From NCBI RefSeq assembly GCF_039645585.1, contig NZ_CP147915.1, positions 1,116,001 through 1,180,000 of the forward strand: a stretch of DNA of 64,000 bases, in the 5' to 3' direction. This DNA is from Sulfurimonas sp. HSL-1656. GTDB taxonomy: Bacteria; Campylobacterota; Campylobacteria; Campylobacterales; Sulfurimonadaceae. The translations under genes were made by a program, and so were the position numbers. Below, piece after piece: positions 1 to 64,000 of the stretch (within the stretch, counting starts at the first letter, position 1; each line of letters opens with the position of its first letter). Below the pieces are notes generated by a model, which was not told the DNA's origin, searched no databases, and saw only the letters and a list, made by a program, of their open reading frames with translations.

Positions 1-1
1 A

Positions 2-2086
2 AAGCGTTCCATCATCCCGAAATTTTATTTCATTGTAGACAGACTTGACTTGTTGACTCAAGCACATAGAGAATTTGCAAGCCGTGGGCTTATTGTCCAT
101 ACCATTAGTTCAAAAGAAGATTTTGCCAAAGATATTAAATCGACGAGTGCTATTCATAACCAAAGTGGTCGAGCAGAGATTACGGTGGTAAACATCCAAA
201 AGTTCGAGGATGATCCAAATGTCATAACCAGTAAAGATTACGATGTCTCTATGCAACGTATCTATTTTCTGGATGAGGTCCACCGAAGCTACAACCCAAA
301 AGGGAGTTTCTTAGCCAACTTGAATGACTCTGATCCAGATGCCATTAAAATAGGTCTAACGGGTACGCCGCTGCTGGGCAATGACTACAACTCCAAGACA
401 CTTTTTGGAAAGTATATTCACAAGTACTATTACAACGCCTCTATTGCAGATGGTTATACACTGCGCTTAATCCGCGAAGAGATTGCAACCGATTACAAGT
501 TAAAGCTGAAACAAGCACTTGAGGATATTGAAGTACTCAAAGGCGATATCAATAAGAGGGATCTCTTTGCACATACACGTTTCGTAGAACCTATGCTTGA
601 GTATATTGTGAATGACTTTGAAAAGAGTCGTATGATGTTTGATGATCCAACCATCGGTGGTATGGTTGTTTGTGAAAGCTCAGAACAAGCCAAAAAGATG
701 TTTGAGCTCTTTGAAGAAAAATATTCGGAAGCGCAATACAATGTGGCTAACAATGAAGAATATGGTGTGGACTTGGCTGCTGAAGGGTTTGAGTGGGATA
801 CAAATATGAGTCTTCAGAGAAGAAGTGTCAAATCAGCGGCGCTCATTTTGCACGATATCGGCACTAAACAAGAAAGGAAAGAAAAAGTAGAAGCTTTCAA
901 AGAGGGTAAAATCGATTTTCTCTTTGTCTACAATATGCTCTTGACCGGCTTTGATGCAAAACGGTTGAAAAAACTCTATCTCGGGCGCGTCATCCGCCAG
1001 CATAATTTGCTTCAGGCTCTAACCAGGGTCAACCGGACTTACAAAGATTTCAAATACGGGTATGTGGTTGATTTTGCAGATATCAGCAAAGAGTTCGATG
1101 CCACCAATAAAGCTTATTTTGAAGAGTTGCAGTCGGAGCTTGGCGATGAAATGGAACACTATTCTAATCTCTTCAAATCAAAAGAGGAGATCGAAGAGGA
1201 AATTGAAGATATTAAAGATGTCCTCTTCCATTTTGAGACTGCCAATGCCGAGCTTTTTTCTCAACAAATCAATCAGATTGACGACATCAAACAGATGCAG
1301 GAGATCGTCAAAAGCTTAGGCAATGCTAAGGATTTATATAATCTCATCCGCCTTTTTGGACACACTGAACTTTTGGAAAAGATCGATTTCCATAAGCTCA
1401 ATCTGCTTTACCGTGAAGCCAAAAATCATCTGGAGCTATTGCACCTGAAAAAACGGGTTGAAGAGGGTACAGATACAAGCAATCTTCTAAACGAGGCGTT
1501 GGAAGATGTCATTTTCATATTCAAGAAAGTTTCGGAAGAAGAACTGGTGCTCGCTGACAAGCTGAAAAATACGTTGCGACAAACCAGAGAGGCACTCGCA
1601 AGTAATTTTGACCAGAAAGATCCGGAATTCATTTCGCTAAAAGAAGAGTTGGAACGTCTCTTTAAACAGAAAAAACTTAGTGAAGTCAGTCAGGACGAGA
1701 TGAATGAGAACATCCACAGCCTGCAAAAGATTCACGAGAAAATTAAAGAGTTGAACCGGCAAAACGACTTGTTGAATGCCAAATATCAAAATGATAAAAA
1801 ATATACGCGCATGCACAAGCGCCTTTTGGAACGTGGCGATATTACGCCAAAAGAGCGATTGATCTTTGAAGCGCTGCAAGGCGTGAAATCCCAAGCAGAT
1901 GAAAAAGTATTGCGTAACCATAGCATTCTGGATAATGAGAGCTATTTCAGTAAAACGATATTGCCGATTGTCATCGAACAGTTCAAGGCGAACAAGATAG
2001 AAATAAAACCTGATACAGCTAAATACATCAATACTTTAGCCATCAATGAATATTTGAATGAATATAACGGAGTAGTTAATTGGTAA
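2..2086 (+). CDS. hsdR: Type I restriction enzyme R subunit, C-terminal part (cut by left edge)
   Basis: The reading frame is open to the left edge, so the N-terminal nuclease domain and helicase motif I lie outside the window. What remains begins in the helicase core, with the VDRLDL stretch typical of HsdR. It shows a DEVH box (motif II), a TGTP motif (motif III) and, further on, the GFDAK and LLQALTRVNR stretches of the second RecA domain. The last third is a long charged helical region, as in HsdR tails that dock on the methylase core. HsdR uses ATP to translocate DNA and cleaves unmethylated DNA together with HsdM and HsdS. Its stop overlaps the hsdM start by 7 bases, so the three genes are one transcription unit. 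The TTG at 50 is internal and is not the start. Confidence 0.95.
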   Translation, partial: KRSIIPKFYFIVDRLDLLTQAHREFASRGLIVHTISSKEDFAKDIKSTSAIHNQSGRAEITVVNIQKFEDDPNVITSKDYDVSMQRIYFLDEVHRSYNPKGSFLANLNDSDPDAIKIGLTGTPLLGNDYNSKTLFGKYIHKYYYNASIADGYTLRLIREEIATDYKLKLKQALEDIEVLKGDINKRDLFAHTRFVEPMLEYIVNDFEKSRMMFDDPTIGGMVVCESSEQAKKMFELFEEKYSEAQYNVANNEEYGVDLAAEGFEWDTNMSLQRRSVKSAALILHDIGTKQERKEKVEAFKEGKIDFLFVYNMLLTGFDAKRLKKLYLGRVIRQHNLLQALTRVNRTYKDFKYGYVVDFADISKEFDATNKAYFEELQSELGDEMEHYSNLFKSKEEIEEEIEDIKDVLFHFETANAELFSQQINQIDDIKQMQEIVKSLGNAKDLYNLIRLFGHTELLEKIDFHKLNLLYREAKNHLELLHLKKRVEEGTDTSNLLNEALEDVIFIFKKVSEEELVLADKLKNTLRQTREALASNFDQKDPEFISLKEELERLFKQKKLSEVSQDEMNENIHSLQKIHEKIKELNRQNDLLNAKYQNDKKYTRMHKRLLERGDITPKERLIFEALQGVKSQADEKVLRNHSILDNESYFSKTILPIVIEQFKANKIEIKPDTAKYINTLAINEYLNEYNGVVNW

Positions 2087-3714
2087 CCATAGATTTTGAA
2101 CGACAAACCAAGCAGATTATCGACAGCCTAAAAGCTGTATGTGCGACGTATGGACTTGGTAATGACGGTAATGAATACAAGATTATTACGCAGGTATTTC
2201 TGTACAAGTTTTTAAATGACAAGTTTGCCTATGAAGTCAAAAAGCTGAATGAAAAGATAGGAAAAGCTGAGCGCTGGGAAAAAGCCTATGGCGACCTGAA
2301 AGACGACGATCGAGAGTTACTGCTAATGCAGTTAGGGGGTGACACTGCTAACCTCAAACCGGAGCATTTGATCTCTTATCTTTATGATCATCAAAATGAC
2401 GCGGACTTTGCCCAAACTTTCGATGATACGCTGAGAGATATTGCTATTGATAATAATGACATCTTTGCAGTTAAAACGGACGGTGGAGCAAAAGTGGTTC
2501 TTTTTGACAGAGTGAGTGAATTCATCGCTGATCCATCGAAACGTGATGCATTCTGTAAGGCACTCATCAACAAGGTCGTAGGGTTTAGTTTCGAGCATAT
2601 TTTTAACCAAAAGTATGACTTCTATGCCACCATTTTCGAATACCTTATCAAAGACTACAATAGAGACAGCGGTGGTAAATATGCCGAGTATTACACGCCA
2701 CATGCCGTTGCCAAGATCATGGCTGCTATCTTGGTTCCAAGAGAGCAGCAGGGCAAAGTACAAAACGTTAACTGCTACGATCCATCAGCCGGATCAGGTA
2801 CATTGTTGATGAACATCGCCCATGCCATCGGTGAAGATCGCTGTTCCATCTATTCCCAGGATATTTCGCAAAAATCATCGAACCTACTACGTCTCAATCT
2901 CATTCTAAATAATCTTGTGCATTCCATTCAGAACATCGTTCAGGGTAACACGATGCTGCACCCCTACCACAAAGAGGGGAACGCGTTACGAAAATTTGAC
3001 TATATCGTCTCCAATCCACCTTTCAAAATGGACTTTAGTGACTTCCGTGATGACCTCGATACCAAAGCAAACAATGAGCGTTTTTTTGCAGGTATTCCAA
3101 CTGTTCCCAAAAAAGATATCGATAAGATGAAAATTTATGTGCTCTTTTTACAGCACATCATCTATTCATTAAAAGAGAATGGTAAAGCTGCCGTGGTTGT
3201 ACCGACGGGCTTTATTACTGCTCAGACTGGTATAGATAAAAAAATCCGTCAGAAACTTGTTGATGAAAAGATGCTGGCCGGTGTCGTCTCGATGCCTAGC
3301 AATATCTTTGCAACAACCGGTACCAATGTTTCTATTATTTTTATCGATAAAAGCAATAAGAATGATGTTGTACTAATCGATGCTTCAGGCTTGGGTACAA
3401 CTGTCAAAGATGGAAAAAACCAAAGGACTGTTTTGTGCGAAGCGGAAGAAGATCGTATCATTGACGTTTTCAACAACAAAAAAGTTCAAGAAAGTTTTTC
3501 TGTCGTTGTCCCATATGGTGATATAGCTGCTAGAAATTATTCACTTAGTGCAGGACAGTATTTCGAGGTGAAAATTCAATATGAAGAAATCAGTGAAGTA
3601 GAGTTTTCAGAAACATTACAATCCTTCTCAAAGACAATCAATCAGCTTTTTGAAACATCAAGAAAATTAGAAGAAGAAATTTCAGCGCAATTAGCAGGCC
3701 TAAAGTATGAGTGA
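2080..3714 (+). CDS. hsdM: Type I restriction-modification DNA methylase subunit M
   Basis: This 544-residue N6-adenine methyltransferase has the HsdM layout: an N-terminal helical domain, then the SAM-binding motif I D234PSAGSGT and the catalytic NPPF motif beginning at N312. The YTPHAVAKIM stretch just before motif I is typical of the family. The start is TTG, preceded by GGAG about 8 bases upstream, and overlaps the end of hsdR by 7 bases. With HsdS it methylates the recognition site, and it is also part of the restriction complex. Length is normal and both motifs are intact, so it should be active. Confidence 0.95.
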   Translation: MVTIDFERQTKQIIDSLKAVCATYGLGNDGNEYKIITQVFLYKFLNDKFAYEVKKLNEKIGKAERWEKAYGDLKDDDRELLLMQLGGDTANLKPEHLISYLYDHQNDADFAQTFDDTLRDIAIDNNDIFAVKTDGGAKVVLFDRVSEFIADPSKRDAFCKALINKVVGFSFEHIFNQKYDFYATIFEYLIKDYNRDSGGKYAEYYTPHAVAKIMAAILVPREQQGKVQNVNCYDPSAGSGTLLMNIAHAIGEDRCSIYSQDISQKSSNLLRLNLILNNLVHSIQNIVQGNTMLHPYHKEGNALRKFDYIVSNPPFKMDFSDFRDDLDTKANNERFFAGIPTVPKKDIDKMKIYVLFLQHIIYSLKENGKAAVVVPTGFITAQTGIDKKIRQKLVDEKMLAGVVSMPSNIFATTGTNVSIIFIDKSNKNDVVLIDASGLGTTVKDGKNQRTVLCEAEEDRIIDVFNNKKVQESFSVVVPYGDIAARNYSLSAGQYFEVKIQYEEISEVEFSETLQSFSKTINQLFETSRKLEEEISAQLAGLKYE

Positions 3715-5017
3715 TTGGAAAAGAGTTGAAGATTATGTTATTTACTCTGCAAAGGGCATCACACCTAACTATGTAAAAAAAAGTCAATTAATGGTTCTGA
3801 ATCAAAAATGTGTTCGGCACAATATAATAGATTATTCCTTCGCACAATACACGGATGACACAAAAAATGTTTCTGAAGAAAAAGTATTAAAAGTCGGTGA
3901 TATACTTTTTAATTCAACTGGCCAAGGTACTGCTGGACGCTGTGCTTTTGTTGACAAGCTTCCAGAGAGTCTGAAAGTAGTTACTGATTCTCATATGCTA
4001 GTTCTTAGATGCAAGAGTTATTATGAAGCTAGATGTCTAAACTATGTATTGTACTCATTTGAAAAAGATATTCAAGCCTTCATGGATGGAAGTACAGGCC
4101 AGGGAGAACTTGATAAAGTAAGACTTTTCAATCTTCTTATCAGCATCCCGAAGACTCCAGAAACATTACAAAATATTGCGAATCTTTTATCAAAACTTGA
4201 TACAAAAATTGAACTCAACAACCAAATCAATACTGAGTTGGAAGCTATGGCAAAAACTCTCTACGATTACTGGTTTATCCAGTTTGACTTCCCCGATGAA
4301 AACGGCAAGCCCTATAAATCTCTAGGTGGGCAAATGGTTTATAGTGAAACATTAAAACGAGAAATTCCCAAAGGCTGGGAAGCCGATAGTATTTTAAGAG
4401 TCTCCCAGCTAATGGGTGGAGGCACTCCAAGCAAAAAAAACAAGACCTATTGGGATGGAAACATTCCTTTTTTCACTCCTACGGATGCCGACAATGGAGC
4501 TTTTATATTAACAACGTTTGATTCAATTACTGAAGAGGGATTGAGTCACTGTAGTAGTAGTTTATTTGAAAAAGGCACTATTTTTATTACTGCCAGAGGA
4601 TCAGTTGGTAAAACTATGATCGCGGCACAACAGATGGCAATGAATCAATCATGCTATGCATTTAAGCCCTTGCAAAAAATTAACTATCCATACCTCTATT
4701 TCGCTGCATCAGAATTGGTTCATTATTTGAAAGTCAAAGCATCAGGCTCTGTTTTTGACTCTATTGTTACGAACGATATAAAGTTTACTACACTTGTGAT
4801 TCCTTCATTGGAAATTATTAAGCTATATGGAGAAAAAGTGTCACCTTTGTTCGAAAAAATATTGACCAACAATCAAGAGAACCAACAGCTTGCAAGGCTA
4901 CGTGATTGGCTTCTCCCCATGCTAATGAATGGACAAGTAAAAGTGCAAGATAAATTTGACAAAATCCCTGAACTGCTTGTAGCCGAACCTAACCAAGAGT
5001 ACGGGAAACCCCAATGA
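3707..5017 (+). CDS. hsdS: Type I restriction-modification specificity subunit S
   Basis: HsdS sets the bipartite DNA target of the complex. This 436-residue protein has the usual two target-recognition domains, roughly residues 1-150 and 215-390. Each is followed by a conserved helical spacer: the central one contains LLSKLDTKIELNNQIN, and the C-terminal one is the related NNQENQQLARLRDWLLPML. The ATG overlaps the hsdM stop by 8 bases. The gene is more AT-rich than hsdM, as expected for a domain-shuffling subunit. The sequence recognised cannot be read from the protein. Confidence 0.94.
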   Translation: MSDWKRVEDYVIYSAKGITPNYVKKSQLMVLNQKCVRHNIIDYSFAQYTDDTKNVSEEKVLKVGDILFNSTGQGTAGRCAFVDKLPESLKVVTDSHMLVLRCKSYYEARCLNYVLYSFEKDIQAFMDGSTGQGELDKVRLFNLLISIPKTPETLQNIANLLSKLDTKIELNNQINTELEAMAKTLYDYWFIQFDFPDENGKPYKSLGGQMVYSETLKREIPKGWEADSILRVSQLMGGGTPSKKNKTYWDGNIPFFTPTDADNGAFILTTFDSITEEGLSHCSSSLFEKGTIFITARGSVGKTMIAAQQMAMNQSCYAFKPLQKINYPYLYFAASELVHYLKVKASGSVFDSIVTNDIKFTTLVIPSLEIIKLYGEKVSPLFEKILTNNQENQQLARLRDWLLPMLMNGQVKVQDKFDKIPELLVAEPNQEYGKPQ

Positions 5018-5931
5018 ATCAAAAAATGATAGACGCTTTACCTAGATTGTTGAAGCGTCTATCGAATGGTGAAGGTTTACACATTCCTACCTTGAGTAAA
5101 GAACTCGACATACCTGAAAAAACCCTACAAGATAACATCAAAAAATATCTGCTTCCTCTTGATTTTGCCGACATTCAACATGACCATACGACACGGAAGT
5201 GGACTGCACGTAGGAACTTCTTGTCAGAAACACTGCTGAGTCCAGATGAGCTAATTTGTATGTCAGTGCTGGATTCTGCTAGCGAAAAATATGGAAGAAG
5301 GTTTATACTGGCGACTCAAAGGCTATTTAATCGTTTCAAAAGAAGAGCTTCCCTCTCGATTTACAAAAAAATCAACATGGAACATCTTGATCGGGATGAT
5401 GAAATTAAACTAGCGATCATCAAAAGCGCTATTAAATCAAAAACAGTGTTGAACTGTAAGTATAGTCAAAAGGCTAGAACATTCCACCCCCTGAAGATCG
5501 TGATGTTGGAAGGTTATTGGTATCTGTTTCATTGGGATGTGAATGATAAGATGATTAAAAAGTTTCATTTGAAAAGCATTCAATCTTTGGAACTTACAAA
5601 AGAACATTTTGACGATCCCCATTCAGACGTAATTAACAAGCTTGATGGTGCTGTGAATGCTTATTTCAAAGATAAACCTCCTACAGATGTTGAGCTGTTG
5701 GTGCATAAAAGAGTGAGTAAATATTTTGAAAGGCAGCCTCTATCAAAACACCAACGGATCTTTGATTATGATGAAAACTATAAAAGGATGTATATCCCCA
5801 TAACTGATGAAATGGAAATTATCCCCACGATCCAACAATATCTCCCCTATATAAAAGTACTTTCCCCACAATCGCTTCACCAACAAATCGAAGCGAACAT
5901 TTCAAACTACTCCAAAATCGACCTCGACTAA
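5014..5931 (+). CDS. WYL-domain transcriptional regulator (CapW/BrxR-like)
   Basis: This 305-residue protein has an N-terminal winged-helix region (about 1-60), a WYL domain (about 130-205, with the literal W-Y-L in EGYWYLFHWD) and a C-terminal WCX-like segment (about 220-305). WYL proteins of this architecture regulate bacterial defence operons, for example BrxR in BREX and CapW in CBASS, usually as ligand-relieved repressors. Its ATG overlaps the hsdS stop as ATGA, so it is co-transcribed with the restriction genes. It also lies just upstream of the CBASS genes and of a palindrome at 5979-5999. I infer that it controls the downstream CBASS operon, though it could instead control hsd. Confidence 0.85.
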   Translation: MNQKMIDALPRLLKRLSNGEGLHIPTLSKELDIPEKTLQDNIKKYLLPLDFADIQHDHTTRKWTARRNFLSETLLSPDELICMSVLDSASEKYGRRFILATQRLFNRFKRRASLSIYKKINMEHLDRDDEIKLAIIKSAIKSKTVLNCKYSQKARTFHPLKIVMLEGYWYLFHWDVNDKMIKKFHLKSIQSLELTKEHFDDPHSDVINKLDGAVNAYFKDKPPTDVELLVHKRVSKYFERQPLSKHQRIFDYDENYKRMYIPITDEMEIIPTIQQYLPYIKVLSPQSLHQQIEANISNYSKIDLD

Positions 5932-5935
5932 TTCC

Positions 5936-5956
5936 AAAGCGAATTACTCCGCTTTT
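5936..5956 (+). terminator. Weak hairpin with T-run after the WYL gene
   Basis: AAAGCG and CGCTTT form a 6-base-pair stem around an 8-base loop, ending in TTTT, directly after the WYL stop codon. It may attenuate transcription from the restriction operon into the CBASS genes. The stem is short and AT-rich, so it is a weak candidate. Confidence 0.35.
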
Positions 5957-5978
5957 GCTCGTGCCATACTTCTATCGT

Positions 5979-5999
5979 ATGAATCCCCAAAAGATTCAT
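5979..5999 (+). promoter_or_regulatory. Palindrome ATGAATC-N7-GATTCAT, candidate operator
   Basis: A perfect 7-base inverted repeat with a 7-base spacer sits 30 bases upstream of the phospholipase start and 48 bases after the WYL stop codon. Perfect symmetry around an odd spacer suits a dimeric DNA-binding protein, and the adjacent WYL regulator is the obvious candidate. It could instead be an RNA hairpin in the leader. The proposed binding partner is inference. Confidence 0.5.
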
Positions 6000-6029
6000 T
6001 GAATAAAACGATATAGGAGTAAATACTTT

Positions 6030-7022
6030 ATGACAAATAATAAATTCAAAATTTTGAGCCTTGATGGCGGCGGTGTCCGTGGATACCTCTCAATAAAAAT
6101 TTTAGAAAATGTAGAAAAGCACCTAAATGATAAAGATGGAAATGAGGTACCAATAGGTCTGAGATTTGATTTAATCGCAGGAACCTCTACGGGGTCAATC
6201 ATAGCCGCACTGTTAGCTAAAGGAATGTTTGCAAAGGAGGCAAGAGAAATTTATGAAAAAAGCATGAGCAAAGTTTTTAAAAAGAGAAGCTTACTGGAGC
6301 GTTTATTTCAAAGTAAATATTGTTCTCAAGAGCTAAAAAATATTGTCTTTGATACCTTGAAGGATAGCGCGACTCAACAACAATTGGTTTTCAATGAGTT
6401 AGAGAGAGACTTAATAATTACTGCATTTGACTTAGATGAGTTCAAACCAAAAGTCTTTAAGTCAGACTACTCTAAGAAAAATGACAAAAAATTTTGTGTA
6501 TCAGATGCAATCATGGCTTCGACGGCTGCACCAACCTATTTCCCTGCTTATAGTGATTCGAAGGCGGGAGGAGTATTAATTGATGGGGGCATGTCTGCAA
6601 ACAACCCTTCATTAATAGCTCTCATTGATGCAAGACATTTTGATCGAAAGAGTAAGAAAAACACTCTTCCTCCTGAAACTTTATCTGATGTTTGTTTATT
6701 ATCAATAGGCACTGGTGACTTTAAGAAGAAACTAGACATTAGGGGTCTGAAGAATTCACCTAAATGGGATTGGGCAATAAACCTTGCCAAGAGAAACTCC
6801 CCTGTTAAAGAGGTCCTCTTCACTGCACAAGAAGAGATGGAAGAAAATAAAGTCCGATTGTTGTCAGAGACAGAAGGAGTTTTTTACAAACGAATTAACC
6901 CAAAGTTAAATGAATATATGGAACTTGATGATGTTCAAAATATGTATAAATTGGATAGATTTACATCAATTGAGGAACATCTTTCAAGTTTAGAAAAAAT
7001 GCTATTAGGAGCTTCAAAATGA
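6030..7022 (+). CDS. capV: Patatin-like phospholipase, CapV-type CBASS effector
   Basis: This 330-residue patatin has all three catalytic elements: the oxyanion loop D12GGGVRG, the nucleophile in G-T-S53-T-G and the acid in D185GG. In CBASS, CapV phospholipases are switched on by the cyclic nucleotide made by the neighbouring CD-NTase and degrade the inner membrane of infected cells. The CD-NTase gene overlaps its stop by 4 bases, which fixes the role. AGGAG lies about 10 bases before the ATG. The gene is strongly AT-rich compared with the rest of the window, consistent with horizontal transfer. Confidence 0.93.
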   Translation: MTNNKFKILSLDGGGVRGYLSIKILENVEKHLNDKDGNEVPIGLRFDLIAGTSTGSIIAALLAKGMFAKEAREIYEKSMSKVFKKRSLLERLFQSKYCSQELKNIVFDTLKDSATQQQLVFNELERDLIITAFDLDEFKPKVFKSDYSKKNDKKFCVSDAIMASTAAPTYFPAYSDSKAGGVLIDGGMSANNPSLIALIDARHFDRKSKKNTLPPETLSDVCLLSIGTGDFKKKLDIRGLKNSPKWDWAINLAKRNSPVKEVLFTAQEEMEENKVRLLSETEGVFYKRINPKLNEYMELDDVQNMYKLDRFTSIEEHLSSLEKMLLGASK

Positions 7023-8017
7023 TCTATGACTGTTCGAAAGAAATGATGGAATACTTGAACCAAAAAGTCCGTCTTCCTGCTGCTGAGCAAACCAAGTTGA
7101 AAGAGTATCGCGACAAAAATCTGACGCGGCTTGAAAACGGTTTGAAGAAAAATGATGACCCGATGTACAGCAAGTCTATCAACCAGGGTTCTTATGCCAT
7201 GAATACCATCAATCAGCATCCGGACAATGATTACGACATCGATGTTGGCATTGTCTTCACTAAAGACGACCTCAATGGCAGAAATGGCGGTGATAAGTCT
7301 GCACTGAATGCCAGAAAGATGGTCTGCGATGCTATGCAGGACGACAGATTCAGCCGCAAGTCGGAAGTACGGAAAAACTGTGTGCGTGTTTACTACAACG
7401 AAGGGCACCATGTAGATATGCCGGTGTATCGCACATACGAGAAAGATGGGAAAACTATTCAAGAACTTGCCAGCAGTGATTGGAAAGAGTCAAATCCCGA
7501 AGAGATAACGACATGGTTCAACGACGCCGTCATCGAGAAAAGTCCCGATACAAACAACGGCCGTCAAATGCGGCGTGTGACCCGACTTCAAAAGAAGTGG
7601 TCCAACAGTAGAGCGTCTTGGAATATGCCGAGTGGGTTCTTACTCACGGTTCTGGTAGATGAAAAGTATATCGATGTCAAAGACAGAGATGACGAATCGC
7701 TTTACAAAACGCTCAAAGCTATCAGGGATCGGTTGGTCTGGGATAAACGAATCCATCACCCTATAACTGGAGATTTAATCAGCGAAGGGAAAGAGGCACA
7801 GGTTCAAAAGCTGTACGACGAGCTGGATTATGCCTTGAAAAACACTCTTGCTGTCCTGGAACGAGCTGACTGTACTCGTGAACAGGCATTGAAAGCCTGG
7901 AGCTCATTTTTCAAAGACGATTTCTTCAAGGAAAAAATCGAAAAATCTGCACGCGCAGCAGCGGCATGTGCGTCAAATGAGATCATCGCCCCGCAAAAAC
8001 CATGGAGATCAAATTAA
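7019..8017 (+). CDS. CBASS CD-NTase, DncV-like cyclic dinucleotide synthase
   Basis: The 332-residue protein shows the polymerase-beta-type nucleotidyltransferase core: G57-S58-Y, then the metal-binding D73-I-D75 and a third aspartate at D133 (VDMPVY). The spacing and the helical C-terminal half resemble DncV-type (clade A) enzymes that make cyclic GMP-AMP and activate CapV. The product identity here is inferred from that resemblance and from the CapV neighbour. The ATG overlaps the capV stop as ATGA, with AGGAG 7 bases upstream. The last residues (ending PWRSN) look flexible and could be the tail acted on by the downstream E2-like protein. Confidence 0.92.
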   Translation: MIYDCSKEMMEYLNQKVRLPAAEQTKLKEYRDKNLTRLENGLKKNDDPMYSKSINQGSYAMNTINQHPDNDYDIDVGIVFTKDDLNGRNGGDKSALNARKMVCDAMQDDRFSRKSEVRKNCVRVYYNEGHHVDMPVYRTYEKDGKTIQELASSDWKESNPEEITTWFNDAVIEKSPDTNNGRQMRRVTRLQKKWSNSRASWNMPSGFLLTVLVDEKYIDVKDRDDESLYKTLKAIRDRLVWDKRIHHPITGDLISEGKEAQVQKLYDELDYALKNTLAVLERADCTREQALKAWSSFFKDDFFKEKIEKSARAAAACASNEIIAPQKPWRSN

Positions 8018-8649
8018 GCGCAGAGGATATTGAGTGGTTAATAACTCAATATCCTAAACTTCAAATCGACACATTTGCTAAAACCATTACTGGGGATATT
8101 GACTTTACAAGAAGCTATGAAGGTTATGAAATATCTGACAGCTACACTATTCAAATTATTCTGGAAGCATCTGGAAACTCAATGCTTCCGAAGGTCCATG
8201 AGCTTTCTAACAAAATAGCTGAAATGGCCAAGCGCTACAAGATGGAGTTGATAGATTTGCATATCAACACCGATAGGTCATTTTGCACAGTCATTCAAGA
8301 CAGAGAGCATGAGCTTTTTGAAGATAAATTCACCATTCAAGAATTTATGAAAAAGGCCCTTGAGCCCTTTTTATTCGCGATGAGTTATTTCGACAAAGAA
8401 GGTCGGCTTCCTTGGGGTGAGTATGCACATGGTTATCTCGGTCATCTTGAGTTGTTTGCTGAGGGTGGTATAGACCTAGAAAGATTGCTTGAACTTTTGG
8501 AGAAAAAAGAACTGGCTCAGGCTCTACTTACGAACAGACAGAGTAGATGTTTGTGCGGTAGTGGTAAAAAATTGCGAAAGTGCCATCCTTTCGTTTTCCG
8601 TGGAATAAATAAACTCAAAGTAAAATTCAAAATAGGGGAGTGTGATTGA
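8002..8649 (+). CDS. E2-like (ubiquitin-conjugating-type) CBASS protein with C-terminal SEC-C motif
   Basis: This 215-residue protein has the landmarks of bacterial E2-like proteins: an LPKV segment near 62, then DLHINTDRSFC with the candidate catalytic C95, and a downstream PWGEYAHGYLG block near 137-147. It ends in a SEC-C zinc motif (C183-x-C185-G-S-G ... C194-H195). In type II-short CBASS a lone E2-like protein, with no E1 or JAB protease, conjugates or primes the CD-NTase. No E1 or JAB gene is present here, which fits that class. It overlaps the CD-NTase gene by 16 bases and has no clear ribosome site, so translation is probably coupled. The E2 call rests on motif pattern. Confidence 0.75.
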   Translation: MEIKLSAEDIEWLITQYPKLQIDTFAKTITGDIDFTRSYEGYEISDSYTIQIILEASGNSMLPKVHELSNKIAEMAKRYKMELIDLHINTDRSFCTVIQDREHELFEDKFTIQEFMKKALEPFLFAMSYFDKEGRLPWGEYAHGYLGHLELFAEGGIDLERLLELLEKKELAQALLTNRQSRCLCGSGKKLRKCHPFVFRGINKLKVKFKIGECD

Positions 8650-9494
8650 TAATGGAGGAAGTTTATAAAATCTCAGCAAGCTATTATAAACGTTTGGAAT
8701 CTTTTTCTGCATATGGGGGAATAAAAAACATATATATTTGGCTTTTTCTCGTAACTGCTATAGTAGGAGTGCTGATTCTATTTAATTTTAGAAGTATTCA
8801 TTTATGGTTTATACACAATTTATCAGGTTTAGTCTTTCCATTTGTGTTGGGATCGTTGGAAATTTTAGGGCTAGGGTTTCTTATGGAATCAAGTAGATTG
8901 AGAAATAAGAATGTCATTAGACTACTAGCAGAAGAATTCGGTGTTACGGTGAAAACTTTTCAGGAAGCAAAAATATTTTTGTTGAAAAGATATTTGTCGC
9001 ATGAGCAGCACGAATTTGGGGAAGTGGCGAGAGTGATCCAAGATATGTTGGATCTGAGTGAAAAGTATTTTGATAGTAAGCATCCGATAGATAAATTTTT
9101 GCATTTTGTGTTCAATGAAGAGGCAAAAACTAGGATACTGACCTTATTTGTATTGATGTGCTCCATATTGACAGTATTGACGGTAGGTGCCGGAGCTAAC
9201 TTACAAACATTATATGAATCTTTGCACTATACTGAAACGAAGAATTTGTGGGCTGTTTTTGGTTTGATGTTATTGATGCTTTTAGTTTTGTGGGCGGGGA
9301 TTGTAATGTTGATAAAAGCATTTCGTAGAATGATGGTTTTTGCCAGTTTATCGATTGCAAAAGAGGATTCAAAAAATATCGAAATGATTAAATATTTGAT
9401 TGCAGATTTAATTAAATTTCATACTTTCAATAAGTTAAACGATGCAGATAACAGTAAACTTATCCTGGTTGATTATAAAAAGCTTACGAGGTGA
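8646..9494 (+). CDS. Unrecognised four-helix membrane protein, fourth gene of the CBASS operon
   Basis: I do not recognise this 282-residue protein. It has two hydrophobic helices near the N-terminus (about residues 29-46 and 57-78), a central charged soluble loop of about 85 residues, two more helices (about 165-185 and 200-225) and a cytoplasmic tail. It starts at TTG 8646, overlapping the E2 stop by 4 bases and preceded by GGGGAG 5 bases upstream; the ATG at 8652 is an alternative. Very low GC matches the rest of the island. The tight overlap argues that it works with the CBASS genes, perhaps as a second membrane-active effector or a partner of the phospholipase. Confidence 0.8.
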   Translation: MIMEEVYKISASYYKRLESFSAYGGIKNIYIWLFLVTAIVGVLILFNFRSIHLWFIHNLSGLVFPFVLGSLEILGLGFLMESSRLRNKNVIRLLAEEFGVTVKTFQEAKIFLLKRYLSHEQHEFGEVARVIQDMLDLSEKYFDSKHPIDKFLHFVFNEEAKTRILTLFVLMCSILTVLTVGAGANLQTLYESLHYTETKNLWAVFGLMLLMLLVLWAGIVMLIKAFRRMMVFASLSIAKEDSKNIEMIKYLIADLIKFHTFNKLNDADNSKLILVDYKKLTR

Positions 9495-9582
9495 GTATTT
9501 ATTCATTAAAGTTGTAAAAGCAATTTGTTTTCGATATGGCAAGGCTTACGGCCAAACAGAATGAATATCTTAAAGATATACA

Positions 9583-9987
9583 TCAGGCATTTTGGCTGTG
9601 AAGGTAGTCGTGATTCAGATGGGTCAGTGCAGCATCCCATGCGTTGATGGCTTTCGGCGGGGCTTTGCGGTCCAGGACCTGTTTCATTCCTTTGAGCAGT
9701 GCTTCGAAGATGAGTTCGAACTGTTCTTGTGTCGCATTGGGATACATGGCTTTGAATTTTTCTGCATACGTTTTCATCTTTTCAGGACGGTCGATAAAGC
9801 TGGTCAGTGCAATGACGGCAAAGCTGAATTGCTGGGGCATGTCGGCTTTGGCTCCCTGGAAAAGCACCTTCAGTTCGGGGTGCTCTGTCAGCAGGATTTT
9901 AAAGGTCTGCTCGGTAATGGCATGGATGTTCTCGGCCACCTTGGGCGCGCTTTTTTGCAGGTTATCGTAATGCTCCTCCGGGATCAT
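9583..9987 (-). CDS. Globin-fold protein without the usual proximal histidine
   Basis: The 134-residue protein resembles single-domain bacterial globins in length, helix pattern and the PELKVLF segment at the C-D corner. However, there is no histidine at all between the one just before PELKVLF and those in the last dozen residues. The segment that normally carries the proximal heme ligand reads EKFKAMYPNA. It may bind heme by another residue or not at all. I chose the ATG at 9987 because AAGGAG lies 5 bases upstream; the frame also extends to a GTG at 10005 with no ribosome site. It is monocistronic and lies at the border of the AT-rich island. Confidence 0.75.
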   Translation of the reverse strand: MIPEEHYDNLQKSAPKVAENIHAITEQTFKILLTEHPELKVLFQGAKADMPQQFSFAVIALTSFIDRPEKMKTYAEKFKAMYPNATQEQFELIFEALLKGMKQVLDRKAPPKAINAWDAALTHLNHDYLHSQNA

Positions 9988-10086
9988 GACACTCCTTTTA
10001 GTCACTGATGAGCAATTCTCATTCCAATCATTGCGTATTGCGATCTTTATGGCATACTGCTAGATAAACGAATACCTAGGACTCAT

Positions 10087-10896
10087 ATGCATATTTCAAA
10101 ACTTTTAATGACCTCTTCTTTGGCTGTAGTACTGACGACACAGACCCTCAATGCCGGGCTGTTTGACTCCATCATCGAAACGGTGACGAAAACGACTTCT
10201 GGGGAGACGCAGACGAACGATGCCTCCGGGCTCTCGATCACGGACATAGACGGCGGTTTACGCGAGGCGCTTAACAAGGGTGTCAAACAGGCCATTGAAC
10301 AGTTGGGGAAGGAGAACGGTTTCCTTGGGAACAACCTGGTGAAGATCCCCGTGCCCGAGAAGCTGATGATGGTCGAGAAGGGGCTGCGCAAGGCGGGGAT
10401 GGGCAAGTATGCCGACGACTTCGTCACAGCGATGAACCGGGCGGCGGAGAAGGCGGTGCCGGAGACGGCGAAGATCTTTGCCGACACCATCTCCGCAATG
10501 AGCATCGAGGATGCGAAGAAGATCCTGACGGGGCCTGACAACGCGGCGACGGAGTATTTCCGCGAGCACTCCGGCCCGGCGCTGCAGGCGGCGATCCTGC
10601 CCATTGTGCAGCAGTACACCCAGGAGACCGAGGTGACGCAGTACTACAAAACAATGGTCGATACCTACGACAGTTACGGCGCGCCGGTGCTGGAACAGAC
10701 GGGGGTGACTGCACTGCTTGGTTCTCTGTCGGGTGAATCGAATGCAACGACGTACGACCCGCGCGACCTCGACGGCTACATCACGGCCAAGGGGGTCGAC
10801 GGCCTCTTTACGGTCATCGCCGAGGAAGAGAAGAAGATCCGCACCGATCCCGCTGCACGGACGACAGAGCTCCTGCAGAAGGTTTTCGGCAACTGA
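10087..10896 (+). CDS. DUF4197 domain protein, exported
   Basis: A 269-residue protein with an N-terminal signal peptide ending near NAG (residues 22-24), followed by a mostly helical DUF4197 domain (core about 55-260). The glycine-rich GLREALNKGVKQAIEQLG segment near 58-75 and the VPEKLMMVEKGLR segment near 98 are typical of the family. The function of DUF4197 is unknown; the protein should be periplasmic. The start has AGGA 6 bases upstream. It is followed after 54 bases by a small hypothetical gene and then comB. Confidence 0.85.
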   Translation: MHISKLLMTSSLAVVLTTQTLNAGLFDSIIETVTKTTSGETQTNDASGLSITDIDGGLREALNKGVKQAIEQLGKENGFLGNNLVKIPVPEKLMMVEKGLRKAGMGKYADDFVTAMNRAAEKAVPETAKIFADTISAMSIEDAKKILTGPDNAATEYFREHSGPALQAAILPIVQQYTQETEVTQYYKTMVDTYDSYGAPVLEQTGVTALLGSLSGESNATTYDPRDLDGYITAKGVDGLFTVIAEEEKKIRTDPAARTTELLQKVFGN

Positions 10897-10950
10897 GGGT
10901 TGGGGTAGAACGGTTATTGTAATAGGGAAACTAAAAAAAGGTTCTCTACA

Positions 10951-11238
10951 GTGAAAAACAAAACGCGTCCCAAAGTCGTTCTTCTCAAAGGCAACGGTCC
11001 CATCATCATCAACAGCGAAATGATGGAGCTTATTACGATCACACTCTCCCACGGGCTCGTCGGACTTCCGCTGGAGGAGCTGCGCGCCGAGAAGGTCATC
11101 ATCGTCAAGGATATGGAGACATTCTGGGACGTCCATAAAACGGTCAAAGAGAAGCCGGCCTGTTTCGTCTACAGTTACGATGAACTGGACGAAGAGGATA
11201 TGAAACGGATCAAGTCGGAGAGCATCAGTTACCTATAG
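10951..11238 (+). CDS. Hypothetical protein, 95 residues
   Basis: A small soluble protein with no family I recognise. It has alternating strand-like and helical segments (KVVLLKGNGPIII, then AEKVIIVKD) that suggest an alpha/beta fold. The start is GTG with AAAGG about 10 bases upstream. It ends 15 bases before comB and reads as part of the same transcript. Confidence 0.65.
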   Translation: MKNKTRPKVVLLKGNGPIIINSEMMELITITLSHGLVGLPLEELRAEKVIIVKDMETFWDVHKTVKEKPACFVYSYDELDEEDMKRIKSESISYL

Positions 11239-11253
11239 GAGAAGAGAGAACCA

Positions 11254-11946
11254 GTGAGCCCCCGTGTCGAGATATTCAGAGGCAACGACCTCACGCTCCC
11301 TGCCTCGGAGGTCAACGTCGTCATCGATGTCGTGCGGGCCTTTACCGTGGCGCATTACGCCTTCATGAGAGGTGCGGCTGAAATGCTCCTCGTCCCCGAC
11401 GTTGAAACGGCTTTTAGTGTGCGGAATCAAAGGCCGGAGGTCTTGCTGGCCGGCGAGATCGGCGGCCTGCCCATCGCGGGCTTCGACCTCGATAACTCCC
11501 CCGTCCGTTTCGCTGCTGCCAAACTCGAGGGGAAAACCATCGTGCAGAAGACGACGAACGGCGTCAAGGCGGCGCTGCATTCGCTGGGGGCTCCTATGGT
11601 GCTGCTGACGGGCTTCTCCAACGCCGAGGCGACGGCGCTGTACCTCAAGTCGCATTACGGCGACAGCGATGCGAAAATAAACCTCGTCGCTTCCCACCCC
11701 ACGGGGGACGAGGACTTCGCCTGCGCAGAGTATATCCGCTCGCAGCTCCTGGGAGAGACGATGGATGCCGATGAGGTCCGGCGGCGCATCTACGGCTGCG
11801 AGACGGTCGTGAAATTCCTCGATCCCGCCCGCCCCGAGTTCAACGCCGAAGATATCGACTACTGTGCCGCCTGCCTGCCGCCTGTTTTTGTCATGGCCGT
11901 CCATCAAGAAGGGCAGCTGCCAACCGTGCAAAAGGTGATGTTGTAG
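11254..11946 (+). CDS. comB: 2-phosphosulfolactate phosphatase family protein
   Basis: This 230-residue protein matches the ComB family: the NVVIDVVRAFTVA segment near 25-37, the AGEIGGLPIAGFDLDNSP block near 65-82 and the KTTNGVKAALH block near 100-110 are its signatures. ComB removes phosphate from 2-phosphosulfolactate, the second step of coenzyme M synthesis in archaea. Bacteria that lack coenzyme M often keep the gene, where its true substrate is uncertain. The start is GTG with AGGAG about 12 bases upstream. No other sulfolactate genes are adjacent. Confidence 0.85.
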   Translation: MSPRVEIFRGNDLTLPASEVNVVIDVVRAFTVAHYAFMRGAAEMLLVPDVETAFSVRNQRPEVLLAGEIGGLPIAGFDLDNSPVRFAAAKLEGKTIVQKTTNGVKAALHSLGAPMVLLTGFSNAEATALYLKSHYGDSDAKINLVASHPTGDEDFACAEYIRSQLLGETMDADEVRRRIYGCETVVKFLDPARPEFNAEDIDYCAACLPPVFVMAVHQEGQLPTVQKVML

Positions 11947-12059
11947 GCTCCGCCAGGGCAGGGTGTGGCGCCTGGTGACAGGGCTGCATGGATGCTTTGG
12001 CGGTTGTTCCTTCACCGTGCCTCCTTTACGATAAAATATACTATTGTTTAAGGAGATGC

Positions 12060-13586
12060 ATGTTCAATTTTGAAGAGCTTTTCGGCCTGATCGATGTCGG
12101 GATCACCGTGTTTGAACCGATAGCGCAGGGCGATGACTTCAAGGTCGTCTACATCAATGAAAAGGGGAGGGGCCTCTGCCATTTTGAGAAGGGCGAGCCC
12201 GTCGCCGAAGCCTTGTCCACGCTCTTCCCGGTCAATGCGACCCGCCCCCTGATCGATTTCTTCAAAGAGGTCTACCGCACGGGCAATCCGCAGGAGATCA
12301 CACTGGTCCCCTGTTTCGGGCAGACCAGTCTCTGGCAGGAGGGGTACCTCTACCGGCTCTCCAGCGGGCACATCGTTTCGCGCTGCATGGGCGTGCAGGA
12401 GGAGCGCGCAAGGGAGATCATGGCCCCGAACGAGCGCCTCACCTTCAGGACCATCCTCGATACGGCGCCCATCGGGATCTGGTCCCAGGATGTGAACGGG
12501 CGGCTGCAGTTCGTCAACAAGGCCTTCTGCGACGCCATCGGCATCAGCGAGGAACGTTTTCTCTCCGTCCCCCATTATGAATCGCTCTACCCGCCGGAAA
12601 TCGCGCAGAGCTGCATGTCTTCGGACGCCGCGGCCCTGCAGCATGGCGATCCCCACCTGAGCTATGAGAAGATCCCTTTTACCGACGGCAAGGTGCACGA
12701 CGTCCTGATCGTCAAAACCCGGGTCGAGGATGAAACGCACGCTGTCATGGGCCTGGTCGGCATCAGTCTCGATATGACCGAAAAGCTCGAAGCGGAACGC
12801 AAGCTCGAAGCGATCAACAAGAACCTCGAGGCGCGGATCTCGGAGGAGATCGAGGCGAGCCGACAAAAAGACAATATGCTCTACCAGCAGAACAAGTTCG
12901 CCGCGATGGGGGAGATGATCAGCAACATCGCCCACCAGTGGCGGCAGCCTTTGAACACCCTCGGGCTGCTGATGACCGATATGTCGGTCAAGATGATGGT
13001 GAACAGAGGTGAAGCGCTTGAGGGCGATTTTGAACTCTTCCAGTCGAACTGCAGCGAGATCATCCAGTACCTCTCGGACACCATCGACGATTTCCGTTTT
13101 TACTACCGGGGGGAAGACGGCGACAACACGTTTTGTATGAAAGACCTGGAAACATCGCTGCAGAATCTCGTCAAAAGCTCCATCATGGGTAACCGCATCC
13201 GCTACGAAACCGACCTTGCAAATGTCCGGATAAACGGCTACCTGAACAACCTCAAGCAGGCGCTCATCAACCTCTATTCAAACGCGGCAAACGCCATAAA
13301 GAACCACGGGGTCGAAGCGGGCGTCATCCGGTGCCGCGGCTTTGTCGAAGGAGGCAACTACGTCATCGAGGTCTGCGACAACGGCGGCGGCATCGACAAA
13401 ACGATCATTGACAAGGTGTTCGACCCCTATTTTACGACCGGGCATAAGAGCCAGGGGACCGGGCTGGGGCTCTACATGACGAAGCAGATCATCGAGCAGA
13501 AATTCAACGGCTCGATCTCGGTGACAAATGACGAGCACGGAGCCCATTTTACGATCCGCATCCCCGCAGCCGCGGAAGCGTGCTGA
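12060..13586 (+). CDS. PAS-domain sensor histidine kinase, apparently soluble
   Basis: A 508-residue kinase with a PAS-like N-terminal region (about 1-110), a second PAS domain (about 130-250), a coiled-coil linker and an HQWRQPLN-type phosphoacceptor box with H292. The ATPase domain carries NLYSNAANAI (N box), CDNGGGID (G1) and GTGLGLYM (G2). This H-box variant is common in Campylobacterota. There is no transmembrane segment. The start is the ATG at 12060 with AAGGAG 4 bases upstream; a longer frame from 11988 lacks a ribosome site. No response regulator gene is adjacent, so the partner is unknown. Confidence 0.9.
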   Translation: MFNFEELFGLIDVGITVFEPIAQGDDFKVVYINEKGRGLCHFEKGEPVAEALSTLFPVNATRPLIDFFKEVYRTGNPQEITLVPCFGQTSLWQEGYLYRLSSGHIVSRCMGVQEERAREIMAPNERLTFRTILDTAPIGIWSQDVNGRLQFVNKAFCDAIGISEERFLSVPHYESLYPPEIAQSCMSSDAAALQHGDPHLSYEKIPFTDGKVHDVLIVKTRVEDETHAVMGLVGISLDMTEKLEAERKLEAINKNLEARISEEIEASRQKDNMLYQQNKFAAMGEMISNIAHQWRQPLNTLGLLMTDMSVKMMVNRGEALEGDFELFQSNCSEIIQYLSDTIDDFRFYYRGEDGDNTFCMKDLETSLQNLVKSSIMGNRIRYETDLANVRINGYLNNLKQALINLYSNAANAIKNHGVEAGVIRCRGFVEGGNYVIEVCDNGGGIDKTIIDKVFDPYFTTGHKSQGTGLGLYMTKQIIEQKFNGSISVTNDEHGAHFTIRIPAAAEAC

Positions 13587-13657
13587 CCCTTCCTCTTTCG
13601 CTCTTTCCGGTTTACATTCATTTACGCCGCGGATACACAGGTTTGAGAAATCTGACG

Positions 13658-13663
13658 TATAAT
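13658..13663 (+). promoter_or_regulatory. Candidate -10 element (TATAAT) for the cytochrome b gene
   Basis: A consensus TATAAT lies 27 bases upstream of the cytochrome b start, in the 103-base gap after the histidine kinase. No good -35 element is present at 17 bases, which is usual for Campylobacterota sigma-70 promoters. It suggests that the cytochrome gene has its own promoter. Confidence 0.45.
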
Positions 13664-13689
13664 ATTCCTATTTAACCGGGAGGGAGAAC

Positions 13690-14247
13690 ATGAAAAACTA
13701 TTCATTGCAACTGCGTGTCTGGCACTGGGCCAACGCCGTCGTGGTTTTGGGGCTGCTCGGGACCTTTTTCCTGCGCAAGACCTTTCTGAGCTGGCATACG
13801 AATTCGCAGATCCTACTCGACAAGCTGGCCGGGTTCGGCATCACGGTGACGACGGACCAGGCGGCCGCCCTTGCCAAGGCGGTGCGGGCGCCGATGTGGG
13901 AGTGGCACATCATCCTCGGCTACGTTTTCGCCGTTCTTGTCCTGTGGCGGCTGGTGATGATTGTCAAAGAGGGGTTTGGCTACGCGCCGGAGAACAGCCA
14001 CATGGCGTGGGTCTACAGAGGCTACAAAGTGATCTATGCCGTGATGGCGTTCATGGCCGTCAGCGGGCTCGTTATCCACTTTTACAAGGATATCGGTCTG
14101 GCCAAGGACATTGCGGGCTCCGTCAAGGAGCTGCACGAACTTGTCGCCTGGGCCATCGTCGCCTTTGTCGCACTGCACATCGTCGGGGTCTTCGTCGCCG
14201 ACAACCGCGACCAGAAGGGGATCACCTCGAAGATGATCTCGGGCTGA
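13690..14247 (+). CDS. Cytochrome b561-type diheme membrane protein
   Basis: A 185-residue integral membrane protein with four hydrophobic helices and histidines placed to bind b hemes: RVWHWAN near residue 12, WEWHIILGY near 73, and KELHELVAW and ALHIVG in the last helices. This is the layout of the cytochrome b561/hydrogenase-b type electron carriers that pass electrons between quinone and periplasmic partners. No partner dehydrogenase or c-type cytochrome gene is adjacent, so its donor or acceptor is unknown. GGGAGGG lies just before the ATG. Confidence 0.85.
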   Translation: MKNYSLQLRVWHWANAVVVLGLLGTFFLRKTFLSWHTNSQILLDKLAGFGITVTTDQAAALAKAVRAPMWEWHIILGYVFAVLVLWRLVMIVKEGFGYAPENSHMAWVYRGYKVIYAVMAFMAVSGLVIHFYKDIGLAKDIAGSVKELHELVAWAIVAFVALHIVGVFVADNRDQKGITSKMISG

Positions 14248-14256
14248 GTACGGCCC

Positions 14257-15057
14257 CTAGGCGCAGTGCGTTTCCAAAAAGCGCAGCAGGGCCGTGTTGA
14301 ACGCATCAGGGTTCTCGAGGTTGCTCAGGTGCCCTGCACCCTCGATGACGACGAGTTCGGCATGGGGGAGAGCGTTATGCATGTAGACGGAGGCGTCCGG
14401 CGGGGCGATCCTGTCCGCTTCGCCGACGAGGATAAGGACGGGGAGGGTAAGCTGGAAAAGCTCGCTGCAGGTCTCGTCGCGCTCGCGCATGGCGCGCAGG
14501 GAGCGTACGAGGGTGTGCGGAGGCATTGAGGTGATCATCTCCCTGACCGCATCCACCGTCCCGGGCTGCTGTTCAAAGGTCTGTTCGGCCAGGAGTTTGC
14601 CCAGCAGCCCCTCGGCAAAGGGGGCGACGCCGTCCGTTTCGATGGCATGGATGGCTTTAAGACGGTTGGCACGACCTTCATCCGTATCGGCAGCGCACTG
14701 CGTGTCGCAGAGCACAAGAGCACGGAAACGTTCGGGATGCTCCTCTGCCGCTTTCAGGGCGACGTATCCGCCCATGGAGAGGGCGCAGAGGATCGCTTTG
14801 TCGATCCGGAGGGCGTCCATCAGCCCGAGCAGGTCCTGGACGAAGAGGGGGATGGAGAAGGGCTCCTCTCCGCTTTCACTCTCCCCGTGCCCCCGCAAGT
14901 CGTAGGCAATGACCCGGCACGCTCCCCGGCACGCTTCCACCTGCCGTTTCCACATGGAACGGTTGAGGGGGAAACCGTGCAGAAAGATCAGTGCGGGTTT
15001 GTCAATGGGCCCCAGGTCATCATAGCTGATTTCGATACCGTTGACCGTCGTTGTCAT
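14257..15057 (-). CDS. Alpha/beta hydrolase
   Basis: A 266-residue alpha/beta hydrolase of the 3-oxoadipate enol-lactonase/esterase-like type. It has the oxyanion HGFPLN segment near 33, the nucleophile elbow LSMGGY (serine near 95), an aspartate in GEADRIAPP and the catalytic histidine in GAGHLSN near 245. The start is the ATG at 15057 with AAGGAG 5 bases upstream; a frame extension of six residues is not needed. The substrate cannot be told from the sequence. It converges with the cytochrome b gene. Confidence 0.85.
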   Translation of the reverse strand: MTTTVNGIEISYDDLGPIDKPALIFLHGFPLNRSMWKRQVEACRGACRVIAYDLRGHGESESGEEPFSIPLFVQDLLGLMDALRIDKAILCALSMGGYVALKAAEEHPERFRALVLCDTQCAADTDEGRANRLKAIHAIETDGVAPFAEGLLGKLLAEQTFEQQPGTVDAVREMITSMPPHTLVRSLRAMRERDETCSELFQLTLPVLILVGEADRIAPPDASVYMHNALPHAELVVIEGAGHLSNLENPDAFNTALLRFLETHCA

Positions 15058-15242
15058 AGGGACTCCTTTTTGCACGCCGTTTTCTATATTCTAGCAGAAA
15101 CTTCGCTTTCATTCATAATAAATATTTATACTAATTTCATACCTATTATTGCGGTTTTCCCGCTGATCATTGCCGGCGGTGCTATAATGGAACAAAGTGT
15201 GAAGAGGGTCAAAACAGGGACGGTACGGAAAGGAGAGAGAGG

Positions 15243-15392
15243 ATGAAAACGCTGTGCAAGATCAGGCTGGGTCCGGATGAAAAGCCGGATAAAAGCCTCC
15301 GGAAACTGCTGGCTTCGCCGAAATATTACTGCCGGAAGTGTTTGCGTGCGGCGGCGGAGAAGGGTGCGCTCTGCAAGCCCGAGAAGCTGTGA
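15243..15392 (+). CDS. Small four-cysteine protein, 49 residues
   Basis: A 49-codon gene starting MKTLCKIRLG and ending at TGA 15390-15392, with a strong AAGGAGAGAGAGG ribosome site immediately upstream. It has four cysteines (C5, C30, C33 and C44); the YYCRKC pair and the LCKP tail recall small conserved proteins common in Sulfurimonas-type genomes and suggest a zinc site. The function is unknown. It stands alone between a divergent hydrolase and a convergent peptidase gene. Confidence 0.7.
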   Translation: MKTLCKIRLGPDEKPDKSLRKLLASPKYYCRKCLRAAAEKGALCKPEKL

Positions 15393-15416
15393 CGCCCGGC
15401 ACTACGGCAGTGAGAA

Positions 15417-15926
15417 TCAGATCTCTGCCGTCAGTCGGTTGATTATGGCGGCGAAGGATTGCGTCAGCGCTGCCGTATTTTCGGCGGTCAGCACGGGGAC
15501 ATGGACAAAGAGGCAGTGATGCTCTCCCGCGGTAGCCTGCACATGCTCCAGGCAGCGGTAGTAAAGGGCGTTACAGACAAAGTCTCCCGCGTCGTCGCTG
15601 ACGGCCGTCAGCGTCAGCCCGTCGGCGAGGCGGGGAAGATTGAGGTCGCTGTGCAGGACGCTTCCATCCAGGACGGCCTGCGTTTCCAGCTCGAGCCGGC
15701 TGCGCGTTTCGGCCATGCCGCAGCAGACGAGCACCTTCGGCCGTAACCGTTCGAAGGCGTCCAGCACCATCCTGGGTGCCGCTACCGGGTCGACGGGGAG
15801 ATGCCGCAGGTAGTCGCAGGCGTCGCCTCTGGCATCGATGAAATGCTGCAGCAGGTCGTCCGAGGCATTGGAGGTATGGTGCGGCAGCCACGGGGCGAAG
15901 GTGGTGAGGAGGATCGCTTTTGCCAT
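15417..15926 (-). CDS. Pyroglutamyl-peptidase I (peptidase C15) family protein
   Basis: A 169-residue protein of the C15 fold. The three catalytic positions can be placed: glutamate in GMAETRSRLELE, cysteine in DDAGDFVCNALYY and histidine in LFVHVPVL. The family removes N-terminal pyroglutamate from peptides. At 169 residues it is shorter than classical Pcp (about 200-215), so substrate range may differ. It is the last of a three-gene minus-strand operon, 13 bases after a hypothetical gene. Confidence 0.85.
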   Translation of the reverse strand: MAKAILLTTFAPWLPHHTSNASDDLLQHFIDARGDACDYLRHLPVDPVAAPRMVLDAFERLRPKVLVCCGMAETRSRLELETQAVLDGSVLHSDLNLPRLADGLTLTAVSDDAGDFVCNALYYRCLEHVQATAGEHHCLFVHVPVLTAENTAALTQSFAAIINRLTAEI

Positions 15927-15939
15927 GCGGCGTGCCCGG

Positions 15940-16389
15940 TCAGCTTACCGCGGCGTAGATTTCCATCGGCATCCCGATGGCGATGGGGTTGTGCAGCATG
16001 ACACTGCGTCTGGCGTCGCCGTCGGCGACGAAGAGGTCGTAGGGGACGTAGAGGAGACGGGCCGAGATCTTCTTTTGCGCCTGGGCCTTCTCTTCGAGGT
16101 GGATGCGGATCCCCTGGGGGGAAGGGGCGTTGTACTGCTCGGGAATGGTGACGCGCGCGACGAGGGCGACGGCGTCGATATCGCCCATCTTCACCTCGCC
16201 CCGGAGACGTTCGAGCAGGGTTTCGTAGCACTGCTTCTCTTCCCCGTCGTCGCAGGCCATATCGCGGACGGTGCCGTCCTGGATCAGCAGCTTGGCAAAG
16301 GGAACGAGCGGGCAGTCGTTTTCCAGGGCCAGCACGGCGTCGGCGACGCAGCGCTCCACCATCTCGAACAGTTTCTCTTCGTCGGTCAT
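15940..16389 (-). CDS. Hypothetical protein, 149 residues
   Basis: I do not recognise this soluble, acidic protein. Its N-terminal third is helical with two cysteines (LENDCP and DMACDD), and the C-terminal half looks beta-rich. Its ATG overlaps the stop of the upstream zinc-ribbon gene as ATGA, and the peptidase gene follows, so it is the middle gene of a three-gene operon. Confidence 0.75.
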   Translation of the reverse strand: MTDEEKLFEMVERCVADAVLALENDCPLVPFAKLLIQDGTVRDMACDDGEEKQCYETLLERLRGEVKMGDIDAVALVARVTIPEQYNAPSPQGIRIHLEEKAQAQKKISARLLYVPYDLFVADGDARRSVMLHNPIAIGMPMEIYAAVS

Positions 16390-16691
16390 CTTTTTCCTTT
16401 CAGGGCCGCGTGCCCCTTATACCACTTGCAGCGTTTTTTCTGCTTGATGGTATAGATGTTGTACTGAAACTTCTTGCCGCAGTCGGGGCAGGCAAAAACG
16501 GCACGGTTTTTGGCCTTCATATAGCGCACAAACAGGAAATTGCCGACCTGGTCGCCTTCACGGTAGACGGTTTTTTCATTTCGCATGGCCAGTGCCGCGG
16601 CGCGTTCGGCATCTTCGCGCTGCCGGCGCTGCCACAGCGGTTCTTCATCCTCTTCGAAACGGCTGCTGTCGATACTGTAGCGCTCGGTCAT
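16386..16691 (-). CDS. Small zinc-ribbon protein
   Basis: A 101-residue basic protein with a CPDCGKKF zinc-knuckle half near residue 67 and a further cysteine in KKRCKWYKG, flanked by many lysines and arginines. This suggests nucleic-acid or protein binding. I chose the ATG at 16691, with AAGG about 9 bases upstream, over the one at 16739, because a TATAAT element lies at about 16753-16758 on the same strand and would leave the longer start almost leaderless. It heads the operon with the 149-residue protein and the peptidase. Confidence 0.7.
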   Translation of the reverse strand: MTERYSIDSSRFEEDEEPLWQRRQREDAERAAALAMRNEKTVYREGDQVGNFLFVRYMKAKNRAVFACPDCGKKFQYNIYTIKQKKRCKWYKGHAALKGKR

Positions 16692-16872
16692 CGGCAGAAC
16701 GCCTTGGCGGGGGCAAAAAGGATACGGCTCGGGAAGCATGCAGGCATGGAGGCATTATATCCTATCCGGCACCACGGATAAAATCATCAAAATTTCGTCC
16801 GTGTCCATACATTTTGTCCGTGGGTGTGTTATGATCTTGTTAATAGAAAAGTACTAACAAAAAGTGTTAACG

Positions 16873-18108
16873 ATGGAATATGAACTCAATATTCGCGAAG
16901 TCATCTACGCCCTCTCAGAAGCCTTAGACCTTGTCGGCATCGACGATACGCGCCACGGCAAACGGGTGGCCTTCATGGCAGCCGCCTGTGCGAAAGAGGC
17001 CGGTTTCGATGATGACTTTATCGATGAAATCATCAGTATAGGCATGCTGCACGACTGCGGTGTTTCAAAGACCGAAACGCACCGCAGCCTGGTGACACAG
17101 CTGGAGTGGAAGGATGAGCAGTTCCACTGCGAGCGCGGCGCCATCCTGCTGGGAAAGGTAAAACTTTTCGCACGTTTCTCCCAGCCGATCTACTATCACC
17201 ATACGCACTGGGATATCCTGGAACACCTGCCGGTCGACGCGCGTGTCAAACAGAAGGCGAACCTGATCTACCTCGCCGACCGGATCGATGCGCTGCGGGT
17301 ACAGCTTGAGGGTTCCGACCTGGAGCAAAGCGACGAGATCGAGCGGATCATCCTGGAGCACAAGGGAAACTTTTTCGCCCCGGAGCTGGTCGATGCATTT
17401 GTGGCCGCCGCACGTCGGAACTCGTTCTGGTTCTACCTGGCGGACGAGCCGCTGGAGGAACAGCTGCTCGAGTGGGTCGGTCGGGGGGATGTCTTGCATC
17501 TGCCCTTTACGGAAATAAGAGAGGTGGCCCAGATGTTCGCCGACGTCGTCGATGCCAAAAGCCCCTTCACTTTCGAACACTCCTTCGGGGTTGCAGCGCT
17601 CTCCAACTTCTTGGCCCGGGGATTCGGGCTGGACGAACATACCCGCGAGACGGTGGAGATAGGCGCCCTGCTGCATGACCTCGGAAAACTGCGGGTCGAT
17701 GATGACATCCTGAACAAGAAGGGTCAGCTCAACCACGGGGAGAAGATGCTCATGAACCGGCATGGGTTCGATTCGAACATGATCCTTCGGCGCATCCACG
17801 GTTTCCGGGAGATCGCCCGTATCGCCTCGCTGCACCACGAAATGCTCGACGGCAAAGGGTACCCCTACAGCCTTGAGAAGGAGGAGATCCCCCTCGAGGC
17901 ACGGATCGTGACCGTTGCCGACATCTTCCAGGCGCTGGTACAGACACGCCCCTACCGCGAAGCGATGGAACCTGATGCGGCTTTCGCCATCCTGCGGGAG
18001 ATGGCCGACGCCGGGAAGATCGACAAAGCCGTCGTGGAAATGATCGGCGCTAACCTCGATCAGGCTTACCGGTTGGCAAAGTACAAGGAACGGGCAGAAG
18101 CCGCCTGA
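16873..18108 (+). CDS. Tandem HD / HD-GYP domain protein, probable c-di-GMP phosphodiesterase
   Basis: A 411-residue soluble protein with two HD-type domains. The first (about 5-125) has MLHDCGVSKTE and HHTHWD but no GYP motif. The second (about 235-400) has LLHDLGKLRVDD and HHEMLDGKGYPYSL, the full HD-GYP signature. HD-GYP domains hydrolyse cyclic di-GMP. The ATG at 16873 is taken as the start; a GTG three codons upstream is also possible, and neither has a clear ribosome site. No sensor domain is visible, so the first HD domain may be regulatory. Confidence 0.88.
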   Translation: MEYELNIREVIYALSEALDLVGIDDTRHGKRVAFMAAACAKEAGFDDDFIDEIISIGMLHDCGVSKTETHRSLVTQLEWKDEQFHCERGAILLGKVKLFARFSQPIYYHHTHWDILEHLPVDARVKQKANLIYLADRIDALRVQLEGSDLEQSDEIERIILEHKGNFFAPELVDAFVAAARRNSFWFYLADEPLEEQLLEWVGRGDVLHLPFTEIREVAQMFADVVDAKSPFTFEHSFGVAALSNFLARGFGLDEHTRETVEIGALLHDLGKLRVDDDILNKKGQLNHGEKMLMNRHGFDSNMILRRIHGFREIARIASLHHEMLDGKGYPYSLEKEEIPLEARIVTVADIFQALVQTRPYREAMEPDAAFAILREMADAGKIDKAVVEMIGANLDQAYRLAKYKERAEAA

Positions 18109-18141
18109 GACACCTTTTAGGTGCAGGAAAAGAGCTAGGGT

Positions 18142-18636
18142 TTAGCTGCGAGCAGTCTGCTCCAGGGCCGTCTTCAGGAAACGGAGCATCTTGCGGTAGT
18201 GATCGCCGTGCCAGTAGATACGGCCGCATTCGGGGCACTGCCTGAAGGTGTCGAAGGTCGCATAGACCTGTTCTGGCACGGCGTTGCGGATAGCAACGGC
18301 GCAGACACGCACGAGCGGGGCATTGCAGATGAGGCAGCGCCGATGCGCATCATCACCTGGGTTCAACCCGAAATGCACCGCCAGTTCGCGCAACTGGTCA
18401 TGGAGCCCGAGGGCTTCCAGCAGGTATACGGGCACATTTTTTCGGCGGGCGAGGGCAGTGTCCCGGGTGAGAACGGTGCGTTCTTCATCGCGGGCGATTT
18501 TGATCATTTCGGTGTCGGGGATGGTCGGGAAGAAGAGGGTGTCGTAGCCCATGAAACGAAGGTACTTGGCGAGCCTGCCCAGGTGGCAGTCCGCGATAAA
18601 ACGGTGCGTACCGTCTTGAAGCGTACTGCCCATCAT
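18142..18636 (-). CDS. Mut7-C RNase domain protein with zinc ribbon
   Basis: A 164-residue protein: a PIN-like Mut7-C domain (DCHLGRLAKYLRFMGYDT near the N-terminus, TRDTALARR near 65) followed by a zinc ribbon with CLIC near 108 and CPECGRIYWHGDH near 141. The family is predicted to be an RNase. The start at 18636 overlaps the stop of the upstream gene as ATGA; an upstream frame extension is non-coding read-through of that gene. It is the second gene of a two-gene operon. Confidence 0.85.
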   Translation of the reverse strand: MMGSTLQDGTHRFIADCHLGRLAKYLRFMGYDTLFFPTIPDTEMIKIARDEERTVLTRDTALARRKNVPVYLLEALGLHDQLRELAVHFGLNPGDDAHRRCLICNAPLVRVCAVAIRNAVPEQVYATFDTFRQCPECGRIYWHGDHYRKMLRFLKTALEQTARS

Positions 18637-18881
18637 GCCTCGGGGATCGTCTCGGTGACGCTGCTCCAGTCGTCCAGGCCGGCAGGGACGTTGCTGTACT
18701 CGTTTTCCAGCCGGTCCCACTCGGGATAGTCGGTATTGAACGCGGCGACGTCCTCGGCCGCTTTTTCAGGGCTCTCGTACTCGCCGAGCATCTCCTCCTC
18801 GATCCAGAGCTCGTAGCGCTCATGGCCGGCCTGTCGTATCTCGAAGGTCCCGATGTCCGTGTTGAAAAGATAGTTCCTCAT
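18633..18881 (-). CDS. Small conserved protein, paralogue of the one at 21613-21924
   Basis: An 82-residue acidic protein that begins MRNYLFNTDIGTFEI and has the YELWIEEEMLGEYES and AAEDVAAFNT segments. The same pattern occurs in the 103-residue protein encoded at 21613-21924, so the two are paralogues. The function is unknown. A ribosome site (AAGGAGGAGC) lies upstream, and it overlaps the Mut7-C gene by 4 bases. Confidence 0.8.
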   Translation of the reverse strand: MRNYLFNTDIGTFEIRQAGHERYELWIEEEMLGEYESPEKAAEDVAAFNTDYPEWDRLENEYSNVPAGLDDWSSVTETIPEA

Positions 18882-18910
18882 CTGCTCCTCCTTGGTGCCA
18901 ATAAGGAAGA

Positions 18911-19255
18911 TTATACCGTCATTATGGCCCAGCTGTCATCTTTGAGACACGCGGTGAGCATCTCGCCGGTGTGGGTGTTCTCAACCCCCAGTGCCGCGAG
19001 GACATCCGTCGCCGCATAATCCTCCGTGCAGACGATGCAGGCGCTCATGGCGACGCCGCTCGCTTTCATCTGCTTCAGGCGTGCCTGTACTTCTTCATCG
19101 GCGGCGGCCAGTTTGATGGAGGGGCCCCAGATCATGAGGTGTGCCTCCTCCCAGTAGCCCCGTTCCAAAATCACGGAGCCGTAGAGCAGAGGGAGCTTCA
19201 TAGCGACCTCTTTGTCGCCGTTCGTCCAGACGATCAGGAGTTTCGTTTTCGACAT
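18911..19255 (-). CDS. DsrE-family protein
   Basis: A 114-residue protein with the DsrE/F-like alpha/beta pattern: a LLIVWTNGDKEVA start, an AHLMIWGPSIKLA strand and a cysteine segment, ACIVCTEDYAA, near residue 73. DsrE-like proteins carry or sense sulfur and are common in sulfur oxidisers. No Dsr or Sox gene is adjacent, so the partner is unknown. Confidence 0.75.
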   Translation of the reverse strand: MSKTKLLIVWTNGDKEVAMKLPLLYGSVILERGYWEEAHLMIWGPSIKLAAADEEVQARLKQMKASGVAMSACIVCTEDYAATDVLAALGVENTHTGEMLTACLKDDSWAIMTV

Positions 19256-19287
19256 TGTTTTTGCCTTTTTGGTAAAATTCTATCCTA

Positions 19288-19602
19288 ATGATCCGAGAAA
19301 AAATCGCAACCGCCGCCTACCGCCTGAAACACAGTCCCGCCCTTCGCCGCAGCCTCGCGCAGATGAAGCCGAAAAAAACGGTGTGGGGCTTGTTGGGAAT
19401 AGTACTCTTCTTCTTTGTCCCCGAGATTGTTGCATTTATCTGGGGTGCCGACATCACCGCCTACGCCCACGCGCAGATGCTCGACGTCCCCGCCGAACCG
19501 CTGGCCACCTGGTACGAGCTGCTGGTCATGCTCTTTGAGGAGGGCGGCAGCTGGGTGAACCTGGGCATCGGCTTCGCCTTCCTCGTCTGGCTCTTCCTAT
19601 AA
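19288..19602 (+). CDS. Small membrane protein, 104 residues
   Basis: A protein with a basic N-terminal 30 residues, a transmembrane helix (GLLGIVLFFFVPEIVAFIWG, about 34-53) and a second hydrophobic stretch at the very C-terminus (LGIGFAFLVWLFL). I do not recognise the family. It is divergent from the DsrE gene and is followed by the repeat-rich gene-free stretch. Confidence 0.65.
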   Translation: MIREKIATAAYRLKHSPALRRSLAQMKPKKTVWGLLGIVLFFFVPEIVAFIWGADITAYAHAQMLDVPAEPLATWYELLVMLFEEGGSWVNLGIGFAFLVWLFL

Positions 19603-19649
19603 AATTATAATAGCTTCGGTTCCCGAAGCGCATTCAATTGAATTGAAAA

Positions 19650-19723
19650 TTGGCCTTGAGCGCACCTTGAAAGCCATCCCGGAGGCATAAAGCCGGGAGG
19701 GATGAGCGATTCGCGAAAGGCCG
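19650..19723 (-). repeat. Intergenic repeat copy R1 (reverse orientation)
   Basis: Contains TTGGCCTTGAG, ACCTTGAAAGCC, GGCATAAAGCCGGGAGGG and GAGCGATTCGCGAAAG. The same blocks recur in the same orientation at 19969-20076, and in inverted orientation at 19774-19883. No coding frame is convincing here. Confidence 0.75.
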
Positions 19724-19773
19724 CTTTTTGCGCTACTTTTTCTAAAAAAGTGGCAAAGAGTTTTTCCTTTTCC

Positions 19774-19883
19774 TTTCTTTTTACAAAGAAACGAAACCAA
19801 AGAAAATCGTCGTTGCGCGAATCGCACGCCGCTCCCGGCTTTGGGCCTCCGCAGCGGCTTTCAAGGCACGCTTAACGACAGGT
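19774..19883 (+). repeat. Intergenic repeat copy R2 (forward orientation)
   Basis: The reverse complement of R1/R3: a TTTCTTTTTACAAAGAAA-type AT-rich arm, ACCAAAGAAAATCG, GCGCGAATCGC, CCCGGCTTTGGGCCTCCG and GCGGCTTTCAAGGCACG. R1 and R2 face each other and could pair into a large hairpin or cruciform. Confidence 0.75.
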
Positions 19884-19968
19884 CGCCTATTGATTTTATG
19901 CGCTTCGACGTGTCGAAGCTCGTATCAAGCGCTTTGTATCGACAAAGCGCAATCAAATAAATCTGAAG

Positions 19969-20076
19969 TTGGCCTTGAGTGCTCCTTGAAAGCCGCCCTG
20001 AAGGCATAAAGACGAGAAGGGCGAGCGATTCGCGAAAGACCGATTTTCTTTTGGTTCTTTTCTTATGAAAAAGAAA
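19969..20076 (-). repeat. Intergenic repeat copy R3 (reverse orientation)
   Basis: A full-length copy matching R2 in inverted orientation, including the AT-rich arm (CGATTTTCTTTTGGTTCTTTT). With R1 and R2 it fills the 504-base gap between 19602 and 20107, which holds no gene that I can support. Confidence 0.75.
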
Positions 20077-20106
20077 AGAATGAGAAGCGTAATTTCTGGT
20101 TCCTTC

Positions 20107-21558
20107 CTAAGAGGAGCAGGAGAGCTTGAGGTTCTTGTGTTCGTTCGGCGTCGCTTTGGCGTAGCGCTCGAACTGCGGCAGCTCGTCGAAGGGGTTGCGG
20201 GCGATTGTCAGCAGGTCGGCGACCCCGCTGTTGTCGAACTTCTCCGCTTTTGCGATTGCCTCCTGCAGCATATAGTTTTTCAGCACGTATTTCGGGTTCG
20301 TCCGCAGCATGGCAGTGTGGCGCTCCTCCTTGCTGCGTGGCTCCTGCTGCAGCCGGGCGTCGTACTCCTTCAGCCATTCGCGGACGGGTTCGCGGTCGAC
20401 GCAGATGTCGAGCAGTGCTCTGCCGTCGCCGTCGTAGCGGCTGAGCGTGCGGAAAAAGAGGGTGTAGTCCGCCTGCGACTTCTGCAGCGCGCTCAGAAGT
20501 TTTTTGAGCAGGATGATGTCATCCTCCTGCACCGTCGCCAGGCCCATTTTCGCGCACATGATCTCGACGTAGGTTTGGGTGTAGACGGGGCCGTAATCCT
20601 CGAGCTTCTTCTCCATCCGCTCCTTTGAAACGATGGGGGAGAGGGCTTCGGCCAGCATCGAGAGGTTCCAGTAGGCGACATGGGGCTGCTGCCCGAAGCC
20701 GTAGCGGCCGTGGGTGTCGGTGTGGTTGCAGATGAAAGAGATGTCGTAGTCGTCGAGCATGGCGTAGGGGCCGTAGTCGATGGTGAGGCCGCCCATGGAC
20801 ATATTGTCGGTGTTCATGACGCCGTGGTTGAACCCGACGCTCTGCCATTGTGCCAGCAGGCGGGCGGTGCGCTCGACGACCTCGGCGAACATCAGGAAGT
20901 AGGCATCCTCCTCGCCTTTCAGGTGCGGATAGCTCTCGGCGATGACGTAGTCGGCGAGGGGTTCGAGTTTGTCGTGCTCCTTAGTGTAGTAGAAGTACTC
21001 GAACGTGCCGATACGGACCCAGGTCGGCGACATCCGTAACACGACCGCCCCGCGCTCGAGGCGTTCGCGCACGACCTTTGTCTCCGATCCGATCAGCGCA
21101 AGTGCGCGGGTCGTCGGGATGCCGAGGTGGTGCATCGCCTCGCTCATGAGGTACTCGCGCACGGAAGAGCGCAGGACGGCCCGCCCGTCGCCCATGCGCG
21201 AGTAGAGGGTCTCGCCGCTCCCTTTGAGCTGCAGGTTCCACTCCCCGGTTTTACCGAGGTTGACGGCCCGCCCGTCGCCGAGGCGCGGGACGAACATCCC
21301 GAACTGGTGGCCGGCGTAGCACATGGCAAAGGGTTTGGCGCCTTCGGGGATGAAGGTGCCGTTGAGCAGGCCGACGAGTTTGTCATCCGTCTCGGTGTCC
21401 GGGGAGAGGCCGATCAGTTCGGCCGCATCGGGGTTGAAACTGATGAGATAGGGATTTTTCAGCGGGTCCGGTTCGGTGGGATCGTAAAACAGGGGATCGA
21501 GTGCAAGGTAGGGGGTGTCGAGGGTCAAAGCATCCAAAGTCATACGGACTTTGTACAT
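20107..21558 (-). CDS. selO: Protein adenylyltransferase SelO (YdiU family)
   Basis: A 483-residue pseudokinase-fold enzyme that transfers AMP from ATP to protein hydroxyls. Family signatures are present: CYAGHQFGMFVPRLGDGRA near 79, the GSGETLYSRMGDGRA block near 114, the NTDNMSMGGLTIDYGPYAMLD metal-binding region near 250 and a C-terminal SCSS. In E. coli SelO a cysteine near the end forms a redox disulfide that gates activity; the terminal cysteine here should do the same. Start choice is uncertain: the ATG at 21543 is also possible, and neither has a strong ribosome site. It is linked to redox stress in other bacteria. Confidence 0.92.
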   Translation of the reverse strand: MYKVRMTLDALTLDTPYLALDPLFYDPTEPDPLKNPYLISFNPDAAELIGLSPDTETDDKLVGLLNGTFIPEGAKPFAMCYAGHQFGMFVPRLGDGRAVNLGKTGEWNLQLKGSGETLYSRMGDGRAVLRSSVREYLMSEAMHHLGIPTTRALALIGSETKVVRERLERGAVVLRMSPTWVRIGTFEYFYYTKEHDKLEPLADYVIAESYPHLKGEEDAYFLMFAEVVERTARLLAQWQSVGFNHGVMNTDNMSMGGLTIDYGPYAMLDDYDISFICNHTDTHGRYGFGQQPHVAYWNLSMLAEALSPIVSKERMEKKLEDYGPVYTQTYVEIMCAKMGLATVQEDDIILLKKLLSALQKSQADYTLFFRTLSRYDGDGRALLDICVDREPVREWLKEYDARLQQEPRSKEERHTAMLRTNPKYVLKNYMLQEAIAKAEKFDNSGVADLLTIARNPFDELPQFERYAKATPNEHKNLKLSCSS

Positions 21559-21612
21559 TTTATGTTCTAAAAGCGCAATGGGACGCGGCGATCCGTTTTC
21601 GCCGCCGCTTTT

Positions 21613-21924
21613 TCACCCCTCTTCGCCGACGAGGTAGGGGTTGTTCAGTTCGGCGCGCTGGCGCAGGTCGACAGCGGATTGCACCGCCGAGTCTCCCACT
21701 TCCGTCCACGCCTCGATGCCGGCAGGGACCCGCACGGCTTCGCTCTCCAGGTTGTCCCATTCGATATGACCTGTATTGAATGATGCGACGTCATCCGCCG
21801 CATCCCGCGCCGTCGCATATTCGCCGAGCTTCTCATACTCCAGCCAGAGTTCATACATGCGGTGGTGGCGGCTGTTCGTAATCTCGAACGTCCCCAGGTC
21901 TGTATTGAAGATATAAGTATGCAT
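21613..21924 (-). CDS. Small conserved protein, paralogue of the one at 18633-18881
   Basis: A 103-residue acidic protein starting MHTYIFNTDLGTFEI, with MYELWLEYEKLGEYAT and AADDVASFNTGHIEW segments that match the 82-residue protein at 18633-18881 nearly block for block. It carries an extra C-terminal tail of about 20 residues. GAGGAG lies 5 bases before the ATG. The function is unknown. Confidence 0.8.
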   Translation of the reverse strand: MHTYIFNTDLGTFEITNSRHHRMYELWLEYEKLGEYATARDAADDVASFNTGHIEWDNLESEAVRVPAGIEAWTEVGDSAVQSAVDLRQRAELNNPYLVGEEG

Positions 21925-21956
21925 CTGTTCTCCTCTCTAAGAACGCATCATCCCTA

Positions 21957-22100
21957 CTACTTCGCTTTCAGTTTTTTGTCGGCACGCTCTTTGACTTTAT
22001 AGTCTTTGATGTGCTTCTTGACTTCCTGCTTCAGCTCTTTTTTCAGGATATTCTTGAGCTCTTTCTTGACGTACTTGCTGACTTTTTTCTTGTCGATCAT
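21957..22100 (-). CDS. Very small lysine-rich protein, 47 residues
   Basis: A 47-codon gene reading MIDKKKVSKYVKKELK... to KLKAK, with about 40 percent lysine and a helical pattern. The ribosome site AAGGAG, 6-7 bases before the ATG, is among the best in the window, which supports it as a real gene. A nucleic-acid-binding or ribosome-associated role is possible, but nothing shows it directly. Confidence 0.65.
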   Translation of the reverse strand: MIDKKKVSKYVKKELKNILKKELKQEVKKHIKDYKVKERADKKLKAK

Positions 22101-22185
22101 CTTAGGCTCCTTCGCTCTTGGAATAACCTATGATAAGGCAGAAAAACTTAAGAAATGCTCTAGCGGGTTGTAAGAAATGCGCGGC

Positions 22186-23622
22186 TCAGCCGGCAGGGAT
22201 GTCGCCGCGTACCGTGCGGCGGGAGAGGCAGGAGGGGTAGGAGCGCGCCTCGCAGATGGAGGAGGCCTCGGACTGGATCTGCGACTCGGACGGGGCGGGG
22301 CGCTCCTGGAAACGGCGTATGCCATGGACCGGCGGGGCGACATAGCCGAGCGCCGCGAGCTGGGCGGCAATGGCGTCGCTCATACTGAGCACCGACGAGG
22401 CCTTGACGACCTCGCAACGGGCATAGCGCTCGCCGACGAAGGAGACGTCCGCGGCGCGCAGGGTCGGGTCGTCGCCGGGGATCTGCTGGGCGCCGAAAAG
22501 CGGTTTGGAGGCGACCTCGGCATTGATGAAGGCGGGGATATAGCGGGCCATGTGCTCAATGGCGCGGCGGCTGCGTTTTTCGACGCAGGACCACTCCCAC
22601 TCCCGGTCGATCATCTCGATGAAGCGCTCGTCGAGGTTGGGCTGCGCACTCGACGGCGTGCTGCCGACGAGCCCCTCGTCGAAGAGGGTGATGTCGTTCG
22701 TCATACCGTGCAGCTGGATCAGCCCGCAGGGGTAGGGGGTGAACTGGGCCATGCCGTTGGGGGTGCCGCGCTCGCCGTGGAAGATTACTTCGGGCCAGAC
22801 GGTTGCCTCTTTCCACTGGGTGACGTAGGCCGCTTTGAATTCGACCATCCGCTCGCGCCTGTAGCCCAGCATGTCGTCGATCTCCCCGGTACGGAAACCG
22901 GCCGCATTGACGAGGTAGTCGAAACGCTGCGTCTCGCTCTCTCCGCCGGATGCGGCGGTAATGAGGAAGCCGCTGCCGTCCTCGGTCCGCTGTGCCGCCG
23001 TCACGGTTGTCTCAAGCAGGAGGTCGCAGTTGGTCAGGCCCTGCAGCGACAGCGTGGCGCCTGCGCCGAGGCGGAAAAGGTTCAGCCCGTACTCCTGGAC
23101 CATGATGAGCGGGAACTTGACCGTGGAGAGGTCGACCTCGCGGGCGACGGGGATCATCCACTCGTCGGGCGTCTGCGGCATCTTGACGGGTTCGCGTGTG
23201 CGGAGGGCTTCGACGCTTTCGCGGTCGTAGATGCGGAAGTAGGTCTCCGGATCGCCCAGGACGCGGTTGCGCCCGTCCTCGGCGATAAAGCGGCGGTATT
23301 CGTCCTGGAGTCTGCGCAGCCGGGGATAGAGCGCTTCGGGGGCACCCGAATCGGTATGCGGCACGGCGATGACGGTCGGGCGGAAATCGACGGCGTAGGG
23401 GTAGAATCGCAGGAGGTCGATGGATTGGCGCAGCAGGGTGACGCACTGCTCGTCGGAGATCTCGCGGTAGAGATTGCCGCCGGCGTGCAGGTGGCAAAAG
23501 GGAGGGCCGGAGACGAGGCTCTTTCCCTTTTCGAAGAGGGTGACGTCCAGGCCGAGCCGCCCCAGCGTCAGTGCCGCCGTCGCCCCGGCGATGCCGCCGC
23601 CGATGATCGCGACCCTAGCCAC
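22186..23622 (-). CDS. FAD-dependent oxidoreductase (DAO/FAD-NAD(P) type)
   Basis: A 478-residue flavoprotein starting with the dinucleotide-binding motif IIGGGIAGATAALTLGRLG and the matching acidic strand end LFEKG. A late NAAGFRTGEIDDMLG segment fits the second part of the FAD fold. The substrate is unknown. The GTG start at 23622 overlaps the end of gph by 8 bases, and everything in the longer frame upstream is out-of-frame read-through of gph. The C-terminal 40 residues, rich in serine and arginine, look disordered. Confidence 0.82.
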   Translation of the reverse strand: MARVAIIGGGIAGATAALTLGRLGLDVTLFEKGKSLVSGPPFCHLHAGGNLYREISDEQCVTLLRQSIDLLRFYPYAVDFRPTVIAVPHTDSGAPEALYPRLRRLQDEYRRFIAEDGRNRVLGDPETYFRIYDRESVEALRTREPVKMPQTPDEWMIPVAREVDLSTVKFPLIMVQEYGLNLFRLGAGATLSLQGLTNCDLLLETTVTAAQRTEDGSGFLITAASGGESETQRFDYLVNAAGFRTGEIDDMLGYRRERMVEFKAAYVTQWKEATVWPEVIFHGERGTPNGMAQFTPYPCGLIQLHGMTNDITLFDEGLVGSTPSSAQPNLDERFIEMIDREWEWSCVEKRSRRAIEHMARYIPAFINAEVASKPLFGAQQIPGDDPTLRAADVSFVGERYARCEVVKASSVLSMSDAIAAQLAALGYVAPPVHGIRRFQERPAPSESQIQSEASSICEARSYPSCLSRRTVRGDIPAG

Positions 23623-24301
23623 AGGAGACCCCGAACGGCGCGGCGAGGGCGCAGAAGGTTTCGCAGACCAGGTCCGGGTCGTAGGCGCTGATGGCTTCGT
23701 CGTAGTTGTAGCCGTAGCCGACGCCGATGCTCTGCATCCCCGCCGCTTTGGCCGCGAGGATGTCGTTTTTCGAGTCGCCGACCATGATGCATTTGTCCGG
23801 GGCGACTCCGAGGGTTTCACAGGCGTGCAGCAGGGGCTGGGGATCGGGTTTCTTCTGCAGCAGCGAGTCGCCGCCGAGGGTGAGTTCGAAAAGCGTGTCC
23901 ATGCCCATGCTTTGCAAGATGGGTTCTATGAATGCGTAGGGTTTGTTGGTAATGATGGCCAGGCGGTAGCCCTGCGCATGCAGCTGCTGCAGCACTTCGG
24001 GTACGTGCGGGAAGGCGGCGGTATGGACGGCCAGGTTTTCGGCATAGTGGTGCAGGAATACGTCCAGCGCCGCGTCGACGTCAGCCGGGGCGGGGTAACC
24101 GTGCTCGCCGTAGGCGGCGCGCAGGGCCCGCTCGACGAGGGTCCGAGCACCGTTGCCGACCCAGCCACGGACAAGTGACTCTTCAAAGGCGGGTTTTCCC
24201 AACCCGGAAAGCATGTGGTTGATCGCCGCCGCGAGATCCGGGACACTGTCGATAAGGGTACCGTCGAAATCGAAGAGAATCAGCTCTTTAGTTCTGAACA
24301 T
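23615..24301 (-). CDS. gph: Phosphoglycolate phosphatase (HAD family)
   Basis: A 228-residue HAD hydrolase with motif I DFDGTLIDS (residues 10-18), motif II ITNKPYA (about 115), a lysine in LQKKPDPQPLLHA and motif III VGDSKNDILAAKAAG (about 175). It removes 2-phosphoglycolate, for example from oxygenase side reactions or DNA-repair products. It is the first gene of a two-gene minus-strand operon with the FAD oxidoreductase and is divergent from polA. Confidence 0.9.
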   Translation of the reverse strand: MFRTKELILFDFDGTLIDSVPDLAAAINHMLSGLGKPAFEESLVRGWVGNGARTLVERALRAAYGEHGYPAPADVDAALDVFLHHYAENLAVHTAAFPHVPEVLQQLHAQGYRLAIITNKPYAFIEPILQSMGMDTLFELTLGGDSLLQKKPDPQPLLHACETLGVAPDKCIMVGDSKNDILAAKAAGMQSIGVGYGYNYDEAISAYDPDLVCETFCALAAPFGVSCG

Positions 24302-24452
24302 GGATCAATCACTACCTTATATAAATTTTTTGACGGGATTATAGCGCAGCCCGATTAATCCCGTTTTCGTTAAAATGGCTCCGTTTAAAGCTTAAGGGTA
24401 CTGCTCATATCACCGTAAGTGCATTTTTAACACCAACGAAAGATTTACCATT

Positions 24453-27170
24453 ATGTCCAAGACCATTACCGTTATCGATACCTTCGGCTTCTTCTTCCGC
24501 AGCTTCTACGCGCTGCCGCCGCTCACGAACAAAGAGGGGTTCCCGACCGGGCTGCTGACCGGCTTCGTCAACTTTATCGACCGCCTGCACCAGGACCACT
24601 CCAGCGACTACATCGTTTTCGCCCTCGACGCGAAGGGGCCTACCTTCAGGAACGAGATCGACCCCGAGTACAAGGCGCACCGCCCGCCGCCGCCCGACGA
24701 GCTCAAGGCGCAGCTCCCCATCGCCATCGAGTGGATCGAGAAGATGGGCTTCAAAACCCTGATGCAGAGCGGGTTCGAGGCCGACGACATGATCGCCTCC
24801 ATTACGAAAAAGGCGGTCGAAGCGGGGATGGTCGTGCGGATCGTCTCGCACGACAAGGACCTCTACCAGCTCATCGATGATGACCGTGTCGTCCTTGTCG
24901 ACGCCATCAAGCGCAGGGACGTCAACGAAACGGAGTGCCTGGAGAAGTACGGCATCCGCCCCGAACAGTTCACCGACTACCAGGCGCTGCTTGGCGACAG
25001 CGCCGACAACGTGCCGGGGGTCAAGGGCATAGGCAAGGTGACGGCGCAGAAGCTGCTCAACGAGTACGAGACCCTCGAAAATGTCTACGCGAACATCGAC
25101 GCCGTCAAGCCGGCCGGGGTCCAGAAGAAGCTGCGCGAAAACGAAGCGAACGCCTGGATGTCCAAGAAGCTCGTCACCCTGCGCGACGACCTCTTCGAGA
25201 CGGTGGAGTGGCACGAATTCGACATGGACGACCGCAACCCCTTCGTGCCGATCGTGCCGGAGCTGCTGCGCTACGAGATGCACGGGATCATCCGGAAGCT
25301 CAAGGCGAAGAAACTGATCGGCGAGGAAGAGATCGCCGCCGAGAGCGCCGTGCAGACCGAGGAGTGCCCGCTGCCGGCCAATGCCGGTTTCACCGCGAAA
25401 CTGGTAATAGACGAAGCAGAGCTCGCCGCGATCACCGGCGCGATCACCGCAGAGACCCTTGTCGCTTTCGATACGGAGACGACGGGACTGGATTACCTCG
25501 ACGATACCCTGGTCGGTTTCAGCTTCTGCCTCAATGACGAGGAGGCCTACTACGTCCCCGTCGCGCACAGCTACCTCGGCGTACCGCAGCAGGTCGGCAA
25601 AGCCGCGGCCGAAGCGGCGCTGCGGCAGATCTTTTCGGGCCGGGTCGTCGGGCATAACCTCAAATTCGACCTCCACTTCGTCAACCATTACCTGGAGGGG
25701 TTCGAACCCTCACTCTACGCCGATACGATGATCATGGCATGGCTCGCCGCCCCCGAGAGCGCGCTCTCCCTGGACAAGCTGGCGCAGTCGCACCTGAACC
25801 ATACGATGATCAGCTTCAAGGAGACGGTCAAGAAGGGGGAGAATTTTTCCGGGGTGGATCTCGCCGATGCCTGCGGGTACGCCGCGGAGGATGCCTGGGC
25901 GACCTTCAGGCTCTACGCCAAACTTTCGGAACTGCTGAAACTGCAGGGCGGCGAGCACCTGCTCGAAGAGGCCGCGGAGGTGGAGTTCCCCTTTTCCCTG
26001 ACGCTGACCGCGATGGAAGAGGCGGGGATCAAGGTCGATACAAAGGTTCTCGCGACCTTCCTGGAGGAGGCGAAAACGCGTCTTTCCGAGCTGACGCAGA
26101 GCATCTACGAGCTCACGGGCAGCGAGTTCAACATCAACTCCACGAAGCAGCTGGGGGAGGTGCTCTTCGAGAAGCTGGAACTGCCGGCGGCCAAGAAGAC
26201 GAAGACGGGCTACTCGACGGACGAGAAGGTGCTGAGCTCCCTGCTGGACGCCCACCCGGTCATCGAGAAACTGCTGGAGTACCGCGAGCTGCACAAGCTC
26301 GTCTCCACCTACCTCGACCCGCTCCTGCAGCTGGGCGCGCAGCGTCCCGACGGGCGCATCCACACCTCCTACGTACAGACGGGGACGGCGACGGGGCGGC
26401 TCAGCTCGAAAAACCCGAACCTGCAGAACATCCCGACCCGCACCCCGTTGGGGGCGCGCATCCGCGAGGCTTTCGTCGCCGAACCGGGCAAGAAGCTTAT
26501 CGGTATCGACTATTCGCAGATCGAGCTGCGGCTGCTGGCGCACTTCAGCGAGGACCCGACCCTCGTCGACGCCTTCAAACATGACAGGGATATCCACCTG
26601 AGCACGGCGACCGCCCTGTTCGGCGAAGAGGAGGCCCCGAAGAAGCGCGGCATTGCCAAGACCGTCAACTTCGGCCTGCTTTACGGGATGGGGCAGAAGA
26701 AGCTCTCCGACACCCTGAAAATTCCGACGAAGGAGGCGCGCGACATCATTACCCGCTACTTCGAGACCTTCCCGACGGTCAAATCCTACTTCGCCTCCAT
26801 CGTCGAGCGCTCCAAGGAGCAGGGGTACGTCGAGACCCTGCTGGGGCGCCGCCGCTATTTCGACTACGACAAGGCGACCCCGATGCTCAAAGCCGCCTAT
26901 GAGCGCGAATCGGTCAATACCGTCTTCCAGGGCTCCGCGGCCGACCTGATCAAGATGGCGATGAATCACATCGACGATGTGATAAAAAAGGAACGCCTCC
27001 CTGCTACCATGCTGCTGCAGATTCACGACGAACTGATCTTCGAGGTGGATGCGGCGCAGGCCGATGCGCTGGGGGCGCGTTTCCAGTCCATCATGGAAGA
27101 GATCTTCCCCCTCCACATCCCCCTGCGGGCGTCGCTGAACATCGGTACGCACTGGGGCGAACTGAAATAG
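24453..27170 (+). CDS. polA: DNA polymerase I
   Basis: A 905-residue three-domain enzyme. The N-terminal 5'-nuclease (about 1-290) has GFEADDMIA and LLGDSADNVPGVKGIG. The 3'-5' exonuclease (about 320-510) keeps its acidic residues in DTETTGLD, GHNLKFDLHF and AAEDAWATF, so proofreading looks intact. The polymerase domain has NPNLQNIP, motif A DYSQIELRLLAH, the KTVNFGLLYGMG O-helix and motif C QIHDELIFEV. It serves in Okazaki fragment maturation and repair. The ribosome site is weak. Confidence 0.97.
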   Translation: MSKTITVIDTFGFFFRSFYALPPLTNKEGFPTGLLTGFVNFIDRLHQDHSSDYIVFALDAKGPTFRNEIDPEYKAHRPPPPDELKAQLPIAIEWIEKMGFKTLMQSGFEADDMIASITKKAVEAGMVVRIVSHDKDLYQLIDDDRVVLVDAIKRRDVNETECLEKYGIRPEQFTDYQALLGDSADNVPGVKGIGKVTAQKLLNEYETLENVYANIDAVKPAGVQKKLRENEANAWMSKKLVTLRDDLFETVEWHEFDMDDRNPFVPIVPELLRYEMHGIIRKLKAKKLIGEEEIAAESAVQTEECPLPANAGFTAKLVIDEAELAAITGAITAETLVAFDTETTGLDYLDDTLVGFSFCLNDEEAYYVPVAHSYLGVPQQVGKAAAEAALRQIFSGRVVGHNLKFDLHFVNHYLEGFEPSLYADTMIMAWLAAPESALSLDKLAQSHLNHTMISFKETVKKGENFSGVDLADACGYAAEDAWATFRLYAKLSELLKLQGGEHLLEEAAEVEFPFSLTLTAMEEAGIKVDTKVLATFLEEAKTRLSELTQSIYELTGSEFNINSTKQLGEVLFEKLELPAAKKTKTGYSTDEKVLSSLLDAHPVIEKLLEYRELHKLVSTYLDPLLQLGAQRPDGRIHTSYVQTGTATGRLSSKNPNLQNIPTRTPLGARIREAFVAEPGKKLIGIDYSQIELRLLAHFSEDPTLVDAFKHDRDIHLSTATALFGEEEAPKKRGIAKTVNFGLLYGMGQKKLSDTLKIPTKEARDIITRYFETFPTVKSYFASIVERSKEQGYVETLLGRRRYFDYDKATPMLKAAYERESVNTVFQGSAADLIKMAMNHIDDVIKKERLPATMLLQIHDELIFEVDAAQADALGARFQSIMEEIFPLHIPLRASLNIGTHWGELK

Positions 27171-27291
27171 GTTCTGAATAAGCAGCACTTATTCAAACGC
27201 GCTCTTGCATTGAAAGCCTTCGTTAACCGAAAATGACTACAATTACGCACTTTGGGGGCTGCGCGCTCCCGACTGCATGAAAAGGAATGAG

Positions 27292-30200
27292 ATGAAATAC
27301 CTCCTCTCCATTATCGGCTCCATGAAAACCATGGCCGTGCTTATGATGGTCTTTGCCGTCTCGGTCGGATACGCGACCTTTGTCGAAAACGATTTCGGTA
27401 CTCCGACGGCAAAGGCGATGATCTACAACGCCCGCTGGTTCGAGGTGCTGCTGGGCCTCCTGGCGGTGAACCTCGTACTCAACATTGTCCGCTTCAAGAT
27501 GTGGAAGAAGGGCAAAGGGCTGGTGTTCCTGTTCCACTTCGCTTTCCTCGTCATCCTCTTGGGCGCGGCGATCACCCGATACGTCGGTTACGAGGGAATG
27601 ATGCACATCCGCGAGGGGGAGATCGAAGACAAGATCACCAGCTCGTCCAGCTACCTCAAAATCGTCTATGACGACAACGGAAACGTCGGTGAGTACAAGC
27701 AGGGGCTCTACCTCTCCAAGCTCGGCGGCAACGACGTCGATACGGCGTTCGACGCTGCGGGCAAGCATGTCACCGTCAAGCTGCTCGAATACATCCCCGA
27801 CGCCGTTTACAGCGTTGTCGAAGCCCCCGACGGCAAGCCGATTGCCAACATGATGATCACGGGCGGCGGTGCCCCCGACCAGATCCAGCTCTCCCTGGGC
27901 GAACAGTACGAGAACGAGAAGCTCATCATCGATTTCGACTCCGGCAAGCCGCTGCATGACGGCAAACCGGTGGTCCGCCTCTATATGGAAGGCGACAGCC
28001 TCAAGATGGCCAACGGTTTCCCGATGACCTACCTCAAGATGGACGACCAGAGCAGCGGCGCGGTCGCCCCGTCCCTGGAGAACGACGCGTCGACGCGTAC
28101 GCTCTATACGACGGAGAACGGCGCGAACTTCGTCGTCCGCAGCTTCCTGGCCAAAGGGAAGAAGACCGTCGTCTCCCAGGAGGCGAAAAAGAGCGGCCCG
28201 ATGATGCGCAGCGCCACGCAGGACGCGATGCGCCTGCAGTTCAGCGACGGCAGCGAGACCAAAGAGATCGTCGTGATGGGTACGTCCGGCCAGGTCGGCG
28301 TCCCGGCACCGCTGACGCTTTCGGGCATCCCGATGTCGGTCAGCTACGGCGCCGAACTGATCCGCCTGCCGTTCGCCCTGAAACTGACGGACTTCGAACT
28401 CGACCGCTACCCGGGCTCGCAGTCGCCGATGTCCTATGCGAGCGAGGTCGTCCTCATCGACAAGGAGCAGAACATCGAAATGCCGTATCGCATCTTTATG
28501 AACCACGTGCTTGACCACCGCAACTACCGTTTCTTCCAGTCCTCGTACGACCGTGACGAAAAAGGGACCGTCCTCTCCGTCAACCACGACCCGGGAACCC
28601 TGCCGACCTATCTCGGCTACTTCCTGCTGGCCGTGGGAATGTTCGGTGCGCTCTTCGCCAAAGGAGGGCGTTTCCGTCAGCTGGGCAAGATCGCCAAGCG
28701 TGCCGCTGAAGCGAAAGAGAAGCTGGCCGCCGCCTTTGTCGCGGCAGTGCTGATCGCTTTTGCTCCGCAAAACGCCAAGGCCGACACGAACCCGATGATC
28801 AAGGAGATCACCTCGTTCGACAAAACCCATGCCGATATGTTCGGGGCGCTGGTCGTCCAGGACAGCAACGGGCGGATGAAGCCGGTGGATACGCTCAGTA
28901 CGGAGATCCTGCACAAGATCAACCGCGGCGACACCATTCTGGGGCTCAACCCCAACCAGATCCTGCTGTCGATGATGCTGATGCCCGAAGCGTGGCGCGA
29001 CATCAAGATGATCCGCAGCGACAAGCTCGTCAACAAGGAGTTGGGAATCGACGCCGGTGAGAAAACGCTCGCCTTCAACCAGTTTTTCGAATACCCCGAG
29101 GAGCTGGCCGGCTACAAACTCAACAAGTACGTCGAAGAGGCCATCCGCAAGGCCCCGGGCAAACGCGACAAGTTCGACAAGGCCGTCATCAAGGTCGACG
29201 AACGCGTGAACGTCGCCTACATGGTCTATACGGGCGCGCTGCTGCGCCTCTGGCCGGATGCGGCGGACACGAACCATAAATGGGTGGCCACCATCGACGC
29301 GATCAACGGCTTCACGCCGCAGGAGAGCATGGTGGTCCGCTACCTCGCGGCGCAGTACTTCTCCGCCATCGACGACGCGGTCAAGAGCGGCGACTGGAGC
29401 AAGGCGGATGCCGCCCTGGTCCAGATCACCGGGCACCAGAAAAAAGCGGGTGCACTCGTCTACCCGGACGAGAGCAAGATGAAGCTGGAGATCTGGTACA
29501 ACCACGCCAACATCTTCGAGCGCCTCTGGCCGCTCTACTTCCTCGTCGGTTTCGTGCTGCTGGTCTTCGCCTTCGCGCACATCATCAACCCGCGTGTCAA
29601 GCTGGGGCTGATGGCCAAGGGGGCCTACGGTCTGCTCGTACTCTTTTTCCTCGCCCATACGGTCGGCCTGGCGATCCGCTGGTACATCTCCGGGCACGCG
29701 CCGTGGTCCAACGGCTACGAGTCGATGATCTATATCGGCTGGGCGTCGGTGCTGGCGGGCTTCATCTTCTCGCGCAATTCGCCGATCACCCTGGCGGCAA
29801 CCTCCATCCTTGCCGGGCTGATCCTTTTTGTCGCCCACCTCAACTGGATGGACCCGCAGGTGACGAACCTCGTCCCGGTCCTGCAGTCGTACTGGCTGAG
29901 CATCCACGTCTCCATGATTACCGGCAGCTACGGCTTCCTGGGGCTGGGGGCGCTGCTGGGCTTCATTACGCTGATCCTCTTCATGTTCAACTCGGGTAAA
30001 CGTTCCAAGAGCATTTCGCTCTCCATCAGGGAGCTCAACGCCATCAACGAGATGAGCCTCATGGTCGGTCTGGCAACACTGACGGTCGGGAACTTCCTCG
30101 GTGGGGTCTGGGCCAACGAGAGCTGGGGCCGCTACTGGGGCTGGGACCCGAAAGAGACCTGGGCGCTGGTGACGATCCTCGTTTACGCGGTCGTCATCCA

Positions 30201-30441
30201 CCTGCGCTTCATCAAGAAGATCTATACGCCGTATCTCTTCAGCGTTATTTCGCTGCTGGCGTTTACGTCGGTCCTGATGACCTATTTCGGCGTCAACTAC
30301 TACCTGGCGGGGATGCACTCCTACGCCAAAGGCGACCCGGTGCCGATCCCGGATTTCGTGCCGGTGACCTACGCGATCGTCTTTGCGGTCATCGCCCTGG
30401 CGGCCCGCCACCGCAAGCTCGCGCCGCTGGATGCCGAGTAG
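27292..30441 (+). CDS. ccsBA: Fused cytochrome c synthase CcsBA (system II)
   Basis: A 1049-residue membrane protein joining a ResB/CcsB half (about 1-470: four helices around a large periplasmic loop) to a CcsA half (about 750-1049). The CcsA half has the tryptophan-rich heme-handling signature WGRYWGWDPKETWALV and helix histidines such as SIHVSMITGSYG. It exports heme and attaches it to CxxCH motifs. The fusion into one gene is the form found in Campylobacterota. The start is ATG 27292, with AAGGA 5 bases upstream; the ATG at 27277 is not needed. A c-type cytochrome gene follows. Confidence 0.95.
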   Translation: MKYLLSIIGSMKTMAVLMMVFAVSVGYATFVENDFGTPTAKAMIYNARWFEVLLGLLAVNLVLNIVRFKMWKKGKGLVFLFHFAFLVILLGAAITRYVGYEGMMHIREGEIEDKITSSSSYLKIVYDDNGNVGEYKQGLYLSKLGGNDVDTAFDAAGKHVTVKLLEYIPDAVYSVVEAPDGKPIANMMITGGGAPDQIQLSLGEQYENEKLIIDFDSGKPLHDGKPVVRLYMEGDSLKMANGFPMTYLKMDDQSSGAVAPSLENDASTRTLYTTENGANFVVRSFLAKGKKTVVSQEAKKSGPMMRSATQDAMRLQFSDGSETKEIVVMGTSGQVGVPAPLTLSGIPMSVSYGAELIRLPFALKLTDFELDRYPGSQSPMSYASEVVLIDKEQNIEMPYRIFMNHVLDHRNYRFFQSSYDRDEKGTVLSVNHDPGTLPTYLGYFLLAVGMFGALFAKGGRFRQLGKIAKRAAEAKEKLAAAFVAAVLIAFAPQNAKADTNPMIKEITSFDKTHADMFGALVVQDSNGRMKPVDTLSTEILHKINRGDTILGLNPNQILLSMMLMPEAWRDIKMIRSDKLVNKELGIDAGEKTLAFNQFFEYPEELAGYKLNKYVEEAIRKAPGKRDKFDKAVIKVDERVNVAYMVYTGALLRLWPDAADTNHKWVATIDAINGFTPQESMVVRYLAAQYFSAIDDAVKSGDWSKADAALVQITGHQKKAGALVYPDESKMKLEIWYNHANIFERLWPLYFLVGFVLLVFAFAHIINPRVKLGLMAKGAYGLLVLFFLAHTVGLAIRWYISGHAPWSNGYESMIYIGWASVLAGFIFSRNSPITLAATSILAGLILFVAHLNWMDPQVTNLVPVLQSYWLSIHVSMITGSYGFLGLGALLGFITLILFMFNSGKRSKSISLSIRELNAINEMSLMVGLATLTVGNFLGGVWANESWGRYWGWDPKETWALVTILVYAVVIHLRFIKKIYTPYLFSVISLLAFTSVLMTYFGVNYYLAGMHSYAKGDPVPIPDFVPVTYAIVFAVIALAARHRKLAPLDAE

Positions 30442-30471
30442 AACGCTCCGCTGACGGCCTGACACTTCCCC

Positions 30472-30490
30472 GCGGTGCCATCGGCACCGC
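30472..30490 (+). terminator. Hairpin after ccsBA
   Basis: GCGGTGCC-ATC-GGCACCGC forms a perfect 8-base-pair stem with a 3-base loop, 30 bases after the ccsBA stop. There is no T-run, so it may act as a weak or factor-dependent terminator or an mRNA-stabilising hairpin. Confidence 0.5.
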
Positions 30491-30644
30491 ATCCCCCTCC
30501 ATTTTCACACGATTCAGAACCCTTTTGTTCCAACGTTGTACAGGACGAATAAGAGTGCTATTTTTTTCCTTCCGCTCCTTGTGGTTTTATGGGATTAAAT
30601 AATTTAGATATAATTTTTTTCGAATTGAAAAACAGGAGAGGCGA

Positions 30645-31076
30645 ATGCTGAAAGTAGTGATGATTGCACTGGTGGCAATGGGTATCCAGCTGATGGCGGC
30701 GGATCAGAAATTCAATCTGAAGTTCAACATGCTCAAACTCAATGCGGAGATGGGCGAAGCGCGGGAGTATATGATCCGCAACGACCGGAAAGAGGCGCTG
30801 AAAGTGTTCGCACGGCTTAAAACCGAGGTGCATGACCTCCTGAGCAACAAGGAGAAGATCGAATCCATGCTGCCGCCGGAGAAGAAGCAGAAATCAAACA
30901 TCGCCCTGGAATCGGCCAAGATGATCGCGGAAAATATCGAGCTGATCGAGGATGCCTACGGACCCAATACGCGTGACCTGACACCGCGCAAACAGCAGAT
31001 CAAAGCCCAGCGGGCCTACACTTCTATCGAGCTGGCCTGTTTCCACTGCCATAACCTCGTCCGCGACGAGTTGTAG
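30645..31076 (+). CDS. Small periplasmic c-type cytochrome, cytochrome c'-like layout
   Basis: A 143-residue protein with a signal peptide (cleavage near residue 19, MAADQ) and a helical body. A single heme motif, C-F-H-C-H, sits only about ten residues before the C-terminus. Heme attachment at the end of a four-helix bundle is the plan of cytochrome c' and c-556 proteins, which handle NO or electrons. AGGAG lies upstream of the ATG. It directly follows ccsBA, the machine that would mature it. The family assignment is by layout, not by close similarity. Confidence 0.78.
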   Translation: MLKVVMIALVAMGIQLMAADQKFNLKFNMLKLNAEMGEAREYMIRNDRKEALKVFARLKTEVHDLLSNKEKIESMLPPEKKQKSNIALESAKMIAENIELIEDAYGPNTRDLTPRKQQIKAQRAYTSIELACFHCHNLVRDEL

Positions 31077-31104
31077 CACCCAACCCTCTGCAGGCGGTGC
31101 CGCA

Positions 31105-31121
31105 CCCCGAAGGGGCTTTTT
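31105..31121 (+). terminator. Rho-independent terminator
   Basis: CCCC-GAA-GGGG followed by CTTTTT, 29 bases after the small cytochrome stop. The stem is short but GC-only, with a T-run, so it is a plausible terminator for the ccsBA-cytochrome region. Confidence 0.55.
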
Positions 31122-31174
31122 GGATGGAAAAAGGCACAATGGAGGATATGATCTCATAACGGGAGTTCCCTGTG

Positions 31175-32212
31175 ATGCATCCGGATACGTGGCCGCCGAT
31201 ATACCTCTATACCGCTTTTGTCCTGGCGGCGCTTGTCGTCGGATGGTTCGGCATCAAGATGACCACGACGGCACGCGACCTCGCCCATGAAACGGGGATG
31301 GGTGAAGCGCTGATGGGGGCACTTTTCATCGGAGCCTCCACCTCGCTTTCGGGGTTGACGACCTCCGTAAGCGCCGCCGTATCCGGTTTTGCGGAGCTGG
31401 CCGTCAGCAACAGCCTGGGCGGCATCGCAGCCCAGACCGTTTTTCTTGCCTTTGCCGATATCGCCTACCGGCGGGCGAACCTCGAACACGCTGCCGCTTC
31501 GGCAGAGAATCTTTTCATGACGGCCCTGCTGATGACACTCCTGAGTATCCACATGGTGGGGATCGCCGTTCCCGATATCAGTTTCTGGTCGGTGCACCCC
31601 GTCACGCTGCTGCTGCTTGCAGCGTACCTGCTGGGTATCCAGCTGTTGGCGCGCACGCATACGATGCCGATGTGGCTGCCGCGAAAAACACGCGATACCC
31701 CGGCGGAGAAACAGCGACCCGCCAGACGCAGGCCCGAGGGCATGCCCGGTCTCTGGGTCCGTTTCCTCATCTACTCATCCGTCGTTGCCGCAGCGGGCTG
31801 GTTCCTGGCACAGCTAGCCGTGCCGATCGTGCAAAATTCGGGACTCTCCTACGGCATCGTCGGCGGGATTTTCACGGCCGTCTCGACCTCCATCCCCGAA
31901 CTTGTCGTTGCCGTTACTGCTGTGCGTATGGGGGCGCTCAACCTCGCCGTCGGGGATATTATCGGCGGTAATGCGTTTGATACGCTCTTTATCGCGGCGT
32001 CGGATGTCGCTTACCGGGAGGGGCCGATCTACGCCGCCGTCTCCGGGGCGGAAGTGTTCTGGCTCGCGGACGCCCTTATCATGACGGGGGTGGTTATGAT
32101 GGGGCTGCTCTACCGCCAGCGCCACGGGCCGGGAAACATCGGGCTTGAAAGCACGATGCTGCTGCTGCTCTATTTCGGGGGCGTGGCCCTTTTGGGGCTC
32201 GGAGCGGTGTAG
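31175..32212 (+). CDS. Sodium/calcium exchanger-type (CaCA) cation antiporter
   Basis: A 345-residue membrane protein with about ten helices and the two inverted alpha-repeats of the CaCA superfamily: GASTSLSGLTTSVSA with SNSLGGIAAQTVF in the first half, and AVSTSIPELVVAVTA with IGGNAFDTLF in the second. The first repeat has serine where the second keeps the ion-binding glutamate of SIPE, so ion preference may be unusual. Either ATG 31175 or the GTG just before it may be the start; GGGAG lies upstream. Confidence 0.82.
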   Translation: MHPDTWPPIYLYTAFVLAALVVGWFGIKMTTTARDLAHETGMGEALMGALFIGASTSLSGLTTSVSAAVSGFAELAVSNSLGGIAAQTVFLAFADIAYRRANLEHAAASAENLFMTALLMTLLSIHMVGIAVPDISFWSVHPVTLLLLAAYLLGIQLLARTHTMPMWLPRKTRDTPAEKQRPARRRPEGMPGLWVRFLIYSSVVAAAGWFLAQLAVPIVQNSGLSYGIVGGIFTAVSTSIPELVVAVTAVRMGALNLAVGDIIGGNAFDTLFIAASDVAYREGPIYAAVSGAEVFWLADALIMTGVVMMGLLYRQRHGPGNIGLESTMLLLLYFGGVALLGLGAV

Positions 32213-32219
32213 AAGGGCG

Positions 32220-32651
32220 TCAGCGAACGACCTCCCACGTTTCCACCTCCCCCTCAACTGCGGTAAAGAGCGGATGCGTCTCTATATCCCGCAGTGAAAC
32301 GAGTGTGTTGTACCGTTCCGGATCGCGGCGTTCCAGTTTGTGCAGCAGATGCGATGTTTCGTAGGCGATCTGGCCTTCGTGTACGGGCATCACGGTGCAT
32401 TCGCCCTGTTGCACTATTTTTTGCCGGTTAAAGTTGTAACCTCTGCGCTCCGCCTCGTCCGCCACGAACCCAAGATAACAGGCGATGGCCGCCGTCGGAT
32501 CATCCGTCTGTTTAAAGCGGAGCAGCTGAGGATGGTTCCTGTACCCCTTTGTTCTGCCGAGCAGCACGTTCTGCGCCAGCAGCGCTTCGCGCCACAGCGC
32601 TACCAGCCCTTTGGCGTCGAGGTATTTTGGGTGGAGTGACCAGAGTCTCAT
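32220..32651 (-). CDS. Pyrimidine dimer DNA glycosylase/endonuclease V-like protein
   Basis: A 143-residue protein starting MRLWSLHPKYLDAKGLVALWRE and containing the TKGYRNHPQLLRF segment, the signature of the Pyr_excise family related to T4 endonuclease V. The family removes UV-induced pyrimidine dimers, although bacterial members are largely untested. It converges with the cation antiporter gene. Confidence 0.8.
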   Translation of the reverse strand: MRLWSLHPKYLDAKGLVALWREALLAQNVLLGRTKGYRNHPQLLRFKQTDDPTAAIACYLGFVADEAERRGYNFNRQKIVQQGECTVMPVHEGQIAYETSHLLHKLERRDPERYNTLVSLRDIETHPLFTAVEGEVETWEVVR

Positions 32652-32728
32652 TGCTCTCTTTTTCCTTGTTCCCGTACGCTGAACGGGGAAGAATGCCCCA
32701 CTATACTACAGGTATACCAAAAGCGGGA

Positions 32729-33067
32729 TCACGCCTTCGTCAGGTCGATGACGCGTGCAAGGGCATCGTTTTTCGAGAGCGTCAGCCGGACGACACTATC
32801 CGTGCGGGCCTCAAGGGAGTGGGGGACATGGGCGTCAAAACAGACGATCTGTCCTCGAAGCAGGTCGGCTGTATCGCTGCCGGACGTGACGGTGACGCAT
32901 CCTTCGAGCACCATGACGGTGATAGGACCGGGTGCAGCGTGTTCCCGCATGATGTTCCCCTTGTCCATACAGATGCGGATCTCCTTGGAGAAAGGGCTCT
33001 CCAGTATCTTTTCGGCGACGACCCCTTCTCCGAAGCGCGGCGCTTCGAGAAATGCGAACGTGCGCAT
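32729..33067 (-). CDS. Cupin-domain protein
   Basis: A 112-residue single-domain cupin: HAAPGPITVMVLEGCVTV near 43-60 and an FDAHVPHSLEA segment near 77-87 give the two beta-barrel motifs. It lies one base after the hemerythrin stop, so the two are co-transcribed. The ligand is unknown; metal binding through the two histidines is likely. Confidence 0.8.
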   Translation of the reverse strand: MRTFAFLEAPRFGEGVVAEKILESPFSKEIRICMDKGNIMREHAAPGPITVMVLEGCVTVTSGSDTADLLRGQIVCFDAHVPHSLEARTDSVVRLTLSKNDALARVIDLTKA

Positions 33068-33068
33068 C

Positions 33069-33476
33069 TCAGCTCGCTTTGATCATAGCGATGAAATTCG
33101 CCGTCACCGTGTCCATGGTCGCGATGTGCTGGTGAAGCCATAGCGGGGTGTCGACGCAGATGTAGTTGCGGATGATCTCATCGTCTTTCCGGTTACGCCA
33201 CTCCATCATTACCAGCTGGAATTCGTTCAGCGCGCGGTCGTGCTCGGCTTTGTGCATCTCATAGGCGGGGAAGCCCACTTCACGCATCAGCTGCTCTTCG
33301 TTGGCAAAGTGTTCACGCGTATGGAAGAAAAGCGCCTCGAGTGCGGCGGAGAGGGCCGTCTCCGGGGCGCCGGTGTCGAGCAGCGTCTCGATACGGTTGA
33401 GCTGTTCGACCTCCTCGGCATGGACGGTGTTCATCTCCTCAAAGGCGACGCTGGGGAGTTCGGCAATGGCGATCAT
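33069..33476 (-). CDS. Bacteriohemerythrin
   Basis: A 135-residue four-helix protein with a complete di-iron ligand set: H19, H56-x3-E60, H75-x3-H79 and H117-x4-D122. It binds O2 reversibly and may deliver or sense it, or scavenge NO. AAAGGA lies 8 bases before the ATG. A TATACT element at 33500-33505 on this strand and an FNR-type box centred near -42 suggest activation under low oxygen or NO. It is the first gene of an operon with the cupin. Confidence 0.9.
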   Translation of the reverse strand: MIAIAELPSVAFEEMNTVHAEEVEQLNRIETLLDTGAPETALSAALEALFFHTREHFANEEQLMREVGFPAYEMHKAEHDRALNEFQLVMMEWRNRKDDEIIRNYICVDTPLWLHQHIATMDTVTANFIAMIKAS

Positions 33477-33528
33477 ATGATGATTCCTTTTTTATCGCCA
33501 GTATAGGTTATGATAGGGGCTTGTGATA

Positions 33529-33542
33529 TTGATCTTGATCAA
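33529..33542. promoter_or_regulatory. Perfect FNR-type box TTGAT-N4-ATCAA
   Basis: The sequence TTGATCTTGATCAA is a full match to the FNR/DNR consensus. On the minus strand its centre is about 42 bases upstream of the start site expected from TATACT at 33500-33505, the class II activation position, for the hemerythrin operon. On the plus strand it lies between a TATGAT (33509-33514) and the ribosome site of the Crp/Fnr gene, a position suited to self-repression. Confidence 0.75.
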
Positions 33543-33554
33543 TTTGGAGGAGTG

Positions 33555-34199
33555 ATGGGACTGGAACACTGCTATCTGTTCAACCGGCTGGAAGCGGATG
33601 ATCTTGCGCTGCTGCGGGAAATCACGCAGGTTAAATCGTACAGCGAGGGGAGCACGCTCTTTTATGCCGGGGAGCGTCCCGGGAAACTCCGCCTGATTGC
33701 GTCGGGCGTCGTGCAGGTCGTCAAGCACGACACGGCCGGCAACGAGATCGTCCTGGCCCATTTCCGTGCCGACGACCTCGTCGCCGAGGCGGCCCATTTT
33801 GAAAACATCCCCTATCCGGCCACGGCGCGCTGCGTCACGGACGTGACGCTCTACGAGATCGATTTCGAGGCTTTCAAAAGCCGCTTTCTGAACCGCCCGG
33901 AGGTGGCGCTGGGGATCATCCGCTCTCTGACATACAAGATCAGGCAGCTCGAAGCGGTGATCCGGCGTACTTCGGTCGATGATGCACAGACCCGGCTGGC
34001 GCGTTTTCTGCTGGAGCATGCCGACGCGCTGCCTGTGACGACCCAGAAGCAGATCGCGTCGCAGATCGGCCTGACGCCCGAAACGGTCTCACGCATTGTA
34101 CGGCGCTTCAAAGCGCGGGGATGGGTCGAGGTGCGCGCGCGGAAGATCGTCATCATTGATCCGGAGGGGTTGAGAAGCCTCCAGGATGAAACGGAGTAG
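33555..34199 (+). CDS. Crp/Fnr-family regulator with FNR-type recognition helix
   Basis: A 214-residue protein with an N-terminal cyclic-nucleotide-binding-like beta domain (about 10-120), a long dimer helix and a winged HTH. The recognition helix reads E176-T-V-S179-R180, the ExxSR pattern that reads TTGAT half-sites. It has only two cysteines (C6 and C93), so it cannot carry the FNR 4Fe-4S cluster and looks more like heme- or NO-sensing DNR types. The start is ATG 33555 with GGAGG 4 bases upstream. A matching box lies directly upstream. Confidence 0.88.
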   Translation: MGLEHCYLFNRLEADDLALLREITQVKSYSEGSTLFYAGERPGKLRLIASGVVQVVKHDTAGNEIVLAHFRADDLVAEAAHFENIPYPATARCVTDVTLYEIDFEAFKSRFLNRPEVALGIIRSLTYKIRQLEAVIRRTSVDDAQTRLARFLLEHADALPVTTQKQIASQIGLTPETVSRIVRRFKARGWVEVRARKIVIIDPEGLRSLQDETE

Positions 34200-34318
34200 A
34201 GTGATATGAATACAGGCACAGATGCATATGACTGTTTTGACACGCATGAACCTATGCATACTGCCCCGATTAGACTTTTTTCACTTTTTGCTTCTTCGGA
34301 ACCGTTATAATCCCATCT

Positions 34319-36793
34319 ATGTTATCCGAACTTCCCATTCACGCTGTCCTTCCCGAAATAGGGCAGGCGTTTTCCGCTTCTAACCAGCTCATACTGCAGG
34401 CTCCGCCGGGTGCGGGAAAGACGACTGTCGTACCGCTGGAACTGCTGGAGGCGCAGTGGTTGGAGGGCAAAAAGATCGTCATGCTGGAGCCGCGGCGGCT
34501 CGCGGCGCGCAACGCGGCGCTGCGGATGGCGGAGCTCTTGGGCGAGGCGGTCGGGCAGCGGGTAGGGTACCGCATCCGGCAGGAGACGAAGGTCTCGGCG
34601 GCGACGCGCATCGAGGTCGTGACCGAGGGGATCCTGACGAGGATGCTCCAAAGCGACCCGGCGCTGGAGGATGTCGGGGTGCTCATCTTCGACGAGTTCC
34701 ACGAACGCTCTATCCATGCCGACCTGGGGCTGGCGCTCTCCTTGCAGTCACAGTCGCTGCTGCGCGACGACCTGAAGCTTGTCGTTATGTCGGCGACGCT
34801 CAACGCGGAGGCGCTGACGGGGGTGATGCCCGATGCCGCCGTCGTCACGAGCGAGGGGCGCTGCTACCTGGTGGCGTACAGTTACCTCGACATACGCCGC
34901 AAACCTCCCGAGGCGAAAACGGTCGCCGCCCTGACGGCGGAGACGATCACGGCCGCGCTCAAGGCAGAAACGGGCAGCATGCTCGTCTTCCTGCCCGGCG
35001 TCAGAGAGATCAACGCCGTCGAACGTGCCTTGCAGGGGAACCTCGGAAGCGACACGCTGCTGGCGCCGCTGTACGGCGACCTCGCCAGGGCGGCGCAGCA
35101 GCACGCCATTGCCCCTGCACCTGCGGGCAAACGCAAGGTCGTCCTCGCGACGAACATCGCCGAAACGTCGCTGACCATCGACGGGGTACGGATCGTCATC
35201 GACAGCGGGCTGGAGCGCTATGTGGAGTACGACGCGGCCTCGGGGATGAACCGGATGCGCACGCGCATGATCACGCAGGACTCCGCCGTGCAGCGTGCCG
35301 GGCGGGCAGGGCGGACACAGGAGGGCGTCTGCTACCGGCTCTGGCATGAGAACAAGCCGCTGGTGCCGCATGCACGTCCTGAAATCCTGCAGTCTGACCT
35401 GGCCCCCCTGATGCTCGAGCTGGCCAACTGGGGCGCATCCGTCGATGAGCTTGAATGGGTCGATGCACCCCCGAAACACGCAGTAGACGAGGCGTCGTCT
35501 CTTTTGATATCACTTAATATGGCAGATTCGTCCGGCCGCATTACGCCCCACGGCGAAGCGGCGCTCTCACTCGGCGCGCACCCGCGCATGGCCCATATGC
35601 TGCTGCGCGCAAAAGCGCAGGGGCTGGGGTACGAAGCGGTACTGATTGCCACGCTGCTGCAGGAGCGTACGGGTTTCAGCGGCACGGACCTGGGCGAGGG
35701 GATGGGGTGGCTGGACCGCTCCCTGCAGTCGGGATCGTGCGGCAGCGTATTGCACCACGCCGTCAACGTCCTCAAAAAGCGCACGGGATGCGAGCGGGGA
35801 AGTAAGGTCCAGCATGATGCGGCGGGAGTGCTGACGGCGCTGGCCTATCCCGACCGCATCGCCAAACGCCGGAGCCGGGGTTCGGAACGCTTCGTGATGG
35901 CCAACGGCAAGGGGGCGGAACTGGGCGACGCCACTGCTTTCCTGCACGACGACTATCTTGCCGTCGCCGAGGCCGGCGGGCAGGGGGAGGTGCTGCGCAT
36001 CTTCCACGCCGCAGGGCTGAGCGCGGCAGACCTGGAGGCGTGGTTCAGTGAGTTGATCCGGACGGATGAAGACGTTTCATGGAACGATGAAGCGGGTCGG
36101 GTAGAAGCCCTGCGCACGGAGCGCATCGGGGCCGTCGTCATTGCCCAGTCGCGCATCGCCAACCCTTCGCCGGAGCTGGTGGCGCTGGGCGTACTCGACG
36201 GCATCCGCAGGGGCGGTCTCGATCTGCTGCCGTGGACGCCAAAGAGCAGGTCTCTGTGCGAACGGGTCAATTTCGTCAACCGCCATCTGCCGGAGACGTT
36301 CGGCCCGATGGACGAGGCTGCTCTGCTAAAGACGCTGGAAACGTGGCTGCTCCCCTACCTGGAGGGAATCCGCGACCTCAAGGGGCTGCAGAAGCTCGAT
36401 CTCTATGCGATACTCTCCGGCCTGCTGGACTGGGACGCGCTCCAGCGGCTCGATGCCCTGGCACCCGAAGCGGTGACGGTGCCCAGCGGTTCGACCATCC
36501 GCATCGATTATACCGACCCCGGCCAACCCGTGCTCGCCGTACGCCTGCAGGAGGTGTTCGGCTGGGAGCAGACACCGGCGGTGCTGGAGGGGAGGGTAGC
36601 GCTGATGCTGCACCTGCTCAGCCCGGCGCAGCGGCCGGTACAGGTGACAAAGGACCTGGCGTCGTTCTGGCGGGAGGGGTATGCGGAGGTGCGCAAGGAG
36701 CTGCGGGGCAAATATAAAAAACACTACTGGCCCGAAGACCCCTACGAGGCGGTCGCGACTGCAAAGACAAAAAAGGGGATGGCCCGGGGCTGA
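34319..36793 (+). CDS. hrpB: ATP-dependent helicase HrpB
   Basis: An 824-residue DEAH/RHA-type helicase. It has Walker A APPGAGKTT near 31, the DEFHE box in LIFDEFHERS near 125, SATLNAE near 160, then LATNIAETSLTIDGV and QRAGRAGRT in the second RecA domain, and a C-terminal HrpB-specific region. HrpB is an RNA helicase of uncertain role in many bacteria. The length matches E. coli HrpB (about 810-820). Confidence 0.93.
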   Translation: MLSELPIHAVLPEIGQAFSASNQLILQAPPGAGKTTVVPLELLEAQWLEGKKIVMLEPRRLAARNAALRMAELLGEAVGQRVGYRIRQETKVSAATRIEVVTEGILTRMLQSDPALEDVGVLIFDEFHERSIHADLGLALSLQSQSLLRDDLKLVVMSATLNAEALTGVMPDAAVVTSEGRCYLVAYSYLDIRRKPPEAKTVAALTAETITAALKAETGSMLVFLPGVREINAVERALQGNLGSDTLLAPLYGDLARAAQQHAIAPAPAGKRKVVLATNIAETSLTIDGVRIVIDSGLERYVEYDAASGMNRMRTRMITQDSAVQRAGRAGRTQEGVCYRLWHENKPLVPHARPEILQSDLAPLMLELANWGASVDELEWVDAPPKHAVDEASSLLISLNMADSSGRITPHGEAALSLGAHPRMAHMLLRAKAQGLGYEAVLIATLLQERTGFSGTDLGEGMGWLDRSLQSGSCGSVLHHAVNVLKKRTGCERGSKVQHDAAGVLTALAYPDRIAKRRSRGSERFVMANGKGAELGDATAFLHDDYLAVAEAGGQGEVLRIFHAAGLSAADLEAWFSELIRTDEDVSWNDEAGRVEALRTERIGAVVIAQSRIANPSPELVALGVLDGIRRGGLDLLPWTPKSRSLCERVNFVNRHLPETFGPMDEAALLKTLETWLLPYLEGIRDLKGLQKLDLYAILSGLLDWDALQRLDALAPEAVTVPSGSTIRIDYTDPGQPVLAVRLQEVFGWEQTPAVLEGRVALMLHLLSPAQRPVQVTKDLASFWREGYAEVRKELRGKYKKHYWPEDPYEAVATAKTKKGMARG

Positions 36794-36865
36794 CCAGAAG
36801 CGGCGGGAAGAAGTGGGCATATTTGTGTTAGCATAGCATCAGAAAATAATAAATAGGAATATCTG

Positions 36866-39478
36866 ATGTTGACACTGCTTGCCGTTCTGATCATCTTTTT
36901 CCTCATCCTCGACCTCTACAAGAAGAATGGGGAGCTGCGCGAGCGGCTGGATGCGCTGGTAAAAGAGGAGAAACACGAAAAACGCGAGAAACCGGTTACG
37001 CCGATGGAAGCGGTCAAGGAAAAACTGCTCTCGCCTGCGCAGAAACCGGTGGTGGCCACGGATCACACTGCCGAAACGCGAACCCGGCCGGAAAAACCGG
37101 CCCATGTCGTCCCGGAACCGCCGGAAGAGGCAAGGCCGCATGCCCCGCGGGAGGAGGCTGCGGAACCGTCGCCCTTCGCCGAAGCGCTCAACCGTTTCAT
37201 CACCGGCGGCAACATGCTGGTGAAGGTCGGCGGCATCATCTTTTTCCTGGGGCTCGTTTTCCTCGTCAAATACGCGGCCGATCACAACATGATCAGCATC
37301 GAGATGCGCCTCATCGGCATTGCGCTCGGGGCACTGGCCATTACGGGGCTGGGCTGGCGGCTGCGCGAGCGTGAAGGCTACTACGGCCTTGTTCTGCAGG
37401 CACTTGGTGTCGCCTCGTTCTACCTCGTCGTCTACGCGTCGGCGAAGATGTACGGCCTGCTGAGCATGCCGCAGGCGTTCGTCATCATGCTGATCGTCGT
37501 TATCTGCGGCTCCCTGCTGGCCGTGGCCCAGGATGCGCTCATTTTGGCACTCTTCTCGGTTGCCGGCGGTTTCCTGGTGCCGATCCTTACTTCCGACGGC
37601 AGCGGTTCGCATATCGTGCTGTTCAGCTACTACGCGATGCTCAACATCGGCATCCTGCTGATTGCCTGGTACCGCTCCTGGCGGCTGCTCAATATCGCCG
37701 GTTTCTTTTTCACCTTTGTCATCGCGACGGCCTGGGGCGTGCTCCGGTACGATCCTGCGCTCTTCGCATCGACGGAACCGTTTCTGATCTTCTTCTTTCT
37801 GCTTTACCTGGGCGTCAGTATCCTGTTTACCTCCAAGCAGCCTTTTGACGTCCGCGCGTTTATTGACGCGACGCTGGTCTTCGGGCTGCCGCTCGTCGCG
37901 TTTGCCCTGCAGGCGTCGATGATCGATCAATACGAGTACGGCGTTTTTTGCAGCGCCGTGGCCGTAGGCACGCTCTACCTGGCGCTCTTCTGGCAGCTCT
38001 CGCGCCATACAAAAATGCAGATGCTGGCCGAGGCGTTCCGCGCGATCGCCGTCGTCTTTTATACCGTCGCCGTTCCCTACGCGCTCGACGACCGGATGAC
38101 CGGGGCACTCTGGGCGCTTGAAGGTGCGGCCGTCGTCTGGATCTCCTTGAAATATACCAAGCCCTACGGCGTTATTTTCGGGGTCGTACTGGAACTGGCG
38201 GCGACGCTGCTCTACCTTCTGGCGACCCTCGGCCGTCCGGCGGAGTACGCCTTTGCGAACGGGCTTTTTGCCGGGGATGCGGTCATTGTCCTGGCGGCTT
38301 TCTTTACCGCTTTCAGGCTCTGGCGGCATAGCGACGACGGCCGTAAAACGTCCCTGCAGACGCTCTCCTTCCTCTTCCTCGGTACCGGTTTGGCGGTGTG
38401 GCTGCTTGCGGGGCTCCAGGAATCGGAGCGCAGCAGTTTCGAGCTGGGCAATGTCATGTTGATCTATACCGCGCTCAGCGCTGCGGTACTCGCCGTGGCG
38501 GCGCGCCGTCTGTCGTGGGGCGCACTGGAGCAGGTCCTGCAATACTACCTGCTGCTGGGGGCGGCCACCTTCGCATCGCTGTTCTACCATTACATCGATT
38601 CGCACCCTTTCGCGGGGATCGGAAGCATCGCCGTCGTCCTTTTCTTTACCGTGCACTACGGGCTGTTGTGGCGCTTCGGGTCAGGCTGGAGACTGCGGGC
38701 GCTATTGCATGTTACGGGCTTCATCATGCTCGTGCTGATCCTGTCGCGCGAGCTGCAGTACGCTGTCATGCAGTGGACGGCGGTAGAGAGTCTGGCCTTC
38801 GGCGCATTCGGCATCCTCCCGATCGCTGCGCTGCTGCTCGTGGTACAGAAAGAGACCCTTTTCCCGCGCCTGGTCCGCGGTCAGCTGGAACATTACCGTC
38901 TGGTGGGCGGGATTACGCTCGCGACCATCCTCGGCATCTGGGAACTCAAGGGATGCGCCCTGGACGGTGCCGTACCGTTTATGCCTTACCTGCCGCTGCT
39001 GAGCCCGCTTGATTTGCTCCAGGCGGCGGGGCTGGCGGCCTTTGTCTACTGGCTGAACCGTGTCGAAAGATTGATGAATGTACCGGAGAAGATCGCCTAC
39101 AAAGCGGCCGGCATCGCGGCGTTCCTTTATGCCACGGTCCTGCTGGGACGGGTGGTCCATTTCTACGGGGAGGTCGCTTACACGGCCTACGCCCTCTCCG
39201 CCAGCCTTGTTTTCCAGGCGTCGCTCTCCATTTTGTGGAGCAGTATGGGGATCGCCGCCATGCTCGCCGGGAAGCTGCGGGCGGAGCGGACGGTTTGGAT
39301 CGCGGGGGCGGGCGTGCTGGGCGTGGTCGTCCTGAAGCTCTTTGTCGTCGATCTCGCCGGCAGCGGGACGGTCGAGCGAATCGTCTCTTTCATCTCCGTT
39401 GGTGTGCTGCTGCTTCTGGTGGGCTACTTTGCGCCGATCCCGCCGGTACGGCAGGCCGAAGCCGGGGAGGGGAAGTAG
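36866..39478 (+). CDS. DUF2339 multi-spanning membrane protein
   Basis: An 870-residue protein starting with one hydrophobic helix, a charged, proline-rich linker (about 30-110) and then about 20 or more transmembrane helices (GGNMLVKVGGIIFFLGLVFLV near 112 is the first of the set). This is the DUF2339 layout; the function is unknown, though a membrane or cell-envelope role is likely. AGGAA lies upstream of the ATG. It converges with lolA. Confidence 0.88.
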   Translation: MLTLLAVLIIFFLILDLYKKNGELRERLDALVKEEKHEKREKPVTPMEAVKEKLLSPAQKPVVATDHTAETRTRPEKPAHVVPEPPEEARPHAPREEAAEPSPFAEALNRFITGGNMLVKVGGIIFFLGLVFLVKYAADHNMISIEMRLIGIALGALAITGLGWRLREREGYYGLVLQALGVASFYLVVYASAKMYGLLSMPQAFVIMLIVVICGSLLAVAQDALILALFSVAGGFLVPILTSDGSGSHIVLFSYYAMLNIGILLIAWYRSWRLLNIAGFFFTFVIATAWGVLRYDPALFASTEPFLIFFFLLYLGVSILFTSKQPFDVRAFIDATLVFGLPLVAFALQASMIDQYEYGVFCSAVAVGTLYLALFWQLSRHTKMQMLAEAFRAIAVVFYTVAVPYALDDRMTGALWALEGAAVVWISLKYTKPYGVIFGVVLELAATLLYLLATLGRPAEYAFANGLFAGDAVIVLAAFFTAFRLWRHSDDGRKTSLQTLSFLFLGTGLAVWLLAGLQESERSSFELGNVMLIYTALSAAVLAVAARRLSWGALEQVLQYYLLLGAATFASLFYHYIDSHPFAGIGSIAVVLFFTVHYGLLWRFGSGWRLRALLHVTGFIMLVLILSRELQYAVMQWTAVESLAFGAFGILPIAALLLVVQKETLFPRLVRGQLEHYRLVGGITLATILGIWELKGCALDGAVPFMPYLPLLSPLDLLQAAGLAAFVYWLNRVERLMNVPEKIAYKAAGIAAFLYATVLLGRVVHFYGEVAYTAYALSASLVFQASLSILWSSMGIAAMLAGKLRAERTVWIAGAGVLGVVVLKLFVVDLAGSGTVERIVSFISVGVLLLLVGYFAPIPPVRQAEAGEGK

Positions 39479-39481
39479 GGG

Positions 39482-39997
39482 CTATTCGCTGAGGATGTCG
39501 TACCCGGTGGGGATCACCGGGAGAAAGAGGGCGTCGTCGAGGCTGCGGTTGACCTTCTGGGCCGAAAAGCGGATATGCACGTTGTTCTCGAAAGCGTCGT
39601 GGTAGGAGATCGCCAGCGGGATGTCGTTGCGGATGCGGATGAAGAACTCCTGGGATTTGTGGGTCGCCAGGTAGGTTTCGTCGTCAAGCTTGACGGCATC
39701 GGCAAGGATCTTGAAAAGGTCGATCTCGTCGCGGAAGGTCTTGACGATGGCCTGTTCGAGTTCCGGTTCGATGATGGTGACTTTGTGGCCGATGACGAAG
39801 ACGCTCTTTTCGACGGGCTTGAAGTAGTGCCAGTGGGCCTTGTCGGGGCGGGTCGCGTCGACATGCCCTTCGTAGGTGATGGTCTTATTGGTGTCGTCGA
39901 CGATCTGCTGGGTGAAATCCGCACTGAACGTACGGATGGAGTCGGTGAACCCGAAGAGGGTCGTGAGCGCGGCGAGCAGCAGAAAAATCGCTTTCAT
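39482..39997 (-). CDS. lolA: Outer-membrane lipoprotein carrier LolA
   Basis: A 171-residue periplasmic protein with a signal peptide (cleavage near residue 16-18) and the LolA-type start TFSADFTQQIVDDTNKTITYEGHV, followed by a beta-rich body with KAHWHYFKPVEK. It carries lipoproteins from the inner-membrane ABC exporter to the outer membrane. The start is ATG 39997, with AAAGG 7 bases upstream. It is divergent from secA, and a LolC/E-type permease follows secA, which fits a shared envelope role. Confidence 0.88.
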   Translation of the reverse strand: MKAIFLLLAALTTLFGFTDSIRTFSADFTQQIVDDTNKTITYEGHVDATRPDKAHWHYFKPVEKSVFVIGHKVTIIEPELEQAIVKTFRDEIDLFKILADAVKLDDETYLATHKSQEFFIRIRNDIPLAISYHDAFENNVHIRFSAQKVNRSLDDALFLPVIPTGYDILSE

Positions 39998-40162
39998 ATG
40001 GGAACCTTTTTTTGCGCAATTGTAACCAAAAATGGTGACCGGACACCCCATGCCGGGACCGCATAGGGTTTTGAGATGTGCCCTTTATAAAAACGATACC
40101 TTCGCTTAGTTATAATCAGCGCAAAAAAAGGGGCACTGCCGGTGCCCGGAACTAGGGAAAAG

Positions 40163-42742
40163 ATGCTGCAGACGATGATGGGCAAGGTGTTCGGCACCAA
40201 GAACGACCGGGAGCTGAAACGCTATAAACGGGCACTGAAAAAGATCAATGCGCTCGAAGCGACGTACGAAGCGATGGACGATGCGGCACTGCAGGCCGCT
40301 TTCGAAGAACTGAAAACGGCCGTGCGCGCCGAAGAGAAGAGCCTGGAAGAGGTTCTTCCCGACTCCTTTGCCATGACCCGCGAAGCGGCCAAACGTACCC
40401 TGGGAATGCGTCACTTCGACGTGCAGATGATCGGGGGGATGGTCCTGCACGAAGGGCGTATCGCCGAGATGAAGACGGGGGAGGGTAAAACCCTCGTGGC
40501 CTCGCTGCCGGTCGTGCTTAACGCAATGACGGGCAAGGGTGTGCATGTCGTCACCGTCAATGACTACCTGGCCCAGCGCGACGCCACGGAACTCTCCCCG
40601 CTCTACGAGTTCCTGGGCTACACCGTCGGTACGGTCCTCGAGGGCGAGTACGATCCGCAGGTCAAGCGTGCCCATTACGCCGCCGATATCACCTACGGAA
40701 CGAACAACGAGTACGGGTTCGACTACCTGCGCGACAACATGAGCTTTTCCCGCGACCAGATGGTACAGCGCGGTCACCACTTCGTCATTGTCGACGAAGT
40801 GGACTCCATCCTCATTGACGAGGCGCGGACCCCGCTGATCATCTCGGGCCCGACGAACCGCACCCTCGACAACTACGTCCGCGCCGACGAGATCGCCAAG
40901 CAGCTGCGTAAAGAGACGCACTTTACCGTCGACGAAAAGGACCGTCTCGTCCTGATCACCGAAGAGGGGATTGCCAAGGCCGAAGAGCTCTTCGACGTCG
41001 ATAACCTCTACAGCCTGGAAAACTCCGCCCTGTCGCATCACCTCGACCAGGCCCTTAAAGCCAATTACATCTTCGAAATCGATGTCGACTACGTCGTCAA
41101 GGACGGCGAAGTCGTCATCGTCGACGAGTTCACGGGCCGCCTCTCCGAGGGACGCCGCTACTCCGAGGGGCTGCACCAGGCGCTCGAAGCGAAAGAGCGT
41201 GTGCAGATCAAGGAGGAGTCGCAGACCCTCGCGGACATCACCTTCCAAAACTATTTCCGCATGTACGACAAGCTGGCGGGGATGACCGGTACGGCGCAGA
41301 CCGAGGCGACGGAGTTCGCCCAGATCTACCGCCTCGACGTCGTCTCCATCCCGACGAACGTTCCGGTCGTCCGCGAAGACCTCAACGACCTGATCTACAA
41401 GACCGAGCTCGAGAAGTTCCAGGCGGCCATCGAAAAGATCAAGGAGCTCAACGCTAAAGGGCAGCCGGTCCTGGTCGGGACGGCGTCCATCGAGAAGTCC
41501 GAACTTCTGCATGAGCTGCTCAAGCGCGAGAAGATCGCCCATACCGTCCTCAACGCGAAGAACCACGCCCAGGAGGGCGAGATCATCAAGAGCGCCGGTG
41601 AAAAGGGCGCGGTCACGATCGCGACCAACATGGCCGGGCGCGGGGTCGACATCAAGGTCAGCGACGAGATCAAGGCAATGGGAGGTCTCTACATCATCGG
41701 GACCGAGCGCCACGAGAACCGCCGTATCGACAACCAGCTGCGCGGCCGTTCCGGCCGCCAGGGCGACCCGGGGGTCAGCCAGTTCTACCTCAGCCTCGAG
41801 GATAACCTGCTGCGCATCTTCGGCTCCGATAAGATCAAGACGATCATGGAGCGCCTCGGCGTCGAGGACGGGGAGTACATCGAGTCGAAAATGGTCACCC
41901 GCGCCGTCGAGAAGGCGCAGAAGAAGGTCGAGAACCTCCACTTCGAAGGGCGGAAGCAGATCGTCGAGTACGATGACGTCGCCAACGAACAGCGCAAGAT
42001 CGTCTACCGTTTCCGCAACCAGCTGCTTGACCCTGAGTTCGATATCGGCGTCAAGGTCAACGATATCCGCGAGGCCTACGTGGCGCGCGCGCTCGGCGAG
42101 TGCGAGATCTACGAAGGGGGTGCCCGTGAGGACTTCGCCCTCGAGCGGCTGACGAAACTGCTGCAGGAGGAGCTCCACTTCACCCCGGCGGCCGACGCGC
42201 TGGCAGGGCTGGATTTCGAAGCGCTCTCCGAGAAGCTCACGGCCGACATCAAAGCCGAATACGATACGAAGATGGCCGTCGTGGATGCATCCGTCCGCCG
42301 CGACATCGAACGCGAGATCTACCTCAAGACCCTCGATACGGCGTGGCGCGAGCACCTCTACCGCATGGATACGATGAAGACGGGTATCCGCCTGCGTGCA
42401 TACAACCAGAAAGACCCGCTCGTCGAGTACAAAAAAGAGAGCTTCAACCTCTTTACGGAGCTGATCGAGACGATCAAGTACGACACGATCAAGACGCTGC
42501 AGATCATCCGCTTCCAGCTCCGTTCGCCGGAGGAGGAGGCCGAGGCCTTCGCCCGGGCGCAGGAGATCGAACGCAAGCAAAAAGAGATGCAGATGCAGCT
42601 CAACCGCGAAAGCGACGCCGCAGCCGATATCCCTGCAGCAAAGAAGCCGGCCCGCAACGACCCGTGCCCCTGCGGCAGCGGTAAAAAATACAAGAACTGC
42701 TGCGGGCAGAGCGGACCGAAGAAAGGGGCGTTCGCCTCTTGA
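40163..42742 (+). CDS. secA: Protein translocase ATPase SecA
   Basis: An 859-residue SecA with all expected parts: Walker [12 protein letters not shown] near 100, the [19 protein letters not shown] block near 205, the preprotein cross-linking domain, the helicase-like second nucleotide-binding fold with [12 protein letters not shown], and a C-terminal SEC-C zinc motif [14 protein letters not shown]. It powers export through SecYEG. The start is ATG 40163 with AGGGA just upstream; a GTG seven codons earlier is less likely. Confidence 0.97.
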
Positions 42743-43947
42743 AAACACAGCGCAGCCTGACGAACTACCTGCTGCGCCGCTTTCTGCGGTTTGACCGGGA
42801 GCAGCCCTTTATCTTCCTCTCCGCAATGCTCGCCTTCCTCGGCATCATGCTCGGTGTCATGGTTCTCATCATCGCCATGGCGCTGATGAACGGTTTCGAC
42901 AACGAGTTCAAGAAGAAACTCACCATCATGAACTATCCGCTCACCATCGTGCCGCGCTTTTACGGAAGCGTGAACACGTCGCTGCTGCTGGACCTGGAAC
43001 ATGATTTCCCCCAACTGAAATTCAGCCCCTATGTCGCCGCTTCCGTCATCGCCCGCAGCGGTTCTCAGCTCGAGGGGGGCTACCTTTTCGGCGTCGATTA
43101 CCAGGCCGAAAGGGAGGTGAACCCTGTCGTGGCGAAGGCGCTCGAGACCTTGCCGGAAGGGGGTTTCAAAGTCGTCGTCGGTGAAGCGCTGCTGGAATCG
43201 TTTGCGCTGACCGAAGGGGACCGGCTGATGTACATCTTCACCCAGATCGAGCCGGGGGGACTTGCGGTGACGCCGAAGCTCAAACGCTTCGTCATCGCCG
43301 GGGCCTTCGATTCGGGCCTGAGTGCGTATGACAAAGCCTACAGCTATACGGATCTGCATTCCCTGCAGACGATCATGCACCTGCCCGACAACGTCTACGA
43401 CGGCATCCATATCATGACCGACGACCCGCAGGCGGTAATAGAGGAGGTCCGCAAGGTTCTCCCCGCCGGGGCACGCATCAAAGGGTGGTGGGAAGACAAC
43501 GTCAACTTCTTTGCCGCGCTGGAGCTGGAAAAACGTTCGCTCTTTATCGTCTTGATGCTCATTATCCTCATCGCGGCCGTCAATATCATCTCGTCGCTGC
43601 TGATGACGGTCATGAACCGCCGCAGCGAGATCGCGCTGCTGATCTCGCTCGGCGCATCGCCTGCGCAGATCAAAAAGCTCTTTTTGAAGCTCGGCGTGGT
43701 CATCGGGATCGGGGGGATCGTCACCGGCGCCATCCTGGGCCTTTCGGGCGTCTGGGTGCTGCAGACCTTCGACATCATCTCGCTGCCGAAACACGTCTAC
43801 CCGACGGCACGCCTGGCACTGGACCTCTCCTGGCAGGATTTCGTTTCCATCCTCGGCGGGGCCTTCGCCATCGTCGTGCTCTCCTCGTGGTACCCGGCCA
43901 AGAAGGCGAGCGAAGTCGACGTCCTGACCGTGCTGCGCAACGAGTAG
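42739..43947 (+). CDS. lolE: LolC/LolE-type ABC transporter permease
   Basis: A 402-residue MacB/FtsX-type permease: a first helix (about 25-50), a large periplasmic domain (about 55-265) and three C-terminal helices with [14 protein letters not shown] near 290. It releases lipoproteins from the inner membrane to LolA; lolA lies 3 kb away. The TTG start overlaps the secA stop, so the two are translationally coupled. LolC and LolE cannot be told apart here, and many Campylobacterota use a single such protein. Confidence 0.85.
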
Positions 43948-44033
43948 CCCTTTTCGCGCCCCGGGGCGCCCCGTTGATCTTTTCCGCTTACTGCAAAACC
44001 CTACCAAATTGTCCTGTTTATAATAATACTATC

Positions 44034-44046
44034 GATAATCACTATC
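44034..44046. promoter_or_regulatory. Possible Fur-like half palindrome
   Basis: GATAATCACTATC resembles the GATAAT-type repeats of Fur boxes and lies 74 bases before the peroxidase start. It is a weak match when taken alone. Confidence 0.3.
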
Positions 44047-44091
44047 AAATTAAAGCTTTCTCGAAGAATATTTTTTGCATACTTTCAAAAC

Positions 44092-44110
44092 GATTATGAT
44101 TATCAATAAT
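44092..44110. promoter_or_regulatory. Possible Fur box upstream of the cytochrome c peroxidase
   Basis: The 19 bases from 44092 match the Fur consensus at 14 positions (GATTATGATTATCAATAAT against GATAATGATAATCATTATC) and end right before the GGAG ribosome site. Binding there would block transcription or translation of the peroxidase gene when iron is replete. Confidence 0.45.
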
Positions 44111-44119
44111 GGAGAAAAG

Positions 44120-45292
44120 ATGAAAAAAGAGTGTGTTGCAGGACTTGGAATCCTCATGATGCTGCTCGGCGGCTGTAACGATACGAACGAAAGCGGGCTC
44201 GATCCGCAGAAGGTGACGCTCGGGGAAGCGTTTTTCAATGACACGAACCTGTCCAATATGGGCAATCAGTCCTGTGCCTCCTGCCACGATGCGGCACACG
44301 CCTTCAGCGAGGCGCGGACGCAGACGGCCCAAAATGATTTCGGTGCCGTCTCCATCGGGGATGACAACGTTTCACTCGGGGACCGTAACGCCCCGACGGC
44401 CATGTATGCCGCGTATTTCGCCGCGTTCCATTTCGATGACGAAGCGGGCGAGGGCGAAGGCGGCGGCGGGCTCTGGCTCGGCGGCCAGTTCCATGACGGC
44501 CGGGCTGCGGATCTTACGGCCCAGGCGAAGGGCCCCTTCCTGAACCCGGTGGAGATGCAGATGCCCGACCTTAACAGTGTCGTGGCACGTGTCAAGGTCA
44601 ATCCGGCGTACGTGACGGAAATGACCGCGCTGTACGGGGCGGATGTTTTTGATGACGATACCGTCGCCTATGAGGCGGTTGCGGATGCCATCGCGGCTTT
44701 TGAGAAGAGCGATGTTTTTGCTCCGTTCGATTCGAAGTACGACCGCTGGCTCAAAGGCGAAGCGGAGCTGACGGAGCTGGAGCGCAGAGGGCTGGAGCTG
44801 TTCGTCCGCGAGGACAAGGGCAACTGTGCTGCCTGCCACCCCAATTTCGGCTCGGACGGCGCCCCGGCGCTCTTTACGGACGGTACCTTCGATAACCTCG
44901 GCGTGCCCGTCAATGAAGCGGTCCGCACCGACCCGAACAACCCGTTGAGCGGCGTGGCGGGTTACCGTGACCTCGGCCTGGGCCAGACGACGGGCGACAG
45001 TTCGCTGAACGGTGCGTTCAAGGTGGCGACGCTGCGCAATATCGCGGTCACGGGACCGTATATGCACAACGGGGTGTTCAAGACCCTCAAGGCGGTGGTC
45101 CACTTCTACAACACCCGTGACGTGACGGATGCCCTGAACCCGGAGACGGGAGCGCCGTGGCGGACGCCCGAAGTCCCCGAGACGATCAATGTGGACGAAC
45201 TGGGCAACCTGGGGCTGAGCGAAGAGGAGGAAGACGCCATCGTCGCCTTCCTCAAAACCCTGACGGACGCCCGGTACGAATCCCTGCTGTAA
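44120..45292 (+). CDS. Di-heme cytochrome c peroxidase/MauG-family lipoprotein
   Basis: A 390-residue protein with a lipobox (MLLGGC, cysteine 20) and two heme motifs, CASCH near 54 and CAACH near 235, plus the WLGGQFHDGRA and TGPYMHNGVFKTL segments of the bacterial CCP/MauG family. It would reduce hydrogen peroxide or oxidise a partner on the outer face of a membrane. The start is ATG 44120 with GGAG upstream. The Fur-like sites before it suggest iron control. Confidence 0.88.
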   Translation: MKKECVAGLGILMMLLGGCNDTNESGLDPQKVTLGEAFFNDTNLSNMGNQSCASCHDAAHAFSEARTQTAQNDFGAVSIGDDNVSLGDRNAPTAMYAAYFAAFHFDDEAGEGEGGGGLWLGGQFHDGRAADLTAQAKGPFLNPVEMQMPDLNSVVARVKVNPAYVTEMTALYGADVFDDDTVAYEAVADAIAAFEKSDVFAPFDSKYDRWLKGEAELTELERRGLELFVREDKGNCAACHPNFGSDGAPALFTDGTFDNLGVPVNEAVRTDPNNPLSGVAGYRDLGLGQTTGDSSLNGAFKVATLRNIAVTGPYMHNGVFKTLKAVVHFYNTRDVTDALNPETGAPWRTPEVPETINVDELGNLGLSEEEEDAIVAFLKTLTDARYESLL

Positions 45293-45345
45293 CGATTGAT
45301 TCGGCCCCGCCATTGCGCTATACTGTTAGAAAAAACGGAGGGCCG

Positions 45346-45570
45346 ATGTCCATTGAAGGGTTGATGCTGAGTGCTGCCGCGTTGCTGCTGGTAATGGCGG
45401 TGGGACTCTTCTATCTGATCGTACGCCGGATCCGCAGTGCCGAGCGCGATGACAATGCACGGATGGAGAAGCTGGGCGAATCGCTGATGGAGAAGCTGGA
45501 GTCGCAATCGCTCTCCGAGGAGCAGAAGGCGAAGATCGCCGAGGCGCTCAAAGAGATCAGGGGGCGTTAA
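45346..45570 (+). CDS. Small membrane protein with coiled coil, 74 residues
   Basis: One transmembrane helix (about residues 7-27) and a C-terminal charged helix with heptad-like leucines (EKLGESLMEKLESQSLSEEQ). GGAGGG lies just upstream of the ATG; a longer frame from 45157 is read-through of the peroxidase gene. The function is unknown. It converges with the next gene. Confidence 0.65.
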   Translation: MSIEGLMLSAAALLLVMAVGLFYLIVRRIRSAERDDNARMEKLGESLMEKLESQSLSEEQKAKIAEALKEIRGR

Positions 45571-45574
45571 GCGC

Positions 45575-45961
45575 TCAGAGGATCGCCCAGAGCACCAGCG
45601 GCGGGTAGACGACGAAGCCGGCGTAGGGCATCCACTTGGCCAGCGGCATGATCAGCATCTCCTGCAGCTGGGCCGAGGCCTCCTGTTTGTCGAAGATCTG
45701 CTGCATCAGGACGATCTTCGTGGCGATATCGATCGTTTTGATAAAGAGCAGCAGCACCGCCGGCAGCGTCATCTGTGTTTCCAGGATGAGCCAGATCGCG
45801 AAGTAGTAGGTCGGGTGCAGCAGCAGGAAGTAAAAGATGCTCTTGTCGTAGCGCCGCCGGATGCGGATGAGCATCTCCAGCATCGTGGGCGCCTTCTGCC
45901 AGGCGACCTCGAAACCTTCGAGGAACAGGTAAAAAACTGTCACTGCCAACATGATCTCCAT
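45575..45961 (-). CDS. Integral membrane protein, 128 residues
   Basis: A protein with about four hydrophobic helices and a short basic loop (IRIRRRYDKS). I do not recognise the family. The ATG at 45961 is taken as the start because the upstream 18 codons read into a promoter-like region divergent from the next gene. Confidence 0.65.
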   Translation of the reverse strand: MEIMLAVTVFYLFLEGFEVAWQKAPTMLEMLIRIRRRYDKSIFYFLLLHPTYYFAIWLILETQMTLPAVLLLFIKTIDIATKIVLMQQIFDKQEASAQLQEMLIMPLAKWMPYAGFVVYPPLVLWAIL

Positions 45962-46013
45962 CTGTTCGTTCCCAATCTTTGTTAAAATACCGCCATTATA
46001 CCAAGGGCAGTGC

Positions 46014-46754
46014 ATGAACGTTACCTACACGACGAAAAATGAAGAGAATACCCCGGTGACCATTGAGGCCAACCTCGATTTTGAACCCCAAAGCGACGAT
46101 ACGGTCTGGATGCTCTGGTGCTTCGTACCGCTGAAGACGCCGGACGCGGAGGGCGGCTGCGGCGAAGCGGAACGCGCGGTGCTCGATACGATCAGGGAGA
46201 CCCTTGGCGAACGGCTTGAGCTGCGCAACGGGGCGCTGTATGCCGGGATGCGCCTGCAGGAGGGGTGGGCGGAACTCTATTTCTATGCCGCCTGGAGCAA
46301 GGGGGCCGAGCAGCAGTTCCGCGACCTTTTCAAGCAGCATGGCTACGGCCAGATCGAGTACGGGGCCACGCGTGATACCCATCATGCCTTTTACCACGAC
46401 ACGCTTGCGCCCGACCCGTTTGAGCTGCAGCAGGCGAAAAGCGCCGAGATCATCGCCGAGCTTGCGGCCGCCGGCGATGACCTGAACGTGGCACGTCCGG
46501 TGGAACACTACCTCTTTTTCCAGACGCACAGTGCCATGCAGCGTGCCGCCGCGGCCCTGGCCGAAGAGGGCGTGCGGATTGAAACGGACCTGGAAGAGGA
46601 GGGGCATTACCCCTACGGAATGCTTTACGAGCGGACGCACGCCTGCACTCCGGAGGCCCTGGAAGAGGTGACGCTGCCGCTGCTCGAAACCGTGCTCGAG
46701 GCCCACGGTATCTACCTGGGATGGAGCACATCGCTGGCCGGAAGCGAGGGGTGA
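46014..46754 (+). CDS. DUF695 plus RraB-like domain protein
   Basis: A 246-residue protein with a DUF695-type N-terminal half (about 20-140) and a C-terminal half (about 155-245) that resembles the RNase E inhibitor RraB (VEHYLFFQTHSAMQRAAAAL). In E. coli, RraB binds RNase E; Campylobacterota lack a classical RNase E, so the target here is unknown. AAGGGC lies before the ATG at 46014. It is co-directional with plsC, 2 bases apart. Confidence 0.75.
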   Translation: MNVTYTTKNEENTPVTIEANLDFEPQSDDTVWMLWCFVPLKTPDAEGGCGEAERAVLDTIRETLGERLELRNGALYAGMRLQEGWAELYFYAAWSKGAEQQFRDLFKQHGYGQIEYGATRDTHHAFYHDTLAPDPFELQQAKSAEIIAELAAAGDDLNVARPVEHYLFFQTHSAMQRAAAALAEEGVRIETDLEEEGHYPYGMLYERTHACTPEALEEVTLPLLETVLEAHGIYLGWSTSLAGSEG

Positions 46755-46756
46755 GC

Positions 46757-47368
46757 ATGCGGAAGTGGCTGCTGCGGCTGCTCTGGGTTGCCGCCGCGCT
46801 GCTGATCTCCCTGCGCTACCGTGTCAGGGCCGTCGGACGCGAACGCGTCCCCGCCGCCGGGGCGGTCCTGCTGCTGGGAAACCACGTCAGCTGGCTGGAC
46901 TGGCTCCTCGTGCAGATAGCACTGCGCCGCCGTCTGCTGCGCTACATGATGGAGCGTTCCATCTACGAATCGCCGGTGCTGCGCTGGATGTTCCGGCTCG
47001 GGCGGACGATTCCCGTCTCTTCGAAAGCCTCGAAGCAGGCATTTGAGGAGGCGGCGGCGGCACTGAACGCGGGGGAGGCGGTCGGCATCTTCCCCGAAGG
47101 GGGCATCAGCCGCCGCTGCGAAATAGAAAAGTTTTACCGTGGATTTGAGATAATAGCGTCACAAAGTCACCAGGGAGAGATCGTGCCGTTCTACATCGAG
47201 GGGATGTGCGGCAGCCGACTCTCCTACACCCGGAAAACCCACGCCGGCCGGCGCTGGTCGCTTCGGCGTCCGGTCACGGTCGTTTTCGGGGCCCCGATGC
47301 CCCTTGGCAGCAGCGCGGATACGGTGCGCGGCGCCGTTATGCAGTTAAAGGATACTATTGCTCAATAA
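46757..47368 (+). CDS. plsC: 1-acyl-sn-glycerol-3-phosphate acyltransferase
   Basis: A 203-residue membrane-bound acyltransferase with the NHVSWLDW (HX4D) motif near 41-48 and FPEGGIS near 110. It makes phosphatidic acid for membrane lipids. GAGGGG lies 5 bases before the ATG. It is followed by dgkA with an 11-base overlap, so the two lipid genes are one unit. Confidence 0.87.
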   Translation: MRKWLLRLLWVAAALLISLRYRVRAVGRERVPAAGAVLLLGNHVSWLDWLLVQIALRRRLLRYMMERSIYESPVLRWMFRLGRTIPVSSKASKQAFEEAAAALNAGEAVGIFPEGGISRRCEIEKFYRGFEIIASQSHQGEIVPFYIEGMCGSRLSYTRKTHAGRRWSLRRPVTVVFGAPMPLGSSADTVRGAVMQLKDTIAQ

Positions 47369-47723
47369 ACCGGAATACACCCTCTTCAAAAACACGCGCT
47401 ATGCCCTGAGCGGCCTCATCGAGGTGATCCGCAACGAGAGCTCTTTCAAACTGCAGCTGCTGCTCTTTTTCGGCATGGGCACTTTTGCATGGCTGCTGCC
47501 GATCTCGCCGCTTTACAGCGCGGTGCTGAGCATCTCCCTTTTCATCCCGCTCCTGGCCGAGCTGGCCAACAGCGCGGTCGAGCGCGTCGTAGACCTCGTG
47601 ACACTCGAATACCACGAACTGGCCAAACGGGCCAAAGACGCCGGGGCGGCGCTGGTCTTCGTTTCGCTCGTGATGACCGGCGCGATCTGGATCAGTACGC
47701 TGCTGATCGCTTTTTACTTCTGA
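47358..47723 (+). CDS. dgkA: Diacylglycerol kinase
   Basis: A 121-residue, three-helix membrane kinase with the family core: NSAVERVVDLVT near 74-85 and AKRAKDAGAALVFVS near 93-107. It recycles diacylglycerol to phosphatidic acid. The start is TTG with AAAGGA 5 bases upstream, inside the end of plsC. It converges with the next gene with a 10-base overlap. Confidence 0.9.
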   Translation: MLNKPEYTLFKNTRYALSGLIEVIRNESSFKLQLLLFFGMGTFAWLLPISPLYSAVLSISLFIPLLAELANSAVERVVDLVTLEYHELAKRAKDAGAALVFVSLVMTGAIWISTLLIAFYF

Positions 47724-47980
47724 GCCTTTTCCGAACTCGTATTGGCATCTGACGCGTACTTGCTCGGAAGCTCCGGGGTGTACCCGTTGGCGATGTCGAG
47801 GCAGCGCCGGTAGGCGGTATCACAGGACTCGTAACAGGCTGAGGATGCATTCTCCATGCCGTCACATTTCGCGATACAGGCGCTGTTCCTGTCGTCGCAC
47901 ACCTCCATCGGATCCTTCTCTTCGGCATGGACTGCAAGTGCCGCAAGCAGCAGACACGTTCCCCAGACTAACTGTTTCAT
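47714..47980 (-). CDS. Small exported cysteine-rich protein
   Basis: An 88-residue protein with a signal peptide (cleavage near HAEEK, residue 19) and six cysteines in the mature part, spaced as three pairs (VCDDRNSACIAKC, ACYESC, RCLD). Disulfides are likely. I do not recognise the family. GGAGGAG lies about 10 bases before the ATG at 47980. Confidence 0.65.
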   Translation of the reverse strand: MKQLVWGTCLLLAALAVHAEEKDPMEVCDDRNSACIAKCDGMENASSACYESCDTAYRRCLDIANGYTPELPSKYASDANTSSEKAQK

Positions 47981-48182
47981 GATGCGTATTCTCCTCCCGG
48001 CGTGGCGGGCGTTTCTTTGATATAGGGCAATGGAATAACCGGCTAAATTATAGCGCTGTTTTTGCAAAAAAAGGAGTATAATTTCAGGTTTGCACTTGTT
48101 TTAGTTTTGGCCGCCGCCGGGCGGTCATGGCGGGCATTGCCCATGCTCGGCGCCGATGGGCGCTGTACTATTTGAGGTCGAA

Positions 48183-48434
48183 ATGACGATTTCTGATATT
48201 GAAATGGAAATGAAGTTGAACGGCGTAGAGGAAGCGGATATCGCTTCGATTCTTGCGGTTTGTAAAACAAAGGGATATGCCCCCGAAACGCTTGACGAAG
48301 AGCTGGAAAAACGGGGCTACGAGCGTATCTTTACTTATGATTTTGAAGACGAAGCTTCCTGGGAGGACGATGACGACGATGAGTTTGCACCGATCGAACG
48401 TTTCCCCCACAAGCATCGTTTTGACGACGAGTGA
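48183..48434 (+). CDS. Small acidic protein, 83 residues
   Basis: A soluble, strongly acidic protein: an N-terminal helical region with EMKLNGVEEADI and a central CKTKGYAPETLDEELEKRGYE, then a DDDDDE tail and a histidine-rich end. I do not recognise the family. The start is ATG 48183 with GAGG upstream. It is followed by the SnoaL-type gene with almost no gap. Confidence 0.65.
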   Translation: MTISDIEMEMKLNGVEEADIASILAVCKTKGYAPETLDEELEKRGYERIFTYDFEDEASWEDDDDDEFAPIERFPHKHRFDDE

Positions 48435-48439
48435 GCCCC

Positions 48440-48832
48440 ATGGAACCGCGACAGCTACTGCAGCAATACTATGAGATGTGGAACGACAAGGATTTTTCCA
48501 AAGCCGATGCGCTCCTTGACCCGGATGTCCGTTTCCGCGGATCGCTGGGAATAGAAGCCAACGGCCTTGTCGGATTCAAAGACTATGCCGATCTGTTCAG
48601 TACGGCCTTCCCGTCGCTTTATCATGCCGTCGAGATCACGGTCGTGGAGAACGATAAAGCCGCTGCCTATGTCTCTTACACGGGCAAGCATGAGGGCGAG
48701 CTTTTCGGCCATCCCGCTTCGGGCAACAGGGTCAGCTTCTCCGGAGCCTCCTTTTTCCATTTCCGTAACGGCAGAATCGCCTCCATCAACGTGCTCGGGG
48801 ACCTGAATACACTGCTGTCGCAGTTGTCTTAG
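48440..48832 (+). CDS. SnoaL-like (NTF2-fold) protein
   Basis: A 130-residue protein with the SnoaL/ester-cyclase pattern: YYEMWNDKDFSKADALLDPDVRFRG near the N-terminus and FFHFRNGRIASINVLGD near the C-terminus. The fold binds small hydrophobic molecules; the substrate is unknown. A GTG at 48431 that overlaps the upstream stop is an alternative start. Confidence 0.75.
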   Translation: MEPRQLLQQYYEMWNDKDFSKADALLDPDVRFRGSLGIEANGLVGFKDYADLFSTAFPSLYHAVEITVVENDKAAAYVSYTGKHEGELFGHPASGNRVSFSGASFFHFRNGRIASINVLGDLNTLLSQLS

Positions 48833-48898
48833 ACACTTTTCTCTGTTACAATTAAGTTAAAAAGACAAATTCAGTCTTCTGAAAGTGAGTAACGTATT

Positions 48899-49453
48899 TT
48901 GAAGAAACGGACCTTCCTGGCGATCCTTTGTTTTGTAGCCTTTACCGCGCTGTACGGTGCGGAAACGGCCGGGCAGCAGCCCCCTGTCATAGAACCGGCC
49001 GAAATGAGCTGGAGTGACGAGGAGGCGGATGCGGGCGAGATCGGCACGAAACAGGTCATCGGTATCGTCGAAAAGGTCTTCGTCGAACCGGGCGCGATGC
49101 TCCTTGAAGGACGGATCGATACCGGGGCCAACACGACGTCGATCGGTGCGGAGAACCTGCAGATCGTCAACGAAGACGGCCAGGACTGGGCGCTCTTCAG
49201 CGTCAAGGGGACCCCGATCCGCGCGAAGGTCGTCCGTTATGTCAAAATCAAACAGCATGGCGCCCCTTCGCAGCGCCGTGCCGTCGTTATGCTCAAAGTC
49301 ACGATCAGCGACGTGACGCAGGCGGTCGAGGTGACCCTGACCGACCGGAGCAACTTCAAATACAAAATCCTGATCGGCGTCAATTTCCTGCGTGACCACT
49401 TTATTGTCGACGTCAGCCGGAAATTTGTCAAAGAACTGGTGGAAATGCCGTGA
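48899..49453 (+). CDS. Exported retropepsin-like (RimK/LysX-type) aspartic protease
   Basis: A 184-residue protein with a signal peptide (about 1-20) and a single aspartic-protease half with D74-T-G-A77. This is the one-domain retropepsin-like family that travels with ATP-grasp ligases, and it should act as a dimer. It would cut off amino acids added by such ligases; the substrate is unknown. The TTG start has a weak ribosome site; a TACAAT element lies at 48847-48852. Its stop region overlaps the transglutaminase-7TM gene. Confidence 0.82.
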   Translation: MKKRTFLAILCFVAFTALYGAETAGQQPPVIEPAEMSWSDEEADAGEIGTKQVIGIVEKVFVEPGAMLLEGRIDTGANTTSIGAENLQIVNEDGQDWALFSVKGTPIRAKVVRYVKIKQHGAPSQRRAVVMLKVTISDVTQAVEVTLTDRSNFKYKILIGVNFLRDHFIVDVSRKFVKELVEMP

Positions 49454-50988
49454 TCTCTTCACGTTTTCAGGTAATGATGATCGCCATGCTGCTGGCGATG
49501 ACGGGGCTTTTTGTCGCCTGGTACAAGGTTGTCTACCTCGGGGTCCCGGTCACACCGCATGACAAGCGTTCCGTCTTTACCGTTACGGCGGAAGTCGACC
49601 TCGAAGGGACGGGGGCACCCGCATCGGTCTCGCTGCGCCTGCCCTCGACACAGCCGGGAATGAAGATCCTCGAACGTGAGGGTGAGGCCGGCGAGTTCGG
49701 TATGACGACGGCCCTAATGGACGACGGCGAACTGCTGCACTGGACAAAGCGCAGTTTCGACGCGAAAAGCAAACTCTTTTACAAGATCCGGGTGACGCCC
49801 GAACCCCTCTATGAACCGCAGGACAGTCAGGCGCTCTGGGATACGACCCCGGCATATGACGACACCCAGTTCTGGGACGCTTCCGAACAGGCCGCCGCGG
49901 CGGGTATTCTGAACTATGCCCGGGAGCATTCGGCCGACGCGATCTCCTTGGCGGCGCAGCTGATCGACATGTTCAATACCGAAATGCCGACCGATGCCGT
50001 CAAAGAGCTTCAGGCAAAGAAAAACGAAACGACCGCCTCGCTAGTCATGGCGCTGCTGGCCCGCGAAAAGATCACGTTCCGCAAGGTACGCGGGATCATG
50101 CTTGAAGACGGCCAGAAGAAACGCCGCGCCGTGACGCTGCTCGAGGTCAAAGGGGCAGACGAGTCGGGTTACTTCAGTTTCAAAACGGGACAGATCACGC
50201 TGCCGGAGAACTTCTTTGTCTGGTCGCTCGGGAACCGGGCGATGATGACGACCAAGGGGATCGCCAAGGCACGCCTCCGTTTCTCCGTCAGCGAGGCCAA
50301 AGTAGCGGCCTCGATGCTCAGCAAGCGCGAAATGCTCAAGCAGGGGAACGATTTCCTCAATTTTTCGCTTTACGCCCTGCCGAGCTCCCAGCAGAATGCC
50401 TTCAAACAGCTACTGCTGATCCCGATCGGCGCGCTGGTAGTCGTCATTTTCCGTATCCTTATCGGTATCCGGACGATGGGGACCTTTATGCCGGTGCTTT
50501 TTGCCCTGGCCTTCATCCAGACGACGCTGATCAGCGGCCTGGCGATGTTCTTCGTCATCGTTTCGAGCGGTCTCATCGTCCGCAGCTACCTTTCGCGGCT
50601 GCAGCTGCTGCTGGTGGCGAGGATCTCCGCCGTGATCATCGTCGTCATCAGTATCATGTCGGTGATGAGTATCGTCAGTTTCAAGCTCGGCATCGACGAG
50701 GTGCTCAAAATCACCTTCTTCCCGATGATCATCCTTTCCTGGACAATCGAACGGATGTCGATCCTGTGGGAAGAGAGCGGGGCGCGCGAGGCGCTGACCC
50801 AGGTCGGCGGTTCCCTCGTCGTTGCGATCGCCGCCTTTTTCGCGATGGATAACGACTTCGTACGCCACCTGACCTTCACCTTCCCGGAACTGCAGCTGCT
50901 GGTCCTGGCCATGGTCATCCTGGTCGGCCGTTACACCGGCTACCGCATCACCGAACTGGTGCGCTTTGCACCACTGGCCGGACGATGA
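49450..50988 (+). CDS. Inactive transglutaminase-like domain fused to a 7TM domain
   Basis: A 512-residue protein: one N-terminal helix (about 8-28), a periplasmic transglutaminase-like domain (about 30-300) and about seven helices (about 320-505). The position of the transglutaminase nucleophile reads ETTASLVMALLARE, with threonine or serine instead of cysteine, so the domain looks catalytically dead. This fusion is known next to retropepsin and ATP-grasp genes. The GTG start overlaps the protease gene, and its end overlaps the ATP-grasp gene as ATGA, so the three are tightly coupled. Confidence 0.83.
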   Translation: MISSRFQVMMIAMLLAMTGLFVAWYKVVYLGVPVTPHDKRSVFTVTAEVDLEGTGAPASVSLRLPSTQPGMKILEREGEAGEFGMTTALMDDGELLHWTKRSFDAKSKLFYKIRVTPEPLYEPQDSQALWDTTPAYDDTQFWDASEQAAAAGILNYAREHSADAISLAAQLIDMFNTEMPTDAVKELQAKKNETTASLVMALLAREKITFRKVRGIMLEDGQKKRRAVTLLEVKGADESGYFSFKTGQITLPENFFVWSLGNRAMMTTKGIAKARLRFSVSEAKVAASMLSKREMLKQGNDFLNFSLYALPSSQQNAFKQLLLIPIGALVVVIFRILIGIRTMGTFMPVLFALAFIQTTLISGLAMFFVIVSSGLIVRSYLSRLQLLLVARISAVIIVVISIMSVMSIVSFKLGIDEVLKITFFPMIILSWTIERMSILWEESGAREALTQVGGSLVVAIAAFFAMDNDFVRHLTFTFPELQLLVLAMVILVGRYTGYRITELVRFAPLAGR

Positions 50989-51923
50989 AATTCGTGACCT
51001 TCGGTGCGCTGCGGCGCAAAGGAATCGTCGGGATGAACTACCGCAACGTCGAGCTCATCGGCCGCTACAACCCGCGCAGCCACTATCCGCTGGTCGATAA
51101 CAAACTGATGACGAAGGAGCTGGCGACCGCGTCCGGCGTACCGGTCACCGAACTCTACGCAACGATCGAACGCCAGTCCCAGCTGCGCAACCTCCATGAC
51201 ATCCTTGCCCCCTTTGAGAGCTTCGTCGTCAAGCCCGATTACGGCAGCGGCGGGAAGGGGATCGTCGTCATCACGCACCGCGAAGGCGACACCTTCATCA
51301 AGGCGAGCGGCGATGCGCTCTCACTGAACGACCTGCGCAAGCACATCTCCAATATCCTCAGCGGACTTTACTCGCTGGGCGGCCGGTACGACACGGCCAT
51401 CATCGAAAAGGTCGTCGCGTTCGACCCGATGTTCGCCGATTACAGTTTCGAAGGGGTACCGGATATCCGTATCATCGTTTACCGCGGGTACCCCGTCATG
51501 GCGATGATGCGCTGCCCGACCCGGGAGAGCGACGGCAAGGCGAACCTGCACCAGGGGGCGGTCGGCGTCGGGCTTAGCCTGAAAGATGGCTCGGCCCTCT
51601 CGGCGGTCATTCATGACCGCCCCGTCACGCACCACCCCGACACCCACCACGATTTCGCCAAACTGAAGGTCCCGCAGTGGGAAGCGGTTCTGACGATGGC
51701 GGCGTCTTGTTACGAGATGACGGGCCTGGGATACCTGGGGGCCGATATCGTGTTCGACAAGAATGACGGGGCGCTGATGCTCGAGCTCAATGCCCGCCCG
51801 GGGCTGGCGATCCAGATCGCCAACGGGCGGGGGCTGCGCGAGCGCCTGGAGACGGTCGACCGGCAGAAACAGCCGCGTTCGGCCGCCGAACGCGTGCTCT
51901 ACAGCATGAACTATATCGAATAA
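50985..51923 (+). CDS. ATP-grasp, alpha-L-glutamate ligase-like protein
   Basis: A 312-residue ATP-grasp enzyme with VVKPDYGSGGKGIVVI near 81 for ATP and GADIVFDKN ... LELNARPG near 255-275 for magnesium. Relatives join glutamate or other amino acids to a carboxylate. The ATG overlaps the upstream membrane gene. In this operon it may modify something that the exported protease then trims. Confidence 0.85.
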   Translation: MKFVTFGALRRKGIVGMNYRNVELIGRYNPRSHYPLVDNKLMTKELATASGVPVTELYATIERQSQLRNLHDILAPFESFVVKPDYGSGGKGIVVITHREGDTFIKASGDALSLNDLRKHISNILSGLYSLGGRYDTAIIEKVVAFDPMFADYSFEGVPDIRIIVYRGYPVMAMMRCPTRESDGKANLHQGAVGVGLSLKDGSALSAVIHDRPVTHHPDTHHDFAKLKVPQWEAVLTMAASCYEMTGLGYLGADIVFDKNDGALMLELNARPGLAIQIANGRGLRERLETVDRQKQPRSAAERVLYSMNYIE

Positions 51924-51939
51924 CGGGACGGACGGTACG

Positions 51940-52755
51940 ATGAAGACATACGGCCTGACACTGGAGCAGCAGGACGAAGCGCTGCGCATCCACGCGGAGA
52001 ACCTGGCGCTTGCACCCTACCAGGCGGAGCTGATCAAGCTGCAGCAGCATATCGAGCGCAACCGTCTGAAAATGATGGTTCTTTTCGAAGGGCGCGATGC
52101 TGCGGGCAAGGGGACGACGATCGGAAGTGTGAGCCGGTTTATGAACCCGAAGCACTACCGCATCGTCGCACTCGGAAAGCCGACGGAGGAGGAGCGCTCC
52201 CAGTGGTATTTCCAGCGCTACATCAAACACTTCCCCCATTTCGGCGAACTGGTGCTTTTTGACCGCAGCTGGTACAACCGGGCGATGGTCGAACCGGTCT
52301 TCGGCTTCTGCACGCCGCGCGAACACGCGCTTTTTCTCAAACACGTCGTCCCGTTTGAACAGGCGCTGACGGAAGAGGGGATGCTTCTCGTCAAACTCTA
52401 TTTCAGCGTGAGCAAGCAGAAGCAGGCCATGCGTTTCGAACAGCGCCGGAGCGACCCGCTGCGCCGCTGGAAACTCAGCGAGATCGATATGCAGGCGCAG
52501 AGCATGTGGGACCAGTTTACGCAGATGAAATACCAGATGCTGACGGTCACGGACCACGCGGCAGCGCCCTGGTACGTTATCCGCTCCAGCGACAAGCACA
52601 AGGCGAGGATCGAGACGATGAAGCTGCTGCTGCGTCAGGTCGAGTATGAAGGGCGCGACGACAGCCTTGTGTTCGCGCCGGATCCGAAAGTCTGCTTCTC
52701 CGGGCGGCAGGAGCTGATGCTCATGGAACAGCACGGCAAGGGACACAGCTCATGA
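51940..52755 (+). CDS. ppk2: Polyphosphate kinase 2
   Basis: A 271-residue PPK2 with Walker A FEGRDAAGKGTT near 46-57 and the DRSWYNRAMVEPV lid segment near 107-120, the standard single-domain form. It moves phosphate between polyphosphate and nucleotides. It follows the ATP-grasp gene after 16 bases and overlaps the M42 gene by 4 bases, an unusual company for PPK2. It may supply ATP locally to the ligases. Confidence 0.9.
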   Translation: MKTYGLTLEQQDEALRIHAENLALAPYQAELIKLQQHIERNRLKMMVLFEGRDAAGKGTTIGSVSRFMNPKHYRIVALGKPTEEERSQWYFQRYIKHFPHFGELVLFDRSWYNRAMVEPVFGFCTPREHALFLKHVVPFEQALTEEGMLLVKLYFSVSKQKQAMRFEQRRSDPLRRWKLSEIDMQAQSMWDQFTQMKYQMLTVTDHAAAPWYVIRSSDKHKARIETMKLLLRQVEYEGRDDSLVFAPDPKVCFSGRQELMLMEQHGKGHSS

Positions 52756-53798
52756 CCGGGGCTGGTTTCGGCGAGTTTCTCGACACGCTCAAGTACCTTG
52801 TCCGCCGCCCCTCCGTCGTCGGTGCGGAACACCCGTTTTTCCTGACCCTCAAACGCGAACTTGATGAACTGGGAATCGAAACGACGCTGTATGAAGGGGT
52901 GCTTTTTGCCCGCGGCCGGCGGCCCGAATCGGGAGCGCTGTCGGCGCATATCGACCGCCACGGCCTTATCTGCACGGGCCCGAACGAGTTCCAGTACGCG
53001 GCGTTTCTGACCCAGAACCGTGCCGACCTGAGCGGCAACTCCGTGGCCGAGCAGACGATGAACACGATCTCGGAACGTTTCGCCGGGCAGGCAGTCCAGG
53101 CGTATGAACCCTGGTCCGGCACCTACATCGGGCTGGGCAATATCGAGAAGGCCTATATCTGCCCGCGGCGCAACAACCTGATCTTTGAAGTGAAGGGGCT
53201 GGAGTACCTCATGCCGGGAACGCCGGTCGCGTACGTCGATTCGCTGCGGATCAATGAAGGGATGCTCTCCGCCCAGCTCGACAACGTCATCAGCGCGGCA
53301 CTGATCCTGCATCTCTACCGCAGCGGGTACGAGGGAACGGCCTTTTTTACCGCGCAGGAGGAGGCGGGGAAAAGCTGGCGTTTCGTGCTGGAGTGGTACC
53401 GCCGTTTCGACGGGGCGACGGACAGGCTCCTGGTGCTCGATACGAGCCCTTTCCCCGACCGTGCGGCAGCCGATGCACAGGACCTCGTCCTGCGCTACCG
53501 GGATGCGAACGCCGCTTTCAACCAAACCTTTACGGAGGAGATAGCCGGACGCTGCGACCGGCTCGGGATCCGATACGGCTTCAAAGACCGCTATATCGCG
53601 GCGCAGAACGCCCATCTTGCCACGGGAGGGTCGGCAGCGTCGCTGGGAAGTACGGAGATGGGGCGTCTCGCCGCAGAGGGAACCCTCCAGGGCACGACGC
53701 TGCAGCTGCCGACGACGGGCTACCATACCGTCTCCGAAACGGTACGGACGGAGTCGGTCAAAAAGATGCTGCAGCTGCTCGCGGACCTCTATCTGTAA
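52752..53798 (+). CDS. M42-type metallopeptidase
   Basis: A 348-residue protein with the M42/M20-type metal ligands: SAHIDRHG near 73, QLDNVISA near 175, TAQEEAG near 197, LDTSPF near 230 and a final histidine in TTGYHTVSE near 325. The family are large cytosolic aminopeptidases. It is the last gene of the plus-strand operon and overlaps ppk2 by 4 bases. Peptide products of the upstream system are possible substrates. Confidence 0.82.
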   Translation: MTGAGFGEFLDTLKYLVRRPSVVGAEHPFFLTLKRELDELGIETTLYEGVLFARGRRPESGALSAHIDRHGLICTGPNEFQYAAFLTQNRADLSGNSVAEQTMNTISERFAGQAVQAYEPWSGTYIGLGNIEKAYICPRRNNLIFEVKGLEYLMPGTPVAYVDSLRINEGMLSAQLDNVISAALILHLYRSGYEGTAFFTAQEEAGKSWRFVLEWYRRFDGATDRLLVLDTSPFPDRAAADAQDLVLRYRDANAAFNQTFTEEIAGRCDRLGIRYGFKDRYIAAQNAHLATGGSAASLGSTEMGRLAAEGTLQGTTLQLPTTGYHTVSETVRTESVKKMLQLLADLYL

Positions 53799-53814
53799 AA
53801 ACCTGTTACGGTGT

Positions 53815-53843
53815 CAGGTGCAAGGGGCACTGGGATGCACCTG
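53815..53843. terminator. Bidirectional hairpin between the two convergent operons
   Basis: CAGGTGCA and TGCACCTG form a perfect 8-base-pair stem with a 13-base loop, 17 bases after the M42 stop and 17 bases before the end of the convergent gene. It could end transcripts from both sides. Confidence 0.5.
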
Positions 53844-53859
53844 CCGACCGGACAACGGA

Positions 53860-54903
53860 CTAGATAAGCGGCGGGTCCTGAAGCAGGGAGGGCATCGCCT
53901 CCCCGACGCTGCTTTCATCCAGGGCTTCGAGGGCCTCCAGGTGGGAGATGGTGTGCTCTTTCTCTTTCGTGGCGATATGGAAAATCGCATCCCCTTCGTA
54001 GACCAGCGGCGTCTCCAGACGGCCGATGACAATCCCGTCGAATTCGGCATGGACCTCGATCACCTCCTGCTGCAGCGGTACATCGATCTGGGCCAGCAGA
54101 TCACCCGCCTGCACAAAACTCCCCGGCCCCTTGAAACTCCGCATCAGCCCGCTTTGGGGTGAGCGGAGCCATTTGCTGCTGCTGACCGTGACGGTGGGCA
54201 GTGTTTTCGGCGTATAGGTGGATTTTGGCAGCATCCCCAGATGACGCATAACGTGGACGATCCCCTTGAGACCCGTACGGATGGAGAACTCGTCGTAGCG
54301 CAGCGCTTCACCCCCTTCGTAGAGCAGGATAGGCACCCCTTTTTCCACGGCGGCTTCGCGCAGGGAACCGTCGCGCAGTGCCGAGTGCATCAGGACCGGT
54401 GCCCGGAATGCTTCGGCCATCGCGAGGGTCTTTTCGTCGTCGAGATTGGCCCGGACCTGCGGAAAGTTCGAGCGGTGGACGGCACCGGTGTGCAGGTCGA
54501 TGCCCGCGTCGGCCTTTTCGACGATCTCGTCCATGAAGATCTTGGCAACCCTGGAGGCGAGGCTCCCCTTCTGCATGCCGGGGAAAGAGCGGTTGAGATC
54601 GCGCCGGTCGGGAAGGTAGCGCGAGTGCTGGATCAGGCCGTAGGGGTTGACGACGGGGACGGCAATGAGGGTACCGCGGAGCTTGGCAAGCTGGGGCAGC
54701 TGCAGCAGGCGGCGGATGATCTCGATACCGTTGAGTTCGTCCCCGTGGACGGTCGCACTGACAAAGAGAGTCGGCCCTTTGCGTTTGCCCCGGACGACCT
54801 TGACGGGCATGTCGATCCGTTTCTCGGAGTAGAGGGAAGGCAGGGGGATCGGGATGACTTTGCGCTCCCCTTTGGCAACCGGCGTGCCTGCGATCTCGAA
54901 CAT
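53860..54903 (-). CDS. Succinylglutamate desuccinylase/aspartoacylase-family protein
   Basis: A 347-residue zinc hydrolase of the AstE/AspA (M14-like) type, with VHGDELNG near 53, RRDLNRSFPG near 100 and DLHTG near 130. These enzymes release an acyl group or amino acid from an amide. A C-terminal beta domain (about 240-340) is present. AAGGGG lies before the ATG. It is the last gene of the minus-strand operon behind rimK, so it may undo or process RimK products. Confidence 0.82.
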   Translation of the reverse strand: MFEIAGTPVAKGERKVIPIPLPSLYSEKRIDMPVKVVRGKRKGPTLFVSATVHGDELNGIEIIRRLLQLPQLAKLRGTLIAVPVVNPYGLIQHSRYLPDRRDLNRSFPGMQKGSLASRVAKIFMDEIVEKADAGIDLHTGAVHRSNFPQVRANLDDEKTLAMAEAFRAPVLMHSALRDGSLREAAVEKGVPILLYEGGEALRYDEFSIRTGLKGIVHVMRHLGMLPKSTYTPKTLPTVTVSSSKWLRSPQSGLMRSFKGPGSFVQAGDLLAQIDVPLQQEVIEVHAEFDGIVIGRLETPLVYEGDAIFHIATKEKEHTISHLEALEALDESSVGEAMPSLLQDPPLI

Positions 54904-54914
54904 GGCGCGCCCCT

Positions 54915-55826
54915 TTACATCGGCGAAAGCCTCGGCTTCTTGGCCCGGGGCTTGCTGCTGGCCTTTTCAAGGTGCTGGATGATAAGACCGGCGATATCTT
55001 TCCCGGACGCGGATTCGATGCCTTTGAGGCCCGGAGAGGAGTTGACCTCCATGATCAGCGGGCCGCGCTTGGAGCGGAGCATGTCCACCCCGCACACCTG
55101 CAGGCCCATCGCCTTGGCGGCGGCGACGGCGGTGGCGCGTTCGTCCGGTGTGATCTTGACCACCCTGGCGCTGCCGCCGCGGTGGAGGTTGGAGCGGAAC
55201 TCGCCCTCGGGTCCCTGGCGCTTCATCGCGGCAACGACCTTGTCGCCGATGACGAGGCAGCGGATATCCGCGCCGCCGGCTTCTTTGATGAACTCCTGGA
55301 CCATGATATTGGCATTGAGGCCCATAAACGCCTGGATGACGCTCTCGGCGGCTTTTTTCGTTTCAGCCAGGACGACGCCGATCCCCTGGGTGCCTTCGAG
55401 CAGCTTGATGACGACCGGGGCACCCCCGACCATGTCGAGAACGTCCTCGATATCGTCGGGGTTGCGGGCAAACCCGGTCACGGGCATGCCGACCCCTTTG
55501 CGGGCGAGCAGCTGCATCGAGCGGAGTTTGTCCCGGGCGCGGCTGATGGCGATGGAGTCGTTGAGCGATGTGAGCCCCATTACCTCGAACTGGCGCAGCA
55601 CTGCCGTACCGTAGAAGGTGATCGAGGCTCCGATCCGGGGAATAACGGCATCGAACCCGAGCAGATCCTCGCCTTTGTAGTGCATCGACGGGCGGTCGGA
55701 GGTGATGTTCATGTAGCAGCGCAGCGTATCGATGACTTCGACTTCGTGCCCGCGCTCCAGGGCCGCTTCGGCGAGACGTCGCGTAGAGTAGAGGTTCTTG
55801 TTACGTGAAAGGATGGCGATTTTCAT
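54915..55826 (-). CDS. rimK: RimK-type ATP-grasp ligase
   Basis: A 303-residue ATP-grasp of standard RimK length, starting [18 protein letters not shown] and showing [16 protein letters not shown] near 135-150 and [14 protein letters not shown] near 263-276. RimK adds glutamates to ribosomal protein S6 in E. coli. The true start is ATG 55826, which overlaps the protease gene as ATGA; the longer frame upstream is read-through of that gene. A lysine-rich C-terminal tail is present. Confidence 0.9.
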
Positions 55827-56263
55827 ACGGTGGGCTCCCCGGCAAGATAAGAGGCGTCGGGATCGACGATAAAACGGTGCGACATGGCGCGGCGTCCCAA
55901 AAGCATACGGAAAGCCATCGTGTCGCGGTTGGTCAGGGTGATTTCGGCGGCGAAGGTCTCGCGGCCGATGCGCACCGGGGTCTGGATGACGTAACGCTCT
56001 TCGCGGTGTCCTCCCGAATCGGTGACGGTGCGCACGTCGAAGATCTCGGCTTCGCAATCGATGACGGTCTCCGTGTCGTTTTGGTTCGGGTGGAGCCCGA
56101 AACGCACCATCTGCCTGCCGTCCGCTTCAAAGGCTTCGACGTAAAAGGCGTGCAGGGCGGATGTCTTGGCCCCGGTGTCGACTTTGCATTTGATGGCGTC
56201 GACGCCCAATGCCGGCAGCGCGACCTTTTCGCGCCACCCGATAACCTGTTTATCCTGCTTCAT
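55823..56263 (-). CDS. Cytosolic retropepsin-like (RimK/LysX-type) protease
   Basis: A 146-residue single-domain protease with D29-T-G-A32 and a [15 protein letters not shown] end, but no signal peptide. It is the cytoplasmic counterpart of the exported protease at 48899-49453. It overlaps rimK by 4 bases, so it is a natural partner that could remove RimK-added residues. It lies 41 bases after the Na/Pi cotransporter gene. Confidence 0.87.
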
Positions 56264-56304
56264 CTGTTGTACTCTTTTTTAAAGATCAATCCTACCATTA
56301 TAGG

Positions 56305-57957
56305 TTATGGTTGATTAAGAAGAGGCCCGGGGGGCAGGGCATTGCGCAGGGACTTCGTAAAGCTCTTCGCCAGGTGCAGCGCATTGATGGTGATCGTCGT
56401 CATCTCCGAAGGGATCGCGGGGTTCTTGGCGATGGATTCGATGACGTTCATGCTGTTCTTGTAGGAGTTCGCGACACGCTTGTAGGTCTCGTCAAGTACC
56501 TCCCGCTCCGCTTCAGCACCCTGGGCGACGGCGTGATAGGTCAGAACGCTTTTGAGGATCTGGTAGCGGAGGTCCTTGTAGAAGGACTGCTCTTCGGCGG
56601 ACGCGGCGTCATAGAGGCGTTCGATGTCGTAGAGCATGTCCTTGATTGCCTTGGCTGCCGTTGCGAGGTAGGCGATCGTGTGCTGCAGGGTCAGCAGCTG
56701 TACCTGCTTCTCCTCCTCCGGACAGTAGGGGGAAAGCAGGATGATGTAACGGTAAATCTCCCCCTCATGGCGGCGGATATTGGCATAGAGACGGTCAAAG
56801 GCGATATCGAAATGTTTCTGCGGTGCTTCGAGAAGCTTATCGACGGAGAGGCCTGCCTCAAACGCCTTGGGCGGTGAGATGTCGATGGCAAGCAGGGCAA
56901 ACTCTTCGACGCGTATTGAGAGGGCGTTTACCTCGTTTTTGAGTGCATCGATCGCCATGTCCGGGACGGTGACGGGGGCATTATGGATCCACTTGGTTAC
57001 CTGCAGCGGTGTTTTTTTGAAAGTACGTAACAGCAGACGTTCAAGCAGCGGGATGAAAGGGTACCAAAGCACGACCCCGAGCAGATTGAAGAGGGTGTGG
57101 AAGAGGGCGATCTTGACGACCCCGTCCGCACCGGCGGCAAAGCGGTCAATGCCCCATATCATCGCGTCCATGAGCATCAGTGCGGCTGCCGCCGTCGAAA
57201 TATTGAAAAGGACATGCGCCAGTGCGGTGCGTTTCTTGTCAGAGGTGCCGCCGAGCGCCCCGAGCATGGCGGTGACCGTGGTCCCGAGATTGGCGCCGAT
57301 AACGAAAGCCGCAGCGGTAGGAAAGGCGATAATACCGGAATAAAGGGCACTCTGTACAATCGCAATGGCGGCGGAACTGGACTGGATCAGCCCAGTGAGG
57401 GCAAAACCGATCAGCACGAACCAGTAGGGGTGCCAGGTATTGAAGGCCGTAAGGTCGAAGGTGTCCGCAATACCTCCGAAACTCCCTTTCATCCCCTCCA
57501 GTCCCAGGAAAATCAGCCCGAAACCGACCATGACGCCGAAATGTTTTTTCCAGCGGCTGTCACTGCTGGCGAGCACGCCGCCAAGACCCCCGATGCCGAT
57601 CATCAGGTACGAGAGCAGGCGGATGTCGAGTTTGAAACCCACGAGCGCAACGATCCAGGCTGTGACGGTGGTGCCCAGGTTTGCCCCGAAAACGACGGCG
57701 ATCGCACCTCCAAGGCTCATCAATTGCGCCCCGACGAGCGAGAGGGCCATCAGCGTGACGACGGAGGAGCTCTGGAAGACAGCCGTCGCACCGAGGCCCG
57801 TCATCAGGCTTCGAAACGGTGTACCGGTCGCGCGCTGGACAATGCTTTTGAAGGCATGCCCGGCGGACTGGCGGATCTGGCTCTCGAGAAAAAGCATGCC
57901 GAAGAGGAAAAGCCCCAGCCCCGAGAACGCTTCCACCCACAGAACGAATGACGGCAT
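56305..57957 (-). CDS. Na/Pi cotransporter with PhoU-like C-terminal domain
   Basis: A 550-residue protein: two repeat halves with the QSSSVVT and QSSSAAI motifs (near 62 and 194) that bind sodium and phosphate, eight or more helices in the first 330 residues, then a helical PhoU-like domain (about 340-550). The start is ATG 57957 with AAAGGAG upstream. It is the first gene of the minus-strand operon, and phosphate uptake next to a PPK2 gene is suggestive. Confidence 0.9.
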   Translation of the reverse strand: MPSFVLWVEAFSGLGLFLFGMLFLESQIRQSAGHAFKSIVQRATGTPFRSLMTGLGATAVFQSSSVVTLMALSLVGAQLMSLGGAIAVVFGANLGTTVTAWIVALVGFKLDIRLLSYLMIGIGGLGGVLASSDSRWKKHFGVMVGFGLIFLGLEGMKGSFGGIADTFDLTAFNTWHPYWFVLIGFALTGLIQSSSAAIAIVQSALYSGIIAFPTAAAFVIGANLGTTVTAMLGALGGTSDKKRTALAHVLFNISTAAAALMLMDAMIWGIDRFAAGADGVVKIALFHTLFNLLGVVLWYPFIPLLERLLLRTFKKTPLQVTKWIHNAPVTVPDMAIDALKNEVNALSIRVEEFALLAIDISPPKAFEAGLSVDKLLEAPQKHFDIAFDRLYANIRRHEGEIYRYIILLSPYCPEEEKQVQLLTLQHTIAYLATAAKAIKDMLYDIERLYDAASAEEQSFYKDLRYQILKSVLTYHAVAQGAEAEREVLDETYKRVANSYKNSMNVIESIAKNPAIPSEMTTITINALHLAKSFTKSLRNALPPGPLLNQP

Positions 57958-58087
57958 ACCGCTCCTTTCCTGCTCTTTCAAGACAGTATAGCAAGATTAC
58001 CGTTCGGCGACAATCGGGCCATTTGCCGGGGCTGCTTAAACGGAATTAGGTTACTATTTGACGTGAATTTAATGACGAGGTAGAAGT

Positions 58088-59272
58088 ATGGCTACTGTAT
58101 TGATTATCGGGGCGGGCGGAGTCGGCCGCGTAGTGACGCATAAGTGTGTAATGAACAGTGAAACGTTTACGAAGATCGTACTGGCGAGCCGCAGACTGGA
58201 GAGCTGCAAAACGATAGCGGACGAGCTGCCTGCCGGCGCCGTCGAGATTGCGCAGGTTAATGCCGACAGCGTCGAAGAGACGGCGGCACTGATCAAAAAG
58301 GTCAAGGCGGATATCGTCATCAACGTGGCGCTTCCCTACCAGGATCTGGCCATTATGGACGCCTGTATCGAAACGGGCGTGGACTACCTGGATACGGCGA
58401 ACTACGAACACCCGGACGAGGCGAAATTCGAGTATAAAGAGCAGTGGGCGCGCGACGCGGCATTCAAGCAGGCGGGCATCATGGGGCTCCTGGGCAGCGG
58501 GTTCGACCCGGGTGCGACCAACGTCTTCTGCGCCTACGCCCAGAAGCACTATTTCGACGAGATCCATACCATCGATATCCTCGACTGTAATGCCGGCGAC
58601 CACGGCTACCCTTTTGCGACGAACTTCAACCCGGAGATCAACCTCCGCGAGGTAAGTGCGAAAGGACGCTACTGGGAAGCCGGCGAGTGGATCGAGACGG
58701 ACCCGATGCAGATCCACTTTACCTGGGACTACCCCGAAGTCGGCCCCAAGGAGAGCTACCTGCTTTACCACGAAGAGATGGAGTCACTTGTAAAGCATAT
58801 CAAAGGGCTCAAGCGTATCCGCTTCTTCATGACCTTCGGCGAGAGCTACCTGACGCATATGAAGTGTCTGGAGAACGTTGGGATGCTGGGCATTGAACCG
58901 GTGGAGCACCAGGGGCAGAAGATCGTACCGATCGAGTTTCTCCGTACTCTGCTGCCGGACCCGGCAAGCCTGGGGCCGCGCACCAAGGGCAAGACGAACA
59001 TCGGTATCGTTGCCGAAGGCCTCAAAGACGGCAAAAAACGCAAGATATATATCTACCAGGTGAAAGACCACGAGGCGTGTTACGCCGAGGTGAAATCACA
59101 GGGCGTCTCCTACACGACGGGCGTGCCGGCGATGATCGGCGCAAAACTGATGCTGGAGAAAAAGTGGTATGCGCAGGGGGTCTGGAACATGGAACAGTTC
59201 GACCCGGATCCGTTTATGGACGAAATGAACGCGCAGGGCTTACCGTGGAAAGTCCAGGAGCTGGACGCGTAA
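58088..59272 (+). CDS. Carboxynorspermidine synthase (saccharopine dehydrogenase family)
   Basis: A 394-residue Rossmann-fold reductase with GAGGVGRVV at residues 7-15. It belongs to the saccharopine-dehydrogenase-like group that joins aspartate semialdehyde to a diamine. The nspC gene nearby supports carboxynorspermidine or carboxyspermidine synthase rather than saccharopine dehydrogenase. A GAGG-type ribosome site precedes the ATG. Its 3' end overlaps a convergent gene by 59 bases. Confidence 0.88.
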   Translation: MATVLIIGAGGVGRVVTHKCVMNSETFTKIVLASRRLESCKTIADELPAGAVEIAQVNADSVEETAALIKKVKADIVINVALPYQDLAIMDACIETGVDYLDTANYEHPDEAKFEYKEQWARDAAFKQAGIMGLLGSGFDPGATNVFCAYAQKHYFDEIHTIDILDCNAGDHGYPFATNFNPEINLREVSAKGRYWEAGEWIETDPMQIHFTWDYPEVGPKESYLLYHEEMESLVKHIKGLKRIRFFMTFGESYLTHMKCLENVGMLGIEPVEHQGQKIVPIEFLRTLLPDPASLGPRTKGKTNIGIVAEGLKDGKKRKIYIYQVKDHEACYAEVKSQGVSYTTGVPAMIGAKLMLEKKWYAQGVWNMEQFDPDPFMDEMNAQGLPWKVQELDA

Positions 59273-60197
59273 GGTTCGCCTCCATCTCCTCTTCGCAGGG
59301 AACCGGCTCTTCCTCTTCGTCGGTTTCCACTTTGACCTCATTGAGCGCGAACATCTGCTGCTCGGCCGCTTTTTTCTTCGCCGCTTCTTCCATTTTCATT
59401 GCCACGTACTCCGGAATAATGTCGACCAGCGCGATCGGCGCATAGGAGGGCGTGTCGTACGTGTAGAGCTTGTTGGCTTTCATGACGTAGTAGAGACGGG
59501 CGACATATTCGTCGCGCAGCTCCGAGTAGCGGCGGAGGTGGCGCAGGAGCTCAAAGGGGTTGTCAGTCTGCGTGCGGGCGCGGCGCAGGCCGCTGTAGGC
59601 ATACCCTTTGGCGATCATTCTGAAATAGCCTCGGATCGCATCGTCGAGGGAGGCGAATTTTTTGACATAGATCGTCTTGGTGCCGCGCTGTTCGGAGGCG
59701 GGGATCCGCGGTTCGTTCGGGTTGTATGACCAGATGCCGAAGACGTTGTTCGCCTCTTTGTAAAAGCGCGAGCTGCCCCATCCGGTCTCCAGGGCAGCCT
59801 GGGCAATGACGAGGCTCACGGGATGCGTATGCATACTGCGCAGCAGACAAGGGTAGCCGGCGACGTTATAGCGTTTCATCTGGCGCTGAAGCCATGCCTC
59901 CTCGTCGGCCGTGCGCGACCGTTTGCCGATCAATGCTTTGGCGCGGGTGTATTCGCCGTCCAGTTCGGCCTTGACGGCCTGGACCGCGGGAAGGATCTGC
60001 TTGATAAAACGGGCTTTGTTCGCACGTGCGCTCACTTTGGGCACCGTTTTGGGTCTGGGTTTCGCCGTGACCGGTTTGGTCGCCAGCGGAGCCTCTACGG
60101 ATTCATTTTCGTCAGGGGAAGAGGTTATAATGTCGTAGAGTGAATAGAGGGTGAAGGCTAGCGCGATGGTCAGGACACCCAGAATGAATTTTTGCAT
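59214..60197 (-). CDS. Bax-like glucosaminidase (cell-wall hydrolase)
   Basis: A 327-residue protein with one N-terminal membrane anchor (about 3-22), a proline/lysine-rich linker and a glucosaminidase domain (about 125-250) with LVIAQAALETGWGSSRF, whose ETGWG holds the catalytic glutamate, and NVFGIWSYN. It should cut peptidoglycan at the outer face of the inner membrane. A TATAAT lies only about 10 bases before the ATG, so the mRNA may be almost leaderless. The last 19 codons overlap the convergent polyamine gene. Confidence 0.82.
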   Translation of the reverse strand: MQKFILGVLTIALAFTLYSLYDIITSSPDENESVEAPLATKPVTAKPRPKTVPKVSARANKARFIKQILPAVQAVKAELDGEYTRAKALIGKRSRTADEEAWLQRQMKRYNVAGYPCLLRSMHTHPVSLVIAQAALETGWGSSRFYKEANNVFGIWSYNPNEPRIPASEQRGTKTIYVKKFASLDDAIRGYFRMIAKGYAYSGLRRARTQTDNPFELLRHLRRYSELRDEYVARLYYVMKANKLYTYDTPSYAPIALVDIIPEYVAMKMEEAAKKKAAEQQMFALNEVKVETDEEEEPVPCEEEMEANLTRPAPGLSTVSPARSFRP

Positions 60198-60225
60198 GGG
60201 TGAAATTATACCGAAAAGTAACACG

Positions 60226-61362
60226 ATGAAAAAATATTATGACGTTGAAACACCGGTTTATATTTGTGAGGAGGCGCGTCTCGAAGCGAACCTGAAACTG
60301 CTCGAACGCGTGCAGCGCGAAAGCGGCGCGAAGATCATCCTGGCGCTCAAGGGCTTTGCCATGTGGTCGACCTTTGACCTTGTCGGGCGCTACCTGCAGG
60401 GGTGTACGGCCAGCGGGCTGCATGAGGCGAAACTGGCGCGGGAGAAGATGAACAAGGAGGTCCATACCTACTCGCCGGCGTACATCGAACGCGACATCGA
60501 CGAGATCGCGGCGATCTCTGACCATATCGTTTTCAACTCCCCGGCCCAGATCGAGCGCTTCTACGACCGGGTCAAAAGCGTCAACCCCGGCATCTCCGTC
60601 TCCCTGCGCGTCAACCCGGAGTACTCCTCTTCGCCGGTCGACCTCTACAACCCCTGCGGGCTTTTCAGCCGTCTGGGAACGACGGCGGCGAGCTTTGACG
60701 CGGCGCAGCTCGCAAAACTCGACGGCCTCAATTTCCATGCGCTGTGCGAGCAGAACGTCGATGCGCTCGAAGGGGTCCTCGAAGCTTTCGAAGCGAAGTT
60801 CGGCGCCTACATCGACGGGCTCGAGTACGTCAATTTCGGCGGGGGGCACCACATTACCCGCGCCGATTACGACGTGGACCGCCTTATCGAGGTGATCCGG
60901 GCCTTCCGCGAGCGCCATAACGGCATTACGGTCTACCTGGAACCCGGCGAAGCGGTCGGCTGGCAGACCGGGCCGCTGGTAGCGACCGTGCTCGACATCG
61001 TGCATAACGGGATGGATATCGCCATCCTCGACGTCTCGGCCGAAGCGCATATGCCCGATACGCTCGCCATGCCGTACCGCGCCGAGGTGCGCGGCGCCGC
61101 CGAGACCGGGGAAAAACCCCATACCTACCGTCTCGGCGGCAATACCTGCCTGGCGGGGGACATCATGGGGGACTACGCCTTTGACGCACCGCTGCAGGTC
61201 GGGGATCAGATCGTCTTCGAAGACCAGATCCACTACACCTTCGTCAAAAATACGACCTTCAACGGCGTGCAGCTCCCCTCACTGGCGATCCTGCGTCGAA
61301 ACGGCGAGATGGAGATCGTCAAGCGGTTCGGGTACGAGACCTACCGCGACCGCCTCTCCTAA
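60226..61362 (+). CDS. nspC: Carboxynorspermidine decarboxylase
   Basis: A 378-residue PLP-dependent fold-III decarboxylase. The PLP lysine is in IILALKGFAMW near 37-47, a glycine-rich loop is in NFGGGHH near 207 and the active-site cysteine is in GGNTCLAGD near 305. It finishes norspermidine or spermidine synthesis with the dehydrogenase at 58088-59272, the non-SAM route used in Campylobacterota and Vibrio. The start is ATG 60226; a longer frame upstream lies over the Bax gene. Confidence 0.92.
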   Translation: MKKYYDVETPVYICEEARLEANLKLLERVQRESGAKIILALKGFAMWSTFDLVGRYLQGCTASGLHEAKLAREKMNKEVHTYSPAYIERDIDEIAAISDHIVFNSPAQIERFYDRVKSVNPGISVSLRVNPEYSSSPVDLYNPCGLFSRLGTTAASFDAAQLAKLDGLNFHALCEQNVDALEGVLEAFEAKFGAYIDGLEYVNFGGGHHITRADYDVDRLIEVIRAFRERHNGITVYLEPGEAVGWQTGPLVATVLDIVHNGMDIAILDVSAEAHMPDTLAMPYRAEVRGAAETGEKPHTYRLGGNTCLAGDIMGDYAFDAPLQVGDQIVFEDQIHYTFVKNTTFNGVQLPSLAILRRNGEMEIVKRFGYETYRDRLS

Positions 61363-61380
61363 GCGGGTGATGCAGGGTGC

Positions 61381-62622
61381 CTAGAGCCTGCTGATATAGG
61401 GCTCGGCCTCTTTTTGCAACATGCGCTCAAGCTCCTCTTCGCTCCGGTTCAGTGTCTCGCGGTAGATCTCGGGGGCGATCCGTATGAACGCCGCGACGAT
61501 CTCCGGGTCGAAGTGGGTGCCGGCATTGCTTTTGAGGTAGGCCAGGGACGCGTCGAGCGTCATGGGCTCTTTATAGGGGCGCCGTGAGCCCAGGGCGTCA
61601 AAGACGTCTGCCACGCTGAAGATGCGTGCTTCCAAAGGGATCGCACTGCCGCGCAGCCCCTTGGGGTAACCGCTGCCGTCATACTTTTCGTGGTGGCCGG
61701 CAATGACTCTCCCGGCTTTGGAAAGCCAGGTGACATGACGGACAATCTCCAGCCCTCGCTCCACATGGCTCTTCATGAGCTCAAACTCCTCCTCGCTCAA
61801 CCGGCCCGGTTTTAAAAGAATATGGTCCGGGATGCCGATTTTGCCGATATCATGCAGATAGGCGCCGAGGATAATATTGGCAATATGCTTTTCACTGCAG
61901 CATTTCAGGGCCTCCGCGAGCCTCAGGGTATAGTACGTGACACGGTAACTGTGGCTTGAGGTCCCGCTGTCGCGTTGGGCCACGGCACTGCCGAGGGCGG
62001 AGACGGTACCGAAATAGCTGCGGATCAATTCACGGTTTTTCAGGCGTAGCTGCCGGTAGTAGAGAAGAATCATCGGGAAAAGTGCGAGGGCGAAAACCGC
62101 GCCGGTTACAAGGACGAGCCAAAGGGCATTTGTATAGTGCTCCCGCATCCGCCGGATACTATTGACGTCGACAGGGAAGAGGCCGCGGAACGCTCTGGTG
62201 ACAGGGTTGCCGAAAGGATTTTTGATCTCGGCCGGACCCGTGGCGAAGCGAAGATAGGGGGTGCCTCCGTGTTCGACCAGCGACAGATCCTTCTTCCCTC
62301 TCCTCGGCAGGAGCGGCAGCGGGGTATCATCTTTCAGCGCAGTCCAACTTTCGGACCCAAAAGCGTGGAGCAGACGGCCCTTCCCGTCATAGGCCTCGAG
62401 GTAGGGGATCTGCATCTGTTGCAGCACTTCGCCCATCTCTTCACTGACCGTTTCGGACTCCTCCGTCGACAGGTGTACACGTACCTGCGTCATGACGTCT
62501 GCAAAGCGCTGATTGACATAATCTTCGAGGCGCGAATGGTGTTGCCGATACACGGCGGCGAGCATCAAAGCGATCACGATCAGATAGGCGACAGCGATAC
62601 GCAGGGCGAATGAGAGGAGCAT
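61381..62622 (-). CDS. Membrane-anchored HD-GYP phosphodiesterase
   Basis: A 413-residue protein: helix 1 (about 5-25), a periplasmic sensor domain (about 26-165), helix 2 (about 168-190), then an HD-GYP domain (about 215-400) with YLHDIGKIGIPDH and HHEKYDGSGYPKGL. It would degrade cyclic di-GMP in answer to a periplasmic signal. All HD-GYP signature residues are present. It ends 18 bases after the nspC stop, convergent. Confidence 0.9.
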   Translation of the reverse strand: MLLSFALRIAVAYLIVIALMLAAVYRQHHSRLEDYVNQRFADVMTQVRVHLSTEESETVSEEMGEVLQQMQIPYLEAYDGKGRLLHAFGSESWTALKDDTPLPLLPRRGKKDLSLVEHGGTPYLRFATGPAEIKNPFGNPVTRAFRGLFPVDVNSIRRMREHYTNALWLVLVTGAVFALALFPMILLYYRQLRLKNRELIRSYFGTVSALGSAVAQRDSGTSSHSYRVTYYTLRLAEALKCCSEKHIANIILGAYLHDIGKIGIPDHILLKPGRLSEEEFELMKSHVERGLEIVRHVTWLSKAGRVIAGHHEKYDGSGYPKGLRGSAIPLEARIFSVADVFDALGSRRPYKEPMTLDASLAYLKSNAGTHFDPEIVAAFIRIAPEIYRETLNRSEEELERMLQKEAEPYISRL

Positions 62623-62690
62623 GGTTACCTCCCGGAAGGGTTTCTACCGTCTATTGTAACCAATTCGGCATAAGGAACCCGGAGGGCTCC

Positions 62691-64000
62691 CTAGGGAAGG
62701 GCGACGACGTAGATCTGGCCTTTGCGGTAGAGATAGATGCGCTTGAGCTTGCCCTCGGCGCTGCTGCGCGCTTTTTGCAGGGAGGTCAGATCGGTGACAG
62801 GGGTGTTCTCGAGCTGGACGATGATGTCGCCGGGACGGACCCCCTGCATGGCCGCATCGCTTTGGGCATCCACTTCGGTGACCAAAACCCCCTCGACGTT
62901 GTCGGGGATCCGCAGGCGGTAACGCTGCTGGGGGTCGAGATTCTGCAGACTGACCCCTTCTAAAATGGCATCGGAGTCGTTCGCGGCCTGCTCTCCCAGG
63001 TCGGTCAGGTTGACGGAGACCGTTTCGGTCTTGCCGTCGCGCTCATAGGTGACGTTGATGCGGCTGCCGGGGCGGTACATCCCGACCGTATTTTTGAGGT
63101 CGGCGGCACTGTTGATGCTGCGGCCGTCGATAGCGACAATAAGGTCACCGCGTTTGAGGCCCGCTTTCTCTGCCGGGGAGCCGGCAACGATATCGTTGAG
63201 CAGGGCACCGTTCTCGTGCGTGTAAAGAGACTGGAGCTCCTTCGTGAGGTCGCCGATACTGACGCCGAGATAGCCCCGCGTCACGCTGCCGTCCTCGATC
63301 AGTTTCTTGGCGATGCTCTTGACCATATCGACCTCGATGGCGAACCCGATCCCGTTGTTGCCGCCGCTTCGGGTAATGATGGCGGAGTTGATCCCGATCA
63401 GCGCTCCGCGGCTGTCAATCAGGGCGCCGCCCGAGTTACCGGGGTTGATGGAGGCATCCGTCTGGATGAAGTTCTCGTACTCGTTGATCCCGATGCCGTT
63501 TTTGTGCTGGGCGGAGACGATCCCCTGCGAGACGCTCAGGCCGACACCGAAGGGGTTGCCGATGGCAAAGACGATATCGCCGATTTTAAGTTCGGCGGAG
63601 CTGCCCATCCGGATCGGCGTGAGCCCCTCGGCCTCGATCCGGATCACGGCAATGTCGGATTTGGGGTCGCTCCCGACGAGCTTGGCGCGGTACTCCTTTT
63701 GGGAATCCGGCAGTTTGACCATAATGCTGTCGGCGTCTTCGACGACGTGGTTGTTCGTGACGATGTATCCGTCACTGGTGACGATGACGCCCGAACCGAG
63801 GCTCTGGCGGTGGGGATTGGGGTTGAATTTCCGGCCGAAAAACTGTTCAAAGAAGGGGTGCATCTGCTCCATGTATTTTTGCGACCGTATCTGTTTGGAG
63901 GAGATGTAGACGATGGAGTTTTTCGCCTTGTCGATGGCCGTACTGAAAGAGAGGACCGCATTGGGGGCATTGGGCATGACCCGTTCGCTCAGCGGGGGCA
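62691..64000 (-). CDS. degQ: HtrA/Deg periplasmic serine protease (cut by right edge)
   Basis: The frame continues past the right edge, so the signal peptide and first residues are missing. The visible 435 or so residues begin with a PPLSERVMPNAPNAVLSF run. The catalytic triad is present: histidine in TNNHVVEDAD, aspartate in KSDIAVIRIE and serine in NPGNSGGAL. Two PDZ domains follow (about 245-330 and 345-430 of the visible part). It is a periplasmic quality-control protease/chaperone. Confidence 0.93.
   Translation of the reverse strand, partial: PPLSERVMPNAPNAVLSFSTAIDKAKNSIVYISSKQIRSQKYMEQMHPFFEQFFGRKFNPNPHRQSLGSGVIVTSDGYIVTNNHVVEDADSIMVKLPDSQKEYRAKLVGSDPKSDIAVIRIEAEGLTPIRMGSSAELKIGDIVFAIGNPFGVGLSVSQGIVSAQHKNGIGINEYENFIQTDASINPGNSGGALIDSRGALIGINSAIITRSGGNNGIGFAIEVDMVKSIAKKLIEDGSVTRGYLGVSIGDLTKELQSLYTHENGALLNDIVAGSPAEKAGLKRGDLIVAIDGRSINSAADLKNTVGMYRPGSRINVTYERDGKTETVSVNLTDLGEQAANDSDAILEGVSLQNLDPQQRYRLRIPDNVEGVLVTEVDAQSDAAMQGVRPGDIIVQLENTPVTDLTSLQKARSSAEGKLKRIYLYRKGQIYVVALP

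Follow-up and report, generated by a model that had tools for sequence, protein, structure and literature searches.

A conserved FNR-type box between a probable bacteriohemerythrin-cupin operon and a cluster-less Crp/Fnr regulator gene in Sulfurimonas sp. HSL-1656

In Sulfurimonas sp. HSL-1656, a bacteriohemerythrin gene and a gene for a Crp/Fnr-type regulator diverge from a 78-bp spacer that contains a perfect FNR-type box. This arrangement raises the questions of which protein reads the box, what it does to the two genes, and to which signal it responds. The DNA analyzed here, called the window, is a stretch of 64,000 nucleotides (NZ_CP147915.1, positions 1,116,001 to 1,180,000), and coordinates refer to it unless they are preceded by a genome label. 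Seven orthologous loci were compared: that of the window, those of G003, G004, G005, and G007 (same genus), and those of G023 and G101 (same family, other genera). The features of the locus are as follows.

32729 to 33067, minus strand: cupin-domain protein (PF07883), in a probable operon with the hemerythrin gene
33069 to 33476, minus strand: bacteriohemerythrin (PF01814, TIGR02481) with all seven iron-ligand positions
33500 to 33505, minus strand: predicted -10 hexamer of the hemerythrin-cupin promoter, TATACT, 23 nt from the box; a consensus scan agrees
33509 to 33514, plus strand: predicted -10 hexamer of the regulator, TATGAT, kept in G003, G004, G005, and G007 and TACTAT in G101
33529 to 33542, no strand assigned: FNR-type box TTGATCTTGATCAA, an exact match common to both promoters and in place in seven orthologous loci
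33547 to 33551, plus strand: likely ribosome-binding site of the regulator gene, GGAGG, judged from sequence and conserved in the genus
33555 to 34199, plus strand: Crp/Fnr regulator (PF13545 and PF00027) with an ExxSR helix and without the FNR cluster cysteines

The two genes, the box, and the predicted promoters

The regulator belongs to the Crp/Fnr superfamily, with scores of 63.3 bits for PF00027 and 66.5 bits for PF13545 (cutoffs, 27 to 27.5). Alignment with Escherichia coli FNR revealed no cysteine at the positions of Cys20, Cys23, Cys29, and Cys122, and the protein is thus not an FNR proper of the 4Fe-4S type. Glu209, Ser212, and Arg213 (the ExxSR recognition helix for TTGAT half-sites) are kept in the regulator and in all of the aligned homologues, and the alignment therefore agrees with an earlier note on this DNA, which had described a regulator with an ExxSR helix that lacks the FNR cysteines. 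The cAMP contacts Arg83 and Ser84 of CRP (counting Met as 1) are also absent, being replaced by Tyr and Pro in the alignment with CRP. The regulator is probably nearest to the DNR-type/Nss regulators of Campylobacterota. Single-sequence structure prediction gave a mean pLDDT of 50.5. The ATG at 33555 lies behind the GGAGG. A start codon farther upstream, at 33510, was discarded because the segment between the box and the ATG differs in length by one base in G003, which breaks that frame.

The hemerythrin scored above the cutoff for PF01814 and reached 64.2 for TIGR02481 (cutoff, 51.75); its score for the subfamily model NF033749 was 63.7, under the cutoff of 84. Its di-iron ligands H, HxxxE, HxxxH, and HxxxxD were found at 7/7 positions in the alignment and are conserved in the aligned homologues. 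The ATG of the cupin gene is located one base beyond the hemerythrin stop codon, and the two genes also adjoin in G004, G005, G007, G023, and G101; they probably form one operon. A pyrimidine dimer DNA glycosylase gene (PF03013; 32220 to 32651) follows downstream of the cupin gene on the same minus strand and is kept there in G004, G005, and G007.

A pattern scan identified TTGATCTTGATCAA as the sole exact TTGAT-N4-ATCAA in the 64-kb window. The whole genome of 2,556,179 bp contains four perfect boxes versus none for a reversed-pattern control, and a spacer of 78 bp with the same composition would contain a perfect box with a probability of ~2e-4. One-mismatch boxes numbered seven in the window versus 1.8 expected, an excess that we did not take as a signal, as it is largely due to four matches at 5762 to 6969 in an AT-rich island. 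This island (window positions 1 to 10000; 38 to 40% GC versus ~59% elsewhere) encodes a protein that by eye is HsdS-like (3707 to 5017), a WYL protein (5014 to 5931), a patatin-like phospholipase (6030 to 7022), and a DncV-like nucleotidyltransferase (7019 to 8017), and it looks like a CBASS defense island. No Rfam family was found at window positions 30000 to 37000.

On the minus strand, the hexamer TATACT (33505 to 33500) lies 23 nt past the box, which places the predicted hemerythrin transcription start near 33493 and the box center at -42.5. Only a poor -35-like hexamer was found beside TATACT in the consensus scan. A site centered near -41.5 together with a weak -35 is the arrangement of class II FNR-type promoters, and it is the one seen here on the basis of predicted starts. 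The earlier note had put the box about 42 bases upstream of the hemerythrin start; this holds for the predicted transcription start, whereas the ATG at 33476 is ~60 bases from the box center. On the plus strand, TATGAT predicts a regulator start near 33521, so that the box would cover about +9 to +22, just downstream of the predicted regulator promoter, as the note had it.

Conservation of the box and of its distance to the hemerythrin promoter

A sequence of the form TTGAY-N4-RTCAA is present between the hemerythrin and regulator genes in all seven orthologous loci, including that of the window, and a hemerythrin -10 hexamer (TATACT or TACAAT) lies 22 to 23 nt from it in every case, giving predicted centers at -41.5 or -42.5. 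The four bases at the center of the box and a large part of the spacer differ among these loci. The perfect TTGAT-N4-ATCAA that had first been noticed between the two genes thus exists at 33529 to 33542, and its position is kept by the orthologues. In G003 (L011 and L022), the regulator frame is interrupted and just 33 hemerythrin residues match at the expected place, which may reflect decay or an assembly error.

The box was also found in a second regulator clade, family f16, whose regulators and hemerythrins are ~32% and ~35% identical, respectively, to those of the window. The box or a one-mismatch form of it (TTGAY-N4-RTTAA) is present in 10 of the 11 divergent f16 loci, each time 22 nt from a TATAAT-like hexamer; no good box was found in the remaining divergent locus, L159. 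The distance between the box and the -10 hexamer is therefore 22 to 23 nt in 17 loci of both clades, with starts that are predicted. Among the loci with a box, the length of the spacer (57 to 117 bp) and the distance from the box to the regulator ATG (9 to 57 nt) vary, suggesting that it is the hemerythrin side that selection holds. The observation is stronger than first reported, since the predicted class II position is confirmed to be kept across two regulator clades. Perfect boxes do arise by chance, and the fourth one of this genome (G000:1429072), which is located inside a coding sequence, was put down to it. However, a chance origin of TTGATCTTGATCAA is contradicted already by conservation, given that seven orthologues keep the box in place while its central N4 varies and that it recurs in the second clade, and, with the low expectation for the spacer, we regard such an origin as having next to no probability.

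In the regulator tree, the window regulator falls into its own supported group, separate from f16 and from the clade of napA-linked regulators; NapA-linked and NOR-linked homologues belong to the same wider tree but to other clades. Descent of the two hemerythrin-linked clades from one ancestral regulator was neither shown nor rejected (p-AU, 0.086). A third regulator clade (L025, L026, L033, L119, and L123) faces an HHE-type hemerythrin gene and has TTGAY-N4-GTCAA near the regulator start, without the 22-nt spacing. This spacing was also rejected as a trait of every gene divergent from an Nss-type regulator, as HHE and DUF2249 partners mostly lack it.

Some loci contain a hemerythrin gene that no longer faces the regulator. 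At L167 (G259, f16 clade), where the two genes are not divergent, a perfect box, TTGATTTAAATCAA, is still located 22 nt from TATAAT, and at L047 (G021), TTGACCTATATCAA is found upstream of a hemerythrin gene that is followed, on the same strand, by a regulator gene. No good box was identified upstream of the hemerythrin gene in five other nondivergent loci (L160, L166, L171, L173, and L175); L158 could not be judged and was left out of this comparison. As the box and its spacing are kept in both clades, and at L167 also, activation of the hemerythrin gene would be the conserved role of the box.

Reader of the box and direction of control

We assign a probability of roughly 0.7 to the reading that the box serves as operator in a local switch, through which the adjacent cluster-less regulator would activate the hemerythrin-cupin genes in class II fashion and limit its own transcription. 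A dimer of the adjacent Crp/Fnr protein would bind TTGAT-N4-ATCAA at -41.5/-42.5 of the hemerythrin-cupin promoter and, as a class II activator, recruit RNA polymerase to a promoter that has no good -35. The same dimer, bound in or just after the promoter of the regulator, would limit transcription of the regulator gene. The earlier note had predicted both activation of the hemerythrin-cupin operon and self-repression. Its first half is backed by an FNR-type box at a deeply conserved class II position, from which we infer binding by the adjacent regulator and activation of hemerythrin. Self-repression is suggested by geometry and is plausible: in divergent arrangements, the box falls within the regulator promoter, directly behind it, or close to it. 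It would be weakly constrained, since the distance between the box and the regulator ATG varies.

As the box shares bases with the -35 region of the hemerythrin promoter, the bound protein might repress both genes, blocking polymerase at -41.5 of hemerythrin and inside the regulator promoter. However, a repressor would not need a spacing fixed at 22 to 23 nt across two clades, and the poor -35 of the hemerythrin promoter is as expected of activator-dependent promoters. We consider such double repression improbable.

The genome encodes two further Crp/Fnr proteins with the ExxSR helix, one beside a quinol NO reductase (qNOR) gene (G000:1775218 to 1775829) and one beside napA (G000:1764179 to 1764874). 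Upstream of the qNOR gene and of an HHE hemerythrin-DUF2249 cluster there are likewise perfect TTGAT boxes at class II distance, 22 nt from TATAGT and 23 nt from TAAGAT, respectively; both boxes are exact in G005. These proteins and boxes would fit a situation in which another Crp/Fnr protein, such as the qNOR- or NapA-linked paralogue, is the main reader of the box TTGATCTTGATCAA and the hemerythrin gene belongs to a wider NO/nitrate regulon. However, the box is kept in G004, G007, and G023, which have no qNOR, and the sites near the napA-linked paralogue differ, having the form TTGAC-N4-GTCAA. In addition, no close homologue of either paralogue was found in G004 and G007, which keep the unit of regulator, box, and hemerythrin; more distant ExxSR Crp/Fnr proteins remain in these two genomes. 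Since the box persists there without close homologues of the paralogues, the adjacent regulator is favored as its probable reader, and control mainly by a paralogue seems unlikely.

Two other sites were recorded in the same genome. One, TTGACCTCGGTCAA (L012; G000:1764905), is located 30 bases upstream of the napA-linked Crp/Fnr gene, and the other, TTGACGCATGTCAA (L013; G000:1783833), lies between a gene for a 672-residue ribonucleotide reductase-like protein (31 bases away) and a small divergent gene (51 bases away).

Candidate signals and known systems

The genomic context gives mixed signs of a response to NO, nitrate, or N2O. According to the earlier note, heme or NO would be the means of sensing, and the adjacent regulator may indeed be a DNR-like NO sensor in which NO, perhaps through heme, triggers hemerythrin activation. 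The Nss regulators, which are the nearest described relatives in the phylum, have nitrate, NO, or N2O as signals (PMC6682613), a box of the same type is found near qNOR in this genome, and DNR is among the solved relatives of the regulator, the structure 3dkw being a remote match (54 bits) that is not the closest of the solved chains. However, the complete genomes G004 and G007 keep the unit and yielded no NapA above the cutoff, no NirS, and no NOR match; in G023, NapA and NOR are absent and the NirS domain gave only a marginal match. Retention of the unit in genomes that lack NapA, NirS, and detectable NOR argues against NO from endogenous denitrification, a comparison that leaves external NO and NO from NrfA, NirK, or NarG unaffected. 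Furthermore, the alignment shows His58 and His81 to be conserved within the window clade and not in f16, so that no heme ligand can be named from a histidine conserved across both hemerythrin-linked clades. The sensor assignment of the note thus found no support in these comparisons, although NO sensing by the adjacent regulator remains a reading to which we give somewhat less than an even chance. As the signal, we slightly prefer low oxygen or the redox state to NO. More tentatively, the unit could be a dedicated hemerythrin switch of Campylobacterota, in which bacteriohemerythrin is controlled by a cluster-less Crp/Fnr protein that has oxygen or redox state, and not denitrification NO, as its signal.

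Campylobacterota possess Crp/Fnr proteins known as Nss regulators, which are described as having a DNR-type DNA-binding domain and have the consensus TTGA-N6-TCAA; in Nitrosophilus labii the exact sites begin 48 to 49 nt upstream of transcription starts (PMC11539149). The window box matches this consensus near -41.5 of its predicted target, and its position is that of the N. labii sites. Named Nss regulators are NssR of Campylobacter jejuni and NssA, NssB, and NssC of Wolinella succinogenes. However, known Nss targets are denitrification, nitrite reductase, and globin genes, whereas the candidate target here is a bacteriohemerythrin-cupin operon that also occurs in genomes without NapA. DNR of Pseudomonas likewise recognizes TTGAT-N4-ATCAA (PMC1274295) and lacks the FNR cluster but controls denitrification genes in response to NO. 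In Pseudomonas aeruginosa, the bacteriohemerythrin gene mhr is under the control of the FNR-type regulator Anr (PMC12403760), as proposed here; Anr, however, is a global iron-sulfur cluster protein, whereas the window regulator is local, cluster-less, and encoded beside its putative target. The FNR-like HcpR has predicted regulons that often include hemerythrin-like genes (PMC1274295), although their core target is hcp. HerA and HerB of C. jejuni are hemerythrins of a microaerophile that help to shield iron-sulfur enzymes from oxygen, as described in the part of PMC4257069 considered here, which names no regulator or box for them. We found no description of a divergent Crp/Fnr-bacteriohemerythrin pair in the openly licensed papers searched.

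Orthologues of FNR, ArcA, and NarP are reported to be absent from Campylobacterota (review, PMC6682613), which raises the question of how gene expression in these bacteria is adjusted to oxygen. The compact unit of regulator, box, and hemerythrin, which is conserved even where nitrate respiration is absent, would make a simple model for possible oxygen sensing by a cluster-less Crp/Fnr protein.
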